From positions 1 to 64,000 of the forward strand of contig JAUWMR010000015.1 of the NCBI GenBank assembly GCA_030613055.1: a DNA stretch of 64,000 nucleotides. The letters run 5' to 3'. Of the stretch, positions 1 to 64,000 are shown in pieces. The position numbers were made by a program, and so were the translations under genes. The notes beneath the pieces are model-generated. The model had not been told where the DNA came from. It made no database searches and was given only the letters and a program-made list of their open reading frames with translations. Source of the DNA: Desulfobacteraceae bacterium. Lineage in GTDB: Bacteria > Desulfobacterota > DSM-4660 > Desulfatiglandales > Desulfatiglandaceae. Every line of letters starts with the position of its first letter. Within the stretch, counting starts at the first letter, position 1.

Positions 1-428
1 CCATCCAGGCTGAAATGCGTACCTCCAAGCAATCCCTCTTCCTCGCAGATCAGAAGCACTTTCGTGAATAACTGATCAATCTCATTGTCTATTGAAGAAA
101 CAAAGGCAGCAATAGTGCTATGGTCCGGCTTTTGACCACACGCAAGGGCCATGAATGTTATATTTTCACAGCATGCCACCTCCAAAGACCGTGATGAGAT
201 CATCCCCCTGGAATAACCAAAAAGAACGATCTTTATTAAAACCTTTGGAGCTATGGCCTTGCGTCCGGTCTCGTCGTTATAATAACGCTCGTCAAAATTG
301 CTTAGATCAAGACGTTTTTCTACAACATGATGTATTGCGTATTCCAATGTGCCGGGGATCAATTGTTCTTCCAGTGACACCGGCACCATCATCAGCTGAT
401 CGTAGTCGTAATGTTTGTATCGCGCCAT
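1..428 (-). CDS. IS1182-like transposase, N-terminal part (cut by window edge)
   Basis: An open frame reads leftward from ATG at 428 to the window edge without a stop, about 142 codons. It begins MARYKHYDYDQLMMVPVSLE and contains LVIKIVLFGY-type and SRSLEVACCENITFMALACG-type segments, then PDHSTIAAF. This is the usual N-terminus (DUF772-like region) of IS1182/IS5-group DDE transposases. A good ribosome site (AGGGAGAT) lies just upstream. The catalytic DDE part would lie outside the window, so it is unknown whether the element is intact. It borders an accessory patch full of small repeats. The family call is from pattern recognition of the N-terminus only. Confidence 0.75.
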   Translation of the reverse strand, partial: MARYKHYDYDQLMMVPVSLEEQLIPGTLEYAIHHVVEKRLDLSNFDERYYNDETGRKAIAPKVLIKIVLFGYSRGMISSRSLEVACCENITFMALACGQKPDHSTIAAFVSSIDNEIDQLFTKVLLICEEEGLLGGTHFSLD

Positions 429-769
429 CTGTATCTCCCTAAAGCAAGTAGTTACTACGACACCAAGTATACAACACATCAGCTATGATTCAACTAATTA
501 AATGTCAATTATGTGCTTTTTCGACAGTCTCAACGGGCCGGGTGAGGAGCTCGTTTCCGGGTCCCGGGCTTTATGCCCGGGGGCAGGGAACGTGTCTGGC
601 TCCAATCGGATGGATGGGCTGCGCTTCGCTGCATGGCTCAGCTCCTCACCCGGCCCGATGGGTTCGACGCGAAGCGTCGGACCCATTCGTCAAGCTCACC
701 TGACGCAATGAAGCGCAGCGTAATGGCGGTCAGGTGAAGCGGTATGTTATCAATTTATTGAAAAATTCA
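429..769. other. Intergenic stretch carrying repeat copy 1
   Basis: No gene is supported here. The right half is repeat copy 1 (534-657) and its hairpin tail. The left part presumably holds the promoter side and terminal repeat of the transposase at 1-428, but no clear IS end could be recognised. Confidence 0.6.
534..657. repeat. MITE-like element, copy 1, with perfect 18-bp terminal inverted repeats
   Basis: The element starts with CGGGCCGGGTGAGGAGCT (534-551) and ends with its exact reverse complement (640-657). Inside are a short palindrome (CCCGGGCTTTATGCCCGGG) and a conserved segment around GGCTCCAATCGGATGGATGG. A second hairpin (GGTTCGACGC...GCGTCGGACC, about 660-685) directly follows and also follows copy 3. 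The same element recurs at 1647, 3013 and 3958. It encodes no transposase, so it looks like a non-autonomous mobile element or a structured interspersed repeat. Confidence 0.85.
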
Positions 770-1402
770 TCATTTCATTGGAGGTTTACCTGCATCAGCC
801 AATTTTTTATTCAGCGCATCTCTTTTTCTCTGCAACTCTGCAGGTTGGGTAAAGTAAAAATCAAAAAGCCCTTCAAGAAGATCTAAAAGCCATTCAGATT
901 CTCCGGGTTCTATATCAACTACCTCACCTGTATTTGTGCTTTTAATAGGATGCGCAGCAAAATTTCCGATTGTTCTGACAGCATCAATTCCATCAGCCAA
1001 ATACGATGGAAGGTTTTTGTTGGATAATACTTCATCTATTTCCTTACTCAGATTCTGATATTTTACCATAGCCTTTTCACGCAAAATATTCTGTAAACAC
1101 CTTCTGCTTAATGCAGCACTGGCCTTGGGGCTATCAAAAATCACTAAACAAGCTTCTTTATAATCTTGTGCAAATTTCTCAGGAACGTCAGATGATAAAG
1201 GGGAACGAGAGATAGCTTTCGGATAAACAAGGAATGTGTTTTTTATATTATTATTCGGATGAAGATGCGCCAAATGTATTATGAATTTATTGCAACTTGG
1301 GCACTTCTGCCATATGAAACCCCAATTTGTGTCAGTGTCACTGCCGATATTATGCCGATTTTGTTGAGGATGATATGAATTCAAACAGTGTGGGCATTTC
1401 AT
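770..1402 (-). CDS. DUF4145 domain-containing protein
   Basis: A 210-residue protein with an N-terminal zinc-ribbon-like part (CPHC near residue 3 and CPSC near residue 34) and a helical domain. That domain carries the DUF4145 hallmarks SPKASAALSRRCLQ (about 91-104) and DAVRTIGNFAAHP (about 140-152). DUF4145 proteins are often linked to defence or restriction islands, but their activity is not established. The ATG is preceded by CAGGAG. It lies between two copies of the MITE-like element, next to other accessory genes, so it is probably part of a mobile patch. Function unknown. Confidence 0.8.
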   Translation of the reverse strand: MKCPHCLNSYHPQQNRHNIGSDTDTNWGFIWQKCPSCNKFIIHLAHLHPNNNIKNTFLVYPKAISRSPLSSDVPEKFAQDYKEACLVIFDSPKASAALSRRCLQNILREKAMVKYQNLSKEIDEVLSNKNLPSYLADGIDAVRTIGNFAAHPIKSTNTGEVVDIEPGESEWLLDLLEGLFDFYFTQPAELQRKRDALNKKLADAGKPPMK

Positions 1403-1795
1403 ATTTATTTCTCCTGTTTGCTAACGAGCATGTCGAAAAACCCAAAAAATTACACTTGGGTCGCCCTTTTTCATATTTAACAATTTCCGCGATTACATGG
1501 TAACACTATGTCTAAACCGCACAAGGAAGCCGACAATCCACGTTCTGAGCATTTGCCATCGCTCATAGTGCTTCTTTGATATTTCAACGTGTACGGCCTT
1601 GAAAAAGTCAGCTCCGTTGACATTTTGACTTTTTCGACAGGCTCAACGGGCCGGGTGAGGAGCTCGTTTCCGGGTCCCGGGCTTTATGCCCGGGGGCAGG
1701 GAACGTGTCTGGCTCCAATCGGATGGATGGGCTGCGCTTCGCTGCATATCTCAACTCCTCACCCGGGTGAAACAAAATGTTAACGGAAGCTTCCA
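1403..1795. other. Intergenic stretch carrying repeat copy 2
   Basis: No gene is supported. The stretch contains repeat copy 2 (1647-1766). The bases just before copies 1 and 2 are also alike (TTTTTCGACAGnCTCAA), so the duplicated unit extends slightly beyond the terminal inverted repeat. Confidence 0.6.
1647..1766. repeat. MITE-like element, copy 2, right end degraded
   Basis: It has the same left terminal repeat and interior as copy 1. The right terminal repeat is truncated and mutated (ACTCCTCACCCGG, then unrelated sequence) just before the stop codon of the gene at 1796-2293. Loss of one end suggests an old copy that can no longer move. Confidence 0.8.
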
Positions 1796-2293
1796 TTATG
1801 CCCAATTCCAAGAGCTTCCCGAAAAGGCCATATGAATATGTCTTATATTCTGATCATCCTCATATTTCTTTATGTATTTTTCACCCATTTTCCAATCATC
1901 AACTGCTCGGTTGGTATTACCACGATATACTTTGTCATAGTGTTTTAAACTCAACACAAAAAGGTCTGCAAACTCAGACGATTCAATGTAAATGGCTATC
2001 CAGGGATCACTTGCAAAAGCTTTGCAAGCATTAAAAACCTTTTTCCTATCATTTTTCCCTTTCTGATATGAAAATATATTTACTGAAGAAGTCTCAGTTC
2101 CCTTTACGCGTGTTCTGGATTTCACAGATATACCAAGTCTTTGATCTGTATTTGGATTGTAGGCAACAACATCGATTCCTGTATGGTCAACAATTGTAAC
2201 CTCAAATCCTGACCTAGAAAGCCAATTGCATAAAAGGGCCTCCCCAAAATCACCAATGATCTTTTGATGGCGTGTGCTTTTGATTATTTTCAT
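1796..2293 (-). CDS. Possible PD-(D/E)XK nuclease-like protein
   Basis: A 165-residue protein. Its N-terminus (GDFGEALLCNWLSRSGFEV, then TGIDVVAYN and LGISVKSRTR) resembles the restriction-endonuclease-like fold of Hjc/YraN/DUF4365-type proteins. Candidate active-site residues are E18, D41 and K58. The residue usually Glu or Gln two before the Lys is Ser here (SVK), so the site may be altered. No partner methylase or helicase is nearby. The assignment rests on a short motif pattern. An inactive or differently acting relative is possible. Confidence 0.5.
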   Translation of the reverse strand: MKIIKSTRHQKIIGDFGEALLCNWLSRSGFEVTIVDHTGIDVVAYNPNTDQRLGISVKSRTRVKGTETSSVNIFSYQKGKNDRKKVFNACKAFASDPWIAIYIESSEFADLFVLSLKHYDKVYRGNTNRAVDDWKMGEKYIKKYEDDQNIRHIHMAFSGSSWNWA

Positions 2294-2367
2294 ATCTTAA
2301 TCCACTAACGCCAATCAGCCACGCGCTGTGTTTGCGTCGGTTGAATTGGCAAAGTTAAAGCATGATT

Positions 2368-2997
2368 TCACTCCTCAAAAGCCAATAAAATATTATCTAT
2401 TGCTCTTGGGGTTAAATGAGTGTCGTATTTTTCTTTTATTTCATCTCTGAGTATTATGCACCTGAAACAAAACTTGGTGTATTCCATGTCTATATTGGGT
2501 TTATTGCTAAGTTTGATCCTAACGGGAGGAACTAATTTTCTTATTGATCCTATTGCCCTGGAATCAAATATAAAAAAGAGGGTCGGTTTGTGAAAATGCA
2601 GATATTTTGAAGCTAATGATCTTTTCTCCAAACCTGTCATTTCTTTTAATAAATTTATCAAATTGCCATGGACCGTTGCTATCTGCACTATGTTATCGAG
2701 TGTGGGAAATCTAAATTTGCCTAAATCTTCAATCCACTGGTCAATTCCAGAGCTCAGTATAGTCGGCCCAACAACCTCACTATAAAAAGCATCGTTATAT
2801 TCTTTTGCTTTCTTTCTTCTTTCAATTGCTGCGGCATATGCTCTGCCTATAAGCCATATTTTTGCTACAATTTGATCAATATCTATGTGGTTGGGATAAT
2901 TGTAACATAAATCATATAGGATTTTATTTCCGAAATCCCAGTTTGATTTCTGTTGAGCCTTTTTGATATGATTTTTGGTAATTTTTTTGTAGTTCAT
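2368..2997 (-). CDS. Hypothetical protein in accessory patch
   Basis: A soluble-looking 209-residue protein, basic at the N-terminus (MNYKKITKNHIKKAQQKS). It has a segment KRSLASKYLHFHKPTLFFIF followed by DSRAIGSIRK, and ends near LTPRAIDNILLAFEE. No family was recognised with confidence. There is no signal peptide or membrane segment. Its AT-rich base composition differs from the catabolic genes downstream, and it sits directly beside MITE copy 3, so it is likely acquired. The ATG at 2997 is 15 bp from the repeat-bearing spacer. Confidence 0.55.
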   Translation of the reverse strand: MNYKKITKNHIKKAQQKSNWDFGNKILYDLCYNYPNHIDIDQIVAKIWLIGRAYAAAIERRKKAKEYNDAFYSEVVGPTILSSGIDQWIEDLGKFRFPTLDNIVQIATVHGNLINLLKEMTGLEKRSLASKYLHFHKPTLFFIFDSRAIGSIRKLVPPVRIKLSNKPNIDMEYTKFCFRCIILRDEIKEKYDTHLTPRAIDNILLAFEE

Positions 2998-3012
2998 AGT
3001 GTTGTGCTTTAA

Positions 3013-3155
3013 CGGGCCGGGTGAGGAGCTCGTTTCCGGGTCCCGGGTTTACCCGCCTCCGGCGGGCTTTATGCCCGGGGGCCGCGAACGTGTCTGGATC
3101 CAATCGGATGGATAGGCCGCGCTTCGCTGCATAGCTTAGCTCCTCACCCGGCCCG
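3013..3155. repeat. MITE-like element, copy 3, long form
   Basis: Both 18-bp terminal inverted repeats are intact (3013-3030 and 3138-3155). It is about 19 bp longer than copy 1 because of an extra segment, TTACCCGCCTCCGGCGG, that forms its own small hairpin. It is followed by the same GGTGCGAGGCGAAGCGTCGGACC tail as copy 1. It lies between the unknown gene at 2368-2997 and the VapC gene. Confidence 0.85.
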
Positions 3156-3273
3156 ATGGGTGCGAGGCGAAGCGTCGGACCCATCGCCCACATAAGGAGC
3201 AGTCGGAACAATGCTAAAGCAGAGTGGCAGAGTAAAGAGCTTGAAAAAGCCGCACACAATAGCCTGTCCCGCT

Positions 3274-3669
3274 TCATGCGCTTGTTGGGCCAACCTTTGT
3301 TTTGGGAAAAAACTTAACACCAGGTAAATCTTCAAAGTCTGAATCTTGTGTCCAGATTAAGCATTCATAAGATTGTGCCGTAGATAAAATAATACTGTCA
3401 GCCATAGGAAGGCTATACTGCAAGCTTAGCCTCGAAGCATTCATTGCGATACTTGTAGTAAGATCAATAATCGTACCTTTTTGCATCGCAGCTACGGCCT
3501 GAAGGGCTTCAGTTTCGCCTGATTCGCGTAACACCACTTTGAATACTTCATATATTGTATTCACAGGTACAATTAACGATGATGATTCTTGAAGAGGAGT
3601 GGCAAATTGTTCCGAATTTGGCCCTCCTGAAAAATATTCAAGCCATCCCGAAGAATCAACAATATTCAT
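3274..3669 (-). CDS. VapC-type PIN-domain toxin
   Basis: A 131-residue PIN-domain ribonuclease. The acidic residues expected at the metal site are present: D5 (NIVDSSGW), E41 (NTIYEVFK), D91 (MADSIIL) and D109/D111 (WTQDSDF). VapC toxins cleave RNA, usually initiator tRNA or rRNA, and are neutralised by the cognate antitoxin. The start codon overlaps the stop of the upstream antitoxin by 4 bp (ATGA), the normal arrangement for translational coupling. Which RNA it cuts cannot be told from sequence. Confidence 0.88.
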   Translation of the reverse strand: MNIVDSSGWLEYFSGGPNSEQFATPLQESSSLIVPVNTIYEVFKVVLRESGETEALQAVAAMQKGTIIDLTTSIAMNASRLSLQYSLPMADSIILSTAQSYECLIWTQDSDFEDLPGVKFFPKTKVGPTSA

Positions 3670-3872
3670 AATCTGTCACCCTCACGTACAAACTCCGTAT
3701 TAATTCCTTTAAGGAATCCTTTTAGTTCGGATATGTCTCTATCAGGTATTAGCTCTATTCGCCCGTTATACTCCATGACCTTCATTTTTTGGCCAGGGCG
3801 AAGATGCAAAATATCCCTTATATTTTTTGGGATAACAACTTGATATTTGGGCGAAACTGTAACGGTATGCAT
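3666..3872 (-). CDS. AbrB/MazE-family antitoxin (VapB partner)
   Basis: A 68-residue protein beginning MHTVTVSPKYQVVIPKNIRD, the swapped-hairpin AbrB/SpoVT DNA-binding fold. It is followed by a short acidic or amphipathic tail that would wrap the toxin. It binds the operon promoter, represses it together with the toxin and is normally proteolytically unstable. It directly precedes and overlaps the PIN-domain gene. Upstream of the start (3873-3935) lies an AT-rich stretch where the self-regulated promoter would be expected. Confidence 0.88.
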   Translation of the reverse strand: MHTVTVSPKYQVVIPKNIRDILHLRPGQKMKVMEYNGRIELIPDRDISELKGFLKGINTEFVREGDRL

Positions 3873-4387
3873 GATGTCCCCCTTATCGATAGCGTTTAGG
3901 TATTACAATACCATCATCGTTACCGATTTGTCAATCATTGGGGCAACTCGGGGAAAATGGGCCGGGTGAGGATCTCGTTTCCAGGTCCCGAGTTTACACG
4001 CCTAAGGCAGGCTTTATGCCCGGGGCCCGGGAACGTGTCTGGCTCCAATCGGATGGATGGGCAGCGCTTCGCTGTATACCTTAGCTCCTCACCCGGCCCG
4101 ATGGTTTCGACTCGAAGTAAAATAAGGGGTCTGATTCTCCTATAACAAGTCGCTTTCCAATTTCCCCTAATTTCATTCCGCTGTACCGCTGACACATATG
4201 CAATTTCACCTTTTGTGCCGGTTCTTCGTCAGATTGTGGAGCCCTACGGGCAAGCCCGTGGCACCACTTAGTTTCGCCGATTCGCTTCGCGAACCCGGGA
4301 CTTAGTGATACGACATCCCGACCGTAATCCCGACCACAAAAGGGTGGGACTAAAGCCGTGGCTTTCTGCGGGAAGGGTAAAACTGAA
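3873..4387. other. Intergenic stretch carrying repeat copy 4
   Basis: It holds the vapBC promoter side and repeat copy 4 (3958-4100). The rest contains small hairpin-prone segments (for example GGGCAAGCCC at 4248-4257 and TTCGCTTCGCGAA near 4270) but no supportable gene. Confidence 0.5.
3958..4100. repeat. MITE-like element, copy 4, long form, diverged
   Basis: The right terminal repeat is perfect (4083-4100). The left one has two changes (TGGGCCGGGTGAGGATCT). The interior carries the long-form insertion also present in copy 3, with point differences. The greater divergence suggests an older insertion. Confidence 0.8.
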
Positions 4388-5641
4388 TCAACGGGAATCG
4401 GTGTTCAATTGTATCGGTTTGAGGATTAAGGAGAGGGTGACCCCGCTAAGGGAAAGCAGCAGGCCAGCCCAGAAAGCAGGCTGGTAACTGCCTGACAAGT
4501 CAAACACATACCCGGTAAAATAGGACCCCACTGTCGCGGCTCCGGATTCCACAAAAGAGAGGGTCCCGACGACCGTTCCCAGGGCAACGGATCCGAAGGT
4601 CTCGGATGTAATGGAGAACCGGAGCACGGCCTGGGCCCCCCAGGCCCATCCGAAGACTGCGGCAAAGATATAGAGCCCCAAGAGGCTTCTGGTGACCAAT
4701 CCCCAGGACATGATCAGGGCCATGGCGCTGAAACTCACGGCAAAAGCAGTACGGTTCCCGGTCCGATCCGCGACCATTCCCATACTGATGCGGCCGACCA
4801 TGCTGGCGATGGCGGTCATGGCCAGGACATTGGCACCATCGGCCAGAGAAAACCCCGTATCCTGAACCAGGGCCGTTAAGTGCGGCCTGAATGTCGTTCT
4901 GCAGAAACCGAAACTGCCATACAGCCCGGCGATAATCCAGAATTGCCGGGTCCGAACGGCTTCAAAAAAACCAATTTGGGGGGACAAGGCTGCTTTTGCC
5001 CCTCCACCCGCCGGATGCTGCTCCATAAGGATACCATCCGGGAATTGCCCCATATCCTTTGGGTCACGCCTCAGAAAGATACCGGCAAGAATAATTCCCG
5101 CCAGGCCGATAATTCCCATAACCTGATAAGCGGGGCGCCATCCGTAACGAAGGATCAGATAGGCGCAAAGCGGGGGGAAGACGAGGCCGCCGATACTGAT
5201 TCCGGTCTGGGCAATTCCGATCATGAATCCGCGCTGTTTCACGAACCACCGTGATACCGTGGTCATGACCGGGACGGAAAGGGTGCTTGCCCCGATGCCC
5301 CCGATCAGGCCGTATGCGGCCAGGAATTGCCAGAGGGATTGGATTTGTGAGAGGACCAGGTAGCTGATCCCCAGGAAGGATCCGAACAGGGTCAACACCA
5401 GCCTAGGGCCGAGCCGATCCGTGAGCCACCCCATGGTAATGCCGGATAGCGCCATCGTTATAAAGGACAGGGAACAGGCGATCGAGGCATCCGCCCGATT
5501 CCAGCCGAATTCCACGATCAGGGGCTTCAGAAAAACAGCAAAACAGGCTGTAAAGGTGCCGAAGCCGACCAGCCAGACCATGAAACCGGCGGCCGTAATT
5601 ACATAACCGTAAAAATATGGTGAGGAGTCAGGCCTTGTCAT
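4388..5641 (-). CDS. MFS transporter, monocarboxylate/oxalate-formate antiporter-like
   Basis: A 417-residue inner-membrane protein with about 12 hydrophobic segments. It opens SSPYFYGYVITAAGFMVWL and has GWLTDRLGPR between helices 2 and 3 (MFS loop signature) and SRWFVKQRGFMIGIAQTGISIGG in the middle. This layout is typical of the MCT/OxlT branch of MFS, which moves small organic acids. It lies 429 bp downstream of the ferredoxin gene on the same strand, so it may serve the same catabolic cluster, possibly with its own promoter. A 12-bp perfect palindrome sits 77 bp upstream. The substrate is unknown. Confidence 0.8.
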   Translation of the reverse strand: MTRPDSSPYFYGYVITAAGFMVWLVGFGTFTACFAVFLKPLIVEFGWNRADASIACSLSFITMALSGITMGWLTDRLGPRLVLTLFGSFLGISYLVLSQIQSLWQFLAAYGLIGGIGASTLSVPVMTTVSRWFVKQRGFMIGIAQTGISIGGLVFPPLCAYLILRYGWRPAYQVMGIIGLAGIILAGIFLRRDPKDMGQFPDGILMEQHPAGGGAKAALSPQIGFFEAVRTRQFWIIAGLYGSFGFCRTTFRPHLTALVQDTGFSLADGANVLAMTAIASMVGRISMGMVADRTGNRTAFAVSFSAMALIMSWGLVTRSLLGLYIFAAVFGWAWGAQAVLRFSITSETFGSVALGTVVGTLSFVESGAATVGSYFTGYVFDLSGSYQPAFWAGLLLSLSGVTLSLILKPIQLNTDSR

Positions 5642-6070
5642 GATGCGGCTTTTTTCCGTTTTTTCTCTTCATTATTGCTAAAACCACTCCAGATCCGGAC
5701 TTGTCCGCCTATATTTGTGTCATATGACATGTTGTGTTAAAAGTTTTATGGGCTTCATTCCCATAAAAAGCGACTTCTTATCACTGATTTACCTGTAGCG
5801 GGCATCCTGTCTGCTCGGCGGCGGCAATCAAGACTATGGAGAACACTGTCGGGGGGCGGATTGTCGAGAACGCGGCAGAGGTTGGGCGCTACGCCCTTGA
5901 TATCCTGATTGATCTGTTGAAAAATACAAAGACTTAAACAACTGCCCTGTTCCGGACGCCACGGCGATTAGGTGAGATTGGATTTTTGTGATCCATTCCG
6001 GACCGGGTCCAGGGCACCGACGGGATTTCTCGAACCCGGTGCGGGAGGCCTGTAACAGGTCTTCAGCGAA
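5642..6070. other. Intergenic stretch between ferredoxin and MFS genes
   Basis: It contains the palindrome at 5718-5729. On the plus strand a short open segment (about 5835-5937) reads ENAAEVGRYALDILIDLL before a stop. That looks like the tail of a lost gene, but its family could not be named. Nothing else is supported. Confidence 0.4.
5718..5729. promoter_or_regulatory. Perfect 12-bp palindrome upstream of the MFS gene (possible operator)
   Basis: TGTCATATGACA is a perfect palindrome in the promoter-side region of the MFS gene. TGTC/GACA half-sites also occur in the palindrome upstream of the GntR gene (15343-15357), but with different spacing. A regulator site is plausible but not demonstrated. 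Confidence 0.35.
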
Positions 6071-6295
6071 CTACCCTTCCGCGGCTTTGTAAAGGATCAT
6101 CTGGGGAAGGGGTATCCTGACCTTCAGGGCGTCTTCCGGACAATCGTATTCGCAGCAGCTAAAGTGCGCGCAGAACTCGGGATAGGTAACAACGGGAACC
6201 TTCCCCTTTTCCGATCCGAAGAACACATCCTCGGTACAAATATCAACACAAATGCCGCAGCCCGTACATTTATCCGGGTCAATAGTCGGTGGCAT
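6071..6295 (-). CDS. 4Fe-4S ferredoxin subunit, AprB-like
   Basis: A 74-residue protein. DKCTGCGICVDIC carries a complete CxxCxxCxxxC cluster motif. CAHFSCCEYDCPEDA carries the second cluster set with a non-standard spacing, as in the beta subunit of adenylylsulfate reductase. It is expected to hold two [4Fe-4S] clusters and pass electrons to or from the flavoprotein encoded immediately upstream (31-bp gap). AAAGGAG precedes the ATG. It lacks the longer C-terminal tail of true AprB, so it is probably the small subunit of an AprA-like oxidoreductase rather than of sulfate reduction itself. Confidence 0.82.
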   Translation of the reverse strand: MPPTIDPDKCTGCGICVDICTEDVFFGSEKGKVPVVTYPEFCAHFSCCEYDCPEDALKVRIPLPQMILYKAAEG

Positions 6296-6326
6296 GATTC
6301 AACTCCTTTCTTCGGTATAAATCTGT

Positions 6327-7979
6327 TTATTCCGCTTCCTTGAATTCCATTACCAGATCGCCGTTTTCCTTTTTCATGAATAGCCCCTTTCCATCCAGCA
6401 GGGGATCGGTGAGCGGGTAATCGGATCGCCTGTGAAGCCCCCTGGTCTCCTTGCGTTCATTTGCCGCGATCATCACCATTTCACCGATGTCGAAGAGATT
6501 CAGGGTTTCAAGGCAGCGGGTCAGCTCCCACGGGTTCCTGGCAATCAGGGTGTTGTTGACTTTTTCTCTCAATCTTCCGAGGTATTCCAGGCCCGCGGAG
6601 AGCAGGGTTTCGGAGCGAAGGGCTCCGGCATAGTCGGCCATGATCTGCTGAAGGGCAATACCCGCCTCCTTCCAGTCAGGGCCGTTAGGCCGGCTTCTGA
6701 GTTGTTGAAACATTTCTTTCTTTTTATCAATGTCCGCTCTGACATTTTCAATATCGGTTCCGGGGGCTTCCCTGGCAAATCGGGCAGCGCTGTCTCCGGC
6801 TATCCAGCCGTAGGTGGCGGCCGGACCGATCCCGCCCATGGATTCGTCGCCCACGGAATAGAGCCCCTTGAGGGATGTTTCGGCCTTTTCGTTGATCCAG
6901 ATCTTACCCTCCGGAAGCATATGGTAGACGCCGAACTCGACGGGATGTTTTCGAATATCAATCCCCTCATCCCTCAGGTTGTCCAGCAGGGATGAATTGC
7001 CTTCGTGCACCAGCCATTCCATCATGTAATCGTAATCTCCCTCGGAAATCCCCCGGCAGTCCATATAAACCGGGCCCCGTCCGGATTTCATGACCTCTTC
7101 CAGAAAAACCCCTCTCACCTCCGGGGTCATGTCTCCGTATTTTCTGTTGGGTTTGTTTACGTAAGGCCCTATCGGCTTGCCCTGGGCGTCCGTGAGGACA
7201 CCGATCCAGGTGGCCTGGCCGTAGCGGCTGTAATAGCGGGGGCCCACGTGGCGCCTCGGCATCTCAGGGCCTACGATGGTCCCTCCGGCCCGGAATGTCA
7301 TGGCCCTGCCGTCGCCGGTGAGCGTGAGGCCCCCGGCCAGGCTTGGCTGCCAGCCCGAAACCGGAGGCGGATACAGACGATCCACAAACCCGGTTCCCAT
7401 GATCGTGGTCTTGGATTCAAACACCATGAGCTTGTCTTCCCTGGTATGAATGCCCACGGCCCCGATCACATTGCCCTTATCGCGAAGCAAGTCGAATATC
7501 ATGATACGGTTCATGATTTCGGCACCCTTTTCCCGGGCCTTTTCCGAAAGGACTTTTTTTTGCTTCAATCCGCCGTACTTGAGGTGGGTCAGGACATGTC
7601 CGGGAAACGAATGGCCCGAAAATTCCCACTTGCCGTGGTATTTCATGGGAATGCCCCACTCATCCCACAATTTAACGATATCGAAGGATTTTTCCAGGAA
7701 GGTCCTCAAGACCTCCGTGGCGGTGCCGGCCTGCATCAGCTTCAATTTGGGGCCCTTCAGGCACTCCCTCATGAATGCATCCATGTCGGAGCCGTGGACC
7801 TCGGGAATATAACACCAGAAGTGATCGTTCCCGGCCCGGCCCCGTCCGCTGTGAACCACATTCCCCTTCTCGGCCACAACGACCTTTGCCCCGTCTTCGG
7901 CCGCCCGGATTGCAGCCATGAGTCCGGCAATGCCCCCTCCGATGCATAAAACATCCGTTTTAATGATTTCTTCTTTCAT
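6327..7979 (-). CDS. FAD-dependent oxidoreductase, AprA/fumarate reductase-like flavoprotein subunit
   Basis: A 550-residue flavoprotein. The N-terminal Rossmann motif is VLCIGGGIAGLMAA (about 10-23), followed by AEKGNVVHSGRGRAGND, the FAD-binding segment typical of the succinate dehydrogenase/AprA superfamily. Near the C-terminus is GLYSVGDESMGGIGPAATYGWIAGDSAA, the second FAD contact. It has no signal peptide and is probably cytoplasmic. With the adjacent AprB-like ferredoxin it should form a two-subunit oxidoreductase. True AprA is longer (over 600 residues), so this is a paralogue whose substrate is likely the compound handled by this cluster (perhaps a dehydrogenation or double-bond reduction). 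AGGAG precedes the ATG. Confidence 0.82.
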   Translation of the reverse strand: MKEEIIKTDVLCIGGGIAGLMAAIRAAEDGAKVVVAEKGNVVHSGRGRAGNDHFWCYIPEVHGSDMDAFMRECLKGPKLKLMQAGTATEVLRTFLEKSFDIVKLWDEWGIPMKYHGKWEFSGHSFPGHVLTHLKYGGLKQKKVLSEKAREKGAEIMNRIMIFDLLRDKGNVIGAVGIHTREDKLMVFESKTTIMGTGFVDRLYPPPVSGWQPSLAGGLTLTGDGRAMTFRAGGTIVGPEMPRRHVGPRYYSRYGQATWIGVLTDAQGKPIGPYVNKPNRKYGDMTPEVRGVFLEEVMKSGRGPVYMDCRGISEGDYDYMMEWLVHEGNSSLLDNLRDEGIDIRKHPVEFGVYHMLPEGKIWINEKAETSLKGLYSVGDESMGGIGPAATYGWIAGDSAARFAREAPGTDIENVRADIDKKKEMFQQLRSRPNGPDWKEAGIALQQIMADYAGALRSETLLSAGLEYLGRLREKVNNTLIARNPWELTRCLETLNLFDIGEMVMIAANERKETRGLHRRSDYPLTDPLLDGKGLFMKKENGDLVMEFKEAE

Positions 7980-8115
7980 ATCTTACTCCTGATATACGTA
8001 TTTATAGTGCAAAATGAATCTTGTTTCTTTTGTATCCGCATGACGACCCTTTCCCGTCCTGCTTTTAAGGGGGAGAAGGACGCATCCTTTTGTTCGTACG
8101 GTTTGAGATCCTTGT

Positions 8116-9108
8116 TCATGTGTCCCTGCGCATCAACCGCAGGATATTTCCTGAATAGATCAAATCTTTTTCCAGCTGAGAGATGTCCAGGCCCTCAATA
8201 GAGGTAATTGCCTCCCGTATGTCTCCGATCACATGAGGATAATCAGAACCCAAAATCAGATGATCGGCTCCGACAAAAGAATAGGCGCACATCAGGGCGG
8301 GCTCAAAGAAACTGACCGTGTCATAATAAAAACGCTTAAGGTAATCCCTGGCCGGCCCGGAGATATTTTCCTGGCATTCGGGATAAGCCTCATAACAATT
8401 CTGTATCCGCTCTGCCAGGTAAGGGATGGCGCCCCCCAAATGGGAGACAATAAATTTCAGTTTTGGATACTTTTCCAGCACCCCACCCATTATCAAACGG
8501 ACCACGGCCACACAAAGCTCCATCTCAAAGCCGATCATAGGTCCGAGTCGGTAATCTTTATACGTCTCTTTGTCACGCGGCGTACGTGGGTGGATATGGA
8601 TGGGTAAATCATAGTCGGAGATGCGCTCATAAAACGGATAGAGGCGCTGGTTGTCCAGGGGTATGCCATTAATGTTTGTTCCGATACAGGCCCCTCTAAA
8701 CCCCAATTCATCGATACAACGCTCCAGTTCTCTCACAGTTCTGTCCGGATCAACAAAGGGCAGAGTAGCAAGGCCCATGAAGTGATCCGGGTGGTCACGG
8801 CAGATCTCAGCCGTTTCGTCATTGACAACCCTCGCCAGGGTTTCACCCACCTCGACAGGGAAGATGTCAACGCTCGGGATGGACAGTGTAAGAATTTGCA
8901 TGTCGAATCCCACTTTTTCCATATCTTCCAATCGTGGGTTAATATCTTTCATGGGAGGAGTAATGGTAACCACCCGGTTCCCGTTTTGGACAAGTAGCTG
9001 TCGCCCCCACTCGTCCGTCTCTAAGGTAATGCCGGCCGTTGATCCATCTTTTTCCAGTTGTTTCAAAAACCTCGCAGGATAAAAGTGATTGTGAATATCT
9101 ATTTTCAT
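8116..9108 (-). CDS. Amidohydrolase family protein, ACMSD/gamma-resorcylate decarboxylase-like
   Basis: A 330-residue TIM-barrel metalloenzyme. Metal-ligand motifs of the ACMSD subfamily are in place: H6-x-H8 (IDIHNHF), H171/H173 (PIHIHPR), H223 (VSHLGG) and D289 (LGSDYPH). Members decarboxylate aromatic or muconate-type acids, or hydrolyse or hydrate cyclic compounds, in the cytoplasm. It lies between the TRAP permease (53-bp gap) and the flavoprotein gene (136-bp gap) in a minus-strand run. AAGGGAG lies ahead of the ATG. A non-oxidative decarboxylase or lactonase role on an imported carboxylate fits the context but is inference. Confidence 0.85.
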   Translation of the reverse strand: MKIDIHNHFYPARFLKQLEKDGSTAGITLETDEWGRQLLVQNGNRVVTITPPMKDINPRLEDMEKVGFDMQILTLSIPSVDIFPVEVGETLARVVNDETAEICRDHPDHFMGLATLPFVDPDRTVRELERCIDELGFRGACIGTNINGIPLDNQRLYPFYERISDYDLPIHIHPRTPRDKETYKDYRLGPMIGFEMELCVAVVRLIMGGVLEKYPKLKFIVSHLGGAIPYLAERIQNCYEAYPECQENISGPARDYLKRFYYDTVSFFEPALMCAYSFVGADHLILGSDYPHVIGDIREAITSIEGLDISQLEKDLIYSGNILRLMRRDT

Positions 9109-9161
9109 AAATTCTCCCTTCTGGATATTCTTTAATGGTTTTGAACTTAAAGGGTGTTGCG

Positions 9162-11102
9162 TTACGCCGCTCTCACTGACGTGTCCCTTGAACTCAAAGC
9201 TTTAAAGCGTCTTACCTGAATGATCTGGGTACATATAAAAAGCAATAGAAAGGCCAGCGCACATCCCCTGGTTATCACATTTGGTATAAATAAGCAGAGG
9301 CCACTGATGGCCAGCAAAAGTCTTTCCCATTTTTTAAGGTTCGTAAGCAAATAACCCTCAAAAGAACACCCCGCGCAGGCTGCCCCTAAAATGACAAAAG
9401 AAAAGGCCTTCAATATTTCAAGAAAGGAACCGATCATTAGGATGCTGGGGCTAAAAATAAACGCCCAGGGGACAAGATACGCGGCAAAGCCCAAACGCAT
9501 GGCTCGAAAACCCGTCTTAAATGGACTGCCGCCTGAGATCCCAGCGGCTATAAATGCTTCTACTGCAACGGGTGGTGTGATAAATGAAAGGCAACCGAAG
9601 TAGAACAGGAACATATGGGCGGCGATAGGTTCGACCCCGGCCTTTATGAGAGCAGGCGCAAGAAGCACGACCGTCAATATATAAACACCTACAGCGGTCA
9701 TACCCATCCCTAATATAAATGCTGCCATTCCGGTCATCATCAGGAGAATCAACATATGACCTCCGCTCAGTGTAACAAGCTCGGAGGTAAACTTCGTCGC
9801 GACCCCTGTCATCTGTATGGACCCCACGAGGATCCCTATGGCTGTGCAAAGGGGGATAATCGGCATCATTCCCCTGGCGGATTCCTCAAACGCGGATAAC
9901 AATTTTTTCGGCGTGAGTCTGCTTTCCTTCTTAAAGGAACTCACGACAATCAAGGCCCCTAATGTATACATGATGGATGTTTGTGCTGAGAATCTGAGAC
10001 CGCCCAAAAGATATAATAGGACCGCAAAAGGGACCAGGTACTGCCATCCGTTCATCAATGTCTTTTTCAAAGACGGCAAATTCTCCTTAGGCAAACCCTT
10101 AAGCCCCATCTTTGCCGCCTCCAAATCCACCTGTAGAAGAAGGGTCGTATAATAGGCAATGGCCGGAAGAAATGCCGCCACGCAGACATCCCAATAGGAC
10201 ATTTGAAGAAACTCAGCAATGAGGAAGGCCGTCGCTCCCATAACAGGCGGCATGAACATGCCCCCAAGAGAGGCGGTAGCCTCAACGGCTCCGGCATAAT
10301 TTTTTTCGTACCCCGACTTCTTCATCAAAGGAATCGTAATCTGGCCCGTTGTCGCCACATTCGCTGCCGTAGAACCGGATATGGTCCCGAAAAAGGTGCT
10401 GGCAAAGACAGCCGCTTTAGCTGCCCCTCCTCTAAAACGCCCCCCTAAGGCGAGGGCAAGATCATTGAAAAACGATGCCGCCCCTGTGGCCCTGAGAAAA
10501 CCGCCGAATATGATAAAGCCCGCTACAATGGTGGACACAATACCAATGATCATCCCCCAAAAGCCTTCTGCGCTGAGGTACATCCATCCCAGTGCCATGG
10601 AATAGGAAAAACCAGTGCTGCGCAAAAATCTGGGAAAGTAATTGCTGTAGACCGCATAAAAGAAAAAGAAACTAATTAAACCGACCAGTACCCAGCCCGT
10701 TTTGCGTCTTGCCGCTTCTATGACAGCAAAAAAGAGCAGGGATGATAATACTATCTCTGATGAGTAGCAGGTTATCCTGCCATCAGCGATAAGAGTGTTT
10801 GCATTTACGGCGATGTAGGTGCAACCTGCAATAACGATAAGAATAGGGATGACATCATACCATTTCAGTTTGCCCTCGTTTACATGCTTTATTTTCAGGG
10901 GGGAAGCGAGATATACGAGTATGCAAATGAGCCCGCAACTTATAGCCCTGTGGGTAACGGGAGGGATGACCACATTAAAATAAAAAAAGAGATTACAGAG
11001 ATAAGAAAGGGTGTAGATAGTCCAGATGAAGGATACAATTAAGGCCAGTCTGTATCTCAGGCCCCGCTCTTTCCAGGTTGCACCAACTTGAGATTCTTTC
11101 AT
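9162..11102 (-). CDS. TRAP transporter fused permease (TAXI type)
   Basis: A large integral membrane protein of about 646 residues with many hydrophobic helices, combining the 4-TM (DctQ-like) and 12-TM (DctM-like) TRAP parts in one chain, as usual for TAXI systems. Hallmarks include FFGTISGSTAANVATTGQITIP, GGMFMPPVMGATAFLIAEFL and FFYFGCLSFITPPVAVEAF. It uses an ion gradient to import a carboxylate delivered by the periplasmic receptor encoded just upstream. I place the start at ATG 11102, where AAGGG sits 6 bases ahead. The longer reading from 11147 lacks a ribosome site. Confidence 0.9.
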   Translation of the reverse strand: MKESQVGATWKERGLRYRLALIVSFIWTIYTLSYLCNLFFYFNVVIPPVTHRAISCGLICILVYLASPLKIKHVNEGKLKWYDVIPILIVIAGCTYIAVNANTLIADGRITCYSSEIVLSSLLFFAVIEAARRKTGWVLVGLISFFFFYAVYSNYFPRFLRSTGFSYSMALGWMYLSAEGFWGMIIGIVSTIVAGFIIFGGFLRATGAASFFNDLALALGGRFRGGAAKAAVFASTFFGTISGSTAANVATTGQITIPLMKKSGYEKNYAGAVEATASLGGMFMPPVMGATAFLIAEFLQMSYWDVCVAAFLPAIAYYTTLLLQVDLEAAKMGLKGLPKENLPSLKKTLMNGWQYLVPFAVLLYLLGGLRFSAQTSIMYTLGALIVVSSFKKESRLTPKKLLSAFEESARGMMPIIPLCTAIGILVGSIQMTGVATKFTSELVTLSGGHMLILLMMTGMAAFILGMGMTAVGVYILTVVLLAPALIKAGVEPIAAHMFLFYFGCLSFITPPVAVEAFIAAGISGGSPFKTGFRAMRLGFAAYLVPWAFIFSPSILMIGSFLEILKAFSFVILGAACAGCSFEGYLLTNLKKWERLLLAISGLCLFIPNVITRGCALAFLLLFICTQIIQVRRFKALSSRDTSVRAA

Positions 11103-11168
11103 TCCACACCCTTTCTCCAAAGTGCCGTCTTTAAAATCCATGAGCATGAGTAAAAGTATTTCAGCTCA

Positions 11169-12227
11169 TTATTTTTTCAGCACCTCTTCCTGTCTCTTCA
11201 GGACCTTTTCCTGATATGCCTGCGCCTCTTTTGTCCATAGCCCCTTTTCTTTGAAATACCGGATTGACCCTTCATGATAGGGAACCGCGAGGCAGACAGG
11301 CCTGTGCTTCAAGGTCCAGTATTTAGAGGCAGGATGGGTATCCGCAAATTCATCGCTATGATCAAAGATGGCCTTCGCCACGCCATAAACAATGTCCGGA
11401 TCCGTATTCGCTGATGTAAACATGGCATTCTGATAACAGATGGCATTAGGTACGGCACTCTTGTTACGAAAACGAGGATCATTTGCAGGAATATCATCTA
11501 TATAGTACCCTTCCATACGCTCTGCCACAAAGGAAGCCTGTTTCTTTGTCAGATTCACAAATACGCATTCACCCTTTGCCTCATTGATCTGCATCACCGC
11601 ACCCGGTACAACAGGGTAGATAAGTGCATCCACTCTCCCCTCTATAAGATCCCGAAGTGCCGCCTTTATGCTGGAAAAAGCCAGGACGGATTTCAGGTCC
11701 TTAAATGTCAATCCTGCGGATGCGAGTTGGTTTTGAGCCATTCCCGTAAACATGGGGTTCGCCTTGAACTTGATATAGACCACCTTACCCTTGAGATCGC
11801 TTATGGTTTTTATGCCACTACCCGGCGTGGTCCAGAACATGAACATATAATCATGTCCTGCCCCAACGGTACGAACAGGCATCGGTCCCATCTTGGAATA
11901 AAGCCCTCGCCCCAGAAAGGCATTCAGGATATCCGCGGCACTGTGATTGGCGAAATTGCACTTACCTTCTTTCATCATTGGAAGCCAGAGTTTGGGCCCT
12001 CCCAGGGGTTGAACGATCCAGTTCTCTATGGGTGTATATTTTTGCACTACATTGCCCATCCCCACGAGGACCATGTGGACCGAAGCCCCCGGAGCTGGCG
12101 AAATGACAGTTACATCCTTTGGCCAGTCGGCACCCAACGCAACGCCTGTCATGGAAAAGGCAATCACCACGGCAAGAACCAAAGCACTTCTAAAATCCAT
12201 TCTCTTAAAGGCATACTTTCTTCTCAT
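11169..12227 (-). CDS. TAXI family TRAP transporter solute-binding protein
   Basis: A 352-residue periplasmic receptor. Residues 1-33 form a signal peptide (positively charged MRRKYAFKR, hydrophobic core, ALGA cleavage region). Then come GASVHMVLVGMGNVVQKYTP and SAADILNAFLGRGLY, and later segments typical of TAXI receptors (ISDLKGKVVYIKF). It captures a small carboxylated or amino-acid-like solute and hands it to the fused permease whose gene follows closely. AGGAGG precedes the ATG. The ligand cannot be read from sequence. A 215-bp gap to the molybdenum enzyme gene may hold a separate promoter. Confidence 0.88.
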   Translation of the reverse strand: MRRKYAFKRMDFRSALVLAVVIAFSMTGVALGADWPKDVTVISPAPGASVHMVLVGMGNVVQKYTPIENWIVQPLGGPKLWLPMMKEGKCNFANHSAADILNAFLGRGLYSKMGPMPVRTVGAGHDYMFMFWTTPGSGIKTISDLKGKVVYIKFKANPMFTGMAQNQLASAGLTFKDLKSVLAFSSIKAALRDLIEGRVDALIYPVVPGAVMQINEAKGECVFVNLTKKQASFVAERMEGYYIDDIPANDPRFRNKSAVPNAICYQNAMFTSANTDPDIVYGVAKAIFDHSDEFADTHPASKYWTLKHRPVCLAVPYHEGSIRYFKEKGLWTKEAQAYQEKVLKRQEEVLKK

Positions 12228-12442
12228 TTTGAAACCTCCTCATTCATGTTTAAAAGGGTTGAACGATAAAAGATATTGCATTTCCCTCCTTTCCCTTGGA
12301 TTTTGTTGTCTCTCACAAGAAATTAATCCAATAAATGATGTCGGGCGTTGCTATGCTTCTGAAAATCGTAGTATCTACCTCCTCATAAAACCTTATTCAG
12401 TTCACCATATAGCCCGATGTCATTCTATGATGAATTTCACCT

Positions 12443-14536
12443 TCAGTGCGGATCTTCCTTTTCAATCTTGCAGAGAATGCCTCGAAGATTGGCGCTTCCC
12501 AGTTCCCTGCTGAATGGCGGCTGATCACTGGTAAGGATATTTATGTTCGATTCGGCCCAACCATACTGTTCCTCTGCACCCCTTTCGGGGAACCACCACG
12601 CGTAATCTACACCAACAACCCTTGCATCAATATCTTCATTAAAGACCGCCTTTTGCCGGATACTCCCCCTTTTCGTGGCCACTGTCACCCAGTCCCCTTC
12701 ACTGATCCCCAAACTGGAGGCCGTCTGCGGATGAATATAGACAACAGGTTCCGGATGTAACTGCCTGAGACTTTTGATCTGTCTTCCTCCTGTATGGCGG
12801 TAATATTCGGACTTCCAGGAAGTCAGGACAAGGGGATACTTCCTCGCCATATCCGTGTCGCCGTAAGGTGTCTCCGGTGGCTCGCGATACACCGGGAGGG
12901 GATCAAAGCCCCACTCCTTGAGTCGATCAGAAAACAACTCGACTCTTCCAGATGGCGTGCCAAATCCATCAGACCTGTAATGTTCAAAGGCTTTCTCTCC
13001 TGCCAGGGCGCCGATCTCTCTGAATCCATCAAAATCCATGTTTAGAGATTTCAGTATTAGATCCAGGAAATCCCGCTCGTTATCCCAGAAGAACTTGTCT
13101 AGACCCATCCTTCCTGCAAGCTCGTTTATAATCTTGAAATCCGACCAGCATTCTTCCACCTCAGCTACCTTTTGCTGGACCTGGGCAATCGGGTAATAAG
13201 GAGGATAGACAATACTGTCGAACTCAAGATATGTTGCCGAGGGCAGCACTATGTCTGCGAGGGCGGCGGTGGGAGTCATGAAAAGTTCGGAAACAACCAG
13301 AAAATCAAGGTCGGCAAAGGCCTTGTATGTATTTTTAGCATTAGGGTAGGTTAATATAGGGTTTGCACCCTGGACATAGGCGCCTCTTACCGGATAGGGT
13401 TTCTTTTTCACCATCGCCCTTATGACCGCGGGGGCCTGCACATGCTTATAGAGGGGCAGGAAATGATTTTCAGAACCTAAACGCAAACGCTTTTTTTCCT
13501 CTTGGAGCATATGCTCCAGTGTCAACTCCGGGGCGTATCTGTCGGTGATTGACAGGGGCAATCGGAACACCTCACCCCCTGGCACGCCGAGGTTTCCTGC
13601 AAGGCCTTTCAAGATGGAGATGGCTCGAACCGTTTGAAAGCTGTTTATGTTATGCTCAAAGGCGTTTCCCATCTGAATGCATCCGGGCCTTGTAGTTGCA
13701 TACATCCTTGCCGCATCCTCGATTATATGCCTGTCCACCCAGGTGATTTCTTCCACCTTTTCCAGAGGATATTTTCTGATATGCTCCTTCAGCTTATCAA
13801 AGCCTACGGTCCATTCTCTTACAAATGTCTTGTCATAAAGTTCCTCTTCAATAATTACGTTGATCATGCCAAGCGCCAGGGCCAGATCAGCACCCGGTCG
13901 CACCCGGAGCCATTTGTCCGCCCTGCGGACAAGCTCGGTCCGTCTTGGATCGATCACGATGAGTTTTGCGCCCTTTTCCTTTGCTTCAAGGATCTTCAGA
14001 TATTCGGTTATTTTTGGTTTATGGGAGGCCCACACAATAATACAGCGGGGTGGGAAATCAAAATCAGGACAGGGAGCAAAACCCAGGGTCAACATGGAAC
14101 CGAACTTACGAGGCAGGAAACAGACATATCCCTGGGAGACAAAATTGGGTGAGCCAAATACATTCGCGAACCTGCAAAGATAAGTATCCTGAAATCCTTT
14201 GGCAGCCCCCTGGATAAAGGCCACTGCTTCCGGCCCGGATTCTTGTTTAATCCTTTTAAGTTTCTCACTGACCGTCTCCAGGGCCTCGTGCCATGAAATC
14301 TTCTCCCAGTGACCTCCACCCCGGCCACCTGACCTTCTTAGCGGAGACCGCAAACGTTCCGGGTGATAAAGATATTCCAGAGAAGCCATGGCTTTCTCGC
14401 AAAGGGCGCCTTTGTTCACAGGGCTATCCGGATCCCCCTCGATCTTTACGGGTTTTCCATCCACCATATGAACAAGAATCCCGCAGCCCGCGTAGCACAA
14501 GCCGCACGTACTCCTTATGGCATGACTTTCTTTCAT
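12443..14536 (-). CDS. Molybdopterin-dependent oxidoreductase, DMSO reductase family
   Basis: A 697-residue catalytic subunit. Cys 11, 14, 18 and 46 (CGLCYAGC and GALCEKA) form the N-terminal [4Fe-4S] site. Cys139 in GYVCFLPRK is positioned as the metal ligand. The C-terminal molydopterin-dinucleotide-binding domain runs from about YPLVLTSWKSEYYRHTGGR to VGVDYAWWFPERG. There is no Tat signal, so it is probably cytoplasmic. It has no adjacent iron-sulfur or membrane subunit, so it could be a stand-alone enzyme (hydroxylase, transhydroxylase or hydratase-like, as in acetylene hydratase or pyrogallol transhydroxylase relatives) or use the ferredoxin at 6071-6295. It heads the catabolic cluster behind the GntR gene. 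Substrate unknown. Confidence 0.87.
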   Translation of the reverse strand: MKESHAIRSTCGLCYAGCGILVHMVDGKPVKIEGDPDSPVNKGALCEKAMASLEYLYHPERLRSPLRRSGGRGGGHWEKISWHEALETVSEKLKRIKQESGPEAVAFIQGAAKGFQDTYLCRFANVFGSPNFVSQGYVCFLPRKFGSMLTLGFAPCPDFDFPPRCIIVWASHKPKITEYLKILEAKEKGAKLIVIDPRRTELVRRADKWLRVRPGADLALALGMINVIIEEELYDKTFVREWTVGFDKLKEHIRKYPLEKVEEITWVDRHIIEDAARMYATTRPGCIQMGNAFEHNINSFQTVRAISILKGLAGNLGVPGGEVFRLPLSITDRYAPELTLEHMLQEEKKRLRLGSENHFLPLYKHVQAPAVIRAMVKKKPYPVRGAYVQGANPILTYPNAKNTYKAFADLDFLVVSELFMTPTAALADIVLPSATYLEFDSIVYPPYYPIAQVQQKVAEVEECWSDFKIINELAGRMGLDKFFWDNERDFLDLILKSLNMDFDGFREIGALAGEKAFEHYRSDGFGTPSGRVELFSDRLKEWGFDPLPVYREPPETPYGDTDMARKYPLVLTSWKSEYYRHTGGRQIKSLRQLHPEPVVYIHPQTASSLGISEGDWVTVATKRGSIRQKAVFNEDIDARVVGVDYAWWFPERGAEEQYGWAESNINILTSDQPPFSRELGSANLRGILCKIEKEDPH

Positions 14537-14580
14537 TCAGGAGGTCTTTGCCTCATTTAATAATGTCATCTGGACATATC

Positions 14581-15300
14581 CTACTGAGTCTCAAGAGACT
14601 GGAGCCTGCCTTTTACTTCCAACAGGTGCTTTTCAAGCAAATTAACCGCCTTATCTCGTTTTTTTCCGGCAATAGCCTTCAATATCTCCTCATGAAATTG
14701 AACAACATTACTTGATGTTTCTATATCCGGTCCTATTCGACTCAAAGAATCACCAACCACGGCCATCATGGACTCCACGACAATAACAAAAACGTGATTC
14801 TTGGTAGCCTTGGCCAGCAGCTTGTGAAATTGGATATTTTCTTCCGTGGCAATGATATTTGCCTCTATTTTCTCTTTCGCAGCAGTAATATTTTTCCAGA
14901 GTTCCTCAATCTCGTTTTCGTCTATATTATCAATAGCATAACCAATCACAATCTTTTCAATCTCTAACCTCGCCAATGTCAACTCTTCAAGAGACACTTT
15001 CTTAATTCGAAAGGCGTCATAAAACAGGTCTTTGATTCTTATCAAAATTGTGTCTTTGATGATTGGTCCCGCAGCCCCTCCCCTGTGTATGCTAATAAAA
15101 CCAGAGCTTTCAAGAAGACGGAGAGATTCCCTGATTGTCTGGCGCCCTACGTTAAACTGTCGGGCAAGTTCAGCTTCAGAAGGAAGCCTGTCGCCTACTT
15201 TGAGGAAACCCTCAAAAATGAGTTCCTTGATCCTGCTGGAGACCTCTTCAAATATCCTGCTATTCTTGATAGGCTTGAACAAATTCTCCTGATTATTCAT
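14581..15300 (-). CDS. GntR family transcriptional regulator, FadR/FCD subfamily
   Basis: A 239-residue regulator. The N-terminal winged helix (about 13-80) includes GDRLPSEAELARQFNVGRQTIRESLRLLESSG. The all-helical FCD ligand domain (about 95-232) includes ENIQFHKLLAKATKNH, with histidines usual for metal-assisted binding of an organic acid. FCD regulators typically repress catabolic operons until the substrate acid binds. It sits 44 bp upstream of the molybdenum enzyme gene on the same strand and likely controls the cluster. A 15-bp palindrome 43 bp upstream of the start is a good operator candidate for self-control. Confidence 0.9.
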   Translation of the reverse strand: MNNQENLFKPIKNSRIFEEVSSRIKELIFEGFLKVGDRLPSEAELARQFNVGRQTIRESLRLLESSGFISIHRGGAAGPIIKDTILIRIKDLFYDAFRIKKVSLEELTLARLEIEKIVIGYAIDNIDENEIEELWKNITAAKEKIEANIIATEENIQFHKLLAKATKNHVFVIVVESMMAVVGDSLSRIGPDIETSSNVVQFHEEILKAIAGKKRDKAVNLLEKHLLEVKGRLQSLETQ

Positions 15301-15679
15301 AAGTAGCTCTCTTGAATATATTTAAACGGAATATTTCAAACTGATTGTCAGACAATCTGAAAAATATTATATGCGTATTTATCAGGGTGTCAATAAAAAA
15401 ATCTGACGCACTCATTTTCTCAGAATCTGATCCATCGCACACCTTGCATCTGATGGTCACGTTCAAACAGCCGCACAATTCATCCTTTCATGGGGATAGC
15501 GAGAAAACAGAGAAAAGCAAATTGGGGATAACAGGTGAGAGTGGACCGCTGGCCGCTGGGGTCGGGGCACGCTAACTTATTGAAAATTAATGCTTAACAT
15601 TCCAAAAATAGGTGTTTTCAGGTCGTGGTTTCAAATATTAAGTGGACAGATGGGGGACGTCCGTCAATAAGTAACTAAC
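15301..15679. other. Intergenic region upstream of the GntR gene
   Basis: Besides the operator candidate at 15343-15357, no gene or RNA was recognised. It separates the catabolic cluster from the RAYT gene. Confidence 0.5.
15343..15357. promoter_or_regulatory. Candidate GntR/FCD operator
   Basis: GATTGTCAGACAATC is a perfect 15-bp palindrome with a single central base. TTGTC-N-GACAA cores are typical binding sites of FCD-type GntR proteins. It lies just upstream of the regulator start at 15300, so autoregulation is likely. No second exact copy was seen before the other genes of the cluster. Confidence 0.6.
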
Positions 15680-16687
15680 TCAATCTATAAGTCTATAATT
15701 GTTTACTTTGGCGATTCGCTCACCCCTTCGCACAGCATACCCGACCCCTTGACCGGTCATGCCAAGAAGTCTTGCCAAATCTGCCAATGAGTATCCCAAT
15801 TCCACAACCGCCCAGTAACAATATAACCCCCTTGCTTCCGCCCTTGTTTTTTGACGGCTCTTTGAATATATTTCATCCGGTTCTATGCCAAAAATCTCGC
15901 AAACCTTCTGATCTATTGTATCAAGATCATATCCTTTGCTTTTCAGCTCATAGAAACGTTCAAATTTCTCCTCTGCCTCTGCAAGCACCTCCATCACAAA
16001 GGCACTATCCCCCAATATTCGATGATCACCCTTTATTCTATCCTGACCATTGAAACGAACATCCTTTACAGCCTTCCATCCGCCGAGACTCCGTATCAAT
16101 CCACCGCCCACAAGCTCAGGCCGCCTTCCCTGTTCAACCCCAGATTCAACATATTGAAGATAGAGCTTTCGGGATTCACGAAGAGGTTTGCCAAAGAAAG
16201 ACAATACGTATCCCGTATCCTGCCATGACCGTTTCTTCTTGTCCATTATCACACTGTGACCACAGTACGCATAGGTGTTGAGTTCGGATATGTCAGAGAC
16301 TATTTTTGCCCTCAATGGGTTTAGATGGATATATCGTACCAGCTCTTTGAGATAGGCATCCTCCTGGCAAATAATGGATTTGTACCGATTTTGAAAAAGC
16401 TGACCATGTCGTTTATACCTGCGGTTAAAGCTTACCGCATAGCCCGTAAGTACTCGCCGCATTAGTGTTGATAGTGGTGTATCCCCGGTTCGGAATAAAA
16501 AATGGGCATGATTGGATAAAAGCGCCCATGCATAGCAGGTTATTTTTGTTTCAGGTAACAGGGTTCCCAGGCGGTCAAGAAAATTATCCTTGTCCTTATT
16601 GTCCTTAAATATTTTTCGGCGTTCTATCCCACGGATGATAACGTGGTGCAGAACACCGGGGGCATCGAGGCGGGCTAGTCTTGGCAT
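15680..16687 (-). CDS. REP-associated tyrosine transposase (RAYT) with C-terminal HTH extension
   Basis: A 335-residue protein. The N-terminal Y1/HUH nuclease domain (about 1-145) has the metal-binding HxH at H60/H62 (LLSNHAHFLF) and the presumptive nucleophile Y119 in VRYIHLNPLRA. The C-terminal part (about 225-335) is helical and ends with GYSLADLARLLGMTGQGVGYAVRRGE, a DnaA/HTH-like DNA-binding region found in long RAYTs. RAYTs are domesticated transposases that mobilise REP-type hairpins. No obvious REP pair flanks the gene itself. The hairpin-rich repeats elsewhere in the window could be its substrates. Confidence 0.87.
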   Translation of the reverse strand: MPRLARLDAPGVLHHVIIRGIERRKIFKDNKDKDNFLDRLGTLLPETKITCYAWALLSNHAHFLFRTGDTPLSTLMRRVLTGYAVSFNRRYKRHGQLFQNRYKSIICQEDAYLKELVRYIHLNPLRAKIVSDISELNTYAYCGHSVIMDKKKRSWQDTGYVLSFFGKPLRESRKLYLQYVESGVEQGRRPELVGGGLIRSLGGWKAVKDVRFNGQDRIKGDHRILGDSAFVMEVLAEAEEKFERFYELKSKGYDLDTIDQKVCEIFGIEPDEIYSKSRQKTRAEARGLYCYWAVVELGYSLADLARLLGMTGQGVGYAVRRGERIAKVNNYRLID

Positions 16688-16872
16688 GAAACTTCTATTA
16701 TCGGTATTTCATCATCATGTCAAGTTATTTACTTGTTGATGGACGTCCCTCTTTTTCAATGGATCGCTTGAAAACTCTGGACCGTATTTTAGCTTTCATG
16801 ACAAGGTCGTCAGAAATCTTTACGGCTGTAGGCATTTTTTATTACCCCCTATTAAGAGCATGTGTAAAAACC

Positions 16873-17229
16873 TCAAAAAATACTGGGACTGATCACCATA
16901 TGGCAACCTTTGAGTATTTCCTCAATCGCCTGACTATCAAGTGTTCCTATCTTTTCGAGGAGCCTTATTTTATCAATCGTAGCCATCTGGCTTACTACCA
17001 CAACGCTTGTTTTGGGAATATTCCCCATGCCTTTTTTTAACCTCACATTCCCGGGGATTTTACCCAGTTTGCTGTTTGAGGTTATAAGTGAAACGACTGT
17101 CGTTTGGATATTACTTGTATTTAAGAGATCGTTTTGAACGACGACAGCGGGTCTTTTTCCCGATGGCCCCGAATCTCCGGCACGCCCAAACTTTACCCAG
17201 TAGATATCTCCCTGACGCGGTTTTACCAT
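16873..17229 (-). CDS. PemK/MazF-type toxin
   Basis: A 118-residue endoribonuclease toxin. It shows GDIYWVKFG near the start, GKRPAVVVQND (about 24-34) and TTVVSLITSN, then IDKIRLLEKIGTLD near the end, all classical MazF/PemK features. It overlaps the upstream antitoxin gene by 7 bp. It would cut mRNA at short motifs when freed from its partner. It lies beside a RAYT gene in an accessory pocket between the catabolic cluster and the UPF0261 gene. Confidence 0.9.
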   Translation of the reverse strand: MVKPRQGDIYWVKFGRAGDSGPSGKRPAVVVQNDLLNTSNIQTTVVSLITSNSKLGKIPGNVRLKKGMGNIPKTSVVVVSQMATIDKIRLLEKIGTLDSQAIEEILKGCHMVISPSIF

Positions 17230-17477
17230 GGCAACTCCTCGATATTCGTATTATTAGCGATGTCATCGGCCATCTTACGATGTTCCCTGGTCACTTCAGG
17301 GTCCTCAAAGACCCTATTGATCTGGGAAACAAACGCGTCCTCTTTGAACTTCTTAATTATATCGGTGAGCGCTTCAGTAACCAGGTGACTTACTTTCTTC
17401 TCTCTACTTACTGCCATTTTTTTTATTTCATTAAGAATATCTTCCGGGACCGTGACACTCATCTTGGAATGTGCCAT
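17223..17477 (-). CDS. Antitoxin of the PemK pair
   Basis: An 84-residue protein. The N-terminus MAHSKMSVTVPEDILNEIKK is a ribbon-helix-helix DNA-binding motif. The acidic C-terminal tail (NNTNIEELPW) should occupy the toxin active site. I start at ATG 17477 because AGGAG lies 7 bases ahead. An upstream TTG (17492) would overlap that ribosome site. It should autoregulate the operon. The AT-rich stretch 17478-17572 is the probable promoter. Confidence 0.85.
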   Translation of the reverse strand: MAHSKMSVTVPEDILNEIKKMAVSREKKVSHLVTEALTDIIKKFKEDAFVSQINRVFEDPEVTREHRKMADDIANNTNIEELPW

Positions 17478-17572
17478 AGTAAATCTCCTCAATTGATCAT
17501 TTTTGTAAGATATATTATCAGATTTATTATCCTATTGTCAATGCATTAAGGAAAACAAGAGAAAATAACAGG

Positions 17573-18793
17573 TCATTTATTCTCCGGACTATTTTTCAGC
17601 ATTTTATCCATGATGGTTGAGGCGAGTACTGCAAAGGCGGGATCATTGATATGGAGGTCCGCCTCCTCAATCTCGATTTCGGAGTTTAAACCCTGCCTGA
17701 GTTTCCCCATGAAGACATCTCTCATCTGAGTATCATACAATGGCCCGTCCTCCTGGTCCGCCTCAGACCACCCGCGCATCGGAATAAGCACCTTTCGATT
17801 CAAAGGAGATCGGTTTAACTTTTCCGCTAACTGGGCTGCCAGGTATTGCGTTTCCTCCCGGCTCAGGCGAACGGCCGAACGAAAGTCATAGAAAAAGATC
17901 TTTCGATCCTTGAATCTTTCCGGAATGTTTTCGCGGGTAAACTCCAGTACCGCGCAATCCAGCCCTCCCGGCACCACCAGACGGGGCAGGTCCCTTCCGG
18001 GGACCGTTTCCAGGCGTTGGGGTCCGATTCCGCTGCAATACCCATGCATCAGCTCGTCGGCCAATTCATGCGTGGCCAGATCCAGAATCCCCTCAAAATA
18101 TCCCTCGGCTGCCAGTTCCTCCATGGCCATGCCACCGGTACCATTGGCGTGAAAGGCGATTACCTCATATCCCATACCCTCTAAAGACTTCTTGATCAAT
18201 TCAGCGGCCTGGGTGATGAACCCGAACATTGTAAGAGCGACACGCTTCTTTAGCCTTTTGGGCCTCCACCTGCTCAGCACCATTCCACAAACGGCACCTG
18301 CCGCCCTGAATAGCACCCCGCCCGAGATGCTGTTGACACCTAAAAGGTCCACGACGCTGTGCATCATGGTGATGTCTTTCGTACCCACAATCTTCGCCAT
18401 ATCACGGGATGCCACGGTTGAGACCATGACCTTGGGCACACCCATTGGAAGCACATGCATGATACTGGTGCCCAGATGGGTGCCTGTGCCCCCTCCTGCC
18501 GAGATAATGCCACATATCTTGCCCCGCCGGTAAAGCTCTCTGACCAGAATTCGCGCCCTCGAAAGCACGGCCTGAATGGCCTCATCCCTGTCCCATGAGC
18601 CGCGGTCCCCGCCTTTATTAATAATTTTTGAATACAAATCGATATCCGCACAAAATGGGGAGGGCCCTTTGGTGCCCACATTTATCGTCAGGGTGGGAAT
18701 ACGCCTCCGCTCGATACATTTCTTTAAAAAAAGATGTTCCTGCCCCTTGGAGTCAAAGGTCCCTACAATCACGATGGCTGCTTTTTGCTCCAT
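17573..18793 (-). CDS. Tm-1-like ATP-binding (UPF0261) protein
   Basis: A 406-residue protein of the UPF0261/Tm-1-like family. It has IVIVGTFDSKGQEHLFLKKCIE near the N-terminus, GIISAGGGTGTHLGTSIMHVLPMGVPKVMVST in the middle, and FHANGTGGMAMEELAAEGYFEG with DLATHELADEL further on. Tm-1 of tomato binds ATP and blocks a viral replicase. Bacterial members are usually next to catabolic genes, often with a TIM-barrel partner, and their reaction is not established. A very strong AAGGAGG site precedes the ATG. The usual partner gene is missing here. It may belong to the 4-15 kb catabolic cluster, from which the RAYT and toxin genes now separate it. Confidence 0.85.
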   Translation of the reverse strand: MEQKAAIVIVGTFDSKGQEHLFLKKCIERRRIPTLTINVGTKGPSPFCADIDLYSKIINKGGDRGSWDRDEAIQAVLSRARILVRELYRRGKICGIISAGGGTGTHLGTSIMHVLPMGVPKVMVSTVASRDMAKIVGTKDITMMHSVVDLLGVNSISGGVLFRAAGAVCGMVLSRWRPKRLKKRVALTMFGFITQAAELIKKSLEGMGYEVIAFHANGTGGMAMEELAAEGYFEGILDLATHELADELMHGYCSGIGPQRLETVPGRDLPRLVVPGGLDCAVLEFTRENIPERFKDRKIFFYDFRSAVRLSREETQYLAAQLAEKLNRSPLNRKVLIPMRGWSEADQEDGPLYDTQMRDVFMGKLRQGLNSEIEIEEADLHINDPAFAVLASTIMDKMLKNSPENK

Positions 18794-19152
18794 GATACCT
18801 CCTTCAGGCCTTGAAAAGTAGTTGAGAGGTCAATTGGTTGAGTGGTTAAAAAATTGGAAGATCAGCCGGAAAAAGTTGTCAATTCTCAGCCTGTTCAAGC
18901 TGAGCGTATCATTTATTTTTTAACACAAATTGAGAGCAATATATGACAAAAAGGGGAAAAGGGTCAAAAGAAATCAGCGCCCTGTCCCCTATGTTTTGCT
19001 TAAGGTTGGAGGCACGCTTGATGCCTCCAGCCTCCAACCTCTAACCTCCAACCTTCATACTATTACTAATTTGTGAATAAATTCTTTTGACAGGCCTTTT
19101 GAGGTATGATAAATGAAATTTCGTTAATTTTGACTATACAATTTGGAGGTGA
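18794..19152. other. Divergent promoter region between UPF0261 and nfnA-like genes
   Basis: No gene is seen. It contains a pyrimidine-rich repeat (CCTCCAACCT-type units, about 19020-19053) that pairs with GGTTGGAGGC at 19003-19012. TTGACA occurs at 19087-19092, but a matching -10 at standard spacing is not convincing. GGAGGTGAATG precedes the nfnA-like start. Confidence 0.4.
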
Positions 19153-19992
19153 ATGATGTTTGAAATCCTAAAACGGCAGGAGATGGCCGACGGCACGGTA
19201 GTATTGGATGAAATCAGCGCGCCCTTGATCGCAAAAAATGCAAAGCCTGGCCAATTTGTAATCTTAAAGGCAAATGAAACCGGGGAGCGCATACCGCTCA
19301 CCATGGCTGACACAGATCCTGAAAAGGGTACCGTCACGATTATCTATCAGATTGTCGGAAAAAGCACGGCCCTGTTCAAGTCCCTCCAGGTGGGGGATGG
19401 GTTTCAGGATGTGATTGGCCCGTTAGGCGAGCCGACTCACCTTAAAAAATTGGGAACCGTGGTATGTGTTGGAGGGGGCACCGGCGTTGCAGTCATGCAT
19501 CCTATTACCCGCGGGCTAAAGGAAATCGGCAATAATGTCATTGCCATTATCGGGGCCAGGACAAAGGACCTTCTCATTTTAGAGGACAAAATGGAGGCCG
19601 CGTCTCACAAACTGCATGTGTGCACGGACGATGGAACATACGGGCACCACGGATTTGTGACCGACGTCCTAAAAAATGTCCTTGAGGAGGCAGATGTCCA
19701 GCTCGTGGTGGGGATTGGTCCAGTGCCCATGATGAAATTCGTTTGCAAAGTTACCGAGAAATATAAAGTAAAAACACTTGTGAGTTTGAACTCCATAATG
19801 GTGGACGGGACCGGTATGTGCGGTTGCTGTCGTGTGAGTGTCGGTGGAAAGACCCGGTTTGCCTGCGTGGACGGCCCTGAATTTGACGGGCATGAAGTTG
19901 ATTTTGACGAACTGACACAACGTCTTCAGGCCTACCTGGCAGAAGAGGCCGCTTCATATGACAAATTCAAATCCGGATCAGAGGGCGGCTAA
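19153..19992 (+). CDS. NfnA/SudB-type FAD/NAD-binding subunit
   Basis: A 279-residue flavoprotein of the sulfide dehydrogenase/dihydroorotate dehydrogenase electron-transfer family. It has an FAD-binding beta-barrel (GERIPLTMADTD), an NAD-binding motif VVCVGGGTGVAVMHPI (about 100-115), and a C-terminal [2Fe-2S] site (GTGMCGCCRVSVGG...RFACVDGPEFDG). With the following gene it should form NADH-dependent reduced ferredoxin:NADP+ oxidoreductase (electron-bifurcating transhydrogenase), common in anaerobes. A sulfide dehydrogenase role is the alternative. The start has GGAGGTGA ahead and the pair is co-directional with a 93-bp gap. Confidence 0.88.
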   Translation: MMFEILKRQEMADGTVVLDEISAPLIAKNAKPGQFVILKANETGERIPLTMADTDPEKGTVTIIYQIVGKSTALFKSLQVGDGFQDVIGPLGEPTHLKKLGTVVCVGGGTGVAVMHPITRGLKEIGNNVIAIIGARTKDLLILEDKMEAASHKLHVCTDDGTYGHHGFVTDVLKNVLEEADVQLVVGIGPVPMMKFVCKVTEKYKVKTLVSLNSIMVDGTGMCGCCRVSVGGKTRFACVDGPEFDGHEVDFDELTQRLQAYLAEEAASYDKFKSGSEGG

Positions 19993-20085
19993 AAGGTCAG
20001 CGATGTTGACAAAGGATTGTGCGGTTCAAGCAATTCGCTGTTTTATTTGATATTCAAGGACATATAAGGTTTTAGGGAGGCAAAT

Positions 20086-21498
20086 ATGGCAGAGAAAAAA
20101 GCTAAAAAGGAAAAAATACCAAGACAACCCATGCCAGAGCAGGAGCCTGACGTCAGAAAACGGAATTTTGAAGAGGTCCCGCTTGGCTTATCCAAGGAAT
20201 TGGCCATGAAAGAGGCGGAAAGATGCCTTGAGTGCAAGAAGCCAACTTGTATTGACGGGTGTCCGGTGTCAGTTGATATCCCCGGTTTTATCAAACTCAT
20301 CAAGGAAGGCGAATTTACCAAGTCCATTCGCAAAATATGGGAAATGAATGCACTTCCGGCCGTGTGCGGCAGGGTCTGTCCACAGGAGGTCCAGTGCGAG
20401 GGGGTATGCGTCCTCGCCAAGAAGGGTGATCCCGTGGCCATTGGTAATTTAGAGCGTTTTGTGGCCGATCTTGAGCGTGAACAGGGTACAGGGGAGCTCC
20501 CGCCCAAGGCCGAGCCTACAGGAAAAAGGATAGCGGTAGTTGGTTCCGGGCCTTCAGGTCTTACCGTGGCAGGCGACCTGATACTCAAAGGACATGAGGT
20601 GACCATATTTGAGGCATTCCACAAGCCCGGCGGCGTCCTTGTATATGGCATTCCTGAATTCAGGCTTCCCAAGGAGATCGTTTTTTCAGAAGTGAATTTT
20701 CTTGAAAGATTAGGCGCAAAACTTGAATGTAACGCGGTTGTAGGACGTATCGTATCAATAGACGAACTCTTTGAGCAGGGCTATGATGCCGTCTATATCG
20801 GGGTGGGCGCAGGACTGCCGCGTTTTATAAATATTCCCGGAGAAAATCTTATTGGTATCTATTCGGCCAATGAATATCTTACCAGGTCTAATCTTATGAA
20901 AGCATACCTGTTCCCTGAATATGATACCCCCATTGCCAGGGGCAAAAACGTCGCCGTATTCGGGGCCGGAAATGTGGCAATGGATTCGGCCAGGACCGCC
21001 ATGCGTTTAGGCGCTGACACGGTGCGTATCGTTTACCGGCGTTCCAGGGAGGAAATGCCGGCGAGGATCGCTGAAATTCATCACGCGGAGCAAGAGGGCA
21101 TTGAGTTCTATCTTCTCACCGCGCCCACGAAGTTCATGGGCAATAAAAATGGCCGCGTGACCGGTATGGAGTGTCTCAAGATGGAATTAGGTGAACCGGA
21201 TGACTCGGGACGCCGGCGTCCGGTGCCCATCGAAGGCTCAGAATTCCAGTTGGAGTGCGACCTGGCTGTTATCGCGGTCGGCGCGGGACCTAATCCCCTT
21301 TTGACACAGTCCACTGAAGGTCTTGAACTGAACAAGTGGGGATACGTCGTTGCCGACCCGGAGACCGGCAAGACCACCAAAAAGGGGGTATGGGCAGGCG
21401 GTGATATCGTAACCGGTTCGGCCACCGTCATTCTTGCCATGGGCGCAGGAAGGACGGTCTCTAATTCAATACACCAGTATCTCACATGGGGATGGTAA
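20086..21498 (+). CDS. NfnB/SudA-type glutamate synthase-like subunit
   Basis: A 470-residue protein of the homotetrameric glutamate synthase small-chain-like family. The N-terminal ferredoxin-like region has CLECKKPTCIDGCP and CGRVCPQEVQCEGVC for two [4Fe-4S] clusters. The FAD motif is IAVVGSGPSGLTVAGDL (about 147-163), the NADP motif VAVFGAGNVAMDSARTA (about 286-302), and GVWAGGDIVTG is near the end. As the large subunit of an NfnAB complex it would couple reduced ferredoxin and NADH to NADP+. A stand-alone glutamate synthase is unlikely because no large glutamate synthase gene is adjacent. AGGGAGG precedes the ATG. Confidence 0.88.
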   Translation: MAEKKAKKEKIPRQPMPEQEPDVRKRNFEEVPLGLSKELAMKEAERCLECKKPTCIDGCPVSVDIPGFIKLIKEGEFTKSIRKIWEMNALPAVCGRVCPQEVQCEGVCVLAKKGDPVAIGNLERFVADLEREQGTGELPPKAEPTGKRIAVVGSGPSGLTVAGDLILKGHEVTIFEAFHKPGGVLVYGIPEFRLPKEIVFSEVNFLERLGAKLECNAVVGRIVSIDELFEQGYDAVYIGVGAGLPRFINIPGENLIGIYSANEYLTRSNLMKAYLFPEYDTPIARGKNVAVFGAGNVAMDSARTAMRLGADTVRIVYRRSREEMPARIAEIHHAEQEGIEFYLLTAPTKFMGNKNGRVTGMECLKMELGEPDDSGRRRPVPIEGSEFQLECDLAVIAVGAGPNPLLTQSTEGLELNKWGYVVADPETGKTTKKGVWAGGDIVTGSATVILAMGAGRTVSNSIHQYLTWGW

Positions 21499-21532
21499 TA
21501 GAACCCGTCTAATGAACTAAAATATATAATCG

Positions 21533-21585
21533 AGCTCCCCTTTTTCCTGGAGTTTTCAGGAGTTTTAATCAGGGGAGCTTTTTTT
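21533..21585 (+). terminator. Rho-independent terminator after nfnAB-like operon
   Basis: The stem AGCTCCCCT (21533-21541) pairs with AGGGGAGCT (21571-21579), followed by a run of T. The loop holds a second small hairpin (CCTGGAGTTTTCAGG). It lies 35 bp past the stop of the NfnB-like gene and before lepA. Confidence 0.85.
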
Positions 21586-21693
21586 GTCCTCCTTTTTCAG
21601 GTTTTGTTTTTACCTTGACTTCCGGCCGGATCATAACAATCATAGTAACTGATCAAGTAGACATCGCAACGTTAGAAAAAGAAAGTCCTGATT

Positions 21694-23490
21694 ATGCCCG
21701 AGATACGTAATTTCAGCATCATAGCCCATATTGACCACGGAAAATCCACCCTTGCTGACCGCCTGATCCAGAAAACGGGTATGGTGGATGAGCGAATGTT
21801 CCGGGACCAGCTATTAGACACTATGGATATAGAGAGGGAAAGAGGGATCACCATCAAGAGCCAGGCCATAACCCTTCCCTTTGTAAATGCGGATGGTCAG
21901 GAATTTGAGCTTAATCTCATTGATACACCTGGTCATGTGGATTTTTCTTATGAAGTCTCTCGCGCCTTAGCCTCCTGTGAGGGCGTGCTTCTTCTCGTGG
22001 ATGCGTCGCAGGGAGTGGAAGCCCAGACACTGGCAAACCTTTACGCGGCCATGGAGCACGACCTTGAAATAATCCCGGTCATCAATAAAATCGACCTGCC
22101 GTCCGCTGACATAGAACGTGTCAAAGAGCAAATCGAAATAGATCTGGGGCTTGACTCCGACCTGGCCGTCCTGTGCTCTGCCAAAAAAGGGACAGGCATA
22201 GAAGATGTTTTAGAGGCCATTACCGAACTTATCCCGCCCCCTGCCGGACATATAGACAAACCTTTAGCGGCACTGATATTTGACGCGCACTACGATCCTT
22301 TTCGAGGCACCGTAGTCAGTTGCAGGGTTTCTTCAGGAAAGGTCAGCCAGGGAGATACTATACGGCTTATGTCAACTGGCGCTACATATAAAGTTGAGGA
22401 AGTGGGCATTTTCAGGCTGACAAGGGAACCGAAGGATTCTCTTTCCGCGGGACAAGTTGGCTATATCCTTGCCGGTATCAAAACGGTAAGCGATACCCGG
22501 ATCGGGGATACAATCACCCTGGATTCAAGACCAGCGTCCAATCCCCTGCCCGGTTTCAAAGAGGTCAAGCCGGTTGTCTTTTCCTCCGTCTATCCTGTGG
22601 CCTCAGACGAATATCAATCCCTGGTTGATGCCCTGGAAAAGTACAAGCTAAATGACGCGGCCCTGGTATATCAGAAAGATTCCTCCGCGGCCCTGGGCAT
22701 GGGTTTTCGATGCGGCTTTTTAGGGCTATTGCACCTGGAAATCGTCCAGGAAAGGCTTGAAAGGGAATTCAGCCAGTCCATTATCATGACGTCTCCTACG
22801 GTCCAATACCGCTTTTTGCTTACCAAGGGGAAAACCATCACTATTGATAATCCTATCTATTATCCTGACCCCGTTACAATAGAAAAGGCATATGAACCTT
22901 ATATAAGGGCTAATATTCTCACACCTGAACGTTATATGGGCGCTGTCATGGACCTGTGCACGGAGCGCAGGGGAATAGATTCCAGGTTCAACTGCCCGAC
23001 GCCTGGCCGTCTGGAAATCCAGTTTGATATGCCCTTAGCCGAGGTCATATACGACTTCTATGATCGCCTCAAAACCGTGACCCAGGGATACGGTTCTTTT
23101 GATTACGATCTTCTGGACTACAGGGAAAATGATCTTGTAAAGCTTGACATCCTCTTAAACGGAGAGAAAGTTGACGCGCTTGCTCAAATTGTTCACAGGG
23201 ACCGGGCAAGGCCGAGGGCGATTATTGCCTGTGAAAGACTTAAAGATGAAATCCCGAGGCACCTTTTTAAAATCGCCATCCAGGGGGCAATAGGCGGCAC
23301 CATTATTGCCCGGTCCACCATCTCGCCATTCAGAAAAGACGTCACAGCCAAGTGTTATGGCGGGGACATCACAAGAAAACGCAAGCTCCTTGAAAAACAG
23401 AAAAAAGGCAAAAAGAGAATGAAGATGATCGGCTCTGTCACCCTCCCGCAGAGCGCGTTTGTGGCCGTTTTAAAATCTGATTCCAAATAG
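21694..23490 (+). CDS. lepA: Elongation factor 4 (LepA), ribosome back-translocase GTPase
   Basis: 598 residues, the usual full length. The GTPase domain has NFSIIAHIDHGKSTLADRL (P-loop), ERERGITIKSQ (switch I), DTPGHVDF and NKIDLP. The EF-G-like domains follow, and the C-terminal LepA-specific domain carries the conserved ARPRAIIACERLKDEIPRH and KDVTAKCYGGDITRKRKLLEKQKKGKKRMK segments. It acts on 70S ribosomes, helping translation or biogenesis under stress. It is a single-gene unit between a terminator upstream and a repeat-rich spacer before hemW. Confidence 0.98.
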   Translation: MPEIRNFSIIAHIDHGKSTLADRLIQKTGMVDERMFRDQLLDTMDIERERGITIKSQAITLPFVNADGQEFELNLIDTPGHVDFSYEVSRALASCEGVLLLVDASQGVEAQTLANLYAAMEHDLEIIPVINKIDLPSADIERVKEQIEIDLGLDSDLAVLCSAKKGTGIEDVLEAITELIPPPAGHIDKPLAALIFDAHYDPFRGTVVSCRVSSGKVSQGDTIRLMSTGATYKVEEVGIFRLTREPKDSLSAGQVGYILAGIKTVSDTRIGDTITLDSRPASNPLPGFKEVKPVVFSSVYPVASDEYQSLVDALEKYKLNDAALVYQKDSSAALGMGFRCGFLGLLHLEIVQERLEREFSQSIIMTSPTVQYRFLLTKGKTITIDNPIYYPDPVTIEKAYEPYIRANILTPERYMGAVMDLCTERRGIDSRFNCPTPGRLEIQFDMPLAEVIYDFYDRLKTVTQGYGSFDYDLLDYRENDLVKLDILLNGEKVDALAQIVHRDRARPRAIIACERLKDEIPRHLFKIAIQGAIGGTIIARSTISPFRKDVTAKCYGGDITRKRKLLEKQKKGKKRMKMIGSVTLPQSAFVAVLKSDSK

Positions 23491-23565
23491 CAGGATAGGA
23501 AATGCGGCGGTCTGAAAACACATATTTTCTTCACTATTCCGCACTCCGCATTCCGCAATGAACCT

Positions 23566-23711
23566 CCCTGCAGCAAGCTACAGGGTATCGAATGCTTTCA
23601 AATAATCCCTTTTCCGTCATTCCTGCGAAAGCAGGAATCCAGTACTCTTTAATCTTTGGATTCCCGCCTGCGCGGGAATGACATCTGGAAACCCTGCAGC
23701 GAGCTACAGGG
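23566..23711. repeat. Composite inverted-repeat element between lepA and hemW
   Basis: Two copies of CCCTGCAGCRAGCTACAGGG (23566-23585 and 23692-23711), each a hairpin, flank a nested pair. That pair is GTCATTCCTGCGAAAGCAGG (about 23618-23637) with a facing GGATTCCCGCCTGCGCGGGA and AATGAC. Facing GGATTCC...GGAATGAC units also occur at 47191 and 54826. The element probably forms stable stem-loops in RNA and may end lepA transcription. Confidence 0.75.
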
Positions 23712-23747
23712 AATCATCAAGTTCAAAACACCCGCAGGGAGTATCTG

Positions 23748-24914
23748 TTGCAAAACAAACAAATTCAAATAGAGCAAGACACTCCGTCTCATTTCCCCGG
23801 CCTCTATGTCCATGTCCCCTTTTGCCGAAGCAAATGCCCCTACTGCGGTTTTTATTCTATCGCTTCCCCTACACTTATTCCAAGATGGCTCAATGCATTT
23901 AAGAAAGAAATCAGCCACTGCAAAGGCCATTTCAAAGAGTTCGACAGCCTCTATCTCGGTGGCGGCACACCTACCATGCTGGATATCAGAGACCTGTCAA
24001 ATTTGATGGACCAGATCTTTAACAATTTCGATATTGCGCAGGATGCCGAAATTACCATTGAAGCGAATCCCTGCGACCTGAACCGCGAAAAGGCAGCGGC
24101 AATCAAGTCCCTTGGATTTAACCGGATAAGTCTTGGGGTCCAGTCCTTTGAGGATAATGAACTGTCTTTTTTGGGTAGAAGACATACGGCAAGGCAGGCC
24201 GAAAGAGCCATGAAATTACTCAGATCCCTTGGTTTTGAAAATATTGGTGTGGACCTTATTTACGGCTTTCAGGGCCAATCCATAAAAGGCTGGATTAATA
24301 CTTTAAAACGGGCCATCGAATTTGAACCCGAACATCTTTCCTGCTACCAGTTATCTATTGAAAAACAGACGCCCTTTGTAAGGCTTTATAAAAAAGGACT
24401 GCTTTCTCCCTTGAGCGAGGAAATGCAAAGCGCCTTTTTCCTTACAACGTCTAAATTTCTGGAACAGCATGGCTATACGCATTATGAGATCTCAAACTTT
24501 GCCAAAAACAATTCCTTTTTCTCCCGCCATAACCGCAAGTACTGGCATCATGTCCCGTATCTGGGCCTTGGTCCATCGGCCCATTCATTTCAAAACTCAA
24601 CACGCTGGTGGAACATCAAATCCGTCAAAAAATACTGTGAGATGTTAGAAGGTGGGAAAGCCCCAATTGATGGATATGAAAACTTGACTGAGGAACAATT
24701 GAGACTTGAGAAGATCTCTCTTGGCTTAAGGACGAGTCAAGGGCTTGATCTCAATAAAATCCCCGACAGTCCTGAATCAAACAATATGCTTTTAAGACTT
24801 CAGGACTCGGGATTTCTCCAGATAATAAACAACAAGATTATGCCTACTAAAAAAGGGTTTCTCGTGGCCGACCAGCTTCCCCTCTATCTGCTGTCTTTTG
24901 CGGAACATTCTTGA
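23748..24914 (+). CDS. hemW: Radical SAM heme chaperone HemW
   Basis: A 388-residue radical SAM protein. PGLYVHVPFCRSKCPYCGFYS holds the CxxxCxxC cluster motif. LYLGGGTPTML, RISLGVQSF, GVDLIYGFQGQ and HNRKYW...YLGLGPSAHSF all match HemW rather than HemN. HemW binds heme and delivers it to membrane targets. It is not a coproporphyrinogen dehydrogenase. The frame starts at TTG 23748 with GGGAG 7 bases ahead. No in-frame ATG would keep the conserved N-terminus. It is separated from lepA by a 257-bp repeat-bearing spacer. Confidence 0.92.
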   Translation: MQNKQIQIEQDTPSHFPGLYVHVPFCRSKCPYCGFYSIASPTLIPRWLNAFKKEISHCKGHFKEFDSLYLGGGTPTMLDIRDLSNLMDQIFNNFDIAQDAEITIEANPCDLNREKAAAIKSLGFNRISLGVQSFEDNELSFLGRRHTARQAERAMKLLRSLGFENIGVDLIYGFQGQSIKGWINTLKRAIEFEPEHLSCYQLSIEKQTPFVRLYKKGLLSPLSEEMQSAFFLTTSKFLEQHGYTHYEISNFAKNNSFFSRHNRKYWHHVPYLGLGPSAHSFQNSTRWWNIKSVKKYCEMLEGGKAPIDGYENLTEEQLRLEKISLGLRTSQGLDLNKIPDSPESNNMLLRLQDSGFLQIINNKIMPTKKGFLVADQLPLYLLSFAEHS

Positions 24915-24925
24915 CTGTGTAAATC

Positions 24926-25262
24926 CTAACGTTCGCCTGTCATGGGGAGCCCTACTTCAATTTGCAATCCCTCCTCAGAATTGCCTGCTTTTATACTCCC
25001 GCCGTGCCTTTCCACGATTTTTTTCGCAATTGCCAGACCAAGTCCTGAGCCGGCCGCGGGGGATTGTTCGGTCCTGAAGAAGGGCTCAAATATCTTAGCC
25101 AGATCTTCGGCGGATAGCTTATCAAACGAATTTGTGATACTTATTATAAGAAACTCGTTTTCTGAATACATTTTAATAATCACATGGCCCTTTTCCGCCG
25201 TGAATTTTACGGCATTATCAATAATGGTTGACAGTGCCGTCTTAAGGGCGTCTCTGTTCCCC
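24926..25262 (-). pseudogene. Sensor histidine kinase remnant (ATPase domain only)
   Basis: About 112 codons encode only the HATPase_c domain: N box ALSTIIDNAVKFT, EPFFR, GSGLGLAIAKKIVERHGG. The sensor, HAMP and phospho-acceptor parts of roughly 300 residues are absent, and there is no proper start. Its reading begins inside the 3' end of the response-regulator gene (overlap 25207-25262 in another frame). This looks like the product of an internal deletion that joined the regulator to the kinase tail. It may not be translated at all. Confidence 0.8.
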
Positions 25263-25932
25263 ACACGGTCTTGATCCTCTCCCGTAAGCGAGGATAGTCA
25301 TTCAGTTTAGCCCTCAATTTGCTGATATGAACATCTATGCTTCTGTCAAAGGCCATAAAATCCCTGCCCCTAACGAGATTTAAAAGCTTATCCCGGCTCA
25401 ACACGGTATTGGGGTGCTCCATAAGCGCCTCAAGAAGCTTGTATTCGGTCGCGGATAGATCAATTTCCGTGTCCTCAACTAAAAGAGTATGTTTTGCCTT
25501 GTTCAATCTCAGGCCGCCCGCCTCGATAAACATTCCTTTCCCTTTTCCAGTCCCGTCTCTATCATGCGGGAGCAGTCTGCGAAGCACTGCCTTGATCCTC
25601 GCTAACAGTTCCCTCGGATTAAAGGGCTTGGGAAGATAGTCGTCCGCGCCTAACTCCAGGCCAACAATCCGGTCAGCATCCTCTCCCTTTGCCGTGAGCA
25701 TGATTACCGGCACGTCAAATTCCTTCCGGATATCTTTCAGCACTTCCAGCCCGTCCTTTTTCGGCAGCATGATATCTAATATAACGATATCAGGCGACTC
25801 GGTTTTAAGCGTTTCCAGTACGGATAAACCGTCTTCGAGGGTCAGGACCTGAAATCCGTAGCCTTCCAGGTATTCCATTAATAGCGCCCTTAGTTTCGCG
25901 TCATCATCCACAATTAGAGCCTTTATGTCCAT
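25207..25932 (-). CDS. OmpR/PhoB-type response regulator with replaced C-terminus
   Basis: 241 residues. The receiver domain (about 1-118) has phospho-acceptor D53 (VILDIMLPK) and K102 region (YLPKPF). The winged-helix domain carries LSATEYKLLEALMEHPNTVLSR and DVHISKLRAKL. Family members end with IKTVWGTGYMF-like residues. Here the sequence after KTVWG becomes TETPLRRHCQPLLIMP, read out of frame from kinase DNA. The last beta-hairpin of the wing is thus altered, which may weaken DNA binding. The ATG is at 25932, and its cognate kinase survives only as a fragment. Confidence 0.85.
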   Translation of the reverse strand: MDIKALIVDDDAKLRALLMEYLEGYGFQVLTLEDGLSVLETLKTESPDIVILDIMLPKKDGLEVLKDIRKEFDVPVIMLTAKGEDADRIVGLELGADDYLPKPFNPRELLARIKAVLRRLLPHDRDGTGKGKGMFIEAGGLRLNKAKHTLLVEDTEIDLSATEYKLLEALMEHPNTVLSRDKLLNLVRGRDFMAFDRSIDVHISKLRAKLNDYPRLRERIKTVWGTETPLRRHCQPLLIMP

Positions 25933-25991
25933 GGACGTTTCCCCTTTTTACCATTTTTTTACATTCTATTACATTTATTAAACATGCCAGT

Positions 25992-26720
25992 GTGATGATA
26001 AAGGATCTCAATAAATACATCCTCGTAGATCCTGCTTTCTTCGCTCTCTCCTGGCTGTTCAAGGATTTCACACCCCTTTCCTTTGACATCAAAGATATGC
26101 CCCGGCCCGACCATGTCCTGATCACCCATGGTCATTACGACCACTTAGACAAGACATCCCTTGCTTCTCTTGCAAAAGACACCCATCTGATTACGCCTTT
26201 AGGCTACAATGAAGTCTTTGATGACCTGGAAATGAAACAACGCACACAAACGGACTGGTTTGATACCTTCAAGGACGGTAAATTAGAGATCATGCTTCTT
26301 CCTTGCAATCACTGGACCATGCGGAACCCCATAACAGGCCCTAATACGTCTTTATGGGGCTCATTTCTGATCAAGACTGCAAGCGGAACCACCATCTTCA
26401 TTTCCGGGGACACGGCCTATTTTGAAGGCTTTCGTGAAATCGGCAGAGAGTTTTCCATTGACCTGGCAATCATCAACCTTGGCGCATACGAACCCCGGTG
26501 GTTTATGGCATCCAGCCACATGAACCCGGAGGAAACAGTGCGGGCATTTCAGGATCTTCGCGCTAAAAAGCTCCTTATTGTTCACTGGGGCTCCTTCCGT
26601 TTGGGGGACGAGCCGGTCCATTTCCCACCGATTTACATCCGGTCGGAATTAGAAAAAGAAGGGCTTTCGGATCGTCTTGTATACCTACGCCACGGCCAGA
26701 CCCTGTTCTGGGATAAGTAA
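25992..26720 (+). CDS. MBL-fold metallo-hydrolase (UlaG/NAPE-PLD-like), uncertain start
   Basis: The open frame from GTG 25992 gives 242 residues: metal motif THGHYDHLD (about 45-53), CNHWTMR, ISGDTAYFEGF, SSHMNPEE and VHWGSFRLGDEP. This is the N-acyl-phosphatidylethanolamine phospholipase D/UlaG-like branch of beta-lactamase-fold hydrolases, acting on phosphodiester or lactone substrates. Translating further upstream in the same frame (25965-25991) gives ITFIKHASV, exactly the expected first strand and WxGHAS-like motif of the family. The true protein therefore starts earlier, but no ATG/GTG/TTG in that frame was found nearby. Possibly a rare start codon or a lost start. Confidence 0.82.
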   Translation: MMIKDLNKYILVDPAFFALSWLFKDFTPLSFDIKDMPRPDHVLITHGHYDHLDKTSLASLAKDTHLITPLGYNEVFDDLEMKQRTQTDWFDTFKDGKLEIMLLPCNHWTMRNPITGPNTSLWGSFLIKTASGTTIFISGDTAYFEGFREIGREFSIDLAIINLGAYEPRWFMASSHMNPEETVRAFQDLRAKKLLIVHWGSFRLGDEPVHFPPIYIRSELEKEGLSDRLVYLRHGQTLFWDK

Positions 26721-26822
26721 CAGTTCTCAGGTGTTATTAAAAAACTTGGCTTTTTTACCTTTTTGCGCAAGAATGTATTGGTAACTTCCCTACACTGATC
26801 ATGTTAATTGGAGGCTATAGTG

Positions 26823-29800
26823 ATGGAAAGCGTCAAGAAATACCTGATGCCGGTGCATTCGGTCGCCAAATTTAAACACATGGTGACAGTAGTCCTGGCA
26901 ATATGTCTGCTTATATGTTCGTCCCCTCTTTTGTGCGCGGAGGATAACCCGACTAAAAAGGTCCTCGTGCTTAATTCATACCACCAGGGATTTGCATGGT
27001 CGGACGGTATTACGGAAGGAATCAAGTCTGAGCTAAAAGGATCGAGACCGGATATAGAGATAGATATAGAGTATATGGACACCAAGCGAATATATGACAA
27101 AAAGCACCTTGCGAATTTGTATGAACTGTATAAACATAAATTCAGAAAAAGAGACTATGACCTTATCCTTACATCTGACGATAATGCATTTAGTTTTGTG
27201 CTCAAGTATCACGACGAACTGTTTCGCGATAAGCCGGTGGTTTTTTGCGGCCTTAATTCCTTAGATAAGTCTTTAGAGGCCCATCTTTCAAAACTCGGAT
27301 GGATTACAGGCTCTGTAGAGATGTATGATATAAAGGGGAATCTTGATCTGATACGCAAGTTACACCCCAATGTTAAGCAAATTGCAGTGATTTGTGACAC
27401 GACAATAAGCTCTCAAAAGTGCAAACGAAAAGTGCAGGAAGCAGAATCTTCCCTGCCTGCGTCAATCAAATTCTATTATCTCGAAGAAGATGCTTATATG
27501 GAAAGTATTATTGCACAGGTAAAGGAGTTGCCACCGGATAGTATAATTCTTTTGATGTCGTTTTTTAAAGACCGGGGAGGTGCATATTATTCGCCGGAAA
27601 CCGGCGGCAAAATGATTTCCGAAAAATCCCCGTTTCCCAATTACAGTGCGTGGGATTTTTATTTAGGTCATGGAATCACAGGAGGCCTTATTACCAGTTC
27701 CAACGCCCAGGGTGAAATAGGGGCAAAAATTGCATTACGTGTTTTAAATGGAGAAAAAATCTCAGATATTCCGGTAACAAAAGAGCCCGCAAACTACTAC
27801 ATGTTTGATTATAATGAGCTTAAGCGTTTTGGTATCAAGCATAAAGACTTGCCCGACAACAGCATTGTTATCAACAAACCTTACTCCTTCTATTCTGAAC
27901 ACAAAAGTCTGATTCATAATATTCTTGGTGCTATTTCAGTTCTCACACTGACAATCATTGTCCTCGTCGTAAATATATTAAGACGCAGGCAGGCAGAAAA
28001 GTCCCTAAGGGAGAGTGAGGAGCGATTTCGCACATTTATTGACGCGGCCTCCTTTGAAGGTATTGTTCTTAACGACAATGGAATAATTCGGGATATTAAT
28101 CATCAATTTGCGGCTATGTACGGATATGAACGCGAAGAACTCATTGGAATGGATCCACTCGAAACTATTGCCCATGAGTACCGTGAAATCGTATCAAAAC
28201 ACATGAAAGAAGGATACGAAAAGGCCTATGAAGCAGTAGCTCTCAGGAAAGACGGTTCTCGTTTTCCCATTGAAATCCATGCCAGAAACATTCCTTTCCG
28301 TGGACGGACGGTCAGGACAGCGGCAGTATGGGATATTACCAATCGTAAACGAGACGAGGAGGCCCTCAGGGAGAGCGAAGAAAAATACAGGATCACTATT
28401 CAGAGTACTCCGGACTCCGTTACTATAACTCGGGTAAAGGACGGTCGTTATATGTATGTAAATGACGGTTTTTGCCAGATAACAGGTTACTCCAGGGAGG
28501 AGGTTATTGGCAAGACCCCCTCTGATCTGAACCTGATCGTTAACCCTGCCGACAGGGACGAACTCATAAGGATGCTTAGAGAAAAAGATGAAGTAACCGG
28601 TTTTGAGATCCAGTACAGGTTGAAAGATGGGGCTATTCTTGACACAATCCTTTCGGCAAGACCTTTAAAGTATGGAAAAGAAGACTGCCTGGTGGCTGTT
28701 GTCAAGGACATAACTTCGATCAAACAGGCCGAAAATGAGAGAATAGGGCTCGAAACCCAGCTCAGGCAGGCCCGGAAGATGGAGGCAATCGGCACTCTGG
28801 CAGGGGGCATTGCCCATGACTTCAACAACATCCTTGCAGCCATAATTGGCTATACTGAACTGGGACTGCTAAATACATCGAACGAGAAAAAAATAAAGCA
28901 TAGTTTCGAGGCAGTACTCACGGCGGGCAATCGCGCCAAAGATTTGGTAAAACAGATCCTTACCTTCAGCCGCCAAACAGAGCAAGAGAAAAAGCCGGTA
29001 AAAATCAGCTTGATAATTAAAGAATGCATTAATATGCTTCGCTCATCACTGCCAGCAACCATTGAAATTAAGCAAAACATTACAAGCGATTCCGACTCTG
29101 TCCTGGCCGATCCCACTCAAATCAATCAGGTGCTGATGAATCTCTGTACTAATGCGGCCCATGCCATGCGCGAAGACGGAGGCATCTTAGAGGTGAGCCT
29201 GAGAAATATCTCGATTGTGGATAGCGAATTGTGGATTGCCGACCCGGATAAACCCGAAACCCGAATTCCAAAATCCGGAATCGATTATCCTGATATCAAG
29301 ACAGGGCCCTACCTGGAATTATCCGTGAGTGACACCGGCCACGGCATAGAAGATCATGACCTGGAATGGGTATTTGATCCTTATTATACTACCAAGAAAG
29401 AAGGCGAGGGAACCGGGTTGGGGTTAGCCGTTGTCCGGGGGATAGTGCATGGTCATGGTGGTGGGATCACTGTCCAAAGTGAGGAGGGTAAAGGGTCGAC
29501 CTTTCACGTATATTTGCCCGTAATTGAACGGGTAATTGAACCGAAAACAGAGGAATTCCAATCACTTCCCAGAGGCAGCGAACATATCCTTTTTGTAGAT
29601 GATGAAGAAGCCTTAGTTGATATTGCAAAGCAGATATTGACACAATTAGGTTATCATGTTGATACAAAAACAAGCAGTATTGAGGCATTAGAGGCATTCC
29701 GCGCGCAACCGGATATGTTCGATCTGGTAATCACCGATATGACCATGCCTGTGATGACGGGAGATAAACTGGCCAAAAAGCTTCTCGAAATCCGCGGCAA

Positions 29801-29942
29801 TATTCCAATTATCCTTTGCACCGGATTTAATGAAAAAATATCTTCAAAAAAGGCTAAGGCCATGGGTATTCGTGAATTTGCCATGAAGCCATTATTGGCC
29901 CGTGATCTCGCAAAAACCATACACAAAGTTTTGGAAGAGTAA
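26823..29942 (+). CDS. Hybrid sensor histidine kinase with periplasmic ABC-type sensor, two PAS domains and receiver
   Basis: 1039 residues. Signal or anchor segment at about 15-38, then a periplasmic binding-protein-like domain to about 360 (KKVLVLNSYHQGFAWSDG, as in ABC sugar/tryptophan-type sensors). One membrane helix (ILGAISVLTLTIIVLVVNIL), two PAS domains (about 395-640), and a phospho-acceptor H665 in GGIAHDFNNILA follow. The ATPase domain has VSDTGHGIE and GTGLGLAVVRG. A C-terminal receiver has D972 (VITDMTMPV). I start at ATG 26823, with GGAGG 8 bases ahead, not the upstream TTG. It is transcribed alone. The output must be an unlinked histidine phosphotransferase or regulator. It likely senses a small periplasmic ligand. 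Confidence 0.88.
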   Translation: MESVKKYLMPVHSVAKFKHMVTVVLAICLLICSSPLLCAEDNPTKKVLVLNSYHQGFAWSDGITEGIKSELKGSRPDIEIDIEYMDTKRIYDKKHLANLYELYKHKFRKRDYDLILTSDDNAFSFVLKYHDELFRDKPVVFCGLNSLDKSLEAHLSKLGWITGSVEMYDIKGNLDLIRKLHPNVKQIAVICDTTISSQKCKRKVQEAESSLPASIKFYYLEEDAYMESIIAQVKELPPDSIILLMSFFKDRGGAYYSPETGGKMISEKSPFPNYSAWDFYLGHGITGGLITSSNAQGEIGAKIALRVLNGEKISDIPVTKEPANYYMFDYNELKRFGIKHKDLPDNSIVINKPYSFYSEHKSLIHNILGAISVLTLTIIVLVVNILRRRQAEKSLRESEERFRTFIDAASFEGIVLNDNGIIRDINHQFAAMYGYEREELIGMDPLETIAHEYREIVSKHMKEGYEKAYEAVALRKDGSRFPIEIHARNIPFRGRTVRTAAVWDITNRKRDEEALRESEEKYRITIQSTPDSVTITRVKDGRYMYVNDGFCQITGYSREEVIGKTPSDLNLIVNPADRDELIRMLREKDEVTGFEIQYRLKDGAILDTILSARPLKYGKEDCLVAVVKDITSIKQAENERIGLETQLRQARKMEAIGTLAGGIAHDFNNILAAIIGYTELGLLNTSNEKKIKHSFEAVLTAGNRAKDLVKQILTFSRQTEQEKKPVKISLIIKECINMLRSSLPATIEIKQNITSDSDSVLADPTQINQVLMNLCTNAAHAMREDGGILEVSLRNISIVDSELWIADPDKPETRIPKSGIDYPDIKTGPYLELSVSDTGHGIEDHDLEWVFDPYYTTKKEGEGTGLGLAVVRGIVHGHGGGITVQSEEGKGSTFHVYLPVIERVIEPKTEEFQSLPRGSEHILFVDDEEALVDIAKQILTQLGYHVDTKTSSIEALEAFRAQPDMFDLVITDMTMPVMTGDKLAKKLLEIRGNIPIILCTGFNEKISSKKAKAMGIREFAMKPLLARDLAKTIHKVLEE

Positions 29943-29985
29943 TGAAATTTGCGCGGAAGGGGGTTGTTTTGCCTGATCTCTGTAA

Positions 29986-32142
29986 TCACCAATGGCTGGA
30001 ATCCGTCTCTTTTTTCAAAATAATCCGTGCATCGACAATACTCAGTCCTTGCTCATGTACAATTACTGGATTTAGATCCATCTCCTGGATATCCGGGTAC
30101 GACCCTGTAATTTCAGAGACAGCCAGCAGCAACTTCCTTATGGCAGTTTTGTCTGCTGGAGGATAGCCACGGAAACCGTTAAGGAGTGCAACTGATCTGA
30201 TCTCATCTATCATCATCCTGGCAGAGCGTCCTGAAATTGGCAGAACCCTAAACACTACGTCCTTCAGTACCTCCACCATTATCCCACCGATACCAAACAT
30301 AATAACCGGCCCGAACTGATCATCACTTTTAGTGCCGACAATGACTTCTAACCCTTCACCCACCATCGGTGAAACCAGAACCCCCTTGATTGTTGCAGAT
30401 GGATTATATCTCTTAGCGTTATCCACGATCTTGTTGAAGGCCTGACGGATGTCCTTAGGGGTTCTGATGTTGAGTTTCACGCAACCGGCATCGCTTTTGT
30501 GCAGGATATCCGGTGATACAATTTTCATCGCCACATCCCCCTCAATCCTTTTTGACGCCTCAACCGCCTCTTTGGCAGAATGAACTAAATGATCAACATA
30601 TATCGGGACTCCATGCAAACTAACTAACTCTTTGGCCTCATTTTCCAGCAAGACCATACGGCCCTTGGCTCTGGCTTTCCGGAATATTTCGCGACCACGC
30701 GCCCTGGACTTTCGCCCCTTGCTAAACTGAAATTTTTCTTTTGCCTTATAACTGTGCAAGTAATGACCGTATTCTGCAAGTACACCCATACATTTGCAGG
30801 CAACTTCAAGGGAATCATATACCGGAATTTTATAATAGCGCAACAGATCTAAGGAATGGGGCCTGGCATAATTATACAGGCTATGAAGAACAATCGGCTT
30901 TTTGATTTCACTTACCAGCTTTCCCATCCGGTGCGCAGCATCTTCTTCGGAGAATGCCAGGATTTCGGCAAAGCGAATACTATAGCCACCAAAAAGCCCG
31001 ACTATCAGGAGTCCTCCTATATTGCTGTCGTGCAACAGAATATTGGCACATTCAGCAAAAATTTCCGGATTTGCATCGGCGCCGCCTGCGATATCAATCG
31101 GATTGCGCACCGAAGCCGCCGCAGGCAGGATCTTGCGCAATTTTGCCTTGGTTTTATCGCTCAACTCCGGGATATTTACCCCCAAGCTGGTCAATTTATC
31201 GGCGGCAATAGTCGCATGACCGCCACCATCAGCGAAGATTGCAATATTATTATTTCTAATGCATGGCAAGTTAGCGAGTGTTTCGGCAGCCGGGAACAAT
31301 TCATCGGAATCCTCTATGACTATTATACCCGCACGCCTAAAGGCGGTTATAGCAACCTCTGATATGCCGGCTAAAGCCCCTGTATGCGAACCGGCCGATA
31401 GTTTACCCGTGGCCGAACGACCACTTTTGAGCATAATAATCGGCTTGATACGCGTTGTTTGATATGCCTGTTGTAAAAATGTACGCGCATCACGCATTCC
31501 TTCAACATACATGAGAATTGCTTTGGTATCAGGATCTTCCTGGAAAAATGCCAGATACTCATGGAACTTGATATCGGCTTCGTTGCCAACCCCCACATAG
31601 TAGGAAATTCCCTGCTGGCTCCTGATCCCCGCTTCTGTAATCAAAGTCAGTGCCATGTTGCCGCTCTGTGTGAGCAGTGCAATATTTCCTTTAGGAGCCT
31701 TTCGCAACCCAACCAGATTTAAGTGGTTCTTGAGATTCATCATTCCAGAGGTATTCGGGCCGATCAAACGAATCTTGTTCTTTCTTGCCAAATCTACTAC
31801 TTGATCTTCGAAGGCCTTGCCTTTTTTTCCAAGCTCACCAAAGCCCCCTGCAATGATCACAGCGCCTGCGACACCTTTTTTCCCGCAATCTTCCAAAATC
31901 GCCGGAATCGTTGGAGCAGGTGTAGTAATCAAAACCAATCCAACCGGCCCTTCGATATCAGAGACCTGTTTGTAACACGGCAATCCCAGTATGCTTTCTT
32001 CCTTGGGATTAACCGGGTAGATCGCCCCCTCAAATTTTTCATCAAGCAGTATTTTAATGGCCTGAAACCCTCTTTTAGTTTCCGCCTTTGAGGCACCAAC
32101 AACTGCAATGGAGCTTGCGTTTAAAATCGGACTCAAACCCAT
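29986..32142 (-). CDS. Acyl-CoA synthetase (ADP-forming), fused alpha-beta type
   Basis: 718 residues. The alpha part (about 1-460) has a CoA-binding Rossmann fold (SIAVVGASK), GPNTSGMMN and the histidine segment AGSHTGALAG. The beta part (about 490-710) is an ATP-grasp domain (SKRIEGDVAMKIVSPDILHKSDAG, GIGGIMVEVLKDV, MDLNPVIV). It interconverts an acyl-CoA, ADP and Pi with the free acid, CoA and ATP, yielding ATP in anaerobic acid degradation. The adjacent upstream gene is an enoyl-CoA hydratase family member 3 bp away, so both probably act on the same CoA ester. The substrate is not deducible. Confidence 0.9.
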   Translation of the reverse strand: MGLSPILNASSIAVVGASKAETKRGFQAIKILLDEKFEGAIYPVNPKEESILGLPCYKQVSDIEGPVGLVLITTPAPTIPAILEDCGKKGVAGAVIIAGGFGELGKKGKAFEDQVVDLARKNKIRLIGPNTSGMMNLKNHLNLVGLRKAPKGNIALLTQSGNMALTLITEAGIRSQQGISYYVGVGNEADIKFHEYLAFFQEDPDTKAILMYVEGMRDARTFLQQAYQTTRIKPIIMLKSGRSATGKLSAGSHTGALAGISEVAITAFRRAGIIVIEDSDELFPAAETLANLPCIRNNNIAIFADGGGHATIAADKLTSLGVNIPELSDKTKAKLRKILPAAASVRNPIDIAGGADANPEIFAECANILLHDSNIGGLLIVGLFGGYSIRFAEILAFSEEDAAHRMGKLVSEIKKPIVLHSLYNYARPHSLDLLRYYKIPVYDSLEVACKCMGVLAEYGHYLHSYKAKEKFQFSKGRKSRARGREIFRKARAKGRMVLLENEAKELVSLHGVPIYVDHLVHSAKEAVEASKRIEGDVAMKIVSPDILHKSDAGCVKLNIRTPKDIRQAFNKIVDNAKRYNPSATIKGVLVSPMVGEGLEVIVGTKSDDQFGPVIMFGIGGIMVEVLKDVVFRVLPISGRSARMMIDEIRSVALLNGFRGYPPADKTAIRKLLLAVSEITGSYPDIQEMDLNPVIVHEQGLSIVDARIILKKETDSSHW

Positions 32143-32145
32143 TTT

Positions 32146-32955
32146 CTATCTCCCTTTAAATTCAGGTTTACGTTTTTCATTAAAGGATGCAATCCCTTCA
32201 TGCCAATCTTCTGTATTCATACAGGCCAGTATTGCCTCTGCCTCTGCCAGCAACACGGTTTTGAGATCTCGATCAGATCCCAGCCGTATAAGCTCCTTGG
32301 CAAAGGCCATTGAAATTGGGGATTTTTCCGCCAATTCTTTGGCAAAAGCAATAGTTTCAGGCAGAAGTTGTTCCACAGGAACCGACTTCATAGCTAAGCC
32401 AATATCCACGGCCGCCTTGCCATCCAGTATTCTGCCTGTATATATCAATTCTTTGGCCCGCGTGAGACCGATCAATTTGGATAATATGGATGTAAGCCCA
32501 CCTCCAACAAAGGTACCAAGACCTGTTTCAGGAAATCCGATGGTTGCTGTATCAGCCATAAGTAAAAAATCTCCATTTAATGCCATTTCCGTTCCAGCAC
32601 CCCGGGCAGGACCATTAACCGCTACAATAACCGGTTTTGGGAATTCATAGATCAATCTTGTAGTTTCGTGGGCAAGAAAAATATATTCCCGTCGTTGCCA
32701 TGGTGATCGCTCACCAGCCGCATGTGCCTTCAAATCAGCCCCTGCACAAAACGCCTGTTTCTCTCCATCCGCCCTTTTCCAGGCTGACCCAGTCAGGACT
32801 AATGCCCTTATTGACGAATCATTACGGGTACGATCAAGCACTATTTGCAGATCCAGATACATCTGTTCAATAACCGCGTTCATCCGTTCCGGACGATTAA
32901 GTCTAATAATACCTATGCTATCATCCTGATCAAATAAAACTGTTTCTAATTTCAT
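32146..32955 (-). CDS. Enoyl-CoA hydratase/isomerase family protein
   Basis: 269 residues of the crotonase fold. It has DSIGIIRLNRPERMNAV at the N-terminus, AFCAGADLKAHAAGE (oxyanion-hole segment), NGPARGAGTEMALNGDFLLMADTATIGFPETGLGT with the usual acidic residues, and a C-terminal helical tail ending KRKPEFKGR. It hydrates or isomerises a double bond in a CoA ester. It is the first gene of a two-gene unit with the ADP-forming acyl-CoA synthetase (3-bp gap, strong coupling). Confidence 0.9.
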   Translation of the reverse strand: MKLETVLFDQDDSIGIIRLNRPERMNAVIEQMYLDLQIVLDRTRNDSSIRALVLTGSAWKRADGEKQAFCAGADLKAHAAGERSPWQRREYIFLAHETTRLIYEFPKPVIVAVNGPARGAGTEMALNGDFLLMADTATIGFPETGLGTFVGGGLTSILSKLIGLTRAKELIYTGRILDGKAAVDIGLAMKSVPVEQLLPETIAFAKELAEKSPISMAFAKELIRLGSDRDLKTVLLAEAEAILACMNTEDWHEGIASFNEKRKPEFKGR

Positions 32956-33194
32956 GTCAGTATCTCACCTCAAAATAAATTGTTAAATGATAGAATAACG
33001 TTTTTGGCTATATTTGCCAATAGAGTAAAGAATCCACGCCCATCGAAGATCCCGCTATGCGGGGAAGGACATGGTTTTAAAATCGAAATAAACAATATCA
33101 TATGAATACCACACATTTGGGGACGCTCGTGAAATATTGACCCTTTTTTAATTATATAGAAGTATGTTATAAAAAAGCAATGAACATCATATGA

Positions 33195-33857
33195 ATGTCA
33201 AAATATCACGAGCGTCTCCTATTTATGGAAAAATATAACAACTACAAACAGCTGAGCGAAAATGAAACAGAAGGAAAGGATTATAACGTACATTACAGAC
33301 ACGGAAAATCCGGAATTGTAGTGATGGCACCTCATGGCGGCGGTATCGAACCGGGAACAACAGAGCTTGCAGATGCCGTGACCGGTAATGAACATTCCTT
33401 TTACAGTTTTGACGGCCTGAAGAAGCGAGGCAATTCGGATCTTCACATTACCAGCAGGCAGTTTGACGAACCCATTGGGACCGACATCGCGAAAGATTCT
33501 CAATCAATTATTACAATACACGGCTGCAAGGAAGAAGGAGAAGTCGTTTACATAGGAGGCCGGGATAAATCGCTTAAGGAAAATCTAAAAAAAGCGCTCA
33601 GACGCGCCGGATTTTCCATCAAAGAAACCCCCCGTTTCCCTGGAAAGCACGAATTAAATATTTGCAATCGAAGCCAAACCGGCAAGGGTGTTCAGCTTGA
33701 AATTTCCATGGGATTGCGCCGCACCATGTTCCAGGATATCTCACGCATCAAAAGGAAAAAGACCACAAAGGTCTTTGATAAGTTTGTCACCGCTATAAGA
33801 AATGTCTTGTCAGATTTTAAAGTATTGGAAGTATTATGTCTTACTACATCTGTTTAA
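33195..33857 (+). CDS. Poly-gamma-glutamate hydrolase family protein (PghP/DUF867-like)
   Basis: 220 residues. Recognised by KSGIVVMAPHGGGIEPGTTELADAV (about 40-64), SFYSFDGLKKRGNSDLHITSRQFDEP, ITIHGCKE and VQLEISMGLRR, the pattern of zinc peptidases related to phage PghP, which cut gamma-linked polyglutamate. No signal peptide is visible. The ATG at 33195 and an internal ATG at 33225 both lack a clear ribosome site. The gene ends inside the convergent LytTR gene (14-bp overlap). PghP-like genes in phage-free genomes are of unclear role. Here no other phage gene is near. Confidence 0.82.
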   Translation: MSKYHERLLFMEKYNNYKQLSENETEGKDYNVHYRHGKSGIVVMAPHGGGIEPGTTELADAVTGNEHSFYSFDGLKKRGNSDLHITSRQFDEPIGTDIAKDSQSIITIHGCKEEGEVVYIGGRDKSLKENLKKALRRAGFSIKETPRFPGKHELNICNRSQTGKGVQLEISMGLRRTMFQDISRIKRKKTTKVFDKFVTAIRNVLSDFKVLEVLCLTTSV

Positions 33858-34611
33858 ACAGATGGGCATAGGACCTGCTGACTGTAAGGGTTTCCGGCAG
33901 ATCTTTGAGCCTGATAACGGATCGTCCGGTCAAAGAACGGCTTACATTAGAGATACACTCAGCATTGACTATCGTCCCCCTGTGGATACGCCAGAACTTA
34001 TTGGGGTCCAATTCATCGGCCAATTCCTTAATTGGCTTTCTGATCAAAGATTCACCCTCTTTTGTTATTACAATGGTGTATTTGTCGCTTGCCTTAAAGT
34101 AATATACATCATCTACAGGAATCAGCCGGATGCTATCTCCCTGCTGGACCTTGAGCCATTTCAAATAGCCGGGCTTTTCAATATCCTGCAGGTTAGCCAC
34201 CAATCTATTAACAATCTCAGAAAAATCCATGGGAGGTTTGGTCGAGGCAGCGATTTGTTCTTTTAGACGTTTGGCCGTCCTTTCCAGTCTCTCGCGGGTT
34301 ACGGGTTTCAGGAGGTAATCAATGGCCTCATTCTCAAATGCCTCTACCGCGTATTGATCATAGGCCGTAATGAAAACGATCCGGCATGTACCCGCGATCT
34401 TCTTAGCTACTTCCATCCCGGAAAGGCCTGGCATCCGGATATCGAGAAAAGCAATATCGGGCCGGTATTCATCTATCAGCTCTAAGGCCTCCTGACCGTT
34501 TCTGGCCTCACCGCATATGACAAGATCCGGCCAAATCTCGGAAAGCCGCGATTTCAGGTACGACCTTAACTGCTCTTCGTCATCCGCGATGATTGCCTTG
34601 ATCTTACGCAT
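33844..34611 (-). CDS. LytTR-family response regulator
   Basis: 255 residues from ATG 34611. The receiver has D57 (IAFLDIRMPG) and YLLKPV. The LytTR DNA-binding domain (about 150-252) has YYFKASDKYTIVITKEGESLIRKPIKEL and FWRIHRGTIVNAECI. LytTR regulators bind direct repeats and often control envelope, polysaccharide or autolysis genes. The partner kinase gene lies upstream on the same strand after a 332-bp spacer. An alternative GTG start at 34626 has no ribosome site. The 3' end overlaps the convergent hydrolase gene. Confidence 0.9.
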   Translation of the reverse strand: MRKIKAIIADDEEQLRSYLKSRLSEIWPDLVICGEARNGQEALELIDEYRPDIAFLDIRMPGLSGMEVAKKIAGTCRIVFITAYDQYAVEAFENEAIDYLLKPVTRERLERTAKRLKEQIAASTKPPMDFSEIVNRLVANLQDIEKPGYLKWLKVQQGDSIRLIPVDDVYYFKASDKYTIVITKEGESLIRKPIKELADELDPNKFWRIHRGTIVNAECISNVSRSLTGRSVIRLKDLPETLTVSRSYAHLFKQM

Positions 34612-34943
34612 GGTGTAATAGTTCACCTATTAAAAAATATTTAGACAGGATTACAGGATAAACAAGATTTTTTGTCCAGTACATCCTTTAACAAATCCTT
34701 TATTATCACAACATTAATCTTTTCCCCCGGACAGTCATGGCTATAGTTGACTAAACCTTGGCGTTTCAAACCTACGCCGGCCAAAACCGCTACGCACACA
34801 GTATAGCACGTCATGCCTGAGATAGAACTGTTCTCACCCGGGCCGGGATCACCATTAACAAACTTTATTTTAACAGGATAACTGTTATGATTTACAAAAT
34901 TAAAACATTCTCCCGCTGTAAGCGGGATTAATCCTGTCAATAA
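34612..34943. other. Spacer between LytS-like kinase and LytTR regulator genes
   Basis: No convincing gene. It includes a short degenerate repeat, TTAGACAGGATTACAGGAT (near 34641), that recurs near 60331 as TTAGACAGGATAACAGGAT. The spacer probably results from repeat insertion into a formerly compact operon. Confidence 0.5.
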
Positions 34944-35996
34944 TCATACGACTGAACTTGCCGGATAAGGAACCTCAATAATGGCTTTCAGGCCAGAAGG
35001 CCGGTTCTCTTCTAAGATCAATCTCCCTCTGTCGCCATATAATGATTTCAGCCGTTCCCTGATATTGGAAAGGCCGAGACCCGAACCACTACCTTTATAC
35101 AACCCAACACCGGTATCAGCGATCTCCAACCGCAGTATGCCCCCATTTTCCTCTCCGCGTATGGATACCTCCCCTCCTTCAATCTTTGGTTCAAGCCCGT
35201 GCTTTATCGCGTTTTCCACCAATGGCTGGAGCAGCATTGGAGGAAATGGAATATCCTTTATGCTTTCAGAGACCTCGATTTTGTAACACAACCTGTCTTC
35301 CATCCGGACCCTGAATATATTGAGATAGGCCCGTATCATCTCAAGCTCCTGTCCAACGGTAATTGTACCCTCCCTTGTCTTTTTAAGGGACGTTCTCAAA
35401 TAATGGATAAGGTCCATTAGCATATCCTGTCCCTTTTTATGATCCGTATCGAGCAGGCTCAATATGTTGGACAGGGTGTTGAACAGGAAGTGGGGCTCGA
35501 TCTGGGCCTGGAGGAGCTTCAGGTTACCTTCTACGGCCTTTTTTTCACTAATGAGCCTTTTTATCCTTTCTTCCTGAACAAGGACTTTGGTGGCGGAGAT
35601 GGTTTCCCGGGAGAAAAAGAAATAACTAATCATGGATCCAAACAGGATGCCAAGGATTATTATCTGGAACACACTGTATTTTTGGAAAAATATAGAGGGG
35701 CCTATTCCCGCAACTACCGTGCCCAATAGGGCTCCACTGGCTGATCCTATGATCATAGCGATAAATATGGCAGCCACCTGGATAAAGGGTTTAGCGGATT
35801 TAAAAAGGAAATGGACGATCATGACACATGAACAAATAGACATACCGATACATTGAGTAATGATGAAGGTGTCCACAAACCCGCCACCGAATCCCAGAAA
35901 AGTCAGGAATATGGCAATAACGGTGTTAAAAAATGCCGTGTAGAAAAAGGACTTGAGGACCCTCTTTCGATCTATCACTGTCGATCCAAATTCCAT
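34944..35996 (-). CDS. LytS/YpdA-like sensor histidine kinase
   Basis: 350 residues. Residues 15-128 hold about four membrane helices without a large external loop. A coiled region (EERIKRLISEKKAVEGNLK) leads to the His_kinase domain with H169 (LQAQIEPHFLFNTLSNI). The ATPase domain follows (MLLQPLVENAIKHGLEP, IADTGVGL, GSGLGLSNIRERL). This is the kinase type that pairs with LytTR regulators. It is expected to sense a membrane-associated or small diffusible signal. Confidence 0.9.
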   Translation of the reverse strand: MEFGSTVIDRKRVLKSFFYTAFFNTVIAIFLTFLGFGGGFVDTFIITQCIGMSICSCVMIVHFLFKSAKPFIQVAAIFIAMIIGSASGALLGTVVAGIGPSIFFQKYSVFQIIILGILFGSMISYFFFSRETISATKVLVQEERIKRLISEKKAVEGNLKLLQAQIEPHFLFNTLSNILSLLDTDHKKGQDMLMDLIHYLRTSLKKTREGTITVGQELEMIRAYLNIFRVRMEDRLCYKIEVSESIKDIPFPPMLLQPLVENAIKHGLEPKIEGGEVSIRGEENGGILRLEIADTGVGLYKGSGSGLGLSNIRERLKSLYGDRGRLILEENRPSGLKAIIEVPYPASSVV

Positions 35997-36100
35997 ATCA
36001 ATTCCTGCTCCAGAAGCACTAACAGGTAATGCACCCTCCGAGAATGCGTCTTCATGTCATTTCGACCGAAGGGAGAAATCTATAACTTACGTAATTTCAT

Positions 36101-36162
36101 TACAATGTCAACATATGCCCCTAACCTGAAGATTCCAAAACAAAAGTAACGGGTGATAAGCT
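36101..36162 (-). repeat. Fragment duplicated from the membrane-protein gene at 37720-38445
   Basis: About 60 bp (AATGTCAACATATGCCCCTA... onward) match 37825-37890 inside the DUF6064-like gene with few differences. The two copies flank the aldehyde dehydrogenase gene in direct orientation. The fragment lacks the rest of the gene and is a leftover of a duplication. Confidence 0.8.
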
Positions 36163-36220
36163 ACCTCAGAGATTTGATTTTGGTACCTGTTTATGACCGT
36201 ATTTCACAACTAACATATCA

Positions 36221-37606
36221 TTAGCTAATAAATTTCAGGACTTTCTTTAAGTATTTAAGAGGAGTTTTATATGGAGGATATTTCATTTGGGGATCTACAA
36301 AAAAGGATCTTTTTAACACACTTTTTCTATGTGAGAACGTATCAAAGCTTGCTTTTCCATGATAAGCTCCCATGCCACTGTCACCTACTCCTCCAAAAGG
36401 TAACTTATTATTCATAATATGTCCTAATGCATCATTTATGCATGCTCCTCCTGATGAAACTTCTTTTAATATCTTTTCCTGTTTGCTTTTATTCTTTGAG
36501 AAGAAATACAATGCTAAAGATTTTGGTTTTGTATGAAGAAGTGAAATAACTTTGTTTAGATCCTCATATTCTATTACAGGCAAGATAGGACCAAATATTT
36601 CTTCTCCCATTATTTTATTATTCCATGAAATATTATCGATGACTGTTGGAGCTATATAAAGGCTATCAGGCTTCGTAGTACCTCCTATAATAATGTCTCC
36701 TTCCTTTAATAACTCAGAAAGACGGAAATAATGTTTTTCATTGATAATTCTCGCATAATCCGGACTTTTGAACGGATCTTTTCCATAGAATTCTTCAATA
36801 ATCGTTTTTATACTTAGCAATAAATTACTCTTTATGTTCTTTTGAATTAAAAGATAATCAGGAGCTATACAAGTCTGCCCTGCATTAAGATATTTTGCCC
36901 AAATAATTCTTCTTGACGTTTTTTCTATATCAATATCTTCATCGATAATACAAGGATTCTTCCCTCCAAGCTCAAGAGTTACTGGTGTTAATTGTTTTGC
37001 TGCAGCTTCCATGATTATTTTTCCGACATTGGTTCCACCAGTGAAGAAAATATAATTAAATTTTTGAGAAAGAAGCATCTGAGTTTTTTCTATTCCACCT
37101 TCCACGACCGCAATGTATAATGGATCAAAATATTCTCTAATAATATTTGCGATAATCCGTGAAGTTTCAGGAGCAACCTCAGACGGTTTCACAACTGAAC
37201 AATTTCCAGCGACCATAGCTCCTACCAAAGGAGACATAGCAAGTTGAAAAGGATAATTCCATGGACCAATAATTAATACACTCCCATAGGGTTCCGGATA
37301 AATATAACTGGAACCAGGAAAGAGCATAAAAGGAGTGCGTACTTTCTTTGGCTTAGCCCATGATTTGATTTTTTTTAACGCATAATCAATCTCATGAAGT
37401 GCGATTGCAATCTCAGTAGTGTATGCTTCTATTGCTGGTTTGCCTAAATCAAGTTCTAAAGCCTCAAGGATTTTGTCTTCATTTTCTTCAATGGCTTTTT
37501 TCAAGATGTTAAGTTGCTTAACACGAAAAGTAATTTCTTTAGGAGTCCCTGCAAAAAAGAAATCATGCTGTTTATTTACAATATTTAATAATTGTTTTTG
37601 ATTCAT
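36221..37606 (-). CDS. Aldehyde dehydrogenase (ALDH3-like)
   Basis: 461 residues. NAD(P)-binding and catalytic motifs are complete: IGPWNYPFQLAMSPLVGA, FTGGTNVGK, E212 in TLELGGKNP, catalytic C246 in NAGQTCIAPDY, and EEIFGPILPV. ALDH3-type enzymes oxidise medium to long-chain or aromatic aldehydes. The C-terminus has a basic, slightly hydrophobic tail (LKYLKKVLKFIS) that may touch the membrane. The gene is clearly more AT-rich than its neighbours, and direct repeats derived from the next gene flank it, so it is probably acquired. Confidence 0.92.
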   Translation of the reverse strand: MNQKQLLNIVNKQHDFFFAGTPKEITFRVKQLNILKKAIEENEDKILEALELDLGKPAIEAYTTEIAIALHEIDYALKKIKSWAKPKKVRTPFMLFPGSSYIYPEPYGSVLIIGPWNYPFQLAMSPLVGAMVAGNCSVVKPSEVAPETSRIIANIIREYFDPLYIAVVEGGIEKTQMLLSQKFNYIFFTGGTNVGKIIMEAAAKQLTPVTLELGGKNPCIIDEDIDIEKTSRRIIWAKYLNAGQTCIAPDYLLIQKNIKSNLLLSIKTIIEEFYGKDPFKSPDYARIINEKHYFRLSELLKEGDIIIGGTTKPDSLYIAPTVIDNISWNNKIMGEEIFGPILPVIEYEDLNKVISLLHTKPKSLALYFFSKNKSKQEKILKEVSSGGACINDALGHIMNNKLPFGGVGDSGMGAYHGKASFDTFSHRKSVLKRSFFVDPQMKYPPYKTPLKYLKKVLKFIS

Positions 37607-37719
37607 ATTATTGCCTCTATTTTAAAATTGTTTACGTATTTTCGATGTCAAAAATCAATTTCGCATAACTCCGCCCCTGCGCGGGGACTGTGAACGGTCA
37701 ACCGGTTATGATCTAGTCC

Positions 37720-38445
37720 TTATTGTTTAACGGAAAGCGCCGTTTTATTTTTATCCATGATAGTCTCTTTTAAGTCCAGGTAAGACCCCAATCTCAATAT
37801 CATGAATAATGCGCAGACAACTAATACAATGTCAACATATGCCCCTAACCTGAAAATGCCAAAAAAACCAAAGTAAAGGGTGATTAAAGCAACTGTTGCC
37901 TCTAATATTACTGACCTCGGTTTTGCTGTCAGGCATAAAAAACCGCAAATAGTAGCCATTGTGGGGCAGTTAATGGAGCCCAAGGGCGAATAGAACAGTG
38001 CGTTTAGCCAGACAGGACTCTCAACCCAGTGTAAGTACCAGAAACCAAATACGAGCCCTGATATGCCAAAAACCAGATTGACCGGCTTCTGGTTATTAAG
38101 CTCAAAATTCAATTGCTTTTTTAGATACGCGTTCAATATTAACACAAAAAACATCCCAAATATAATGACATTGGGAAGTATCATGTATATTATTGAAATT
38201 ATGGTAGCAGAAAGAGATAAAAAAGCAATAAACAAAGAAAACAGAACACCTCTGGTCTTTTTGAAAATCAGTCCCGTCACTATGACCAACAAAAATAGTA
38301 TATGGGTAATGACAGAAAATGTTTTTACCTGGGCAGTAACATTTGACAGCATACTGGTAATCTCTTCCGGTGACTTCATCATGGTCATAACAAAAATCAC
38401 TGCAAGCAGTAATCCCAGGACACCCCACTTAACTTTATTCTTCAT
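37720..38445 (-). CDS. DUF6064-like integral membrane protein
   Basis: 241 residues with about seven hydrophobic helices. WVESPVWLNALFYSPLGSINCPTM and ALITLYFGFFGIFRLGAYVDIVLVVCALFMIL resemble the DUF6064 pattern. I start at ATG 38445, with GGAGG 9 bases ahead. The longer reading to 38460 consumes the ribosome site. Function unknown. It is the last gene of the minus-strand envelope run, with a 133-bp gap from the barrel gene. A 60-bp piece of this gene is duplicated at 36101-36162. Confidence 0.7.
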   Translation of the reverse strand: MKNKVKWGVLGLLLAVIFVMTMMKSPEEITSMLSNVTAQVKTFSVITHILFLLVIVTGLIFKKTRGVLFSLFIAFLSLSATIISIIYMILPNVIIFGMFFVLILNAYLKKQLNFELNNQKPVNLVFGISGLVFGFWYLHWVESPVWLNALFYSPLGSINCPTMATICGFLCLTAKPRSVILEATVALITLYFGFFGIFRLGAYVDIVLVVCALFMILRLGSYLDLKETIMDKNKTALSVKQ

Positions 38446-38593
38446 AGTTGTTACCTCCATCTATCAACTCCAGTCTTCCATAATTTTCTCAAAGGCCGAC
38501 TCCCCACCTCTAAGAGACCTAGTATGCCCACCGCCAGGGCTAATAGCCACAAAGAAAAGCAGCATTAAAGTAGAAGTTCCCGGACAGACACAA

Positions 38594-39958
38594 CTAAAAT
38601 GTATACTCTAACCCGATCATCCATTGATAGTTCAGAATACTCCCGAACTCTGTATCTCCAGCGCCGGAATTTATGGTTCCTATGGAGAAAAGCTGGGTAT
38701 GCTCCCCTACAAAATACTCCACAGTTGACATGAATTGCCCGGAACCATCGTCTATGTTCTGGGTCCATCGGAAAGTAAGGTTGAGTACATCCCGAATATC
38801 ATTGTGGTTGTATTGAAACATAACATAATTCCGCCTCAGAAATCTCAGACCCGGATCTGCCGTCTGGCTAAGAGTCAATTTTGACAAATCCCCGATCAGA
38901 CCTGTGAGATCAAAGGCATCTGAGGCATTCTTTCTTAGAGAGTAGTAATCCTTAGCCTCACCGTCACTATATCCGGGACTGTTATAAACATATTCCATTG
39001 TCAGTGTAGGACCTATTTCGAGGGTGTAGGATCCCCCAACAAGGACGATCCATTCCAACGACGAGGCTTCATCATTGATATCCTCCATAGAGGCGCCAAA
39101 AGGATTATTGGCCTTTTCAGGATAGAGGGCATCTGTGCCCTTGGCAATGGTCCCTTCCCCATACAATAACAGGGCATCTGTGGCCGTCCAACCTCCAAAG
39201 ACCCCGAGCCTGTTCCTGTCATGCTCCTTGCGGGATAGGATCAGCCCTGCATATGCTTCCTGCCCTGCATAATCGAGCTTCAGGGCATACGTCTTTTCAA
39301 ATTCAATAAACTGAAACTCTTGGCGTCCTTTGTCCAGATTAGCAATAACAGAGAGCGTCCACGACATTGCCGGAAGCCACACAAGACGCGCAAAATCCAT
39401 TCCCGGCACTTCCCTTTTAGGGTTACTCCGGCCATTATCGCGGAAGAAAGGATTGGAAGGTGAAAAGAGATAGGAAGGCCCCCATTGCAGGTTTTCCCTG
39501 CCATAGGAAATAAACAGGCTTTCGGTCACTCTAATCCTGGCCAGCCATTCATTGATAAAACACTCGTCATCCCAATCTGTGTCCCCTTCTCGGTCTCCCT
39601 CCTCCCATTGCATCCATTCGAGGCGAAACCTGGGTTTAACTCTTAGATCCAATATGTTGTAATTCAGGTAGAAATCCGGGCGCAATTCTACATCAGCCAG
39701 ATACCGTGGGATCTGAAAAAAATCGTTATCGGGATTCTGGGAAGAGTTCGTCGGATCCTGGCAGGTGCCAGAGGCAAGGATTCTTACACTGTATTCAAAC
39801 CCACCTGACAATTCCTCCCATAACTTGGAGGATTGGCTTTTTTCTCCCTCTGGCTGTACACCCTGAACTTTGCCTTGGTCCTTAACCGCGGCAAATGACG
39901 GTTTCCATAGGAGGCATAGAAGAATAAACAGGATAACAAAGAAAAAGTTGTTTTTCAT
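38594..39958 (-). CDS. Outer-membrane beta-barrel protein (DUF1302-like)
   Basis: 454 residues. A signal peptide (about 1-23, ending PSFAA) is followed by many alternating amphipathic strands rich in Tyr and Trp. The chain ends GLEYTF with the terminal Phe recognised by the BAM machinery. ISYGRENLQWGPSYLFSPSNPFF resembles the central region of DUF1302-type barrels that accompany lipid or lipoprotein export genes. It is predicted to sit in the outer membrane and may receive cargo moved by the ABC/LolA-like components upstream in the same operon. Confidence 0.8.
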   Translation of the reverse strand: MKNNFFFVILFILLCLLWKPSFAAVKDQGKVQGVQPEGEKSQSSKLWEELSGGFEYSVRILASGTCQDPTNSSQNPDNDFFQIPRYLADVELRPDFYLNYNILDLRVKPRFRLEWMQWEEGDREGDTDWDDECFINEWLARIRVTESLFISYGRENLQWGPSYLFSPSNPFFRDNGRSNPKREVPGMDFARLVWLPAMSWTLSVIANLDKGRQEFQFIEFEKTYALKLDYAGQEAYAGLILSRKEHDRNRLGVFGGWTATDALLLYGEGTIAKGTDALYPEKANNPFGASMEDINDEASSLEWIVLVGGSYTLEIGPTLTMEYVYNSPGYSDGEAKDYYSLRKNASDAFDLTGLIGDLSKLTLSQTADPGLRFLRRNYVMFQYNHNDIRDVLNLTFRWTQNIDDGSGQFMSTVEYFVGEHTQLFSIGTINSGAGDTEFGSILNYQWMIGLEYTF

Positions 39959-40060
39959 TGCTGATCAAATTCTATTGTTAGTGTTAAAAAACTGCTTCGC
40001 AATTTTATATAGCGCGGCTTCGCCGCTTTAGAAAAAAGGAATTTCTGCAATGGATGGGCA

Positions 40061-40588
40061 CTATAAAATAAATGGGATATACCTCATGGTTGTTCTTTTA
40101 TAGTTTGTGTAACCATCACGGAATTTTACAAAGTTCTCTCTTTCTTCTACCAAAGATGCGGTGATCAGGAAAAGTATGCAAATAGAACAAAGTACTATTG
40201 TAAGTAACGTAACTCTCTTGAGCAGGATACCAAGGACAAGTAAGATCAGGCTCGAATAGAGAGGGTGACGGATATAACGGAAAATGCCACGGTCAATTAG
40301 AACCGTTGTGTTTTCCCATTCATCGTCGGGTTTTCCATATTTTTTTAAGTTATAAAAGCCGCTTATTGCAATGAACGCTGATACCATCAAAAAAATCCAT
40401 GAAATAATCTGATACAACGATACGACATGAATCGCCGAAAAACACATATTGACAAATACTAGGGCCAAAAGAGATTCAAGCGCGAAAAACACATAAAAGC
40501 CGTGTGTGGTAACTGATCGCAATTCTGGTCTAAATTTGATGAAAATCAGCAAAGCGATAATTACAAAAATAACTATCTTAGCAGTCAT
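40061..40588 (-). CDS. Isoprenylcysteine carboxyl methyltransferase-like membrane protein
   Basis: 175 residues with four to five membrane helices. The hallmark is near the C-terminus: GIFRYIRHPLYSSLILLVLG, then EERENFVKFRDGYTNYK, as in ICMT/PEMT-type methyltransferases. These use S-adenosylmethionine at the membrane face. In bacteria the acceptors are mostly unknown and may be lipids or thiols. I start at ATG 40588, preceded by GGGGTGG. The GTG at 40597 would overlap that site. It lies between the LolA-like and barrel genes on the same strand. Confidence 0.82.
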   Translation of the reverse strand: MTAKIVIFVIIALLIFIKFRPELRSVTTHGFYVFFALESLLALVFVNMCFSAIHVVSLYQIISWIFLMVSAFIAISGFYNLKKYGKPDDEWENTTVLIDRGIFRYIRHPLYSSLILLVLGILLKRVTLLTIVLCSICILFLITASLVEERENFVKFRDGYTNYKRTTMRYIPFIL

Positions 40589-40676
40589 GACATCCACCCC
40601 GTTTCTGATTTATATCTACGTGTCTTGCCACAAGGGCACCGAGACACAAAATTTTATAACAGTACTGAATTCCGAA

Positions 40677-41504
40677 TTATCTCACCAACAGATTTAGGTT
40701 AAAGGTTGAATCCGGGATCCTTTTGATTTTGACTTTGCTATAGGTCATGGTCGTTATATCCTCTTTTATCACTGCATTTGTAATGACCATTTTAGAGACA
40801 AAAGCCCTGGACCTGTCCTGGACCATGATACTGTTATCATATTCAAAAGTTGCTGATTTGAACATCTTGCCCGAGACCGTAAAGAAATCCGCCTTGACGC
40901 CCACAAGTTGCTTCTTTGAAATCCAGTACTTGATCCGGTCATAGGTGGCCTTTTTATTTGTTGCAGTAAGGTCATAAAGGTAGCAGGATTCTTCGTTTAC
41001 ACTCTCTTCTGATGCGTTGGTTACTTTATAATCCCCGGCATAGTTGGTTGATGCGATATCCCCGTTGGAGGCCCCACCAATCAGCTTCTGCCTGGGAGAA
41101 ATTGGTACTGGTTTCCTCAGGCCTGGTTTTACGAACCACATGTTCCGGTCAATCATCAGCAGCTTGCGTCCCTTCACCTTTGGGGGAGAAATGAATTCTG
41201 CCAGGGAATTGAAGTCGCGGGCCTTTATTATTAGGGTTCTGACCTGTTTACGGCCCCTCTCAATGGATTCGATCGTGATCGTCCATTCCACGCCTTCCAC
41301 ATTTCCCCTGGCCTCATCTGCCTTTTCCAGGATCTCTTTGGGTGTCATCTCTGCAAGCGCCGATTTTGCATTAAACATCATTCCAGACAATAAGATCACA
41401 AGCAGAACTATGAACTTGATTGTATAGAAATTTCCTTTTCTTTGAGTCCGCCATAGGCGGAGTTTATATGGAATCGCGAAGAGATTGTATAACTTGAAAC
41501 ACAT
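40677..41504 (-). CDS. Outer-membrane lipoprotein-sorting protein (LolA-like fold)
   Basis: 275 residues. A long N-terminus (about 28 residues) precedes a hydrophobic export segment (IKFIVLLVILLSGMMF, cleavage near KSALAE). The mature part begins MTPKEILEKADEARG and has WTITIESIERGRKQVRTLIIK, GRKLLMIDRNMWFVKPGLRKPVPISPRQKL and ISKKQLVGVKADFF, typical of DUF4292/PF17131 LolA-like proteins. They shuttle lipid or lipoprotein across the periplasm. A strong AAGGAGG is present at the ATG. The ABC permease stop is 74 bp upstream. Confidence 0.88.
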   Translation of the reverse strand: MCFKLYNLFAIPYKLRLWRTQRKGNFYTIKFIVLLVILLSGMMFNAKSALAEMTPKEILEKADEARGNVEGVEWTITIESIERGRKQVRTLIIKARDFNSLAEFISPPKVKGRKLLMIDRNMWFVKPGLRKPVPISPRQKLIGGASNGDIASTNYAGDYKVTNASEESVNEESCYLYDLTATNKKATYDRIKYWISKKQLVGVKADFFTVSGKMFKSATFEYDNSIMVQDRSRAFVSKMVITNAVIKEDITTMTYSKVKIKRIPDSTFNLNLLVR

Positions 41505-41577
41505 AAATATCCTCCTTTGATTGTCGATTTTATGAATAAGTTCTAATTGTCAATCCTCAATCGTCAATTGTCAATTC

Positions 41578-42816
41578 TTAGACATGCCCCAACGCATCCA
41601 CTACATTCTGTTTGGCCGCGCGTCTGGCAGGCAGGATGGCGGCTATCAGTGAAAGAAAAATCAAAAAAACCATCAAGGTAAACATGGCCTGAGGCAGCAG
41701 ATTGACGGTCAAAGACACCGGTGTCGAGACTCCCGGCGGGATATAGGTCGGTTCAATCGTGCGAATGATCGCCCAAATGGCTATATTCAACACAATGCCA
41801 AGAATGGTTCCCAGGAAGCCGAGCATCGCGCCCTCAATTGCGAATAGAAGGCTTACACCCCTTCGTTTCAGGCCCAGTGCCCTGAGGGTACCGATCTCCC
41901 TGGTTCTCTCAAGGACAGCCATTCCCATGGTATTGATGACGCTCATAACCACAATGATAAACACAATGGAGAATATAAACATGAATATCATGTCAAACAT
42001 TCCTTTGACCTTTGAATAGAAAAGGGAAAGTTCATTCCAGGTCTTTATTTCGCACTTAAATCCTGCCCCCGACAGGGTGCTGAGTAACCGGTTGCGAGCC
42101 CTCTCCGTCTTTTCCCAATCGTCCAGCAACACCACCAGCCGGTCTGCCTTCTCCGTATCGTACAGAGATTGAGCAAACTTGAAAGGAACGCGCATGTATT
42201 TGTCATTGGTAGCGTCACTGCCTGTGTCATAGACACCCGCCACTTCGATATCCAATGCGTTCATCTGGCCATCAAGTGTGGTGGCCATAACTACCCCATC
42301 ACCGCCCGGTTTCAGATCGAGGTGGATAGCCAGATCCTCTGCCATTTCCACCCCATAGGTCTTTTTATCGCTAAGCACATTACCCCTTACCGGCCGGAAG
42401 GCAGCCCAGGCCCCTTTTATGGTCTTGTCATCCCGTGGGATCACGCCATTAGCCAGGAATATTGCGGAGGTGCGTCCATTGGAGACCAGTCCTGAAATAT
42501 GTATTTGGGGAGTGGCCAGAATGACGTCCTCGTCCTCCTCCACAAGGTCAGCTATTTTCCGGAGTTCTTCTTGAGAAAACATGTACTTTTCGGGATCGAT
42601 CTTTCCCTTCTCCACCCATCCCTCTTTATAGATAGTAAGATGGCCGAGACCTTCTCCCCTTATAGCCGACTCCCTGAGTCCCTGGTATGTGTTATGTATA
42701 TATCCCCGAAATAGGCTCACTGCCGCAAAGCCCATGGCTATTGCCAGGAGGGTCACAAAGGACCGGCGTTTGTTTTTTAGAATATTGCGAAGCGCAATCC
42801 TCATCCATTTGATCAT
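41578..42816 (-). CDS. ABC transporter permease, FtsX/LolC/MacB family
   Basis: 412 residues. Helix 1 at about 20-40, a large periplasmic domain (about 45-270), then three helices at the C-terminus (MIFMFIFSIVFIIVVMSVINTMGMAVLERTREIGTLRALGLKRR, GAMLGFLGTILGIVLN, PQAMFTLMVFLIFLSLIAAILPARRAA). This is the four-helix FtsX arrangement of mechanotransmission ABC systems, which extract lipoproteins or lipids from the inner membrane rather than pump through a channel. Its start overlaps the ATPase stop by 4 bp (ATGA). Confidence 0.9.
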   Translation of the reverse strand: MIKWMRIALRNILKNKRRSFVTLLAIAMGFAAVSLFRGYIHNTYQGLRESAIRGEGLGHLTIYKEGWVEKGKIDPEKYMFSQEELRKIADLVEEDEDVILATPQIHISGLVSNGRTSAIFLANGVIPRDDKTIKGAWAAFRPVRGNVLSDKKTYGVEMAEDLAIHLDLKPGGDGVVMATTLDGQMNALDIEVAGVYDTGSDATNDKYMRVPFKFAQSLYDTEKADRLVVLLDDWEKTERARNRLLSTLSGAGFKCEIKTWNELSLFYSKVKGMFDMIFMFIFSIVFIIVVMSVINTMGMAVLERTREIGTLRALGLKRRGVSLLFAIEGAMLGFLGTILGIVLNIAIWAIIRTIEPTYIPPGVSTPVSLTVNLLPQAMFTLMVFLIFLSLIAAILPARRAAKQNVVDALGHV

Positions 42817-43499
42817 TTTTTATCACCTCCATCCAGGATCATTCCGTCCTCAAGCCGGACAAGGCGCTCCACCCTATCCAGAACCCTCTGATCATGGGTT
42901 GAAAAGATAAAGGTGGTTTTTTCCTTTTCATTGAGGCTCCGCATAAGTCCAATGATACTGCGGGACGTGTCGGAGTCCAGATTGGCAGTTGGTTCATCCG
43001 CAATCACTAAAGATGGGTTTGTAACCAGTGCCCTTGCAATGGCAACCCTCTGCTGTTGGCCGCCGGACATCTTGTCCGGCCGGTTCCTTACAAAATCAGA
43101 TAGGCCGACTTCATCGAGACGACTGAGTGCCCTGTCTCTGGCCTCAGGAAATGATGTGCCTTTTATCTGTAGAGGCAGCATGACATTTTCAACAGCAGAA
43201 AGAACCGGTATCAAATTAAACCCTTGAAAGATAAAACCGATGGATCCATTTCTGAGTTCAGTTCGTCTATTATCAGATAATAGGGCAACTTCCTGATCCT
43301 CAATAAGTAGTTGCCCTGACGAGGGTTCGTCAATGGCGCCAATAAGGTTTAGCAAGGTTGTTTTACCTGAACCGGAAGGCCCCCAAATGGCCACAAATTC
43401 TCCTCTATCAATGGTCAGATTAACACCTCTCAAGGCGTGCACCACTGTTTCTCCAAGCAGATAATCCTTTTTGATGTCTTTTGTTTCAATTAGGGCCAT
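42813..43499 (-). CDS. ABC transporter ATP-binding protein, LolD/MacB type
   Basis: 228 residues. Walker A GPSGSGKTTLLN, Q-loop IFQGFNLIP, signature DKMSGGQQQRVAIARAL and Walker B PSLVIADEPTANLD are all intact. It is the nucleotide-binding partner of the FtsX-like permease encoded directly downstream. AGGAGG precedes the ATG. With the LolA-like and barrel proteins it could form a trans-envelope export route. It lies 12 bp after the TPR gene. Confidence 0.93.
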   Translation of the reverse strand: MALIETKDIKKDYLLGETVVHALRGVNLTIDRGEFVAIWGPSGSGKTTLLNLIGAIDEPSSGQLLIEDQEVALLSDNRRTELRNGSIGFIFQGFNLIPVLSAVENVMLPLQIKGTSFPEARDRALSRLDEVGLSDFVRNRPDKMSGGQQQRVAIARALVTNPSLVIADEPTANLDSDTSRSIIGLMRSLNEKEKTTFIFSTHDQRVLDRVERLVRLEDGMILDGGDKK

Positions 43500-43511
43500 G
43501 GTTTTTACCTC

Positions 43512-44162
43512 CTAATGAGTTTCAGCCAGGTTTTTGAATTTTTCCGCCTTGGCCTGATCTCCGGCCTTACTGTGCAGCTCGGCAAGGTTATGATAGACCT
43601 CTTTTTTTATTGATGCATAAGATTCCGGTTTTTTCTCGATTATATCAACTAAGTGTTCGAAGTCTTCAACCGCAATATCTCTCCGGTTAAACATGGAAGG
43701 TAAGCGTATTGAATTCATGGCCCTTGTCATTCTTACGGATACATTATCAGGGTCCAGTTCAACAGCCTTATCCATTAATGCTATGCCCTTATCTACATAA
43801 GACGTTTTTTTAAAAGGATTCCATGTGGTCTTTGCCATCATGGTAGTGGCACTACCTAAATAACACATTGTTTCCTTGTCATTCTTGTTTATTTCATGCG
43901 CCTTGGACAAGAACTCGACCGCCTTTGGTGCAAACTTTTTGGCATCTTCTCTTGCCTTTGTATGGCAGGCGATACCTAAGCTCTTGATTGTATTATAGTC
44001 CGAAGGGTTTTGTATCTTTTCGGATAATTGACTGCTGTCTAAACCACGCAGTTCGTGCCAGTCCCCTGCCCATACGCCAGGGGCAAACAAAAATGCCGTG
44101 AATACAATAATCCCTGCTGTTATTAAACGAGACATGTGAAATCTGTCTTTAATCTTAGTCAT
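43512..44162 (-). CDS. Secreted TPR-repeat protein
   Basis: 216 residues. A signal peptide (LITAGIIVFTAFLFAPGVWA) is followed by helical TPR-like repeats, for example AVEFLSKAHEINKNDKETMCYLGSA, IALMDKAVELDPDNVSVRMTRAMNS and VYHNLAELHSKAGDQAKAEKFKNLAE. It is probably periplasmic, a scaffold for the export system whose ATPase gene follows 12 bp later. AGGAGG is placed ahead of the ATG. No catalytic motif. Confidence 0.85.
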   Translation of the reverse strand: MTKIKDRFHMSRLITAGIIVFTAFLFAPGVWAGDWHELRGLDSSQLSEKIQNPSDYNTIKSLGIACHTKAREDAKKFAPKAVEFLSKAHEINKNDKETMCYLGSATTMMAKTTWNPFKKTSYVDKGIALMDKAVELDPDNVSVRMTRAMNSIRLPSMFNRRDIAVEDFEHLVDIIEKKPESYASIKKEVYHNLAELHSKAGDQAKAEKFKNLAETH

Positions 44163-44259
44163 CTTTATCCTCCATATCTTTCTTTGTTATTGTAATCCCG
44201 TAAACCCTTGCCTGCCCGCCTTTTACCCTCCTCAGGTAGGCTGGAGGGTTAATATACTG

Positions 44260-46056
44260 CTAACTCGAAAAGATCTCCTGCATCTTGAGCATCAGGCCCA
44301 GGTCGCCTTCAACAGTGTACTTTCCCTGCATTAATGCGTCCTGGCCGGATATCTCTCCCTTACCAATTGACAGCCATACATCCCACGGGGTGTGAATAGT
44401 GATGTCAGGATTTGCTGCCTCACCCTCATTAAAGGTGCACTGTTGATCCTTTATCTCTAAGTAGCATTTGCCTGCCTGATCACCAGTAATGTCGAACTGA
44501 AATAATCCTTCGAAATCACCAGCCTTGGACGGATTGTATATGGATGCCATTCCGCCAAAAAACATCCCCATATCAGCCTGCAGGTATTCCTCAAGCTGGG
44601 GAAGCTCCTTACCGGCCTTTTTTTCCTCTTCATATCTGATCCATGTATTCCAGAACCGGTTGCCCATCTGGCGAAAGCCATGAACAGTCGGCATAAGCGG
44701 CTGCTGCACGGCCTGTTCCGTATCTCTGTTTACATAACCCTGGGTTATTACCTGTCTTCCTGCATCAAAAAGGGCATCCATAATCCTCTGATAGCTCCCG
44801 CCAATGCTTTCGCCAAAACGCATGGACTCGGAAGAAGGCCGGAGTATTTCTCCGATGATGGGGGTTTGTCCTGAGCGACTCATCAACCGGAACATCTTGA
44901 TCAGGCCGTCGAAATGATCCACTTCCGGAAATCCGCACACTGAAAATATGAGCATCCGGCGAGAGTTAGTTCCTTTTCCCCGGTGGGGATGCCGGGTCGA
45001 TCCGTCGCTGTTCTCGATAAGAAACGGTTTTAGTAGAGGAATTCGTCGGTCTAAAAAATTCTTGGTGATCCCCGGCACAGAGAACACGTAGAGGGGTTGC
45101 GCATAGACAATCAGATCCGCACCTTCCAGTTTTTCATTTAGCACCGTCATATCATCCTTCTGGATACACACACCGGGCGTCTTGGTCCAGCAGGTATAAC
45201 ATCCGGTGCATGGCCGGATCTTATATTTGTTGAGAAAATGGATTTCAGGTGTTATTCCCTCGGCCCGGATACCGTCTAAAAACCGGTCGAGAGACTTAAA
45301 AGTAAACCCTTTTTTGTTTCTCGGGCTGCCGAATACCACATGCACATTCTTTACCGGACCCAGATCATGGGCTACCTTTTTTCGCTCATCGTCTTTTGAG
45401 CCGCTGGTGGCCTGCACGGATTTTTCCGGGGCTTTAACAGGGGCCTCAATGGACGTTGAAGTTGGCTTTCCGGCTGCCATAATTCCCCCCATGCCTTTGG
45501 CCTCAAGATACCTGTCAGGGAACTTCCTGGTAAACGGTATGCCAACGGACGTGACCAGGATTATAGGAATAATAATCTGGGTGATAACCCCCGGGATCAG
45601 GGTGATAAGCATGGCCACAAGGAACAACCCTGCCCACACCAGGGTCATGATCCTGTTGATGGTGGTGAATAGATCTGTTTTCCAGAACATTTCTGGTGTT
45701 GTTCGTTTGGCAAAGGCTATTGTAAAGGGCTCCGCGCCAAATACCACCGGTAAATAGGCCATGAGAAAAAGTGAAAGATACAGGAACGTGGAAAAATACT
45801 TTAAAAGATAGAGCTGGTTGAAAGATGGAACCGAAGCGGAAAACAGGAGGCCCGCTATCCAGAACAGGGCCACTCCGTAATCAAGCTTGGTGACGCGATC
45901 TGAACCCATGGCAACCATGGTATATCCGACCGCATATAGAGCGGCAAGAAGTGCCGCCCAAAACATACTCAGATCAAGGCCGAGCATAAATCCCCAGTAG
46001 ATTCCAATACTCGGCCATGCTCCCGCCCCAAAAAATATTTTAGCTGCATGTTTCAT
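44260..46056 (-). CDS. Membrane-anchored flavodoxin-like oxidoreductase fused to an SCP2 domain
   Basis: 598 residues in three parts. Residues 1-200 have about six membrane helices. Residues about 235-430 form an NAD(P)H-dependent FMN reductase/iron-sulfur flavoprotein-like domain (HVVFGSPRNKKGFTFKSL, CTGCYTCWTKTPGVCIQKDD, GADLIVYAQPLYVFSVPG). The C-terminal 100 residues (FEGLFQFDITGDQAGKCYLEIKD to DALMQGKYTVEGD) form an SCP2 lipid-binding fold. An electron carrier joined to a sterol/lipid carrier at the membrane suggests redox chemistry on a lipid. It is the first gene of the envelope operon with a strong AAGGAGG. I do not know a characterised protein with this layout. Confidence 0.83.
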   Translation of the reverse strand: MKHAAKIFFGAGAWPSIGIYWGFMLGLDLSMFWAALLAALYAVGYTMVAMGSDRVTKLDYGVALFWIAGLLFSASVPSFNQLYLLKYFSTFLYLSLFLMAYLPVVFGAEPFTIAFAKRTTPEMFWKTDLFTTINRIMTLVWAGLFLVAMLITLIPGVITQIIIPIILVTSVGIPFTRKFPDRYLEAKGMGGIMAAGKPTSTSIEAPVKAPEKSVQATSGSKDDERKKVAHDLGPVKNVHVVFGSPRNKKGFTFKSLDRFLDGIRAEGITPEIHFLNKYKIRPCTGCYTCWTKTPGVCIQKDDMTVLNEKLEGADLIVYAQPLYVFSVPGITKNFLDRRIPLLKPFLIENSDGSTRHPHRGKGTNSRRMLIFSVCGFPEVDHFDGLIKMFRLMSRSGQTPIIGEILRPSSESMRFGESIGGSYQRIMDALFDAGRQVITQGYVNRDTEQAVQQPLMPTVHGFRQMGNRFWNTWIRYEEEKKAGKELPQLEEYLQADMGMFFGGMASIYNPSKAGDFEGLFQFDITGDQAGKCYLEIKDQQCTFNEGEAANPDITIHTPWDVWLSIGKGEISGQDALMQGKYTVEGDLGLMLKMQEIFSS

Positions 46057-46261
46057 AATGTCTTTATCCTCCTTGTTTTTTTTCGAGAATAAACAATAGA
46101 AAAACTTACCGCAATCGGGATGCGATGAAATGGAGAACGAAGGGAATGAACGACCTATTTCAGGAGTGAGCAGTGAATGTAGGGTCGGGCTTTACGCCCG
46201 CCCGGATATGCAATCTTCTATATTGTTTTCTTCCCTCCAGAGAGGTATGGTCAGTGTGGCA

Positions 46262-47110
46262 ATGAGTACAATTAATAAAATGGATAAGGATCTCGCAAAA
46301 GAAAAACTGGAAGACTTGGTTCGTCAGCTCAACAAGCTGGATTCCCTGCTTGTGGCATTCTCAGGGGGAGTGGACAGCACTTTCCTACTGGCCGTGGCCC
46401 ATCAAACCTTAGGGGAAAAAATGATGGCGGCCACAGCAAAATCCGCCATACATCCGACCCGGGAAACCGAAAATGCCTGCGACTTCACTCGGGAAAAGGG
46501 AATCCAGCATATTGTATTTCCCTCAGATGAAATGAGTCTGCCGGTTTTTGTGTCTAACGGTGCGGATCGCTGTTACTACTGCAAACGACACCTGTTTGAC
46601 TGCATTATTAAAATCGCGAAGGAAAATGGAATCAAAAATGTGGCCCACGGCGCCAACGTGGACGATCTGAATGATTACCGTCCTGGATTCAGGGCAGCCA
46701 GGGAAGCTGGCGTGATCGCGCCGTTGATCGATGTGAGCTTGAATAAGGAAGAAATCCGTTTTTTATCAAAAGAAATGGGTCTTCCAACATGGAACAAACC
46801 GGCCATGCCCTGTCTTGCAACAAGGATTCCTTACGGGAGTCCTATTACAGATAAAAAGCTGAAGATGATTGAAAAAGCAGAATCCTTCCTTTTAGAACAG
46901 GGCTTTACAGAAATCAGGGTCCGGCATCACGGGTCAGTAGCAAGGATAGAGGTAGCAAACTCTGAGCTAAAGTTTATCCTGAATAAAGGAAGCAGAGATG
47001 CCATTGTGGAAAAATTTCATGAGATCGGATTTGAGTATATTGCCCTGGATATGGAGGGTTATGTATCAGGAAATATGAACCGAAGCCTGAAGGTCAAGTT
47101 AACCGAATAA
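46262..47110 (+). CDS. larE: LarE-type ATP-dependent sacrificial sulfur transferase
   Basis: 282 residues from ATG 46262. The PP-loop is LLVAFSGGVDSTFL (SGGVDS at 34-39). The family motifs DRCYYCKRHLF (C104, C107), NVAHGANVDDLNDYRPG and KPAMPCLATRIPYGSPI (C184) are present. C184 matches the position of the cysteine that LarE sacrifices to make the nickel-pincer cofactor of lactate racemase. No larA, larB or larC is near. The next gene is YcaO-like. In-frame starts further upstream (46130, 46247) exist and the ribosome site is unclear, so the exact start is uncertain. Confidence 0.87.
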   Translation: MSTINKMDKDLAKEKLEDLVRQLNKLDSLLVAFSGGVDSTFLLAVAHQTLGEKMMAATAKSAIHPTRETENACDFTREKGIQHIVFPSDEMSLPVFVSNGADRCYYCKRHLFDCIIKIAKENGIKNVAHGANVDDLNDYRPGFRAAREAGVIAPLIDVSLNKEEIRFLSKEMGLPTWNKPAMPCLATRIPYGSPITDKKLKMIEKAESFLLEQGFTEIRVRHHGSVARIEVANSELKFILNKGSRDAIVEKFHEIGFEYIALDMEGYVSGNMNRSLKVKLTE

Positions 47111-47190
47111 AATCTGCTTCAGTCTGCTCAATAAGCTGGGGTATATCCCTTGCGAAGCCACTCCCCGCCTTCGCGGGAACAAGTTTTATA

Positions 47191-47259
47191 GATTCCCGCC
47201 TTCGCGGGAATGACAGGCGCTTAAGTTAATTCGTCATTCCCGCGTAGGCGGGAATCCAG
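47191..47259. repeat. Facing GGATTCCCGC/GCGGGAATGAC inverted repeat
   Basis: GATTCCCGCCTTCGCGGGAA then TGAC faces GTCATTCCCGCGTAGGCGGG then AATC across 18 bp. The same unit is found at 54826-54918 and, in variant form, inside 23566-23711. Each half is itself a hairpin. It lies between larE and the YcaO gene. Confidence 0.8.
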
Positions 47260-47344
47260 GAGTCGTTACCCTTATTTATTGAGGGTGTTTCAGTCAGCGG
47301 CTATCTGCGGCTAATTTTTTTTAAAAGCTGAAAGGCAAAATATT

Positions 47345-49084
47345 ATGTGTCATAAGGAACTATTAAAAGATGCCTTCAAGGGCTACACCCTGGATCTGGA
47401 TAAGGTCATCCCCCCTGAAGAGACGGTTCAGCGGTTCAGGCAAAGGCTAAAGACGATTGACCTGGATATCCTGGAAAGTACTGTCAGAATTGATAATGGC
47501 CGTCTGAATATTCCTGTCTATTTCAGCATATGCGGCAGGGACGCTGAAGTGGTGACCGGAGCAAAAAAGCAGATGGGAAAAGGGGGCACGCCCTACCAGG
47601 CCGAAGCCAGCGCTGTTATGGAACTGGCAGAAAGATTCAGCCTGTTTTCTTTTATAAGGGAACCAAAAAACTTTCTTGTTGAAGAATATGAAAACATCAA
47701 GGATCAGGCCCTACCATTTGAAATTATTGCCCAATCCGTGCATGATGAATCCCGTGAGCTTGATACGGTTTATAAGGTTTTTTCAAAGCTCCCCCTGAAG
47801 TGGACCCGTGGCTACAATTTGACAAAAGGCAGGGAAGTATTAATACCGTTTGACTGGTTTTTTGCCATCAACCAGTTCAATGGTTCCTCGGCAGGTAACT
47901 GTACTGAAGAAGCAATCCTCCAGGGAATATGCGAGGTGATGGAAAGGCATGTCTCATCGACCATCAGCCGGAACAAATTAGAAGTGCCCCAAATTGATCT
48001 CGCGTCAGTAACAGACCCGCTTGCCCTGGAGTTGTTACGAAAGTACGGGCGTGAAGGGATCAAACTGTATACTTCTGATTTTACGCTGGATACCGGAATT
48101 CCCACGGCCGCGGTTCTGGCCTACGATCCATCCACTTTTCCTGAAAAAAGCGAGATCGTCTGGACTGCCGGGACAACTCCCAATCCCCAAAAATCCGTGA
48201 TACGCGCGCTGACAGAGGTGGCCCAATTAGCCGGCGATTTTAATACCGGCTCCTGCTATGAGCCAAGCGGTCTTCCCAAGTTTAAGGACCTGGCTGAGGC
48301 CGATTTTGTTACGCATTCTGATAAAAATATAAATATATCCGGTTTGCCGGATCTTTCAAACGACAACATCAGGGTAGAAGTGGAAAACTGCGTTACAGCC
48401 CTTTCAAAATCAGGCATGGAAGTAATCGTGGTCGATGTGACTCATAAAAAGCTTAAAATTCCAGCCTTTTACACCATCGTGCCAGGAGCGCACTTCAGGG
48501 AACGGGCCGCCGGCACCAGTGTGGGCATGTTCTCAGCCAAGCTGATTGCGGAAAGCGGAAATCCTGAATGGGCCATTGCCCAGTTATTGAATATGGACAA
48601 ACTCCTGCCCGGCAAATACTACGCCAAATTCTTTCTTGGATCGTCTTATATTTCCGCAAATGAACCATTAAAGGCCTTGGAGTATCTGAAGGAGGCCCTG
48701 AAACTGGAACCAAAAAATCAGGATATTCCCAGTATCTATTCATACATGGGGGTTTCACTTAAAGAGCTTGAACGATACAGGGAGGCCATTGAAGTCCTTG
48801 AAAAGGGAGAAGAATATGACAGCGAGAGAACAGACATCCACAACTTAATGGGATTCTGCTATTTCAAACTCAAAGAGCACGAAAAGGCCATAAAATGCTT
48901 TCGAAAGGTCCTTCATCTAAATCCCTCATCGGCAATTGACTATGCCAATATCGCTTCAAATTACAGGGACATGGGCGACAGTAAAAAGGCCGTTAAATAC
49001 TACCGTCGCGCCCTTGAGCTGGACCCAACCATTGATTTTGCCAGGGAAAATTTGCAAAGGCTGGAACAGACCGGTATGAAATGA
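47345..49084 (+). CDS. YcaO-domain protein with C-terminal TPR repeats
   Basis: 579 residues. The YcaO core (about 60-420) shows both ATP-binding glutamate motifs, AEASAVMELAERFS (86-99) and CTEEAILQGICEVMERH (186-202), plus TAGTTPNPQKSVIRALTEVAQ and VVDVTHKKLKIPAFYTIVPGAH. YcaO enzymes use ATP to activate a peptide backbone amide, giving azolines, amidines or thioamides. Residues about 425-579 form TPR repeats (AGEPLKALEYLKEALKLEP-like, EKAIKCFRKVLHLNPSS, KKAVKYYRRALELDP) that probably bind the protein substrate. No TfuA, dehydrogenase or precursor peptide was seen. The sulfur-handling LarE gene lies 234 bp upstream on the same strand. Confidence 0.88.
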   Translation: MCHKELLKDAFKGYTLDLDKVIPPEETVQRFRQRLKTIDLDILESTVRIDNGRLNIPVYFSICGRDAEVVTGAKKQMGKGGTPYQAEASAVMELAERFSLFSFIREPKNFLVEEYENIKDQALPFEIIAQSVHDESRELDTVYKVFSKLPLKWTRGYNLTKGREVLIPFDWFFAINQFNGSSAGNCTEEAILQGICEVMERHVSSTISRNKLEVPQIDLASVTDPLALELLRKYGREGIKLYTSDFTLDTGIPTAAVLAYDPSTFPEKSEIVWTAGTTPNPQKSVIRALTEVAQLAGDFNTGSCYEPSGLPKFKDLAEADFVTHSDKNINISGLPDLSNDNIRVEVENCVTALSKSGMEVIVVDVTHKKLKIPAFYTIVPGAHFRERAAGTSVGMFSAKLIAESGNPEWAIAQLLNMDKLLPGKYYAKFFLGSSYISANEPLKALEYLKEALKLEPKNQDIPSIYSYMGVSLKELERYREAIEVLEKGEEYDSERTDIHNLMGFCYFKLKEHEKAIKCFRKVLHLNPSSAIDYANIASNYRDMGDSKKAVKYYRRALELDPTIDFARENLQRLEQTGMK

Positions 49085-49585
49085 AGGGACTGCACAGCTC
49101 AGCATTAACAATAAAAAAACAATTTTGCTCACTAACTTGACAAATATTTCATTTAGTTCTAATGTTTTTTGGATTGTGAAATCCCTCACACACTGCCTTT
49201 AGTTCTACAATATTGACAGTCTCGAAAAAAGTCGTTTTACCGGTCATTGCAAGGAGTCACGCCAAGGCGTGACGACGAAACTATCTCCCCTGATTTCGAG
49301 CAGTTACATTCCATGAGATTGCTTCGCTACGCCCCACTTGCCGTCCAAACTGTATGAGGAATTTCTTATAATTCCATCGATATTTATGAACCCGTAAAAA
49401 GTCGGATTTCGCGAATATGTCATTTCGATCCCGCCGGCGGCGGGAGAGAAATCTTTTGTTTTCAATGGGTTACCCGTTTAAGATTTCTCGCTTCGCTCCA
49501 AATGACAGGTTTTTGATACTTTTTACGGAACTGTCGATATTAAATCGTATCTTAATCTCATATAGAATTTGGGAGGTCACTTCAC
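49085..49585. other. Repeat-rich intergenic region before the inositol phosphate synthase gene
   Basis: It contains a CATTGCAAGGAGTCACGCCA-type hairpin near 49245-49275 and the repeat at 49392-49528. No short ORF with a ribosome site that could be a YcaO substrate was seen. GGGAGGT precedes the next gene. Confidence 0.5.
49392..49528. repeat. 137-bp inverted-repeat element
   Basis: The ends are CCGTAAAAAGT (49392-49402) and ACTTTTTACGG (49518-49528), perfect 11-bp inverted repeats. Inside, TGTCATTTCGATCCCGCC...AGAGAAATCTT faces AAGATTTCTCGC...AAATGACA. A related partial copy (TGTCATTTCGACCGAAGGGA) is at about 36056-36075. It looks like a small non-autonomous element. Confidence 0.7.
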
Positions 49586-50683
49586 ATGGATAGGATCAAA
49601 ATTGCTATTGCTGGTATTGGTAACTGTACGAGTTCATTAATACAAGGGATTGAGTATTACCGCGGCAGGGAAAACACGGAACATATAGGGCTCATGCACT
49701 ATGACTTAGGCGGTTATCTGCCTCACGATATCGAAGTTGTCGCGGCCTTTGATATTGATAAGAGAAAAGTGGGCAAAGATATTTCCGAGGCCATTTTTCA
49801 GCTCCCCAATTGTACAAAAGCGATCTGCACTGATGTGCCGAAAAAAGGCGTCGTCGTGAAGATGGGGCGGATATTAGACAGCTTTGCGGACCATATGAAA
49901 AACTATGACATGAAATACACGTTCCTTTTATCGGACGAAAAGGAGCCCGGCAAAGAAGAAATCGTCAGGATTCTCAAAGAATCGGGAGCTGACATGCTCC
50001 TCAACTATCTCCCCGTTGGTTCCGAAAATGCCGTTAAGTTTTACGCTGACTGCGCCTTAAATGCGGGCATCGGCTTTATCAACAACATGCCGGTTTTCAT
50101 TGCCAGTGAACCTTCCTGGGCAGCCCGCTTTGAGGAGAAAAACCTGCCGCTAATAGGTGATGATATCAAGTCCCAGTTAGGCGCCACCATTGTACACAGG
50201 GTGCTGACCAATCTTTTCAGGAACAGGGGCGTAAAATTAGAACGAACCTACCAATTAAACACAGGGGGCAACACGGACTTCCTGAACATGCTTGATCAGA
50301 GCCGTCTAATCTCAAAGAAAAAGTCCAAAACCGAATCGGTCCAATCCCAGTTAGGTGAAGACCGCCTGGATGATGAAAACATTCACATTGGGCCAAGTGA
50401 CTGGGTGGCATGGCAGAAAGATAACAAAGTTTGCTTTGTCCGCATGGAGGGTAAACTATTCGGCGACGTGCCCATGAATCTGGAGCTGCGCCTTTCTGTG
50501 GAGGATTCGCCCAACTCTGCCGGTGTCGGCATTGACGCCATCCGGTGTGTAAAACTGGCGTTGAACCGTGGCCAGGGAGGAGTGCTTCAGGCGCCATCAG
50601 CCTATTTCTGCAAACACCCCGCCCACCAGTTCACAGACGATGAGGCATTTCGCATGATCGAAGATTTTATCAACGAAGGGTGA
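49586..50683 (+). CDS. Inositol-3-phosphate synthase (myo-inositol-1-phosphate synthase)
   Basis: 365 residues, the short prokaryotic length. The NAD-binding N-terminus is IKIAIAGIGNCTSSLIQGIEYY. Family motifs include NYLPVGSENAVKFYADCALNAGIGFINNMPVFIAS, LIGDDIKSQLGATIVHRVL, QLNTGGNTDFLNML, and a lysine-rich SRLISKKKSKTESV segment. It converts glucose 6-phosphate to inositol phosphate. GGGAGGT precedes the ATG. The next gene, 10 bp away, uses inositol phosphate, so the two form one pathway unit. Confidence 0.95.
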   Translation: MDRIKIAIAGIGNCTSSLIQGIEYYRGRENTEHIGLMHYDLGGYLPHDIEVVAAFDIDKRKVGKDISEAIFQLPNCTKAICTDVPKKGVVVKMGRILDSFADHMKNYDMKYTFLLSDEKEPGKEEIVRILKESGADMLLNYLPVGSENAVKFYADCALNAGIGFINNMPVFIASEPSWAARFEEKNLPLIGDDIKSQLGATIVHRVLTNLFRNRGVKLERTYQLNTGGNTDFLNMLDQSRLISKKKSKTESVQSQLGEDRLDDENIHIGPSDWVAWQKDNKVCFVRMEGKLFGDVPMNLELRLSVEDSPNSAGVGIDAIRCVKLALNRGQGGVLQAPSAYFCKHPAHQFTDDEAFRMIEDFINEG

Positions 50684-50693
50684 AACGCTGATC

Positions 50694-52016
50694 ATGAAAT
50701 GCCTTATTATCTCATCTGGGAACGGGATTCAGTTACAGAAGAAAGATTATACTAATCACCTCATCCCCATTTTGGGAGTACCCCTGATCGAACGGGTCAT
50801 CCGCTCCGCCATAGAGGCTGGTTCTGATGACTTTTATGTGATCACCGGACATAAAAGTGAACGCATTAGCGCCTTCCTGAGTTATCTCTCAGTCCATCTG
50901 GGTGTTCCTATCACCGCCATTTGTCGCGAAAATTCGGAAAAGGAAGATGACCTTTTACTGCTCAAGGCAAGAGAATACCTGCACGAACCCTTCTTATTAC
51001 TCATGGCAGACCATCTGTTTGATCCGTCCATTGCCCGTGAGTTGGAGAAAATTCCTCTGGCCGATGGGGAAATCATCCTCGGCGTGGATGGGAATACACA
51101 CAATTCCATGATAAATATCGAAAATTCAATCCGGGTAAGCACTGACAATGAGAAAATACGAGATATTGGTAAAGACCTGACGGGCTTTAACGGCATTAGC
51201 ACCGGCGTTTTTCTGTGCACCCCCGGGATCTTCGCGGCGCTGGAACGGAGCACCGAGGAAAACGGTGAACCGACCCTATCAGGGGCAGTGAAAATCCTGG
51301 CCGGAGACGGCCGTGCCAGAGCAGTAGACATTAGCGATCACTTTTGGATTGATGTATGTGATCCCGATGCCTTCAAGCGGGCGGGAAACGCCCTTATGGC
51401 CACACTGCGGGGAAAACCCGACGAAGGTCCTGTGTTTCGCTATATTTACAGGCCCATGTCAGCGATTATTTCCCGGCGTCTTGTGAACTACAGGATTACA
51501 CCAAATCAAATATCCGTGTTCTCGTTTTTATGTTCCATACTTGCCGCCGGTCTGTTTGCGCTTGGCGGTTATCCCGCCCTTTTGGCAGGTGGTCTTATGG
51601 CACAATTCGCCATGGTCATAGATTGTTGCGATGGCGCAATAGCACGGCTCAAATTCCAGATCAGCGAATACGGAGGGTGGTTTGATGCAGTCCTGGATCG
51701 TTATGCTGACGCCTTCCTGCTTTTCGGTCTCATGTGGCATGCATATGCGGACAAGGCAGCCAGTCTCATCCTGTTTACCGGATTTCTTGCTATTATCGGT
51801 TCTTTCGTATTGAGCTATACAGCGGACAAATATGACAATCTCATGCGAGACCGTATCAGGCGCAGCAAGGAATTCCGTGTGGGCCGCGAGCTAAGAGTTT
51901 TTCTTATATTCTTGGGCGCAATATTCAACCAGGTTTTTTTGACTCTCCTTGTGATCGCCATAGTAATGAACATTGAAATCATACGCCGAATCATCATATG
52001 CAGGGATAATGAATAG
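50694..52016 (+). CDS. Bifunctional inositol-1-P cytidylyltransferase / CDP-inositol:inositol-P transferase-like (IPCT-DIPPS)
   Basis: 440 residues, close to characterised IPCT-DIPPS fusions. Residues 1-235 are a nucleotidyltransferase fold (GNGIQL, LGVPLIERVI, FLLLMADHLFDPSI, GISTGVF). Its N-terminal signature is degenerate, lacking the usual Arg and the KP pair. Residues 245-440 are a CDP-alcohol phosphotransferase membrane domain with a complete motif: D310, D313, G314, A317, R318, G327, D331, D335. Such fusions make CDP-inositol and join it to inositol phosphate, giving phospho-di-myo-inositol phosphate. A phosphatidylinositol-type lipid product is the alternative. It follows the inositol-phosphate synthase by 10 bp and overlaps the next gene by 8 bp. 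Confidence 0.82.
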   Translation: MKCLIISSGNGIQLQKKDYTNHLIPILGVPLIERVIRSAIEAGSDDFYVITGHKSERISAFLSYLSVHLGVPITAICRENSEKEDDLLLLKAREYLHEPFLLLMADHLFDPSIARELEKIPLADGEIILGVDGNTHNSMINIENSIRVSTDNEKIRDIGKDLTGFNGISTGVFLCTPGIFAALERSTEENGEPTLSGAVKILAGDGRARAVDISDHFWIDVCDPDAFKRAGNALMATLRGKPDEGPVFRYIYRPMSAIISRRLVNYRITPNQISVFSFLCSILAAGLFALGGYPALLAGGLMAQFAMVIDCCDGAIARLKFQISEYGGWFDAVLDRYADAFLLFGLMWHAYADKAASLILFTGFLAIIGSFVLSYTADKYDNLMRDRIRRSKEFRVGRELRVFLIFLGAIFNQVFLTLLVIAIVMNIEIIRRIIICRDNE

Positions 52017-52569
52017 CATAGAATACGCAAAACAAAAAATCAGGGCGATTATCGCAGGCTCTAAAGTGCAGGAAGACCCCGGTCATGCCGAAGATACCCT
52101 TAAATGGCTTCTAAGGCTTTCTCCCGGGGCCGATGAAGCATTGCAAATCGCAGCTCTGGCCCATGATATTGAGCGGGCTGTTGAGGAAGGAAGAGTGTAT
52201 CGTGCTGACTATGATGATTATGACGTATTCAAGGCTGATCATGCGCGTAACGGGGCAAAGATCCTGCGAGAAATCTTAAATAAATGCGGTGTATCCAAAT
52301 CCATTACAAACGAGGCCTGCCGCCTGGTTTCACTTCATGAAGTCGGAGGTGATTCCCGTTCCGATCTGCTCAAAGACGCAGATAGCATTTCATATTTTAT
52401 GGTCAATATGCCCCTTTACTACAAACGAGAAGGCTGGGAGGAAACCAAGCGTCGTTGCATATGGGGTTACCGGCGACTCTCAACACAGATGAAGAAGATC
52501 GCTAATGGTATAACATACGAGGACGAGGTACTGACAAGCCTGCTAAAGGAGGCAATTCAGCAGGCCTGA
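52009..52569 (+). CDS. HD-domain phosphohydrolase-like protein
   Basis: 186 residues from ATG 52009. HD-type metal residues are visible: H26 (GHAEDTLKWL), H52-D53 (ALAHDIERAV), H78 (DHARNG), H110 (SLHEVGGD) and D123/D125 (LLKDADSISYF). HD proteins remove phosphate from nucleotides or other phosphoesters. Translation is coupled to the preceding fusion gene (8-bp overlap), so it plausibly acts on that enzyme's product, for instance dephosphorylating di-inositol phosphate intermediate. That role is inference. A longer reading from TTG 51973 has no support. Confidence 0.78.
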   Translation: MNSIEYAKQKIRAIIAGSKVQEDPGHAEDTLKWLLRLSPGADEALQIAALAHDIERAVEEGRVYRADYDDYDVFKADHARNGAKILREILNKCGVSKSITNEACRLVSLHEVGGDSRSDLLKDADSISYFMVNMPLYYKREGWEETKRRCIWGYRRLSTQMKKIANGITYEDEVLTSLLKEAIQQA

Positions 52570-52604
52570 TAAGTTCGTTACAAGCATCGCCGTGGGGTTT
52601 AGAT

Positions 52605-52826
52605 ATGTATAATACAAAGCGTATGGAGCATCATTTTAAGCGCGTGGCCGGGGTTTATGGCCGTGTTCGCAATACAGATCCTGACATCATCGATGCGGTA
52701 ATCCCCTACCTGCCACGCGATAGGCATCGACTCAATGTAGCCGACATCGGCTGTGGAACCGGACGATATTCAAAGCTCATTGCGACACGACCCGATACCA
52801 ATATGCGGCTCCTTTGCGTATACTGA
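52605..52826 (+). pseudogene. Truncated class I SAM-dependent methyltransferase
   Basis: 73 codons. It starts MYNTKRMEHHFKRVAGVYGRVR and contains motif I LNVADIGCGTGRYSKLIA, then stops after NMRLLCVY, where family members continue for over 100 residues. The DNA that follows changes to AT-rich sequence with a different codon style. This is the broken end of a methyltransferase, likely of the operon with the genes upstream. Whether the 73-residue product is made is unknown. Confidence 0.8.
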
Positions 52827-52862
52827 GCTAAAAAAGAATAAAAAGCATAAAAGGAGTGAATT

Positions 52863-53279
52863 ATGAAACTGGTCTATTCATATTATGTTTTGGATATTGT
52901 TCATAGAGGACATCTGTTAATGATGAAAAATGCTAAGGAAATTGCCGGAAAAGATGGCAAATTAATAGTTGGAATCCTTACCGATGAGGCAGTTATGGAA
53001 AAAAAGGCAAAACCGACAGTTTTATTTGAGGAAAGAATAGAGCTTGCAGGTGCAATAAAATATGTAGATGTTGCTGTTGCGCAAGAAACTTATTCACCTC
53101 TGCCGAATGTAATGAGAATTAGGCCGGATATTTTAATGGAAAGCACAAGTCACAATGAAAAAGAAATCGAAGAGGCAAGAGAATATATGGAGAGTATTAA
53201 TGGCAAGGTCATTGTGCTGCCATACTTTCCAGCGCAATCGTCAACCGATATAAAAAACAACATAATTAGAAAGACATAA
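52863..53279 (+). CDS. Cytidylyltransferase-like protein (glycerol-3-phosphate/PEP-mutase-associated type)
   Basis: 138 residues. The nucleotidyltransferase HxGH motif is present as H14-R-G-H17 (DIVHRGHLLMM), then VGILTDEAVMEKKAK, ELAGAIKYVDVAV and the C-terminal SSTDIKNNI element (the ISTTxIK position). It transfers CMP from CTP to a phosphorylated small alcohol or phosphonate, in the cytoplasm. AAGGAG precedes the ATG. It is markedly AT-rich versus upstream genes and is followed, 23 bp later, by a GlpT-like carrier, so the pair was probably acquired together. The exact substrate is not deducible. Confidence 0.85.
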   Translation: MKLVYSYYVLDIVHRGHLLMMKNAKEIAGKDGKLIVGILTDEAVMEKKAKPTVLFEERIELAGAIKYVDVAVAQETYSPLPNVMRIRPDILMESTSHNEKEIEEAREYMESINGKVIVLPYFPAQSSTDIKNNIIRKT

Positions 53280-53302
53280 GATCAAAGAAAGGAAGTGGAA
53301 GA

Positions 53303-54595
53303 TTGAATAATTCATTGGGCGCACCGGTATCAGAACGAATAAGTATATGGCAAAAGAAAATGTTCTGGCTTATGTGGGTGACCTATGCCTCTTTTTATCT
53401 CCTGCGAGTAAATATATCTATTGCTATGCCCGAAATAATGAAGGAATTCAGTTTGACAAAAACCAGTATGGGACTGGTACTAAGTGCCCTGTTCCTGTTA
53501 TACGCAATTGGCCAGTTCATAAACGGCCAGCTTGGTGACAAACTCAATTCAAGGCGAATAATTACGTTAGGTCTGTTGTGCTCAGCAGTTTTGAACATTA
53601 TATTTGGATTTACCGGCGGAATATTAGGTCTCATGATAGTTATATGGGGCCTTAACGGGTATTTTCAGTCAATGGGATGGGGACCAACAGTCAAGGCAAT
53701 GGCCAACTGGTTCCCGCTCAAAACAAGGGGGAGGATATCCGGGCGATTAGGCACAAGCTATATCTTAGGAGGGGCCATTTCCTGGCTTCTGGCAGGCACA
53801 ATCATCAAGTATTTCAACTGGCGTTTTACATTCTGGCTGCCTTCAATATTTTGCATATTCATTGCTATCCACTGGCTTGTCCGTGCTCGAAATGCCCCTG
53901 AAGAGGTGGGACTGCCAAGTTTAGAGGATCAGGAAAAGGGTATTGAAAATAATGAAATTCGCAAAGATGAACATATCGGTTTTAATAACACTCTAAAGAT
54001 TACTCTCTTAAATCCCTATATATGGTTTGCCGGCTTTGGGCTATTCGGACTAAATATTGTGCGCTATGGTTTTATGTCATGGGCGCCAACATTTATGTTT
54101 GAGGAACAAGGAGCGACTATTTCTCTGGCTGCTTATAAGGCTATTGCCTTCCCTGTTGCCGGTGGACTGGGAGCGGTCTTCGCCGGTTGGGCGTCTGACA
54201 GGATATTCAAGCACCGCAGGGCGCCGGTTGCCTTCATAATGCTGATCCTTCTGGCTATATCCTGTTATCTTTATAGATTTGTTCCTGGAGATAACTGGGT
54301 AGTCAGTTTGATTATATTGTTGTTTATCGGGTTTTTCACATTTGGCCCACATATACTAATGGTGGCGGCAATACCCGCTGATTTTGGCTCGCGCAAAGCA
54401 GCATCCTCAGTAACAGGTTTCATAGATGCTATGGGATACTTAGGAGCAAGTTTGACAGGCGTTGGAACAGGTTATTTGATAGAAAAAATTGGATGGGATG
54501 CTGGTTTCTACTTCTGGATTTTTGGGGCAATTTTTTCGGCAATTATGACTTTGCTTATCTGGATCTATAAGGAAAGAAAACTCACGGTCGAATAA
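53303..54595 (+). CDS. MFS transporter of the organophosphate (GlpT/UhpT-like) type
   Basis: 430 residues with 12 hydrophobic helices. ASFYLLRVNISIAMPEIMKEF at helix 1 and NGYFQSMGWGPTVKAMANWFP match the OPA antiporter group, which exchanges organic phosphates (glycerol 3-phosphate, hexose phosphate, phosphonates) for phosphate. The start is TTG 53303 with AGGAAG ahead. It is coupled with the cytidylyltransferase gene and shares its AT-rich composition. Together they suggest uptake and CMP-activation of a phosphorylated alcohol. Confidence 0.85.
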   Translation: MNNSLGAPVSERISIWQKKMFWLMWVTYASFYLLRVNISIAMPEIMKEFSLTKTSMGLVLSALFLLYAIGQFINGQLGDKLNSRRIITLGLLCSAVLNIIFGFTGGILGLMIVIWGLNGYFQSMGWGPTVKAMANWFPLKTRGRISGRLGTSYILGGAISWLLAGTIIKYFNWRFTFWLPSIFCIFIAIHWLVRARNAPEEVGLPSLEDQEKGIENNEIRKDEHIGFNNTLKITLLNPYIWFAGFGLFGLNIVRYGFMSWAPTFMFEEQGATISLAAYKAIAFPVAGGLGAVFAGWASDRIFKHRRAPVAFIMLILLAISCYLYRFVPGDNWVVSLIILLFIGFFTFGPHILMVAAIPADFGSRKAASSVTGFIDAMGYLGASLTGVGTGYLIEKIGWDAGFYFWIFGAIFSAIMTLLIWIYKERKLTVE

Positions 54596-54825
54596 GAACA
54601 GCCGATCTTCCTAAGGAGTAATTTTGACCGCGACCTGTGGCTTCCGTGCCGTGCAGGAATTGCGGGTAGATCAGCTCCGCTAATAACTGGTAAGCGGATA
54701 ATGAAAATACCGGTTTTCCAGAACAAGATATGCAATATGTGGCACATCCACCTCTAATGAGTTTGTCTCAATTAAACCGTATCTACTCAATAAATCTGGG
54801 TAAGTGCCTTTGCAAACTAACATAC

Positions 54826-54918
54826 TGGATTCCCGCCCCTCCCTTCGCAGGGGCAGGCTTTTCGCGGGAATGACAGGCACTTATCCCACTCCGTCATTCC
54901 CGCGTAGGCGGGAATCCA
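54826..54918. repeat. Facing GGATTCCCGC/GCGGGAATGAC inverted repeat with insertion
   Basis: It has the same design as 47191-47259, but the left half is split by an extra hairpin (CCCCTCCCTTCGCAGGGGC). It ends with GTCATTCCCGCGTAGGCGGG, identical to the copy at 47191. Both copies also share TGACAGGCRCTTA between the halves. Confidence 0.8.
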
Positions 54919-54991
54919 TGAGCTATACCCCCTAAATATTGATATGCTACATTAAACCAGTTCATGAGCATTTGCGAGTCCTGCCGACACC

Positions 54992-55032
54992 ATGCACAAA
55001 AAATTGTGCATGGTGCACAATTTTTTGTGCAT
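54992..55032. repeat. Perfect 19-bp inverted repeat made of four TGCACAA half-sites
   Basis: ATGCACAAAAAATTGTGCA (54992-55010) and its exact reverse complement (55014-55032) are separated by TGG. Each arm is itself palindromic (TGCACAA-AAAA-TTGTGCA), so the half-site occurs four times in alternating orientation. It could be a tandem operator for a dimeric regulator or a strong hairpin between the MFS and cyclase genes. Confidence 0.85.
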
Positions 55033-55188
55033 AGATGTTCTCTTTCCTCCCTTCAAACTGCCTTCCCTGACATGAATTTAAAAAAGATAATTTTTTAAGA
55101 CACCGAACAACAATCGCATAAAATGTCCGTAAAATAAGGGTTTCCGGATAATTCGGCACGATACTATTCCTCTCGCTATTTCAATTTT

Positions 55189-55425
55189 TTATGGAAATAC
55201 ACTCAAATCACGTTCTGGCACGAAAATTGGAAGTAATACTTCAAAGTCTTTCAAAAAAACTTTTTTGACAGGATTGACAGGATACTCAGGATTAAAACAT
55301 CTAAACTCATCCTGAAAATCCTCATCTAAATCCCTTACTCTAAACTTGATTTCAATCTCCCGTTCAAAAAAACCTGTTCCAGACAGGTTCAGGGATTGAT
55401 AATTTAACTTATAACCTAAAACCAT
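55189..55425 (-). CDS. Doubtful short ORF
   Basis: 78 codons with no recognised domain. The second half (EFRCFNPEYPVNPVKK) derives from the TGACAGGATTGACAGGATAC-type repeat, which argues against a real gene. It is listed only because the first half (FFEREIEIKFRVRDLDED) reads like protein. Confidence 0.15.
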   Translation of the reverse strand: MVLGYKLNYQSLNLSGTGFFEREIEIKFRVRDLDEDFQDEFRCFNPEYPVNPVKKVFLKDFEVLLPIFVPERDLSVFP

Positions 55426-55652
55426 AACCCGTTAAATTACAAAATAGTTTTATCAATTCTCAGTATTTAATTTATACATCTTCTTCAGGCCCGCATTGGC
55501 CTCCTTCTCGTAGAGCCGATGCATTATTCCAAACCTGACTTTTTGAGTATAGAGTATTAGTATTCGGGCTGGGCCAGGGCGTCATGATTACATTTTAGAT
55601 TTACTGGATAGCTAATGTGAGACGTAGCCTTGTTTTTCACCCGAAACAGTAT

Positions 55653-55698
55653 CTTGTTTATCCATGCCTGCCCCGCGGAACGCGGGGTTATCCTGTCA
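55653..55698. repeat. Interspersed repeat, copy A
   Basis: TTGTTTATCCATGCCTGCCC then CGCGGAACGCGGGGTTATCC and TGTCA. It carries a CCCCGCGGAACGCGGGG hairpin and recurs at 60643-60687 with one or two differences. Confidence 0.8.
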
Positions 55699-55780
55699 GG
55701 TCTTTTTCAAATGGCTAAAGCGTTAAAAAGTAATAAGGGTAAAAATGAGAACCGTTAATAAAAACACATGAGGTATTTAG

Positions 55781-57190
55781 ATGCCTGCTATCTCACTTGA
55801 AAAATTCATCAAAAAAGGAGCTTCGCCTGTTCTTATAGAAATTATCAATGCCATGGATACTTCCATAACCATTCAGGACGCAGATTACAGGATCCTTTTG
55901 GGTGATGACGATCAAAGGCTTTTAGGTGGATATCCGGTGGAACTTTCAGGTCAAGTGATAGGGTGGGTAAGTGGAGGTGACAAAGCCCCTTCAGTAGCGT
56001 CCCTTCTCACTTATCTGGCTGGAAAAGAGTTGGAGAAAAAAACACTCGGCCGCGAGACCCTGGATAAATACAAGGAAATAAATCTCCTCTATAATATTTC
56101 TGAAAGAATAGCAGCGAGCCTTGAACTCAAAGAGGTGGCAAGACTTATCATTGAGGTAGCAAGACGATCCATTAAAGCAAGCAACGCGTCCGTTATGTTA
56201 ATAAACGAAGAGACGGAAAGACTTGAAATTATAGCGGCTTTCGGCAAGGAAAATGACGAAAAAACCATTTTAATGACCGGAGATGGTATTGCTGGAACCA
56301 TACTACTTAGCGGAAATGCAGAGATCATCAACGATGTCCTCTCTGATCCCAGATACATTGAGGGTGCAAACAATGTGAAATCCATGATCTGCGCACCCCT
56401 TAAAACAAAAGACCGGTCTATCGGTGTGCTTAACATGAGCAGCAATGAACCCGTATTTTATACCGCGGCGGATCTTAAACTGTTAACCACACTTGCATCA
56501 CAGGCGGCATCGGCTATTGAAAATGCCATTCTCCATAAAAAAAAGCTCAAGGAGGAACGTATAAAGAGCAATTTAGAACGATATGTTGCTTCACAGATCG
56601 TTGATATTATTATGGAGGCTAAGGGAGATATCTCTCTTGATTCTGAAATGAAAAATATTGCCATCCTATTTTCTGATATTCGGAACTTTACTGCAACCTG
56701 CGAAAGCCTGGCCCCAAAAGAGATTGTTGGATATCTTAACGAATATTTCACTCAAATGGTGGACGTAATATTCACACATGAGGGCACAGTGAATAAATTT
56801 GTAGGCGATATGATCGTCGCCCTTTTTGGCGCGCCGGCCCATCTCTCCAATAATGAAAGACAGGCGGTCCAGGCAGCCATCGAGATGCAGAAACGAATTA
56901 ATTCGACACCTGATTCCTGGATTAGAGAACATTTCAATACGGGAATTGGAATCAATTCGGGAGAAGTGGTCGTGGGCAATATCGGTTCCCCACAACACAT
57001 GGATTACACAGCCATAGGGGATGAGGTAAATATTGCATCGCGTCTTCAAGCTATAGCAAAGGGAGGTCAGATTCTTGTCAGTCGCAACGTCTTCGATACT
57101 ACAAAGGAATTTTTTAAATTCAACTCCATGGGTAAGGTAAAGGTTAAAGGAAAAAAGAGATCCATTGAACCCTTTGAAGTGCTTTACTGA
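55781..57190 (+). CDS. Adenylate/guanylate cyclase (class III) with GAF domain
   Basis: 469 residues. An N-terminal small sensor-like region (about 1-95, ITIQDADYRILLGDD) is followed by a GAF domain (about 110-260; YNISERIAASLELKEVARLI...KSMICAPLKTKDRSIGVLNMS), a linker helix, and the cyclase domain (about 285-469). The metal aspartates are in IAILFSDIRNFTATCESL and VGDMIVALFG. GIGINSGEVVVGNIGSPQHMDYTAIGDEVNIASRL holds the transition-state residues. It converts ATP (or GTP) to a cyclic nucleotide in response to a GAF ligand. GAGGT precedes the ATG. It is followed by a kinase and a receiver gene. Confidence 0.92.
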   Translation: MPAISLEKFIKKGASPVLIEIINAMDTSITIQDADYRILLGDDDQRLLGGYPVELSGQVIGWVSGGDKAPSVASLLTYLAGKELEKKTLGRETLDKYKEINLLYNISERIAASLELKEVARLIIEVARRSIKASNASVMLINEETERLEIIAAFGKENDEKTILMTGDGIAGTILLSGNAEIINDVLSDPRYIEGANNVKSMICAPLKTKDRSIGVLNMSSNEPVFYTAADLKLLTTLASQAASAIENAILHKKKLKEERIKSNLERYVASQIVDIIMEAKGDISLDSEMKNIAILFSDIRNFTATCESLAPKEIVGYLNEYFTQMVDVIFTHEGTVNKFVGDMIVALFGAPAHLSNNERQAVQAAIEMQKRINSTPDSWIREHFNTGIGINSGEVVVGNIGSPQHMDYTAIGDEVNIASRLQAIAKGGQILVSRNVFDTTKEFFKFNSMGKVKVKGKKRSIEPFEVLY

Positions 57191-57213
57191 CGAAAGGAAA
57201 AAGAGGTTTCCCC

Positions 57214-58983
57214 TTGATAAAGAATTTATTCCGGTTTATCGCAAAAAAAACGTCATATTGCTTTGCCACTGTGCCATTTGTTGTTCTCAGCGGCTATTTT
57301 GCCGCTTCTTACGCGTTTTTTGTAATATATTTCTCCATTGACCCTTTTGAACCGGAGGAATTAAACGCGTTTACAACTACCCTGATTGCCATGCTTCTGA
57401 TTGTTCCCTTTATCCATGCCTTATTGCTTGGCGCTTTTGAGAATCTCAAGATCCCTGCATTATTCAAATTCGCCCGCAAGATAAACAATTTCTATAAGAA
57501 CCTTGATGGACATAACAATCTTAAAGATGATGATCTTTTGGAGTCGTTGCAATTACTGGTCAGATTTCCTCAATACCATATGCTGGTTGCAATACTGATT
57601 GCCATCACTGTAATACTTCCTTCAATTATTGTTGAATACCTGTTCAGTCGTTCTTTATACCATCTTGTTATAACGTCCTCAGGGGGAATGATTGCCGGCA
57701 TACTTTTTTGCTATTTCTGTTATGTCATTACTGAGACACTGACGTCAGGCCTGAGAGGCGAATGCCGGCAAATGATAAGCCGGCAAAATATGCAAAATCC
57801 GAATATATACGGAATAAGCATCCGGGAAAAAATTGTTTTTATTATCATAATAGTTTTTCTCAGCATGGCTATGCTTGTCTATTTCTTGAGTTTCTGCAAT
57901 CCTACTCTCATCTCCACTTTGGGTTTCTTAGCTACGACCTTTCTGACAGTAATCGTGCTTACTTCATTATACTTCCGATCAATCAATAATGCTTTTACCA
58001 GGATCTTGATAACTACGCGGGAGCTGAGCCGTGGTGGTGGCGAATTACTGTATCTTGGAAATAATGAAAAAGAACTTATTGAATTTGCTGAAAACTTCAA
58101 TGTCTCTGTCAGGGAAAGTATCGAGTTAAGACACAATCTTGAGCAAAAAGTTGAATCAAGGACAGAAGATCTTGTAAAAAAAGCGGCCGAATTAGAGGAG
58201 GCCAACAGGCGTCTAAAGGAACTTGACCGGCTGAAGTCCGGCTTTCTATCTTCTGTATCCCATGAACTGCGCACGCCTCTCACATCTGTACTGGGATTTG
58301 CCAGGCTTATCAGGAAGGATTTTACCAAAATTTTCATTCCGCTGGCCCAGGGAGAAACGAAAAGAGAGAAAAAGGCCGGAAGAATCAACGAGAATCTCGG
58401 GATCATCGTGAGAGAAGGAGAGCGGCTGACAAGGCTGATAAATGATGTCCTGGACCTTGCTAAGATCGAATCCGGCCGCATGGAGTGGCGGGATGAACCG
58501 TTTGCATCGGGTGAGGCCATAGAACATGCTGTTCAGGCGGTGAGCGGCCAGTTCGCACAGAATCCGGATGTGGAGCTTTCTATAAACATCCCGGAAGGCC
58601 TTCCACTTATCAAGGCTGACAGGGATCGTTTTATGCAGTTGATTATTAACCTTCTCAATAATGCTGCCAAGTTCACAGAAAGAGGCAATGTTTGCGTGGA
58701 TGCTGCCGTGAGAAATGACGGATGGGTTGAAATAAGTGTGAATGACACCGGGCCAGGAATTCCGCCTGAGGATATTTACAAGGTGTTTGACAAATTTCAT
58801 CAGGTCACAAGAAACGATACCCTTAAGGATAAGCCGGGGGGCACGGGGTTGGGCCTGGCTATCTGCCGGCAAATCGTGGAGCGTTATAAAGGAAAAATCT
58901 GGGTAGAATCCGTATTTGGCAAGGGAAGCAGGTTTGTTTTTGTCCTGCCGCCTTTTATTACAAAAAATGAAATGGAGGTATGA
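57214..58983 (+). CDS. Membrane sensor histidine kinase
   Basis: 589 residues starting at TTG 57214 with AAGAGG ahead. About six membrane helices in residues 10-265, a HAMP-like and coiled linker (ELRHNLEQKVESRTEDLVKKAAELEEANRRLKELDRLK), phospho-acceptor H350 (SSVSHELRTPLTS), and an ATPase domain (LINLLNNAAKF, VNDTGPGIPPEDIYKVFDKF, GGTGLGLAICRQIV). The N-terminal helices resemble 6-TM cyclase-associated sensors. It lies 23 bp after the cyclase gene and 3 bp before a single-domain receiver gene, one operon. Confidence 0.92.
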   Translation: MIKNLFRFIAKKTSYCFATVPFVVLSGYFAASYAFFVIYFSIDPFEPEELNAFTTTLIAMLLIVPFIHALLLGAFENLKIPALFKFARKINNFYKNLDGHNNLKDDDLLESLQLLVRFPQYHMLVAILIAITVILPSIIVEYLFSRSLYHLVITSSGGMIAGILFCYFCYVITETLTSGLRGECRQMISRQNMQNPNIYGISIREKIVFIIIIVFLSMAMLVYFLSFCNPTLISTLGFLATTFLTVIVLTSLYFRSINNAFTRILITTRELSRGGGELLYLGNNEKELIEFAENFNVSVRESIELRHNLEQKVESRTEDLVKKAAELEEANRRLKELDRLKSGFLSSVSHELRTPLTSVLGFARLIRKDFTKIFIPLAQGETKREKKAGRINENLGIIVREGERLTRLINDVLDLAKIESGRMEWRDEPFASGEAIEHAVQAVSGQFAQNPDVELSINIPEGLPLIKADRDRFMQLIINLLNNAAKFTERGNVCVDAAVRNDGWVEISVNDTGPGIPPEDIYKVFDKFHQVTRNDTLKDKPGGTGLGLAICRQIVERYKGKIWVESVFGKGSRFVFVLPPFITKNEMEV

Positions 58984-58986
58984 TTC

Positions 58987-59373
58987 ATGGTTCAAAAGGT
59001 ATTAATTGTAGATGATGAAACGCACATCCGCGCACTCCTTGAGCAGACGTTAGAAGAACTTGAGGAAGATTATGACGTGGAAATCCTGAGTGCATCTGAC
59101 GGCAGGGAAGGGCTATCGTTGATACAAAAAGAAAGACCTCAGGTTGTATTTTTAGATATCATGATGCCGGAGATGAATGGTTATGAAGTATGCCAGAAAG
59201 TCAAAGGGAGCCCCGAGTTTGATGAAACAAACGTAATTCTGCTTACCGCCAAAGGTCAGGAGGTAGACAGGGAGCAAGGAATAATGTGCGGGGCCCTGAA
59301 ATACATGACCAAGCCCTTTGACCCTGACGAGGTTCTGATGATAGCTAAAGAGCTATTGGGACTTGATGAGTGA
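58987..59373 (+). CDS. Single-domain response regulator
   Basis: 128 residues, receiver only. Acidic pocket VDDETHIR, phospho-acceptor D57 (VVFLDIMMPEMNG), T/A switch region VILLTAKGQE and K near KYMTKPFDPDE. It lacks an output domain, so it works by protein contact, perhaps on the GAF-cyclase two genes upstream or in a phosphorelay. GGAGGT overlaps the kinase stop. Confidence 0.92.
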   Translation: MVQKVLIVDDETHIRALLEQTLEELEEDYDVEILSASDGREGLSLIQKERPQVVFLDIMMPEMNGYEVCQKVKGSPEFDETNVILLTAKGQEVDREQGIMCGALKYMTKPFDPDEVLMIAKELLGLDE

Positions 59374-59571
59374 CTGTTCAGGAGTCAGAATCCCCGCCTG
59401 CCGCCCGCCTGCCGTCCTGCGGGCAGGGATGGCGGGCAGGCAGAATCCAGAATTGAACAAGAGTCTGCTTGACCCATTCCGCAATATAGTCTAATATAAT
59501 TACGCTTTATCTCTAATATCCAAAATCAATCATTATTTCCAAAGGCATAGTCCGGGTATCTGGAGCATCCA
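59374..59571. other. Short spacer with GC-rich hairpin
   Basis: The sequence after the receiver gene contains overlapping CCGCCTGCCGCCCGCCTGCC / GGCGGGCAGG units that fold into a strong hairpin (about 59396-59442), possibly terminating the cyclase/kinase/receiver operon. Confidence 0.55.
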
Positions 59572-59839
59572 ATGGGCAACACAAAATATCGCGTTGTTTT
59601 TAAAGGGGAAATCGCTGAGGGCCATACACTTGATGATGTCAAAAAAAGACTCGCGACCTGAATAGCCTCAGGTACATTCTTGCTAAACAGGGTGTGACCA
59701 TTGAGATAATCAGCGCTGATGAGGAGTGTTTTGAGGCAAAGAGGACGTGCAAAGGATTAATGAAGCCGGTATTAATCGACTGCAATGGGTTAAAGAATCA
59801 ACGCCCATAGAACGTCGTTTTTCTAAGTTTTTGTATTGA
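59572..59839 (+). pseudogene. Frameshifted small gene
   Basis: ATG 59572 opens a frame MGNTKYRVVFKGEIAEGHTL...DDVKKRLAT, then a stop after 29 codons. The start resembles the small KYRVVFxGEIAEG domain found at the N-terminus of some proteobacterial membrane proteins. After the stop, sense continues in other frames: ILAKQGVTIEIISADEECFEA in one, and VQRINEAGINRLQWVKESTP with IERRFSKFLY, ending in TGA near 59839, in another. At least two frame changes are needed, so this looks like a decayed gene directly before the small membrane protein gene at 59849. Confidence 0.6.
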
Positions 59840-59848
59840 AGGAGACAC

Positions 59849-60190
59849 ATGGATCACCAGGAATTTATCCACTCATATAGAACAGGCAGGATTGATACAC
59901 ATATCAATCAACGCGCTGCAATGATGTTAATGGAAAATTCAGAAGTTTCCAAATGGTATCTTCCGGGACGCATTTTCAGGATGTGGATATGGATCACGTC
60001 TATTCCGGTGGCCATCGCGTCCTCTGTCTGGGTCGAATGGTGGGTAGGCCCGTTCGTGTTAATCCTCGGGTTCTCACTTCCCGTTGCAATCAAAAGTTAT
60101 TCCTCACGGTTCGTTCAAACACAGATCTTTAAGGATGAACATTTTTTCAATGTTGCAATGAATCGCGGCGTGATAAGAATCAGCGAATAG
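59849..60190 (+). CDS. Small membrane protein, function unknown
   Basis: 113 residues. Two hydrophobic segments (MWIWITSIPVAIASSVWV and WVGPFVLILGFSLPVAI) are flanked by polar ends. AAGGAGA is placed correctly at the ATG. No family recognised. It lies 10 bp after the broken gene at 59572-59839, so it may once have been coupled to it. Probably an inner-membrane protein. Confidence 0.6.
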   Translation: MDHQEFIHSYRTGRIDTHINQRAAMMLMENSEVSKWYLPGRIFRMWIWITSIPVAIASSVWVEWWVGPFVLILGFSLPVAIKSYSSRFVQTQIFKDEHFFNVAMNRGVIRISE

Positions 60191-60428
60191 AGCGCCACCC
60201 ACGATCTCGATATTACAAGCCCATAACTAAATGATATACCGATTGACTCTTGTAATGGTTCACCTTTTTCAAAAAGCCTTTAGATAGAATAACACGATTA
60301 ACTTAATTTTTTGTAACCACACAGGTATTTATTAGACAGGATAACAGGATTAACTTGTTTTTTTTTAAATTCCTGTAAATCCTTTAGATATCCTGATAGA
60401 CCGTTCCTTGCTTTATGTGTAATTGCTT

Positions 60429-60463
60429 GGGTTAAACCCTTCTATTATAATCTGGTTTAACCC
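60429..60463. repeat. 10-bp inverted repeat
   Basis: GGGTTAAACC (60429-60438) faces GGTTTAACCC (60454-60463) across 15 bp. Could be a weak hairpin or regulator site. No gene starts close by. Confidence 0.6.
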
Positions 60464-60642
60464 GCTTTCCGCATTGATCGGTAGTTATTTTAAATATTTA
60501 TTTCATATTTAAAAAAAACGCAAAGAGACTGTATTAAATTCCTTATTCGGGGTTTATCTGTAGTGTATATTACCAGGATTTTTTGTTTGATTTACAGGAT
60601 TATTACAATAAGGGCTTGTTTGTGACTTAATAAAAATAGATT

Positions 60643-60687
60643 CCTGTTTATCCATGCCTGCCCCGCGGAACGCAGGGTTATCCTGTC
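60643..60687. repeat. Interspersed repeat, copy B
   Basis: Nearly identical to 55653-55698 (hairpin CCCCGCGGAACGCAGGG with one change). It lies just before the TrpF-like gene. Confidence 0.8.
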
Positions 60688-60724
60688 AAAAAAAAGCTCC
60701 TGAGTGATTTCTAACAACAAAACC

Positions 60725-61474
60725 ATGATCGTTCAAATATACGAAATCCAGACACCGCAAGAAGCGGAAAAATGCATTGAATTAGGAGTAGACAATATAG
60801 GGAGCGTACTTTTATCTCAGGATGATTGGCGTGTTCCGTTATTGAAAGAGGTCGTGCGTTTGTCTGATGGCACGGGCACAAAGAACAGCGTAATCCCCCT
60901 TTTTCAGGACATGGATACCCTTTTCAGATCCCTGGACTATTACGGACCACACTATGTCCATTTCTGCCATAGTCTCACGGACAATGAAGGCCGGGAAACA
61001 GATCTGGAAGGATTTATAAAGTATCAAAAAAGCGTGAAAGAAAAATTTCCCGAGATCGGCATTATGCGCTCCATACCCATCCCTGAGAAAGGAATGTCAC
61101 CCGGCTTTCCCACACTCAGTATCGCCCACACACTTGAGCCCACAAGCGATATCTTCTTAACAGATACCTGGCTTGGAGAAGAGCCGGTGGAAGGATACAT
61201 AGGTATTACCGGCAAAACAGCGGACTGGGACCTTGCCAAAGAACTTGTCCTTCAAAGTGACATCCCTGTTATCTTAGCAGGTGGCCTTTCTCCTGAGAAT
61301 GTGTATGAAGCAATAAACATAGCCTTTCCTGCTGGCGCCGACAGTTGCACTAAAACCAACAGGACGGATGAACCCGGAAAGCAGATACGTTTCAAAAAGG
61401 ATTTCAGTAAGGTAGAAAGGTTCGTAAAAGAGGTCCGCAGGGCCGAGAAAGCAATCCACTATAACGAGACGTAG
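60725..61474 (+). CDS. Phosphoribosylanthranilate isomerase-like (TrpF-like) barrel protein
   Basis: 249 residues from ATG 60725. TIM-barrel features of TrpF are visible: MIVQIYEIQTPQEAEKCIELGVDNIGSVL at the start, FGPHYVHFCH-like strand, GITGKTADWDLAKELV, and VILAGGLSPENVYEAINIAFPAGADSCTKTN, where TrpF proteins have the phosphate-binding GGLxxxNV and xxGVDVxSG. The last motif is altered here (AGADSCTKTN in place of GVDVSSG), and no trp genes are adjacent, so the substrate may differ. GTG 60704 is an alternative start. Neither has a clear ribosome site. Confidence 0.75.
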   Translation: MIVQIYEIQTPQEAEKCIELGVDNIGSVLLSQDDWRVPLLKEVVRLSDGTGTKNSVIPLFQDMDTLFRSLDYYGPHYVHFCHSLTDNEGRETDLEGFIKYQKSVKEKFPEIGIMRSIPIPEKGMSPGFPTLSIAHTLEPTSDIFLTDTWLGEEPVEGYIGITGKTADWDLAKELVLQSDIPVILAGGLSPENVYEAINIAFPAGADSCTKTNRTDEPGKQIRFKKDFSKVERFVKEVRRAEKAIHYNET

Positions 61475-61513
61475 CTATTATCCCGAATGGCCCGGTATAA
61501 AAGCTGATAATCC

Positions 61514-62527
61514 ATGTCTGGCAAACAAGCATCAAATCTTGAATATTTTCAATTCCGTGAACTGCATCCCGATGTGTTTATGGGAACGGCAAGCGACAGG
61601 TATGCTGGATGGATTGGCCAGATCTATTCAGGGCAACGTTATGCCGGAAACATAAACCGTCGCTCAAAGAGGATCGGCGGCAAGTCCTTTGATGAAGAAG
61701 TGCTTCCCGTTGAGAGCGTGGAAGAATATTTTTCGCATTTCCGTGTACTCGAGCTTGACTTTACCTTTTACCGGCTCCTGCTGGACAAGAATGGAAAATC
61801 CACCCCGAACCTCCATGTGCTCAGGGCCTACACTCAATATCTCAATAAAGAGGACCGGCTGATCCTGAAGGTTCCGCAAACTGTCTTTGCGAAAAGATTA
61901 TGGCGCAAGGGCACTCTTATTGAAAACGAAGAATACCTGAATCCTGAGATTTTCACTCACCAATTCTACGAACCCGCTTTAGGAGTTTTGGCTGCCTGGC
62001 TTGATGGCTTTATTTTTGAGCAGGAATACCAGCGCAAGCAGGATCGCACTTCCCCGAAAACATTAGCAGGCGAACTGGATGACTTCTTTGGCGCCATCCC
62101 AAAGGACAGCCGGTATCACGTTGAGATCAGAACCGACGCGCTTCTTTCCGGTCCCGTATTTGACGTACTTGAAAAGCACGGCATAGGCCATGTGCTGTCA
62201 CACTGGACCTGGCTGCCCCGGCTTTCGCACCAGTTCGCAATGTCCGGCCGGAGATTCCTGAACAGGGGCAAGCAATGCATCATCCGCTTGATGACCCCCC
62301 AGGGCATGCGCTACGAAGATGCCTATTCCAGGGCGCACCCATTTAATGCCATTATTGACGGCATGATGGACCCGCAAATGTTGGATGAAACAGTGGATAT
62401 CATGCATACTGCGATAGCAGACGGTGTTCAAGCCAATGTAATAGTAAACAACCGTTCCGGCGGCAACGCACCGCTCATCGCACAGAAGATAGCAAAACAG
62501 TTCCTTGAAGTGAAAACGGAACTATGA
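61514..62527 (+). CDS. DUF72 domain-containing protein
   Basis: 337 residues. DUF72 hallmarks are present: GTASDRYAGWIGQIYSG near the start, FSHFRVLELDFTFYRL, LILKVPQTVFAKRLWRKG, FIFEQEYQ and YHVEIRTD. The family adopts a TIM-barrel-like fold and its chemistry is not established. The N-terminal 'WxGxxY' element is slightly altered. It is co-directional with, and 39 bp after, the TrpF-like gene, so the two barrels may act together. No ribosome site is evident at the ATG. Confidence 0.85.
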   Translation: MSGKQASNLEYFQFRELHPDVFMGTASDRYAGWIGQIYSGQRYAGNINRRSKRIGGKSFDEEVLPVESVEEYFSHFRVLELDFTFYRLLLDKNGKSTPNLHVLRAYTQYLNKEDRLILKVPQTVFAKRLWRKGTLIENEEYLNPEIFTHQFYEPALGVLAAWLDGFIFEQEYQRKQDRTSPKTLAGELDDFFGAIPKDSRYHVEIRTDALLSGPVFDVLEKHGIGHVLSHWTWLPRLSHQFAMSGRRFLNRGKQCIIRLMTPQGMRYEDAYSRAHPFNAIIDGMMDPQMLDETVDIMHTAIADGVQANVIVNNRSGGNAPLIAQKIAKQFLEVKTEL

Positions 62528-62548
62528 CTGGCGGTCTTTCAGGACGGA

Positions 62549-62655
62549 AAAAAGAATCCACGCCCATAGGACGTGGCCTTGATTTGCCCCTGGACGGGAT
62601 TAAAGGCAGAGCCGATTGGCTCTGACCCCCGCATAGCGGGGGACGACGTGGATTT
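62549..62655. repeat. Inverted-repeat element with CCACG/CGTGG ends
   Basis: GAATCCACGCCCATAGGACG then TGG opens the element, CCCCGCATAGCGGGG is inside, and CGTGGATTTC closes it. Short relatives of the left end occur at about 33027 (GAATCCACGCCCAT) and 59794 (GAATCAACGCCCATAGAACG). Confidence 0.6.
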
Positions 62656-62715
62656 CTATAGCGATTAAACAGGTGGTATAGCGGGGGACGGTGGAGATTA
62701 TATGGCTGTTTAATA

Positions 62716-63651
62716 TTAAGGACTTTCACCCCAGACGTTATTTGTAAATGAGCTCTCCAGCCCGGTCAATTTTTTTACAAGGCCACCTCGCCTGAGGCAA
62801 CGTCTGTGGTCTTCGGCATGATTTTCTATAATCGACTTAAGGTATGTCATGTGGTTTTTAATAGCATCGAGATACAGGTCTTTGTCTATACGCCAGCGAT
62901 TCCTAAAATGATCTTTCATGTATTTGTACACACTCCCCAATTCATCCATAATTCTTCTTTTTACTACCTTGTAGAATCGAAACGACTTTTTTAGAAAATC
63001 AAACTCGCCTTTATAGCCTGAAATATATGCCTCCTTATATTCACGAAATAGAAAGAGCAGCTTTTCAAGATAGGTCCGGCTGGCCATCTGACCTAAAAGG
63101 TCACCGGTACCCAAAACTTTGCCAATCAGCTCATTTTCCTTTGACGTAAATACAATCTTTCCGGTTTTAAGATCATGGTCAGTGCACAGGATTGCACTCC
63201 GGCATATTCTGAAATTTTCTTGAGAATACCCTTTGACAATAAAATATCTTCTCATAAACTCTATGCTTCGACTGACGTGGAAGGGGGTGTATTTGGCCCC
63301 GGTACCTGTATTGTCATTAATCTCCTGGATATAACCGGTGTCATGCATTAGGGCGCTGATCAAACCTAAAGTAATGCTCTTATTGGAAAGATTATGACCG
63401 CGTATGCAGGCCCCATGCATCAACCTGGCCGTTGTTAAAAATGCGTCTATAGCGTGCTGGAGATCGTGATAACCGGTATTACACTCACGGTAACCCGGAT
63501 AATTGCCTGAAAAAAGCCTGACAATATCTTCGTATACCATGTCAACAGGCCCAAAATCAAAACCATTGGATATCATGAGGACGGTAGTCCTCACTTCATG
63601 CAAGACAGATTGAGGGTCTTCTATATCTAATAACGCATAGAGCTGGTTCAT
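62716..63651 (-). CDS. HD-domain phosphodiesterase-like protein
   Basis: 311 residues from ATG 63651, with GGAG 8 bases ahead. The helical HD domain contains YHDLQHAIDAFLTTARLMHG and LGLISALMHDTGYIQE, close to the YHNxxHxxD and HDxxH metal motifs of class I cyclic-nucleotide phosphodiesterases. RSAILCTDHD may supply another ligand. A long helical C-terminus follows. Hydrolysis of cAMP or cGMP is a reasonable guess given the cyclase gene 5.5 kb away, but the second metal motif is incomplete. An ATG at 63663 is an alternative start. Confidence 0.75.
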   Translation of the reverse strand: MNQLYALLDIEDPQSVLHEVRTTVLMISNGFDFGPVDMVYEDIVRLFSGNYPGYRECNTGYHDLQHAIDAFLTTARLMHGACIRGHNLSNKSITLGLISALMHDTGYIQEINDNTGTGAKYTPFHVSRSIEFMRRYFIVKGYSQENFRICRSAILCTDHDLKTGKIVFTSKENELIGKVLGTGDLLGQMASRTYLEKLLFLFREYKEAYISGYKGEFDFLKKSFRFYKVVKRRIMDELGSVYKYMKDHFRNRWRIDKDLYLDAIKNHMTYLKSIIENHAEDHRRCLRRGGLVKKLTGLESSFTNNVWGESP

Positions 63652-64000
63652 AAATTGCTCCATATGTTCACATTGTTAAGATTTTACTTATAATATCTTA
63701 ATCATTTCGATAAGAACACAAATGAAATACTTCACATCCAAGGTGTGAAACATTTCACCTTTTTTGTGCCCATTATTTTCCTTCACCGTATCTATTCAGG
63801 TTATTTAGGCTGTAGGGTAAAGCCTGTTATGGTTTCATCCCAAATCCTGAAAATAGCGTCCACCGGAAATGGTCGGAGATGTCTGGTTCTACACATGCCT
63901 TCATCTCAGGTTGACAGTCTCCGATACGATCTGTTATCATTTAATTTACAGCGTCTTCCGTTAAAAGGGTGGAAAATAAGACAGTACCAATGGCACACAT
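63652..64000. other. Terminal intergenic sequence
   Basis: A hairpin AGGTGTGAAA...TTTCACCT followed by TTTTTT lies at 63741-63766. It could terminate plus-strand transcription, though no plus-strand gene ends close by. The remaining sequence to the window end shows no supportable gene. Confidence 0.4.

Follow-up and report, generated by a model that had tools for sequence, protein, structure and literature searches.

Seven adjacent ORFs on the minus strand (positions 38594–46056) of the window, the 64,000-nt stretch of Desulfobacteraceae bacterium DNA analysed here, raise the question of whether they encode one envelope system. The ORF listing of the window confirmed the seven ORFs and their common direction; the first-pass annotation had read them as a single system headed by a membrane–flavodoxin–SCP2 fusion. 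We computed gene content, conservation, the split from LolCE, the predicted barrel fold, the linkage to PKS, FAS, and aryl-polyene (APE) genes, and the independent distribution of the fusion. The locus combines two unrelated neighbours: a conserved pump with regulation of its own, and a predicted iron–sulfur flavoprotein of the membrane. All locus features described below (33844–46056) are on the minus strand.

The ABC transporter and its envelope partners

Domain models confirmed a mechanotransmission-type ABC pair, which consists of a LolD-like ATPase (42813–43499) and an FtsX/LolCE/MacB-type permease (41578–42816) with FtsX/MacB_PCD domains and 4 hydrophobic segments. The ATPase scored 233.7 bits against the LolD model TIGR02211 (curated cut-off 307.75), and the permease scored 106 bits against the lolCE model TIGR02212 (curated cut-off 362). 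In a tree that took in LolCE of the same genome and E. coli LolC/E, the module permeases formed a group of their own (support 100/99), separate from the LolCE group (99/98), and a second tree gave the same split. The sub-cut-off scores and the trees rule out a canonical LolCD; canonical LolCE and LolA are also encoded in the window's genome. The permease resembles YtrF and MacB in addition to LolE.

Like the LolCDE–LolA lipoprotein sorting system, the module pairs a transporter of the type VII ABC superfamily with a LolA-superfamily carrier. It differs from that system in that (i) it has a single permease gene, which lies on a separate tree branch; (ii) it scores below both family cut-offs; and (iii) it has barrel and TPR partners. 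In MacAB–TolC, the NBD and TMD are fused and MacA is the adaptor; by contrast, the ATPase and permease of the module are separate genes, and the block contains no adaptor ORF. The partner of YbbAP is a hydrolase, TesA, and that system has neither carrier nor barrel, unlike the module (PMC12646458).

The carrier (40677–41504), predicted to be periplasmic, matches LolA_like PF17131 (E = 5.6e-37), as the annotation had it, and its closest solved relative is the LolA-superfamily protein NE2245 (3buu, E = 1.7e-32). The annotated outer-membrane barrel (38594–39958) had no Pfam or NCBIfam match, and a profile search against PDB sequences returned nothing; it has a terminal Phe and an N-terminal signal segment. 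Its assignment is supported by a predicted porin-type fold: an AlphaFold2 model built from 16 sequences was a confident porin-type barrel (pLDDT 85), and a model from 4 sequences only reached pLDDT 27. Structural comparison of the predicted barrel with 4frt gave a VIA Z of 24.7, and the best matches were OprD/Occ/AlgE barrels; Omp85 chains were absent among the listed matches, a comparison that leaves room for other families. The TPR-type protein (43512–44162) carries a Sec-type N-terminal signal, a hydrophobic segment, and a TPR domain that holds with a weak match; it is assigned to the periplasm. The small membrane protein annotated as an ICMT-like methyltransferase (40061–40597) was confirmed by domain models to belong to the PEMT/NnrU/DUF1295/ICMT superfamily.

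Conservation of the module and its two-component system

The genes that travel together are those of the LolD-like ATPase, the FtsX-like permease, the LolA_like carrier, and the OprD/AlgE-fold barrel, often preceded by the gene of the periplasmic TPR protein and followed by those of a LytS-type kinase and a LytTR regulator. This block is conserved in 11 named MAG loci (3 contigs from G063, G071, and G053 among them), 2 of which are from beta-proteobacteria, and the ATPase gene adjoins the permease gene in all 11. Of 395 phylum genomes, 25 encode a member of the permease family; in a set of 20 further genomes from the phylum that were inspected, 16 had the block intact or almost intact. Every complete copy contains the LolA-like carrier. 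The TPR gene lies upstream of LolD in L126, L128, L131, L133, and L103 and is absent from many copies; we treat it as a frequent member beside the four core genes. The methyltransferase is a facultative component: the near relative L126 has an interrupted gene, L131 has no more than a distant version, the loci other than these two and the window yielded none, and an intact copy is nearly confined to the window.

Kinase homologs lie directly 3' of the barrel in L128, L130, L131, L132, L133, L136, and L175–L178, and at those of these loci whose contig extends far enough, a LytTR regulator follows the kinase. In the window, two extra genes separate the pair from the barrel gene: a membrane protein without an assigned family (37720–38460; no Pfam match) and an aldehyde dehydrogenase (36221–37606; domain match), which is not conserved with the module and has no counterpart between barrel and kinase in L128 or L131–L133. 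The LytS-type histidine kinase (34944–35996; PF06580 and HATPase_c) and the LytTR response regulator (33844–34626; domain match and position after kinase homologs) belong to the module as its regulators. The annotation had left this pair (33844–35996) out of its gene set, and its seven-gene grouping was wrong; of the operon conservation that it proposed, the ABC/LolA/barrel core stood across loci, and the fusion and the methyltransferase did not. Promoter and terminator scans of the locus gave no clear excess over shuffles. The 37720–38460 membrane protein is also present in G019, and a remnant of it lies 3' of the barrel in L126.

The membrane–flavoprotein–SCP2 fusion

The fusion (44260–46056) has at least 5 hydrophobic segments N-terminal to its flavodoxin domain, and the domain matches bear out the joining of FMN_red/Flavodoxin_2 (PF03358, E = 8.4e-15) and SCP2 domains in one protein. 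The previously noted CxGCxxC motif is present as the start of a longer one, CTGCYTCWTKTPGVC (residues 283–297; 45166–45210), with the spacing CX2CX2CX7C, which occurs in 18 of the 19 homologs checked, the window's fusion counted in. Iron–sulfur flavoproteins are reported to have a compact CX2CX2CX5-7C spacing (PMC3164229), into which that of the fusion falls. The middle of the fusion shares with these proteins of anaerobes the flavodoxin/FMN_red fold and the compact four-cysteine motif, and the fusion adds membrane helices and the SCP2 domain. A 598-aa ORF of the same length elsewhere in the window (21694–23490) is LepA-like, and the shared length is a coincidence.

In no other genome examined does the fusion lie beside an intact transporter block. 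Its homologs adjoin PadR regulators in four loci and also occur in genomes without the module, and a search for its 3' end upstream of the TPR gene in L126 and L128 found no match. In the closest relative, G019, the fusion is intact, LolD, FtsX, LolA, and barrel are gone, and the TPR gene has an in-frame stop and survives as a remnant beside the fusion; this deletion is a natural experiment that parts the transporter from the fusion. We regard the fusion as an independent, predicted membrane-bound iron–sulfur flavoprotein with a putative lipid-binding SCP2 tail, which adjoins the module here by chance. The reading of the seven genes as one system headed by the fusion fails, because the fusion is missing at all other intact blocks and the methyltransferase is facultative.

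Linkage to polyketide, fatty-acid, and aryl-polyene genes

Five divergent module copies adjoin KS/PKS/PPTase or FAS-type genes or are embedded among them. KS/PPTase/SDR matches turned up at 5 of the 27 module loci, which span 353 kb, and at none of the 26 control loci, which span 374 kb; this linkage is modest by locus (p about 0.03, one-sided) and was measured against a control set that is not random. In G427, LolD, FtsX, LolA, and barrel genes are accompanied by homologs of the TPR protein (E = 1.3e-9) and of the kinase and regulator (386 and 387 bits), and the same strand carries genes for chorismate lyase, AMP ligase, several KS, AT, ACP, FabA, FabG-type SDR, thioesterase, and sulfotransferase. 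The G427 cluster is aryl-polyene-like and holds the whole module; no protein long enough for an RND exporter was found in it or in the window block. Elsewhere, a 2823-aa PKS lies 36 bp from the barrel (G293), a PKS KR-ACP and a PPTase abut LolD (G458), KS, PPTase, thioesterase, and 3-hydroxyacyl dehydrogenase genes occur at the module (G422), and two KS and an SDR occur at L129, whose permease is 77% identical to that of the window.

No PKS/FAS or APE biosynthesis genes were found near the module in the window. A full KS gene occurs just twice in the window's genome, each time unlinked to the module: one is fabF-like (C12), and the other lies with an ACP and an aminotransferase (C48). Because most module copies are without biosynthetic neighbours, the substrate may differ between copies.

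Proposed function and alternatives

In the environmental bacteria that carry it, the pump probably brings a lipid of polyketide or fatty-acid type across the envelope, out of the inner membrane and on to the outer one. We consider it reasonably likely that the module is a trans-envelope exporter of a lipid, most likely a polyketide or fatty-acyl lipid of the aryl-polyene kind, and that the fusion is independent of it. We infer the direction of transport, the roles of the carrier and the TPR protein, and the substrate class in the window's own organism as follows. The type VII ABC transporter would use cytoplasmic ATP to extrude the lipid from the inner membrane's outer leaflet and so load the LolA-like carrier. 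The carrier would cross the periplasm and deliver its lipid with the OprD/AlgE-like barrel as either docking site or channel; the TPR protein may be an assembly or docking factor, and the LytS/LytTR two-component system would control the module. Of the earlier proposal that a modified lipid is exported to the outer membrane, lipid export is thus retained as probable, and redox and methyl transfer drop out as parts of the system, since the fusion and the methyltransferase are not conserved with the core.

An alternative, which we regard as unlikely, is a second, dedicated Lol-like system under two-component control, which would sort some of the lipoproteins, either to the outer membrane or to the surface of the cell. 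The permease, ATPase, and carrier are all of the Lol superfamily, down to the closest solved relative of the carrier; however, the same genome already has canonical LolCE and LolA, the LolCE and LolD scores miss their cut-offs by a wide margin, and divergent module copies are linked to PKS/FAS-type genes. A MacB/YtrF-like detoxification or efflux pump, in which the two-component system would sense an envelope-active compound and the barrel would be the exit pore, is improbable: the similarity of the permease to YtrF and MacB and the LytS/LytTR regulation are consistent with it, but the conserved block has no MacA-like adaptor or TolC, and every complete copy has a LolA-like carrier. A lipid-modification-and-export operon, with reduction of a lipid by the fusion, its methylation by the methyltransferase, and its export by the ABC/LolA/barrel chain, is hardly credible and mostly refuted by conservation, for although the genes are adjacent on one strand in the window and the fusion also adjoins the TPR remnant in G019, the fusion is in none of the other intact-block loci, persists in G019 without LolD, FtsX, LolA, and barrel, and pairs with PadR or occurs without the module elsewhere, and the methyltransferase is interrupted in L126 and missing from most other loci.

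Relation to known systems

The first-pass annotation knew of no described system of this make-up, but one has been published. The Borrelia cluster BBJ23-29, the sole match of literature text searches for the exact cluster, is a seven-gene cluster with two TPR proteins, an ATPase, a permease, a LolA-like protein, and an outer-membrane barrel, which its authors modelled as an Omp85-superfamily domain; dedicated lipoprotein sorting is one option proposed for it (PMC13078400, 2026). Compared by gene make-up, from that description, both clusters combine a periplasmic TPR protein, a LolD-like ATPase, a single FtsX/LolE-like permease, a LolA-like carrier, and a barrel, and one of the two Borrelia gene-order groups ends with the barrel, as the window block does. 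The Borrelia cluster is near-identical in make-up, so the module belongs to an already known kind of cluster. The differences are (i) one TPR protein in the window block rather than two; (ii) a barrel whose model matches OprD/AlgE-type barrels, compared with the Omp85-superfamily domain modelled for Borrelia; and (iii) the LytS/LytTR pair and the PKS linkage, which are unreported for BBJ23-29.

In APE clusters, outer-membrane delivery proceeds via a LolA-like carrier (PMC8253772, PMC8041823), and the transport machinery has been called dedicated, with low similarity to characterised systems (PMC8253772). The module shares with the APE exporter ApeL/ApeM/ApeN the LolA-like periplasmic carrier, whose cargo there is a polyketide lipid bound for the outer membrane. 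By contrast, the APE exporter has an RND protein as motor and a LolB-like lipoprotein, whereas the module relies on the LolD/FtsX ABC pair and includes a barrel. The APE exporter genes sit with biosynthesis genes; next to the window module there are none, and the G427 copy lies in an APE-like biosynthetic cluster. A tentative and more specific reading, which we hold as possible, is that the LolD/FtsX module, driven by its ABC pair and controlled by LytS/LytTR, is dedicated to exporting aryl-polyene-like or polyketide lipids to the outer membrane; it would parallel the RND-based ApeM route and be widespread in Desulfobacterota-type lineages and some beta-proteobacteria. The module bears on the question of how, LPS and lipoproteins aside, large hydrophobic lipids are delivered to the outer membrane: it follows the same carrier logic, but with an ABC motor, a barrel, and a sensor pair, and in one genome it lies on the same strand as a complete APE-like pathway. 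The module family is therefore a directly testable system.

Gene content and relation to the Lol system

The 7 minus-strand ORFs were all confirmed by ORF calling. They encode an outer-membrane barrel without any Pfam or NCBIfam family (38594–39958), a membrane methyltransferase of the PEMT/NnrU/DUF1295/ICMT superfamily (40061–40597), a LolA_like carrier (PF17131; 40677–41504), a permease with FtsX and MacB_PCD domains (41578–42816), an ABC ATPase nearest to LolD (42813–43499), a protein with a weak TPR match (43512–44162), and a fusion of FMN_red/Flavodoxin_2 and SCP2 domains preceded by at least 5 hydrophobic segments (44260–46056); the domains of all but the barrel were assigned by Pfam/NCBIfam. 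The barrel assignment is well supported by the predicted model (AlphaFold2, 16 homologs, pLDDT 85), to which OprD/Occ and AlgE-type porins align (Foldseek E 7e-12; VIA Z 24.7 over 302 residues, rmsd 2.9, 9% identity).

The module was rejected as canonical Lol: the LolCE model (cut-off 362) gave the permease 106 bits and the LolD model (cut-off 308) gave the ATPase 234 bits, the genome also encodes canonical LolCE and LolA, and permease trees separated (i) the module, (ii) E. coli LolC/E together with the canonical LolCE found in these genomes, and (iii) a second LolD-FtsX-LolA-barrel family. The latter is represented in the window's own genome by LolD-FtsX-131aa-LolA-barrel (G000:C85; L104 3924–8346), and its permease group occurs in many family members.

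A conserved block and its neighbors

Judged from gene order in loci that are mostly MAG contigs, LolD-FtsX-LolA-barrel is a conserved block. It occurs in 11 named-MAG loci, mainly Desulfobacterota/“Deltaproteobacteria” with 2 beta-proteobacteria; 3 of these (L126, L128, and L131) lie on the contigs that also represent it in genomes G063, G071, and G053, and the contigs of L127 and L129 stop before or within the barrel. Among 395 genomes of the phylum, 25 carry the permease family; of the 20 neighborhoods read there, 16 hold the block, whole or lacking only a recognizable barrel. A TPR gene lies 5′ of LolD in the window, L126, L128, L131, L133, and L103, and is missing from many other copies. 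The gene directly upstream of LolD in L175 (9076–10713) and L179 (3986–5641) encodes a member of the FAD amine-oxidase family whose N-terminus (SRRSFL) is Tat-like.

In L128, L131, L132, L133, L136, and L175–L178, the barrel is directly followed by genes for a kinase of LytS type (PF06580) and a LytTR regulator; in L130 the contig ends at the kinase. The window homologs of this pair (34944–35996 and 33844–34626) are separated from the barrel by a membrane protein without a Pfam match (37720–38460) and an aldehyde dehydrogenase. Downstream of the latter, the stretch 35997–36220 contains a short copy of part of the 3′ end of the 37720–38460 gene, reading FRLGAYVDIV, and G019 holds a similar duplicate. 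Synonymous distances across 33844–46056 form a mosaic (dS to G019, 0.08 for the aldehyde dehydrogenase and 0.80 for the 37720-type gene; to G063, ~0.2 for LolD/FtsX/barrel and 1.4 for TPR), which suggests recombination inside the locus.

The fusion as a separate gene

The first-pass annotation had read the 7 genes as one lipid-modifying and export operon headed by the fusion. In relatives this held for the LolD-FtsX-LolA-barrel block, but not for the methyltransferase, which is intact in the window only (L131 carries a distant version in this position, and that of L126 is interrupted), nor for the fusion, which every other locus retaining the whole block lacks. In L126 and L128, whose contigs end just upstream of TPR, nothing matching the 3′ end of the fusion was seen, and genome-wide searches of G063, G071, G083, and G053 returned separate flavodoxin or SCP2 matches only. 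The closest homolog (85%) is in G019, in the order fusion, TPR, 37720-type gene, aldehyde dehydrogenase, kinase, regulator. There LolD, FtsX, LolA, and barrel are all missing between TPR and the 37720-type gene, with unbroken aligned sequence flanking the deletion on both sides; this loss is accompanied by an in-frame stop at TPR codon 122, and the fusion is intact (dN/dS 0.23). Assembly effects may account in part for frameshifts and gene losses in single MAGs, such as the L126 interruption and those of G019, though the G019 deletion has these unbroken flanks. On these comparisons, the fusion does not belong to the module.

The fusion cysteines follow CX2CX2CX7C (18 of 19 sequences checked), a spacing reported for iron-sulfur flavoproteins (ISFs; PMC3164229). 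Proteins of TM-ISF-SCP2 or TM-SCP2-ISF-SCP2 arrangement (TM, membrane part) occur in G072, G070, G080, G081, G061, and G029, all without the module, and 4 are preceded by a PadR regulator (L147, L149, L151, and L036). They constitute an apparently undescribed membrane ISF family with lipid-binding domains. Divergent from the fusion (46130–52016, plus strand) are genes for a PP-loop protein, a YcaO-TPR fusion, myo-inositol-1-phosphate synthase, and a protein of 440 aa whose C-terminal part is a CDP-alcohol phosphatidyltransferase domain.

Candidate substrates and proposed transport route

No gene making an obvious substrate lies near the module in the window. Divergent module copies adjoin biosynthetic genes in 5 cases, spread over 3 parts of the permease tree. 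In G427, a same-strand cluster runs from DUF2141 through LolD, FtsX, LolA, barrel, sulfotransferase, AMP ligase, FabG-type SDR, ACP, GCV_T-like protein, FeeM-like protein, KS, AT, KS-type proteins, thioesterase, KS, chorismate lyase, FabA, TPR homolog, and APS kinase to, farther on, kinase and regulator. Chorismate lyase yields 4-hydroxybenzoate. Because aryl polyene (APE) synthesis starts from this compound (PMC8253772), the predicted G427 pathway is aryl-polyene-like. G293 has a 2823-aa PKS 36 bp past the barrel; in G458, PKS KR-ACP and PPTase genes abut LolD; G422 has genes for KS, thioesterase, PPTase, and 3-hydroxyacyl dehydrogenase; and L129, whose permease is 77% identical to that of the window, has 2 KS, hydrolase, SDR, and radical SAM genes. 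KS/PPTase/SDR profiles matched in 5/27 module loci versus 0/26 control loci of similar total length (p ~0.03, one-sided, by our own calculation, the controls being a convenience set rather than a random one). The substrate class in the window's organism is extrapolated from relatives. On another contig of the window's genome and unlinked to the module, G000:C48:36000–52000 (L214 6673–10634) encodes consecutively an aminotransferase-class (AONS/SPT-like) enzyme, KS, ACP, and NAD-dependent epimerase, possibly a sphingolipid-type pathway and a candidate lipid source.

In the proposed route, the type VII transporter would use ATP to extrude a lipid into the LolA-like carrier, which, helped by the TPR protein, would take it across the periplasm and hand it over at the barrel, with the LytS/LytTR pair setting expression. 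This would follow the same logic as APE export, with an ABC motor where APE export has an RND one.
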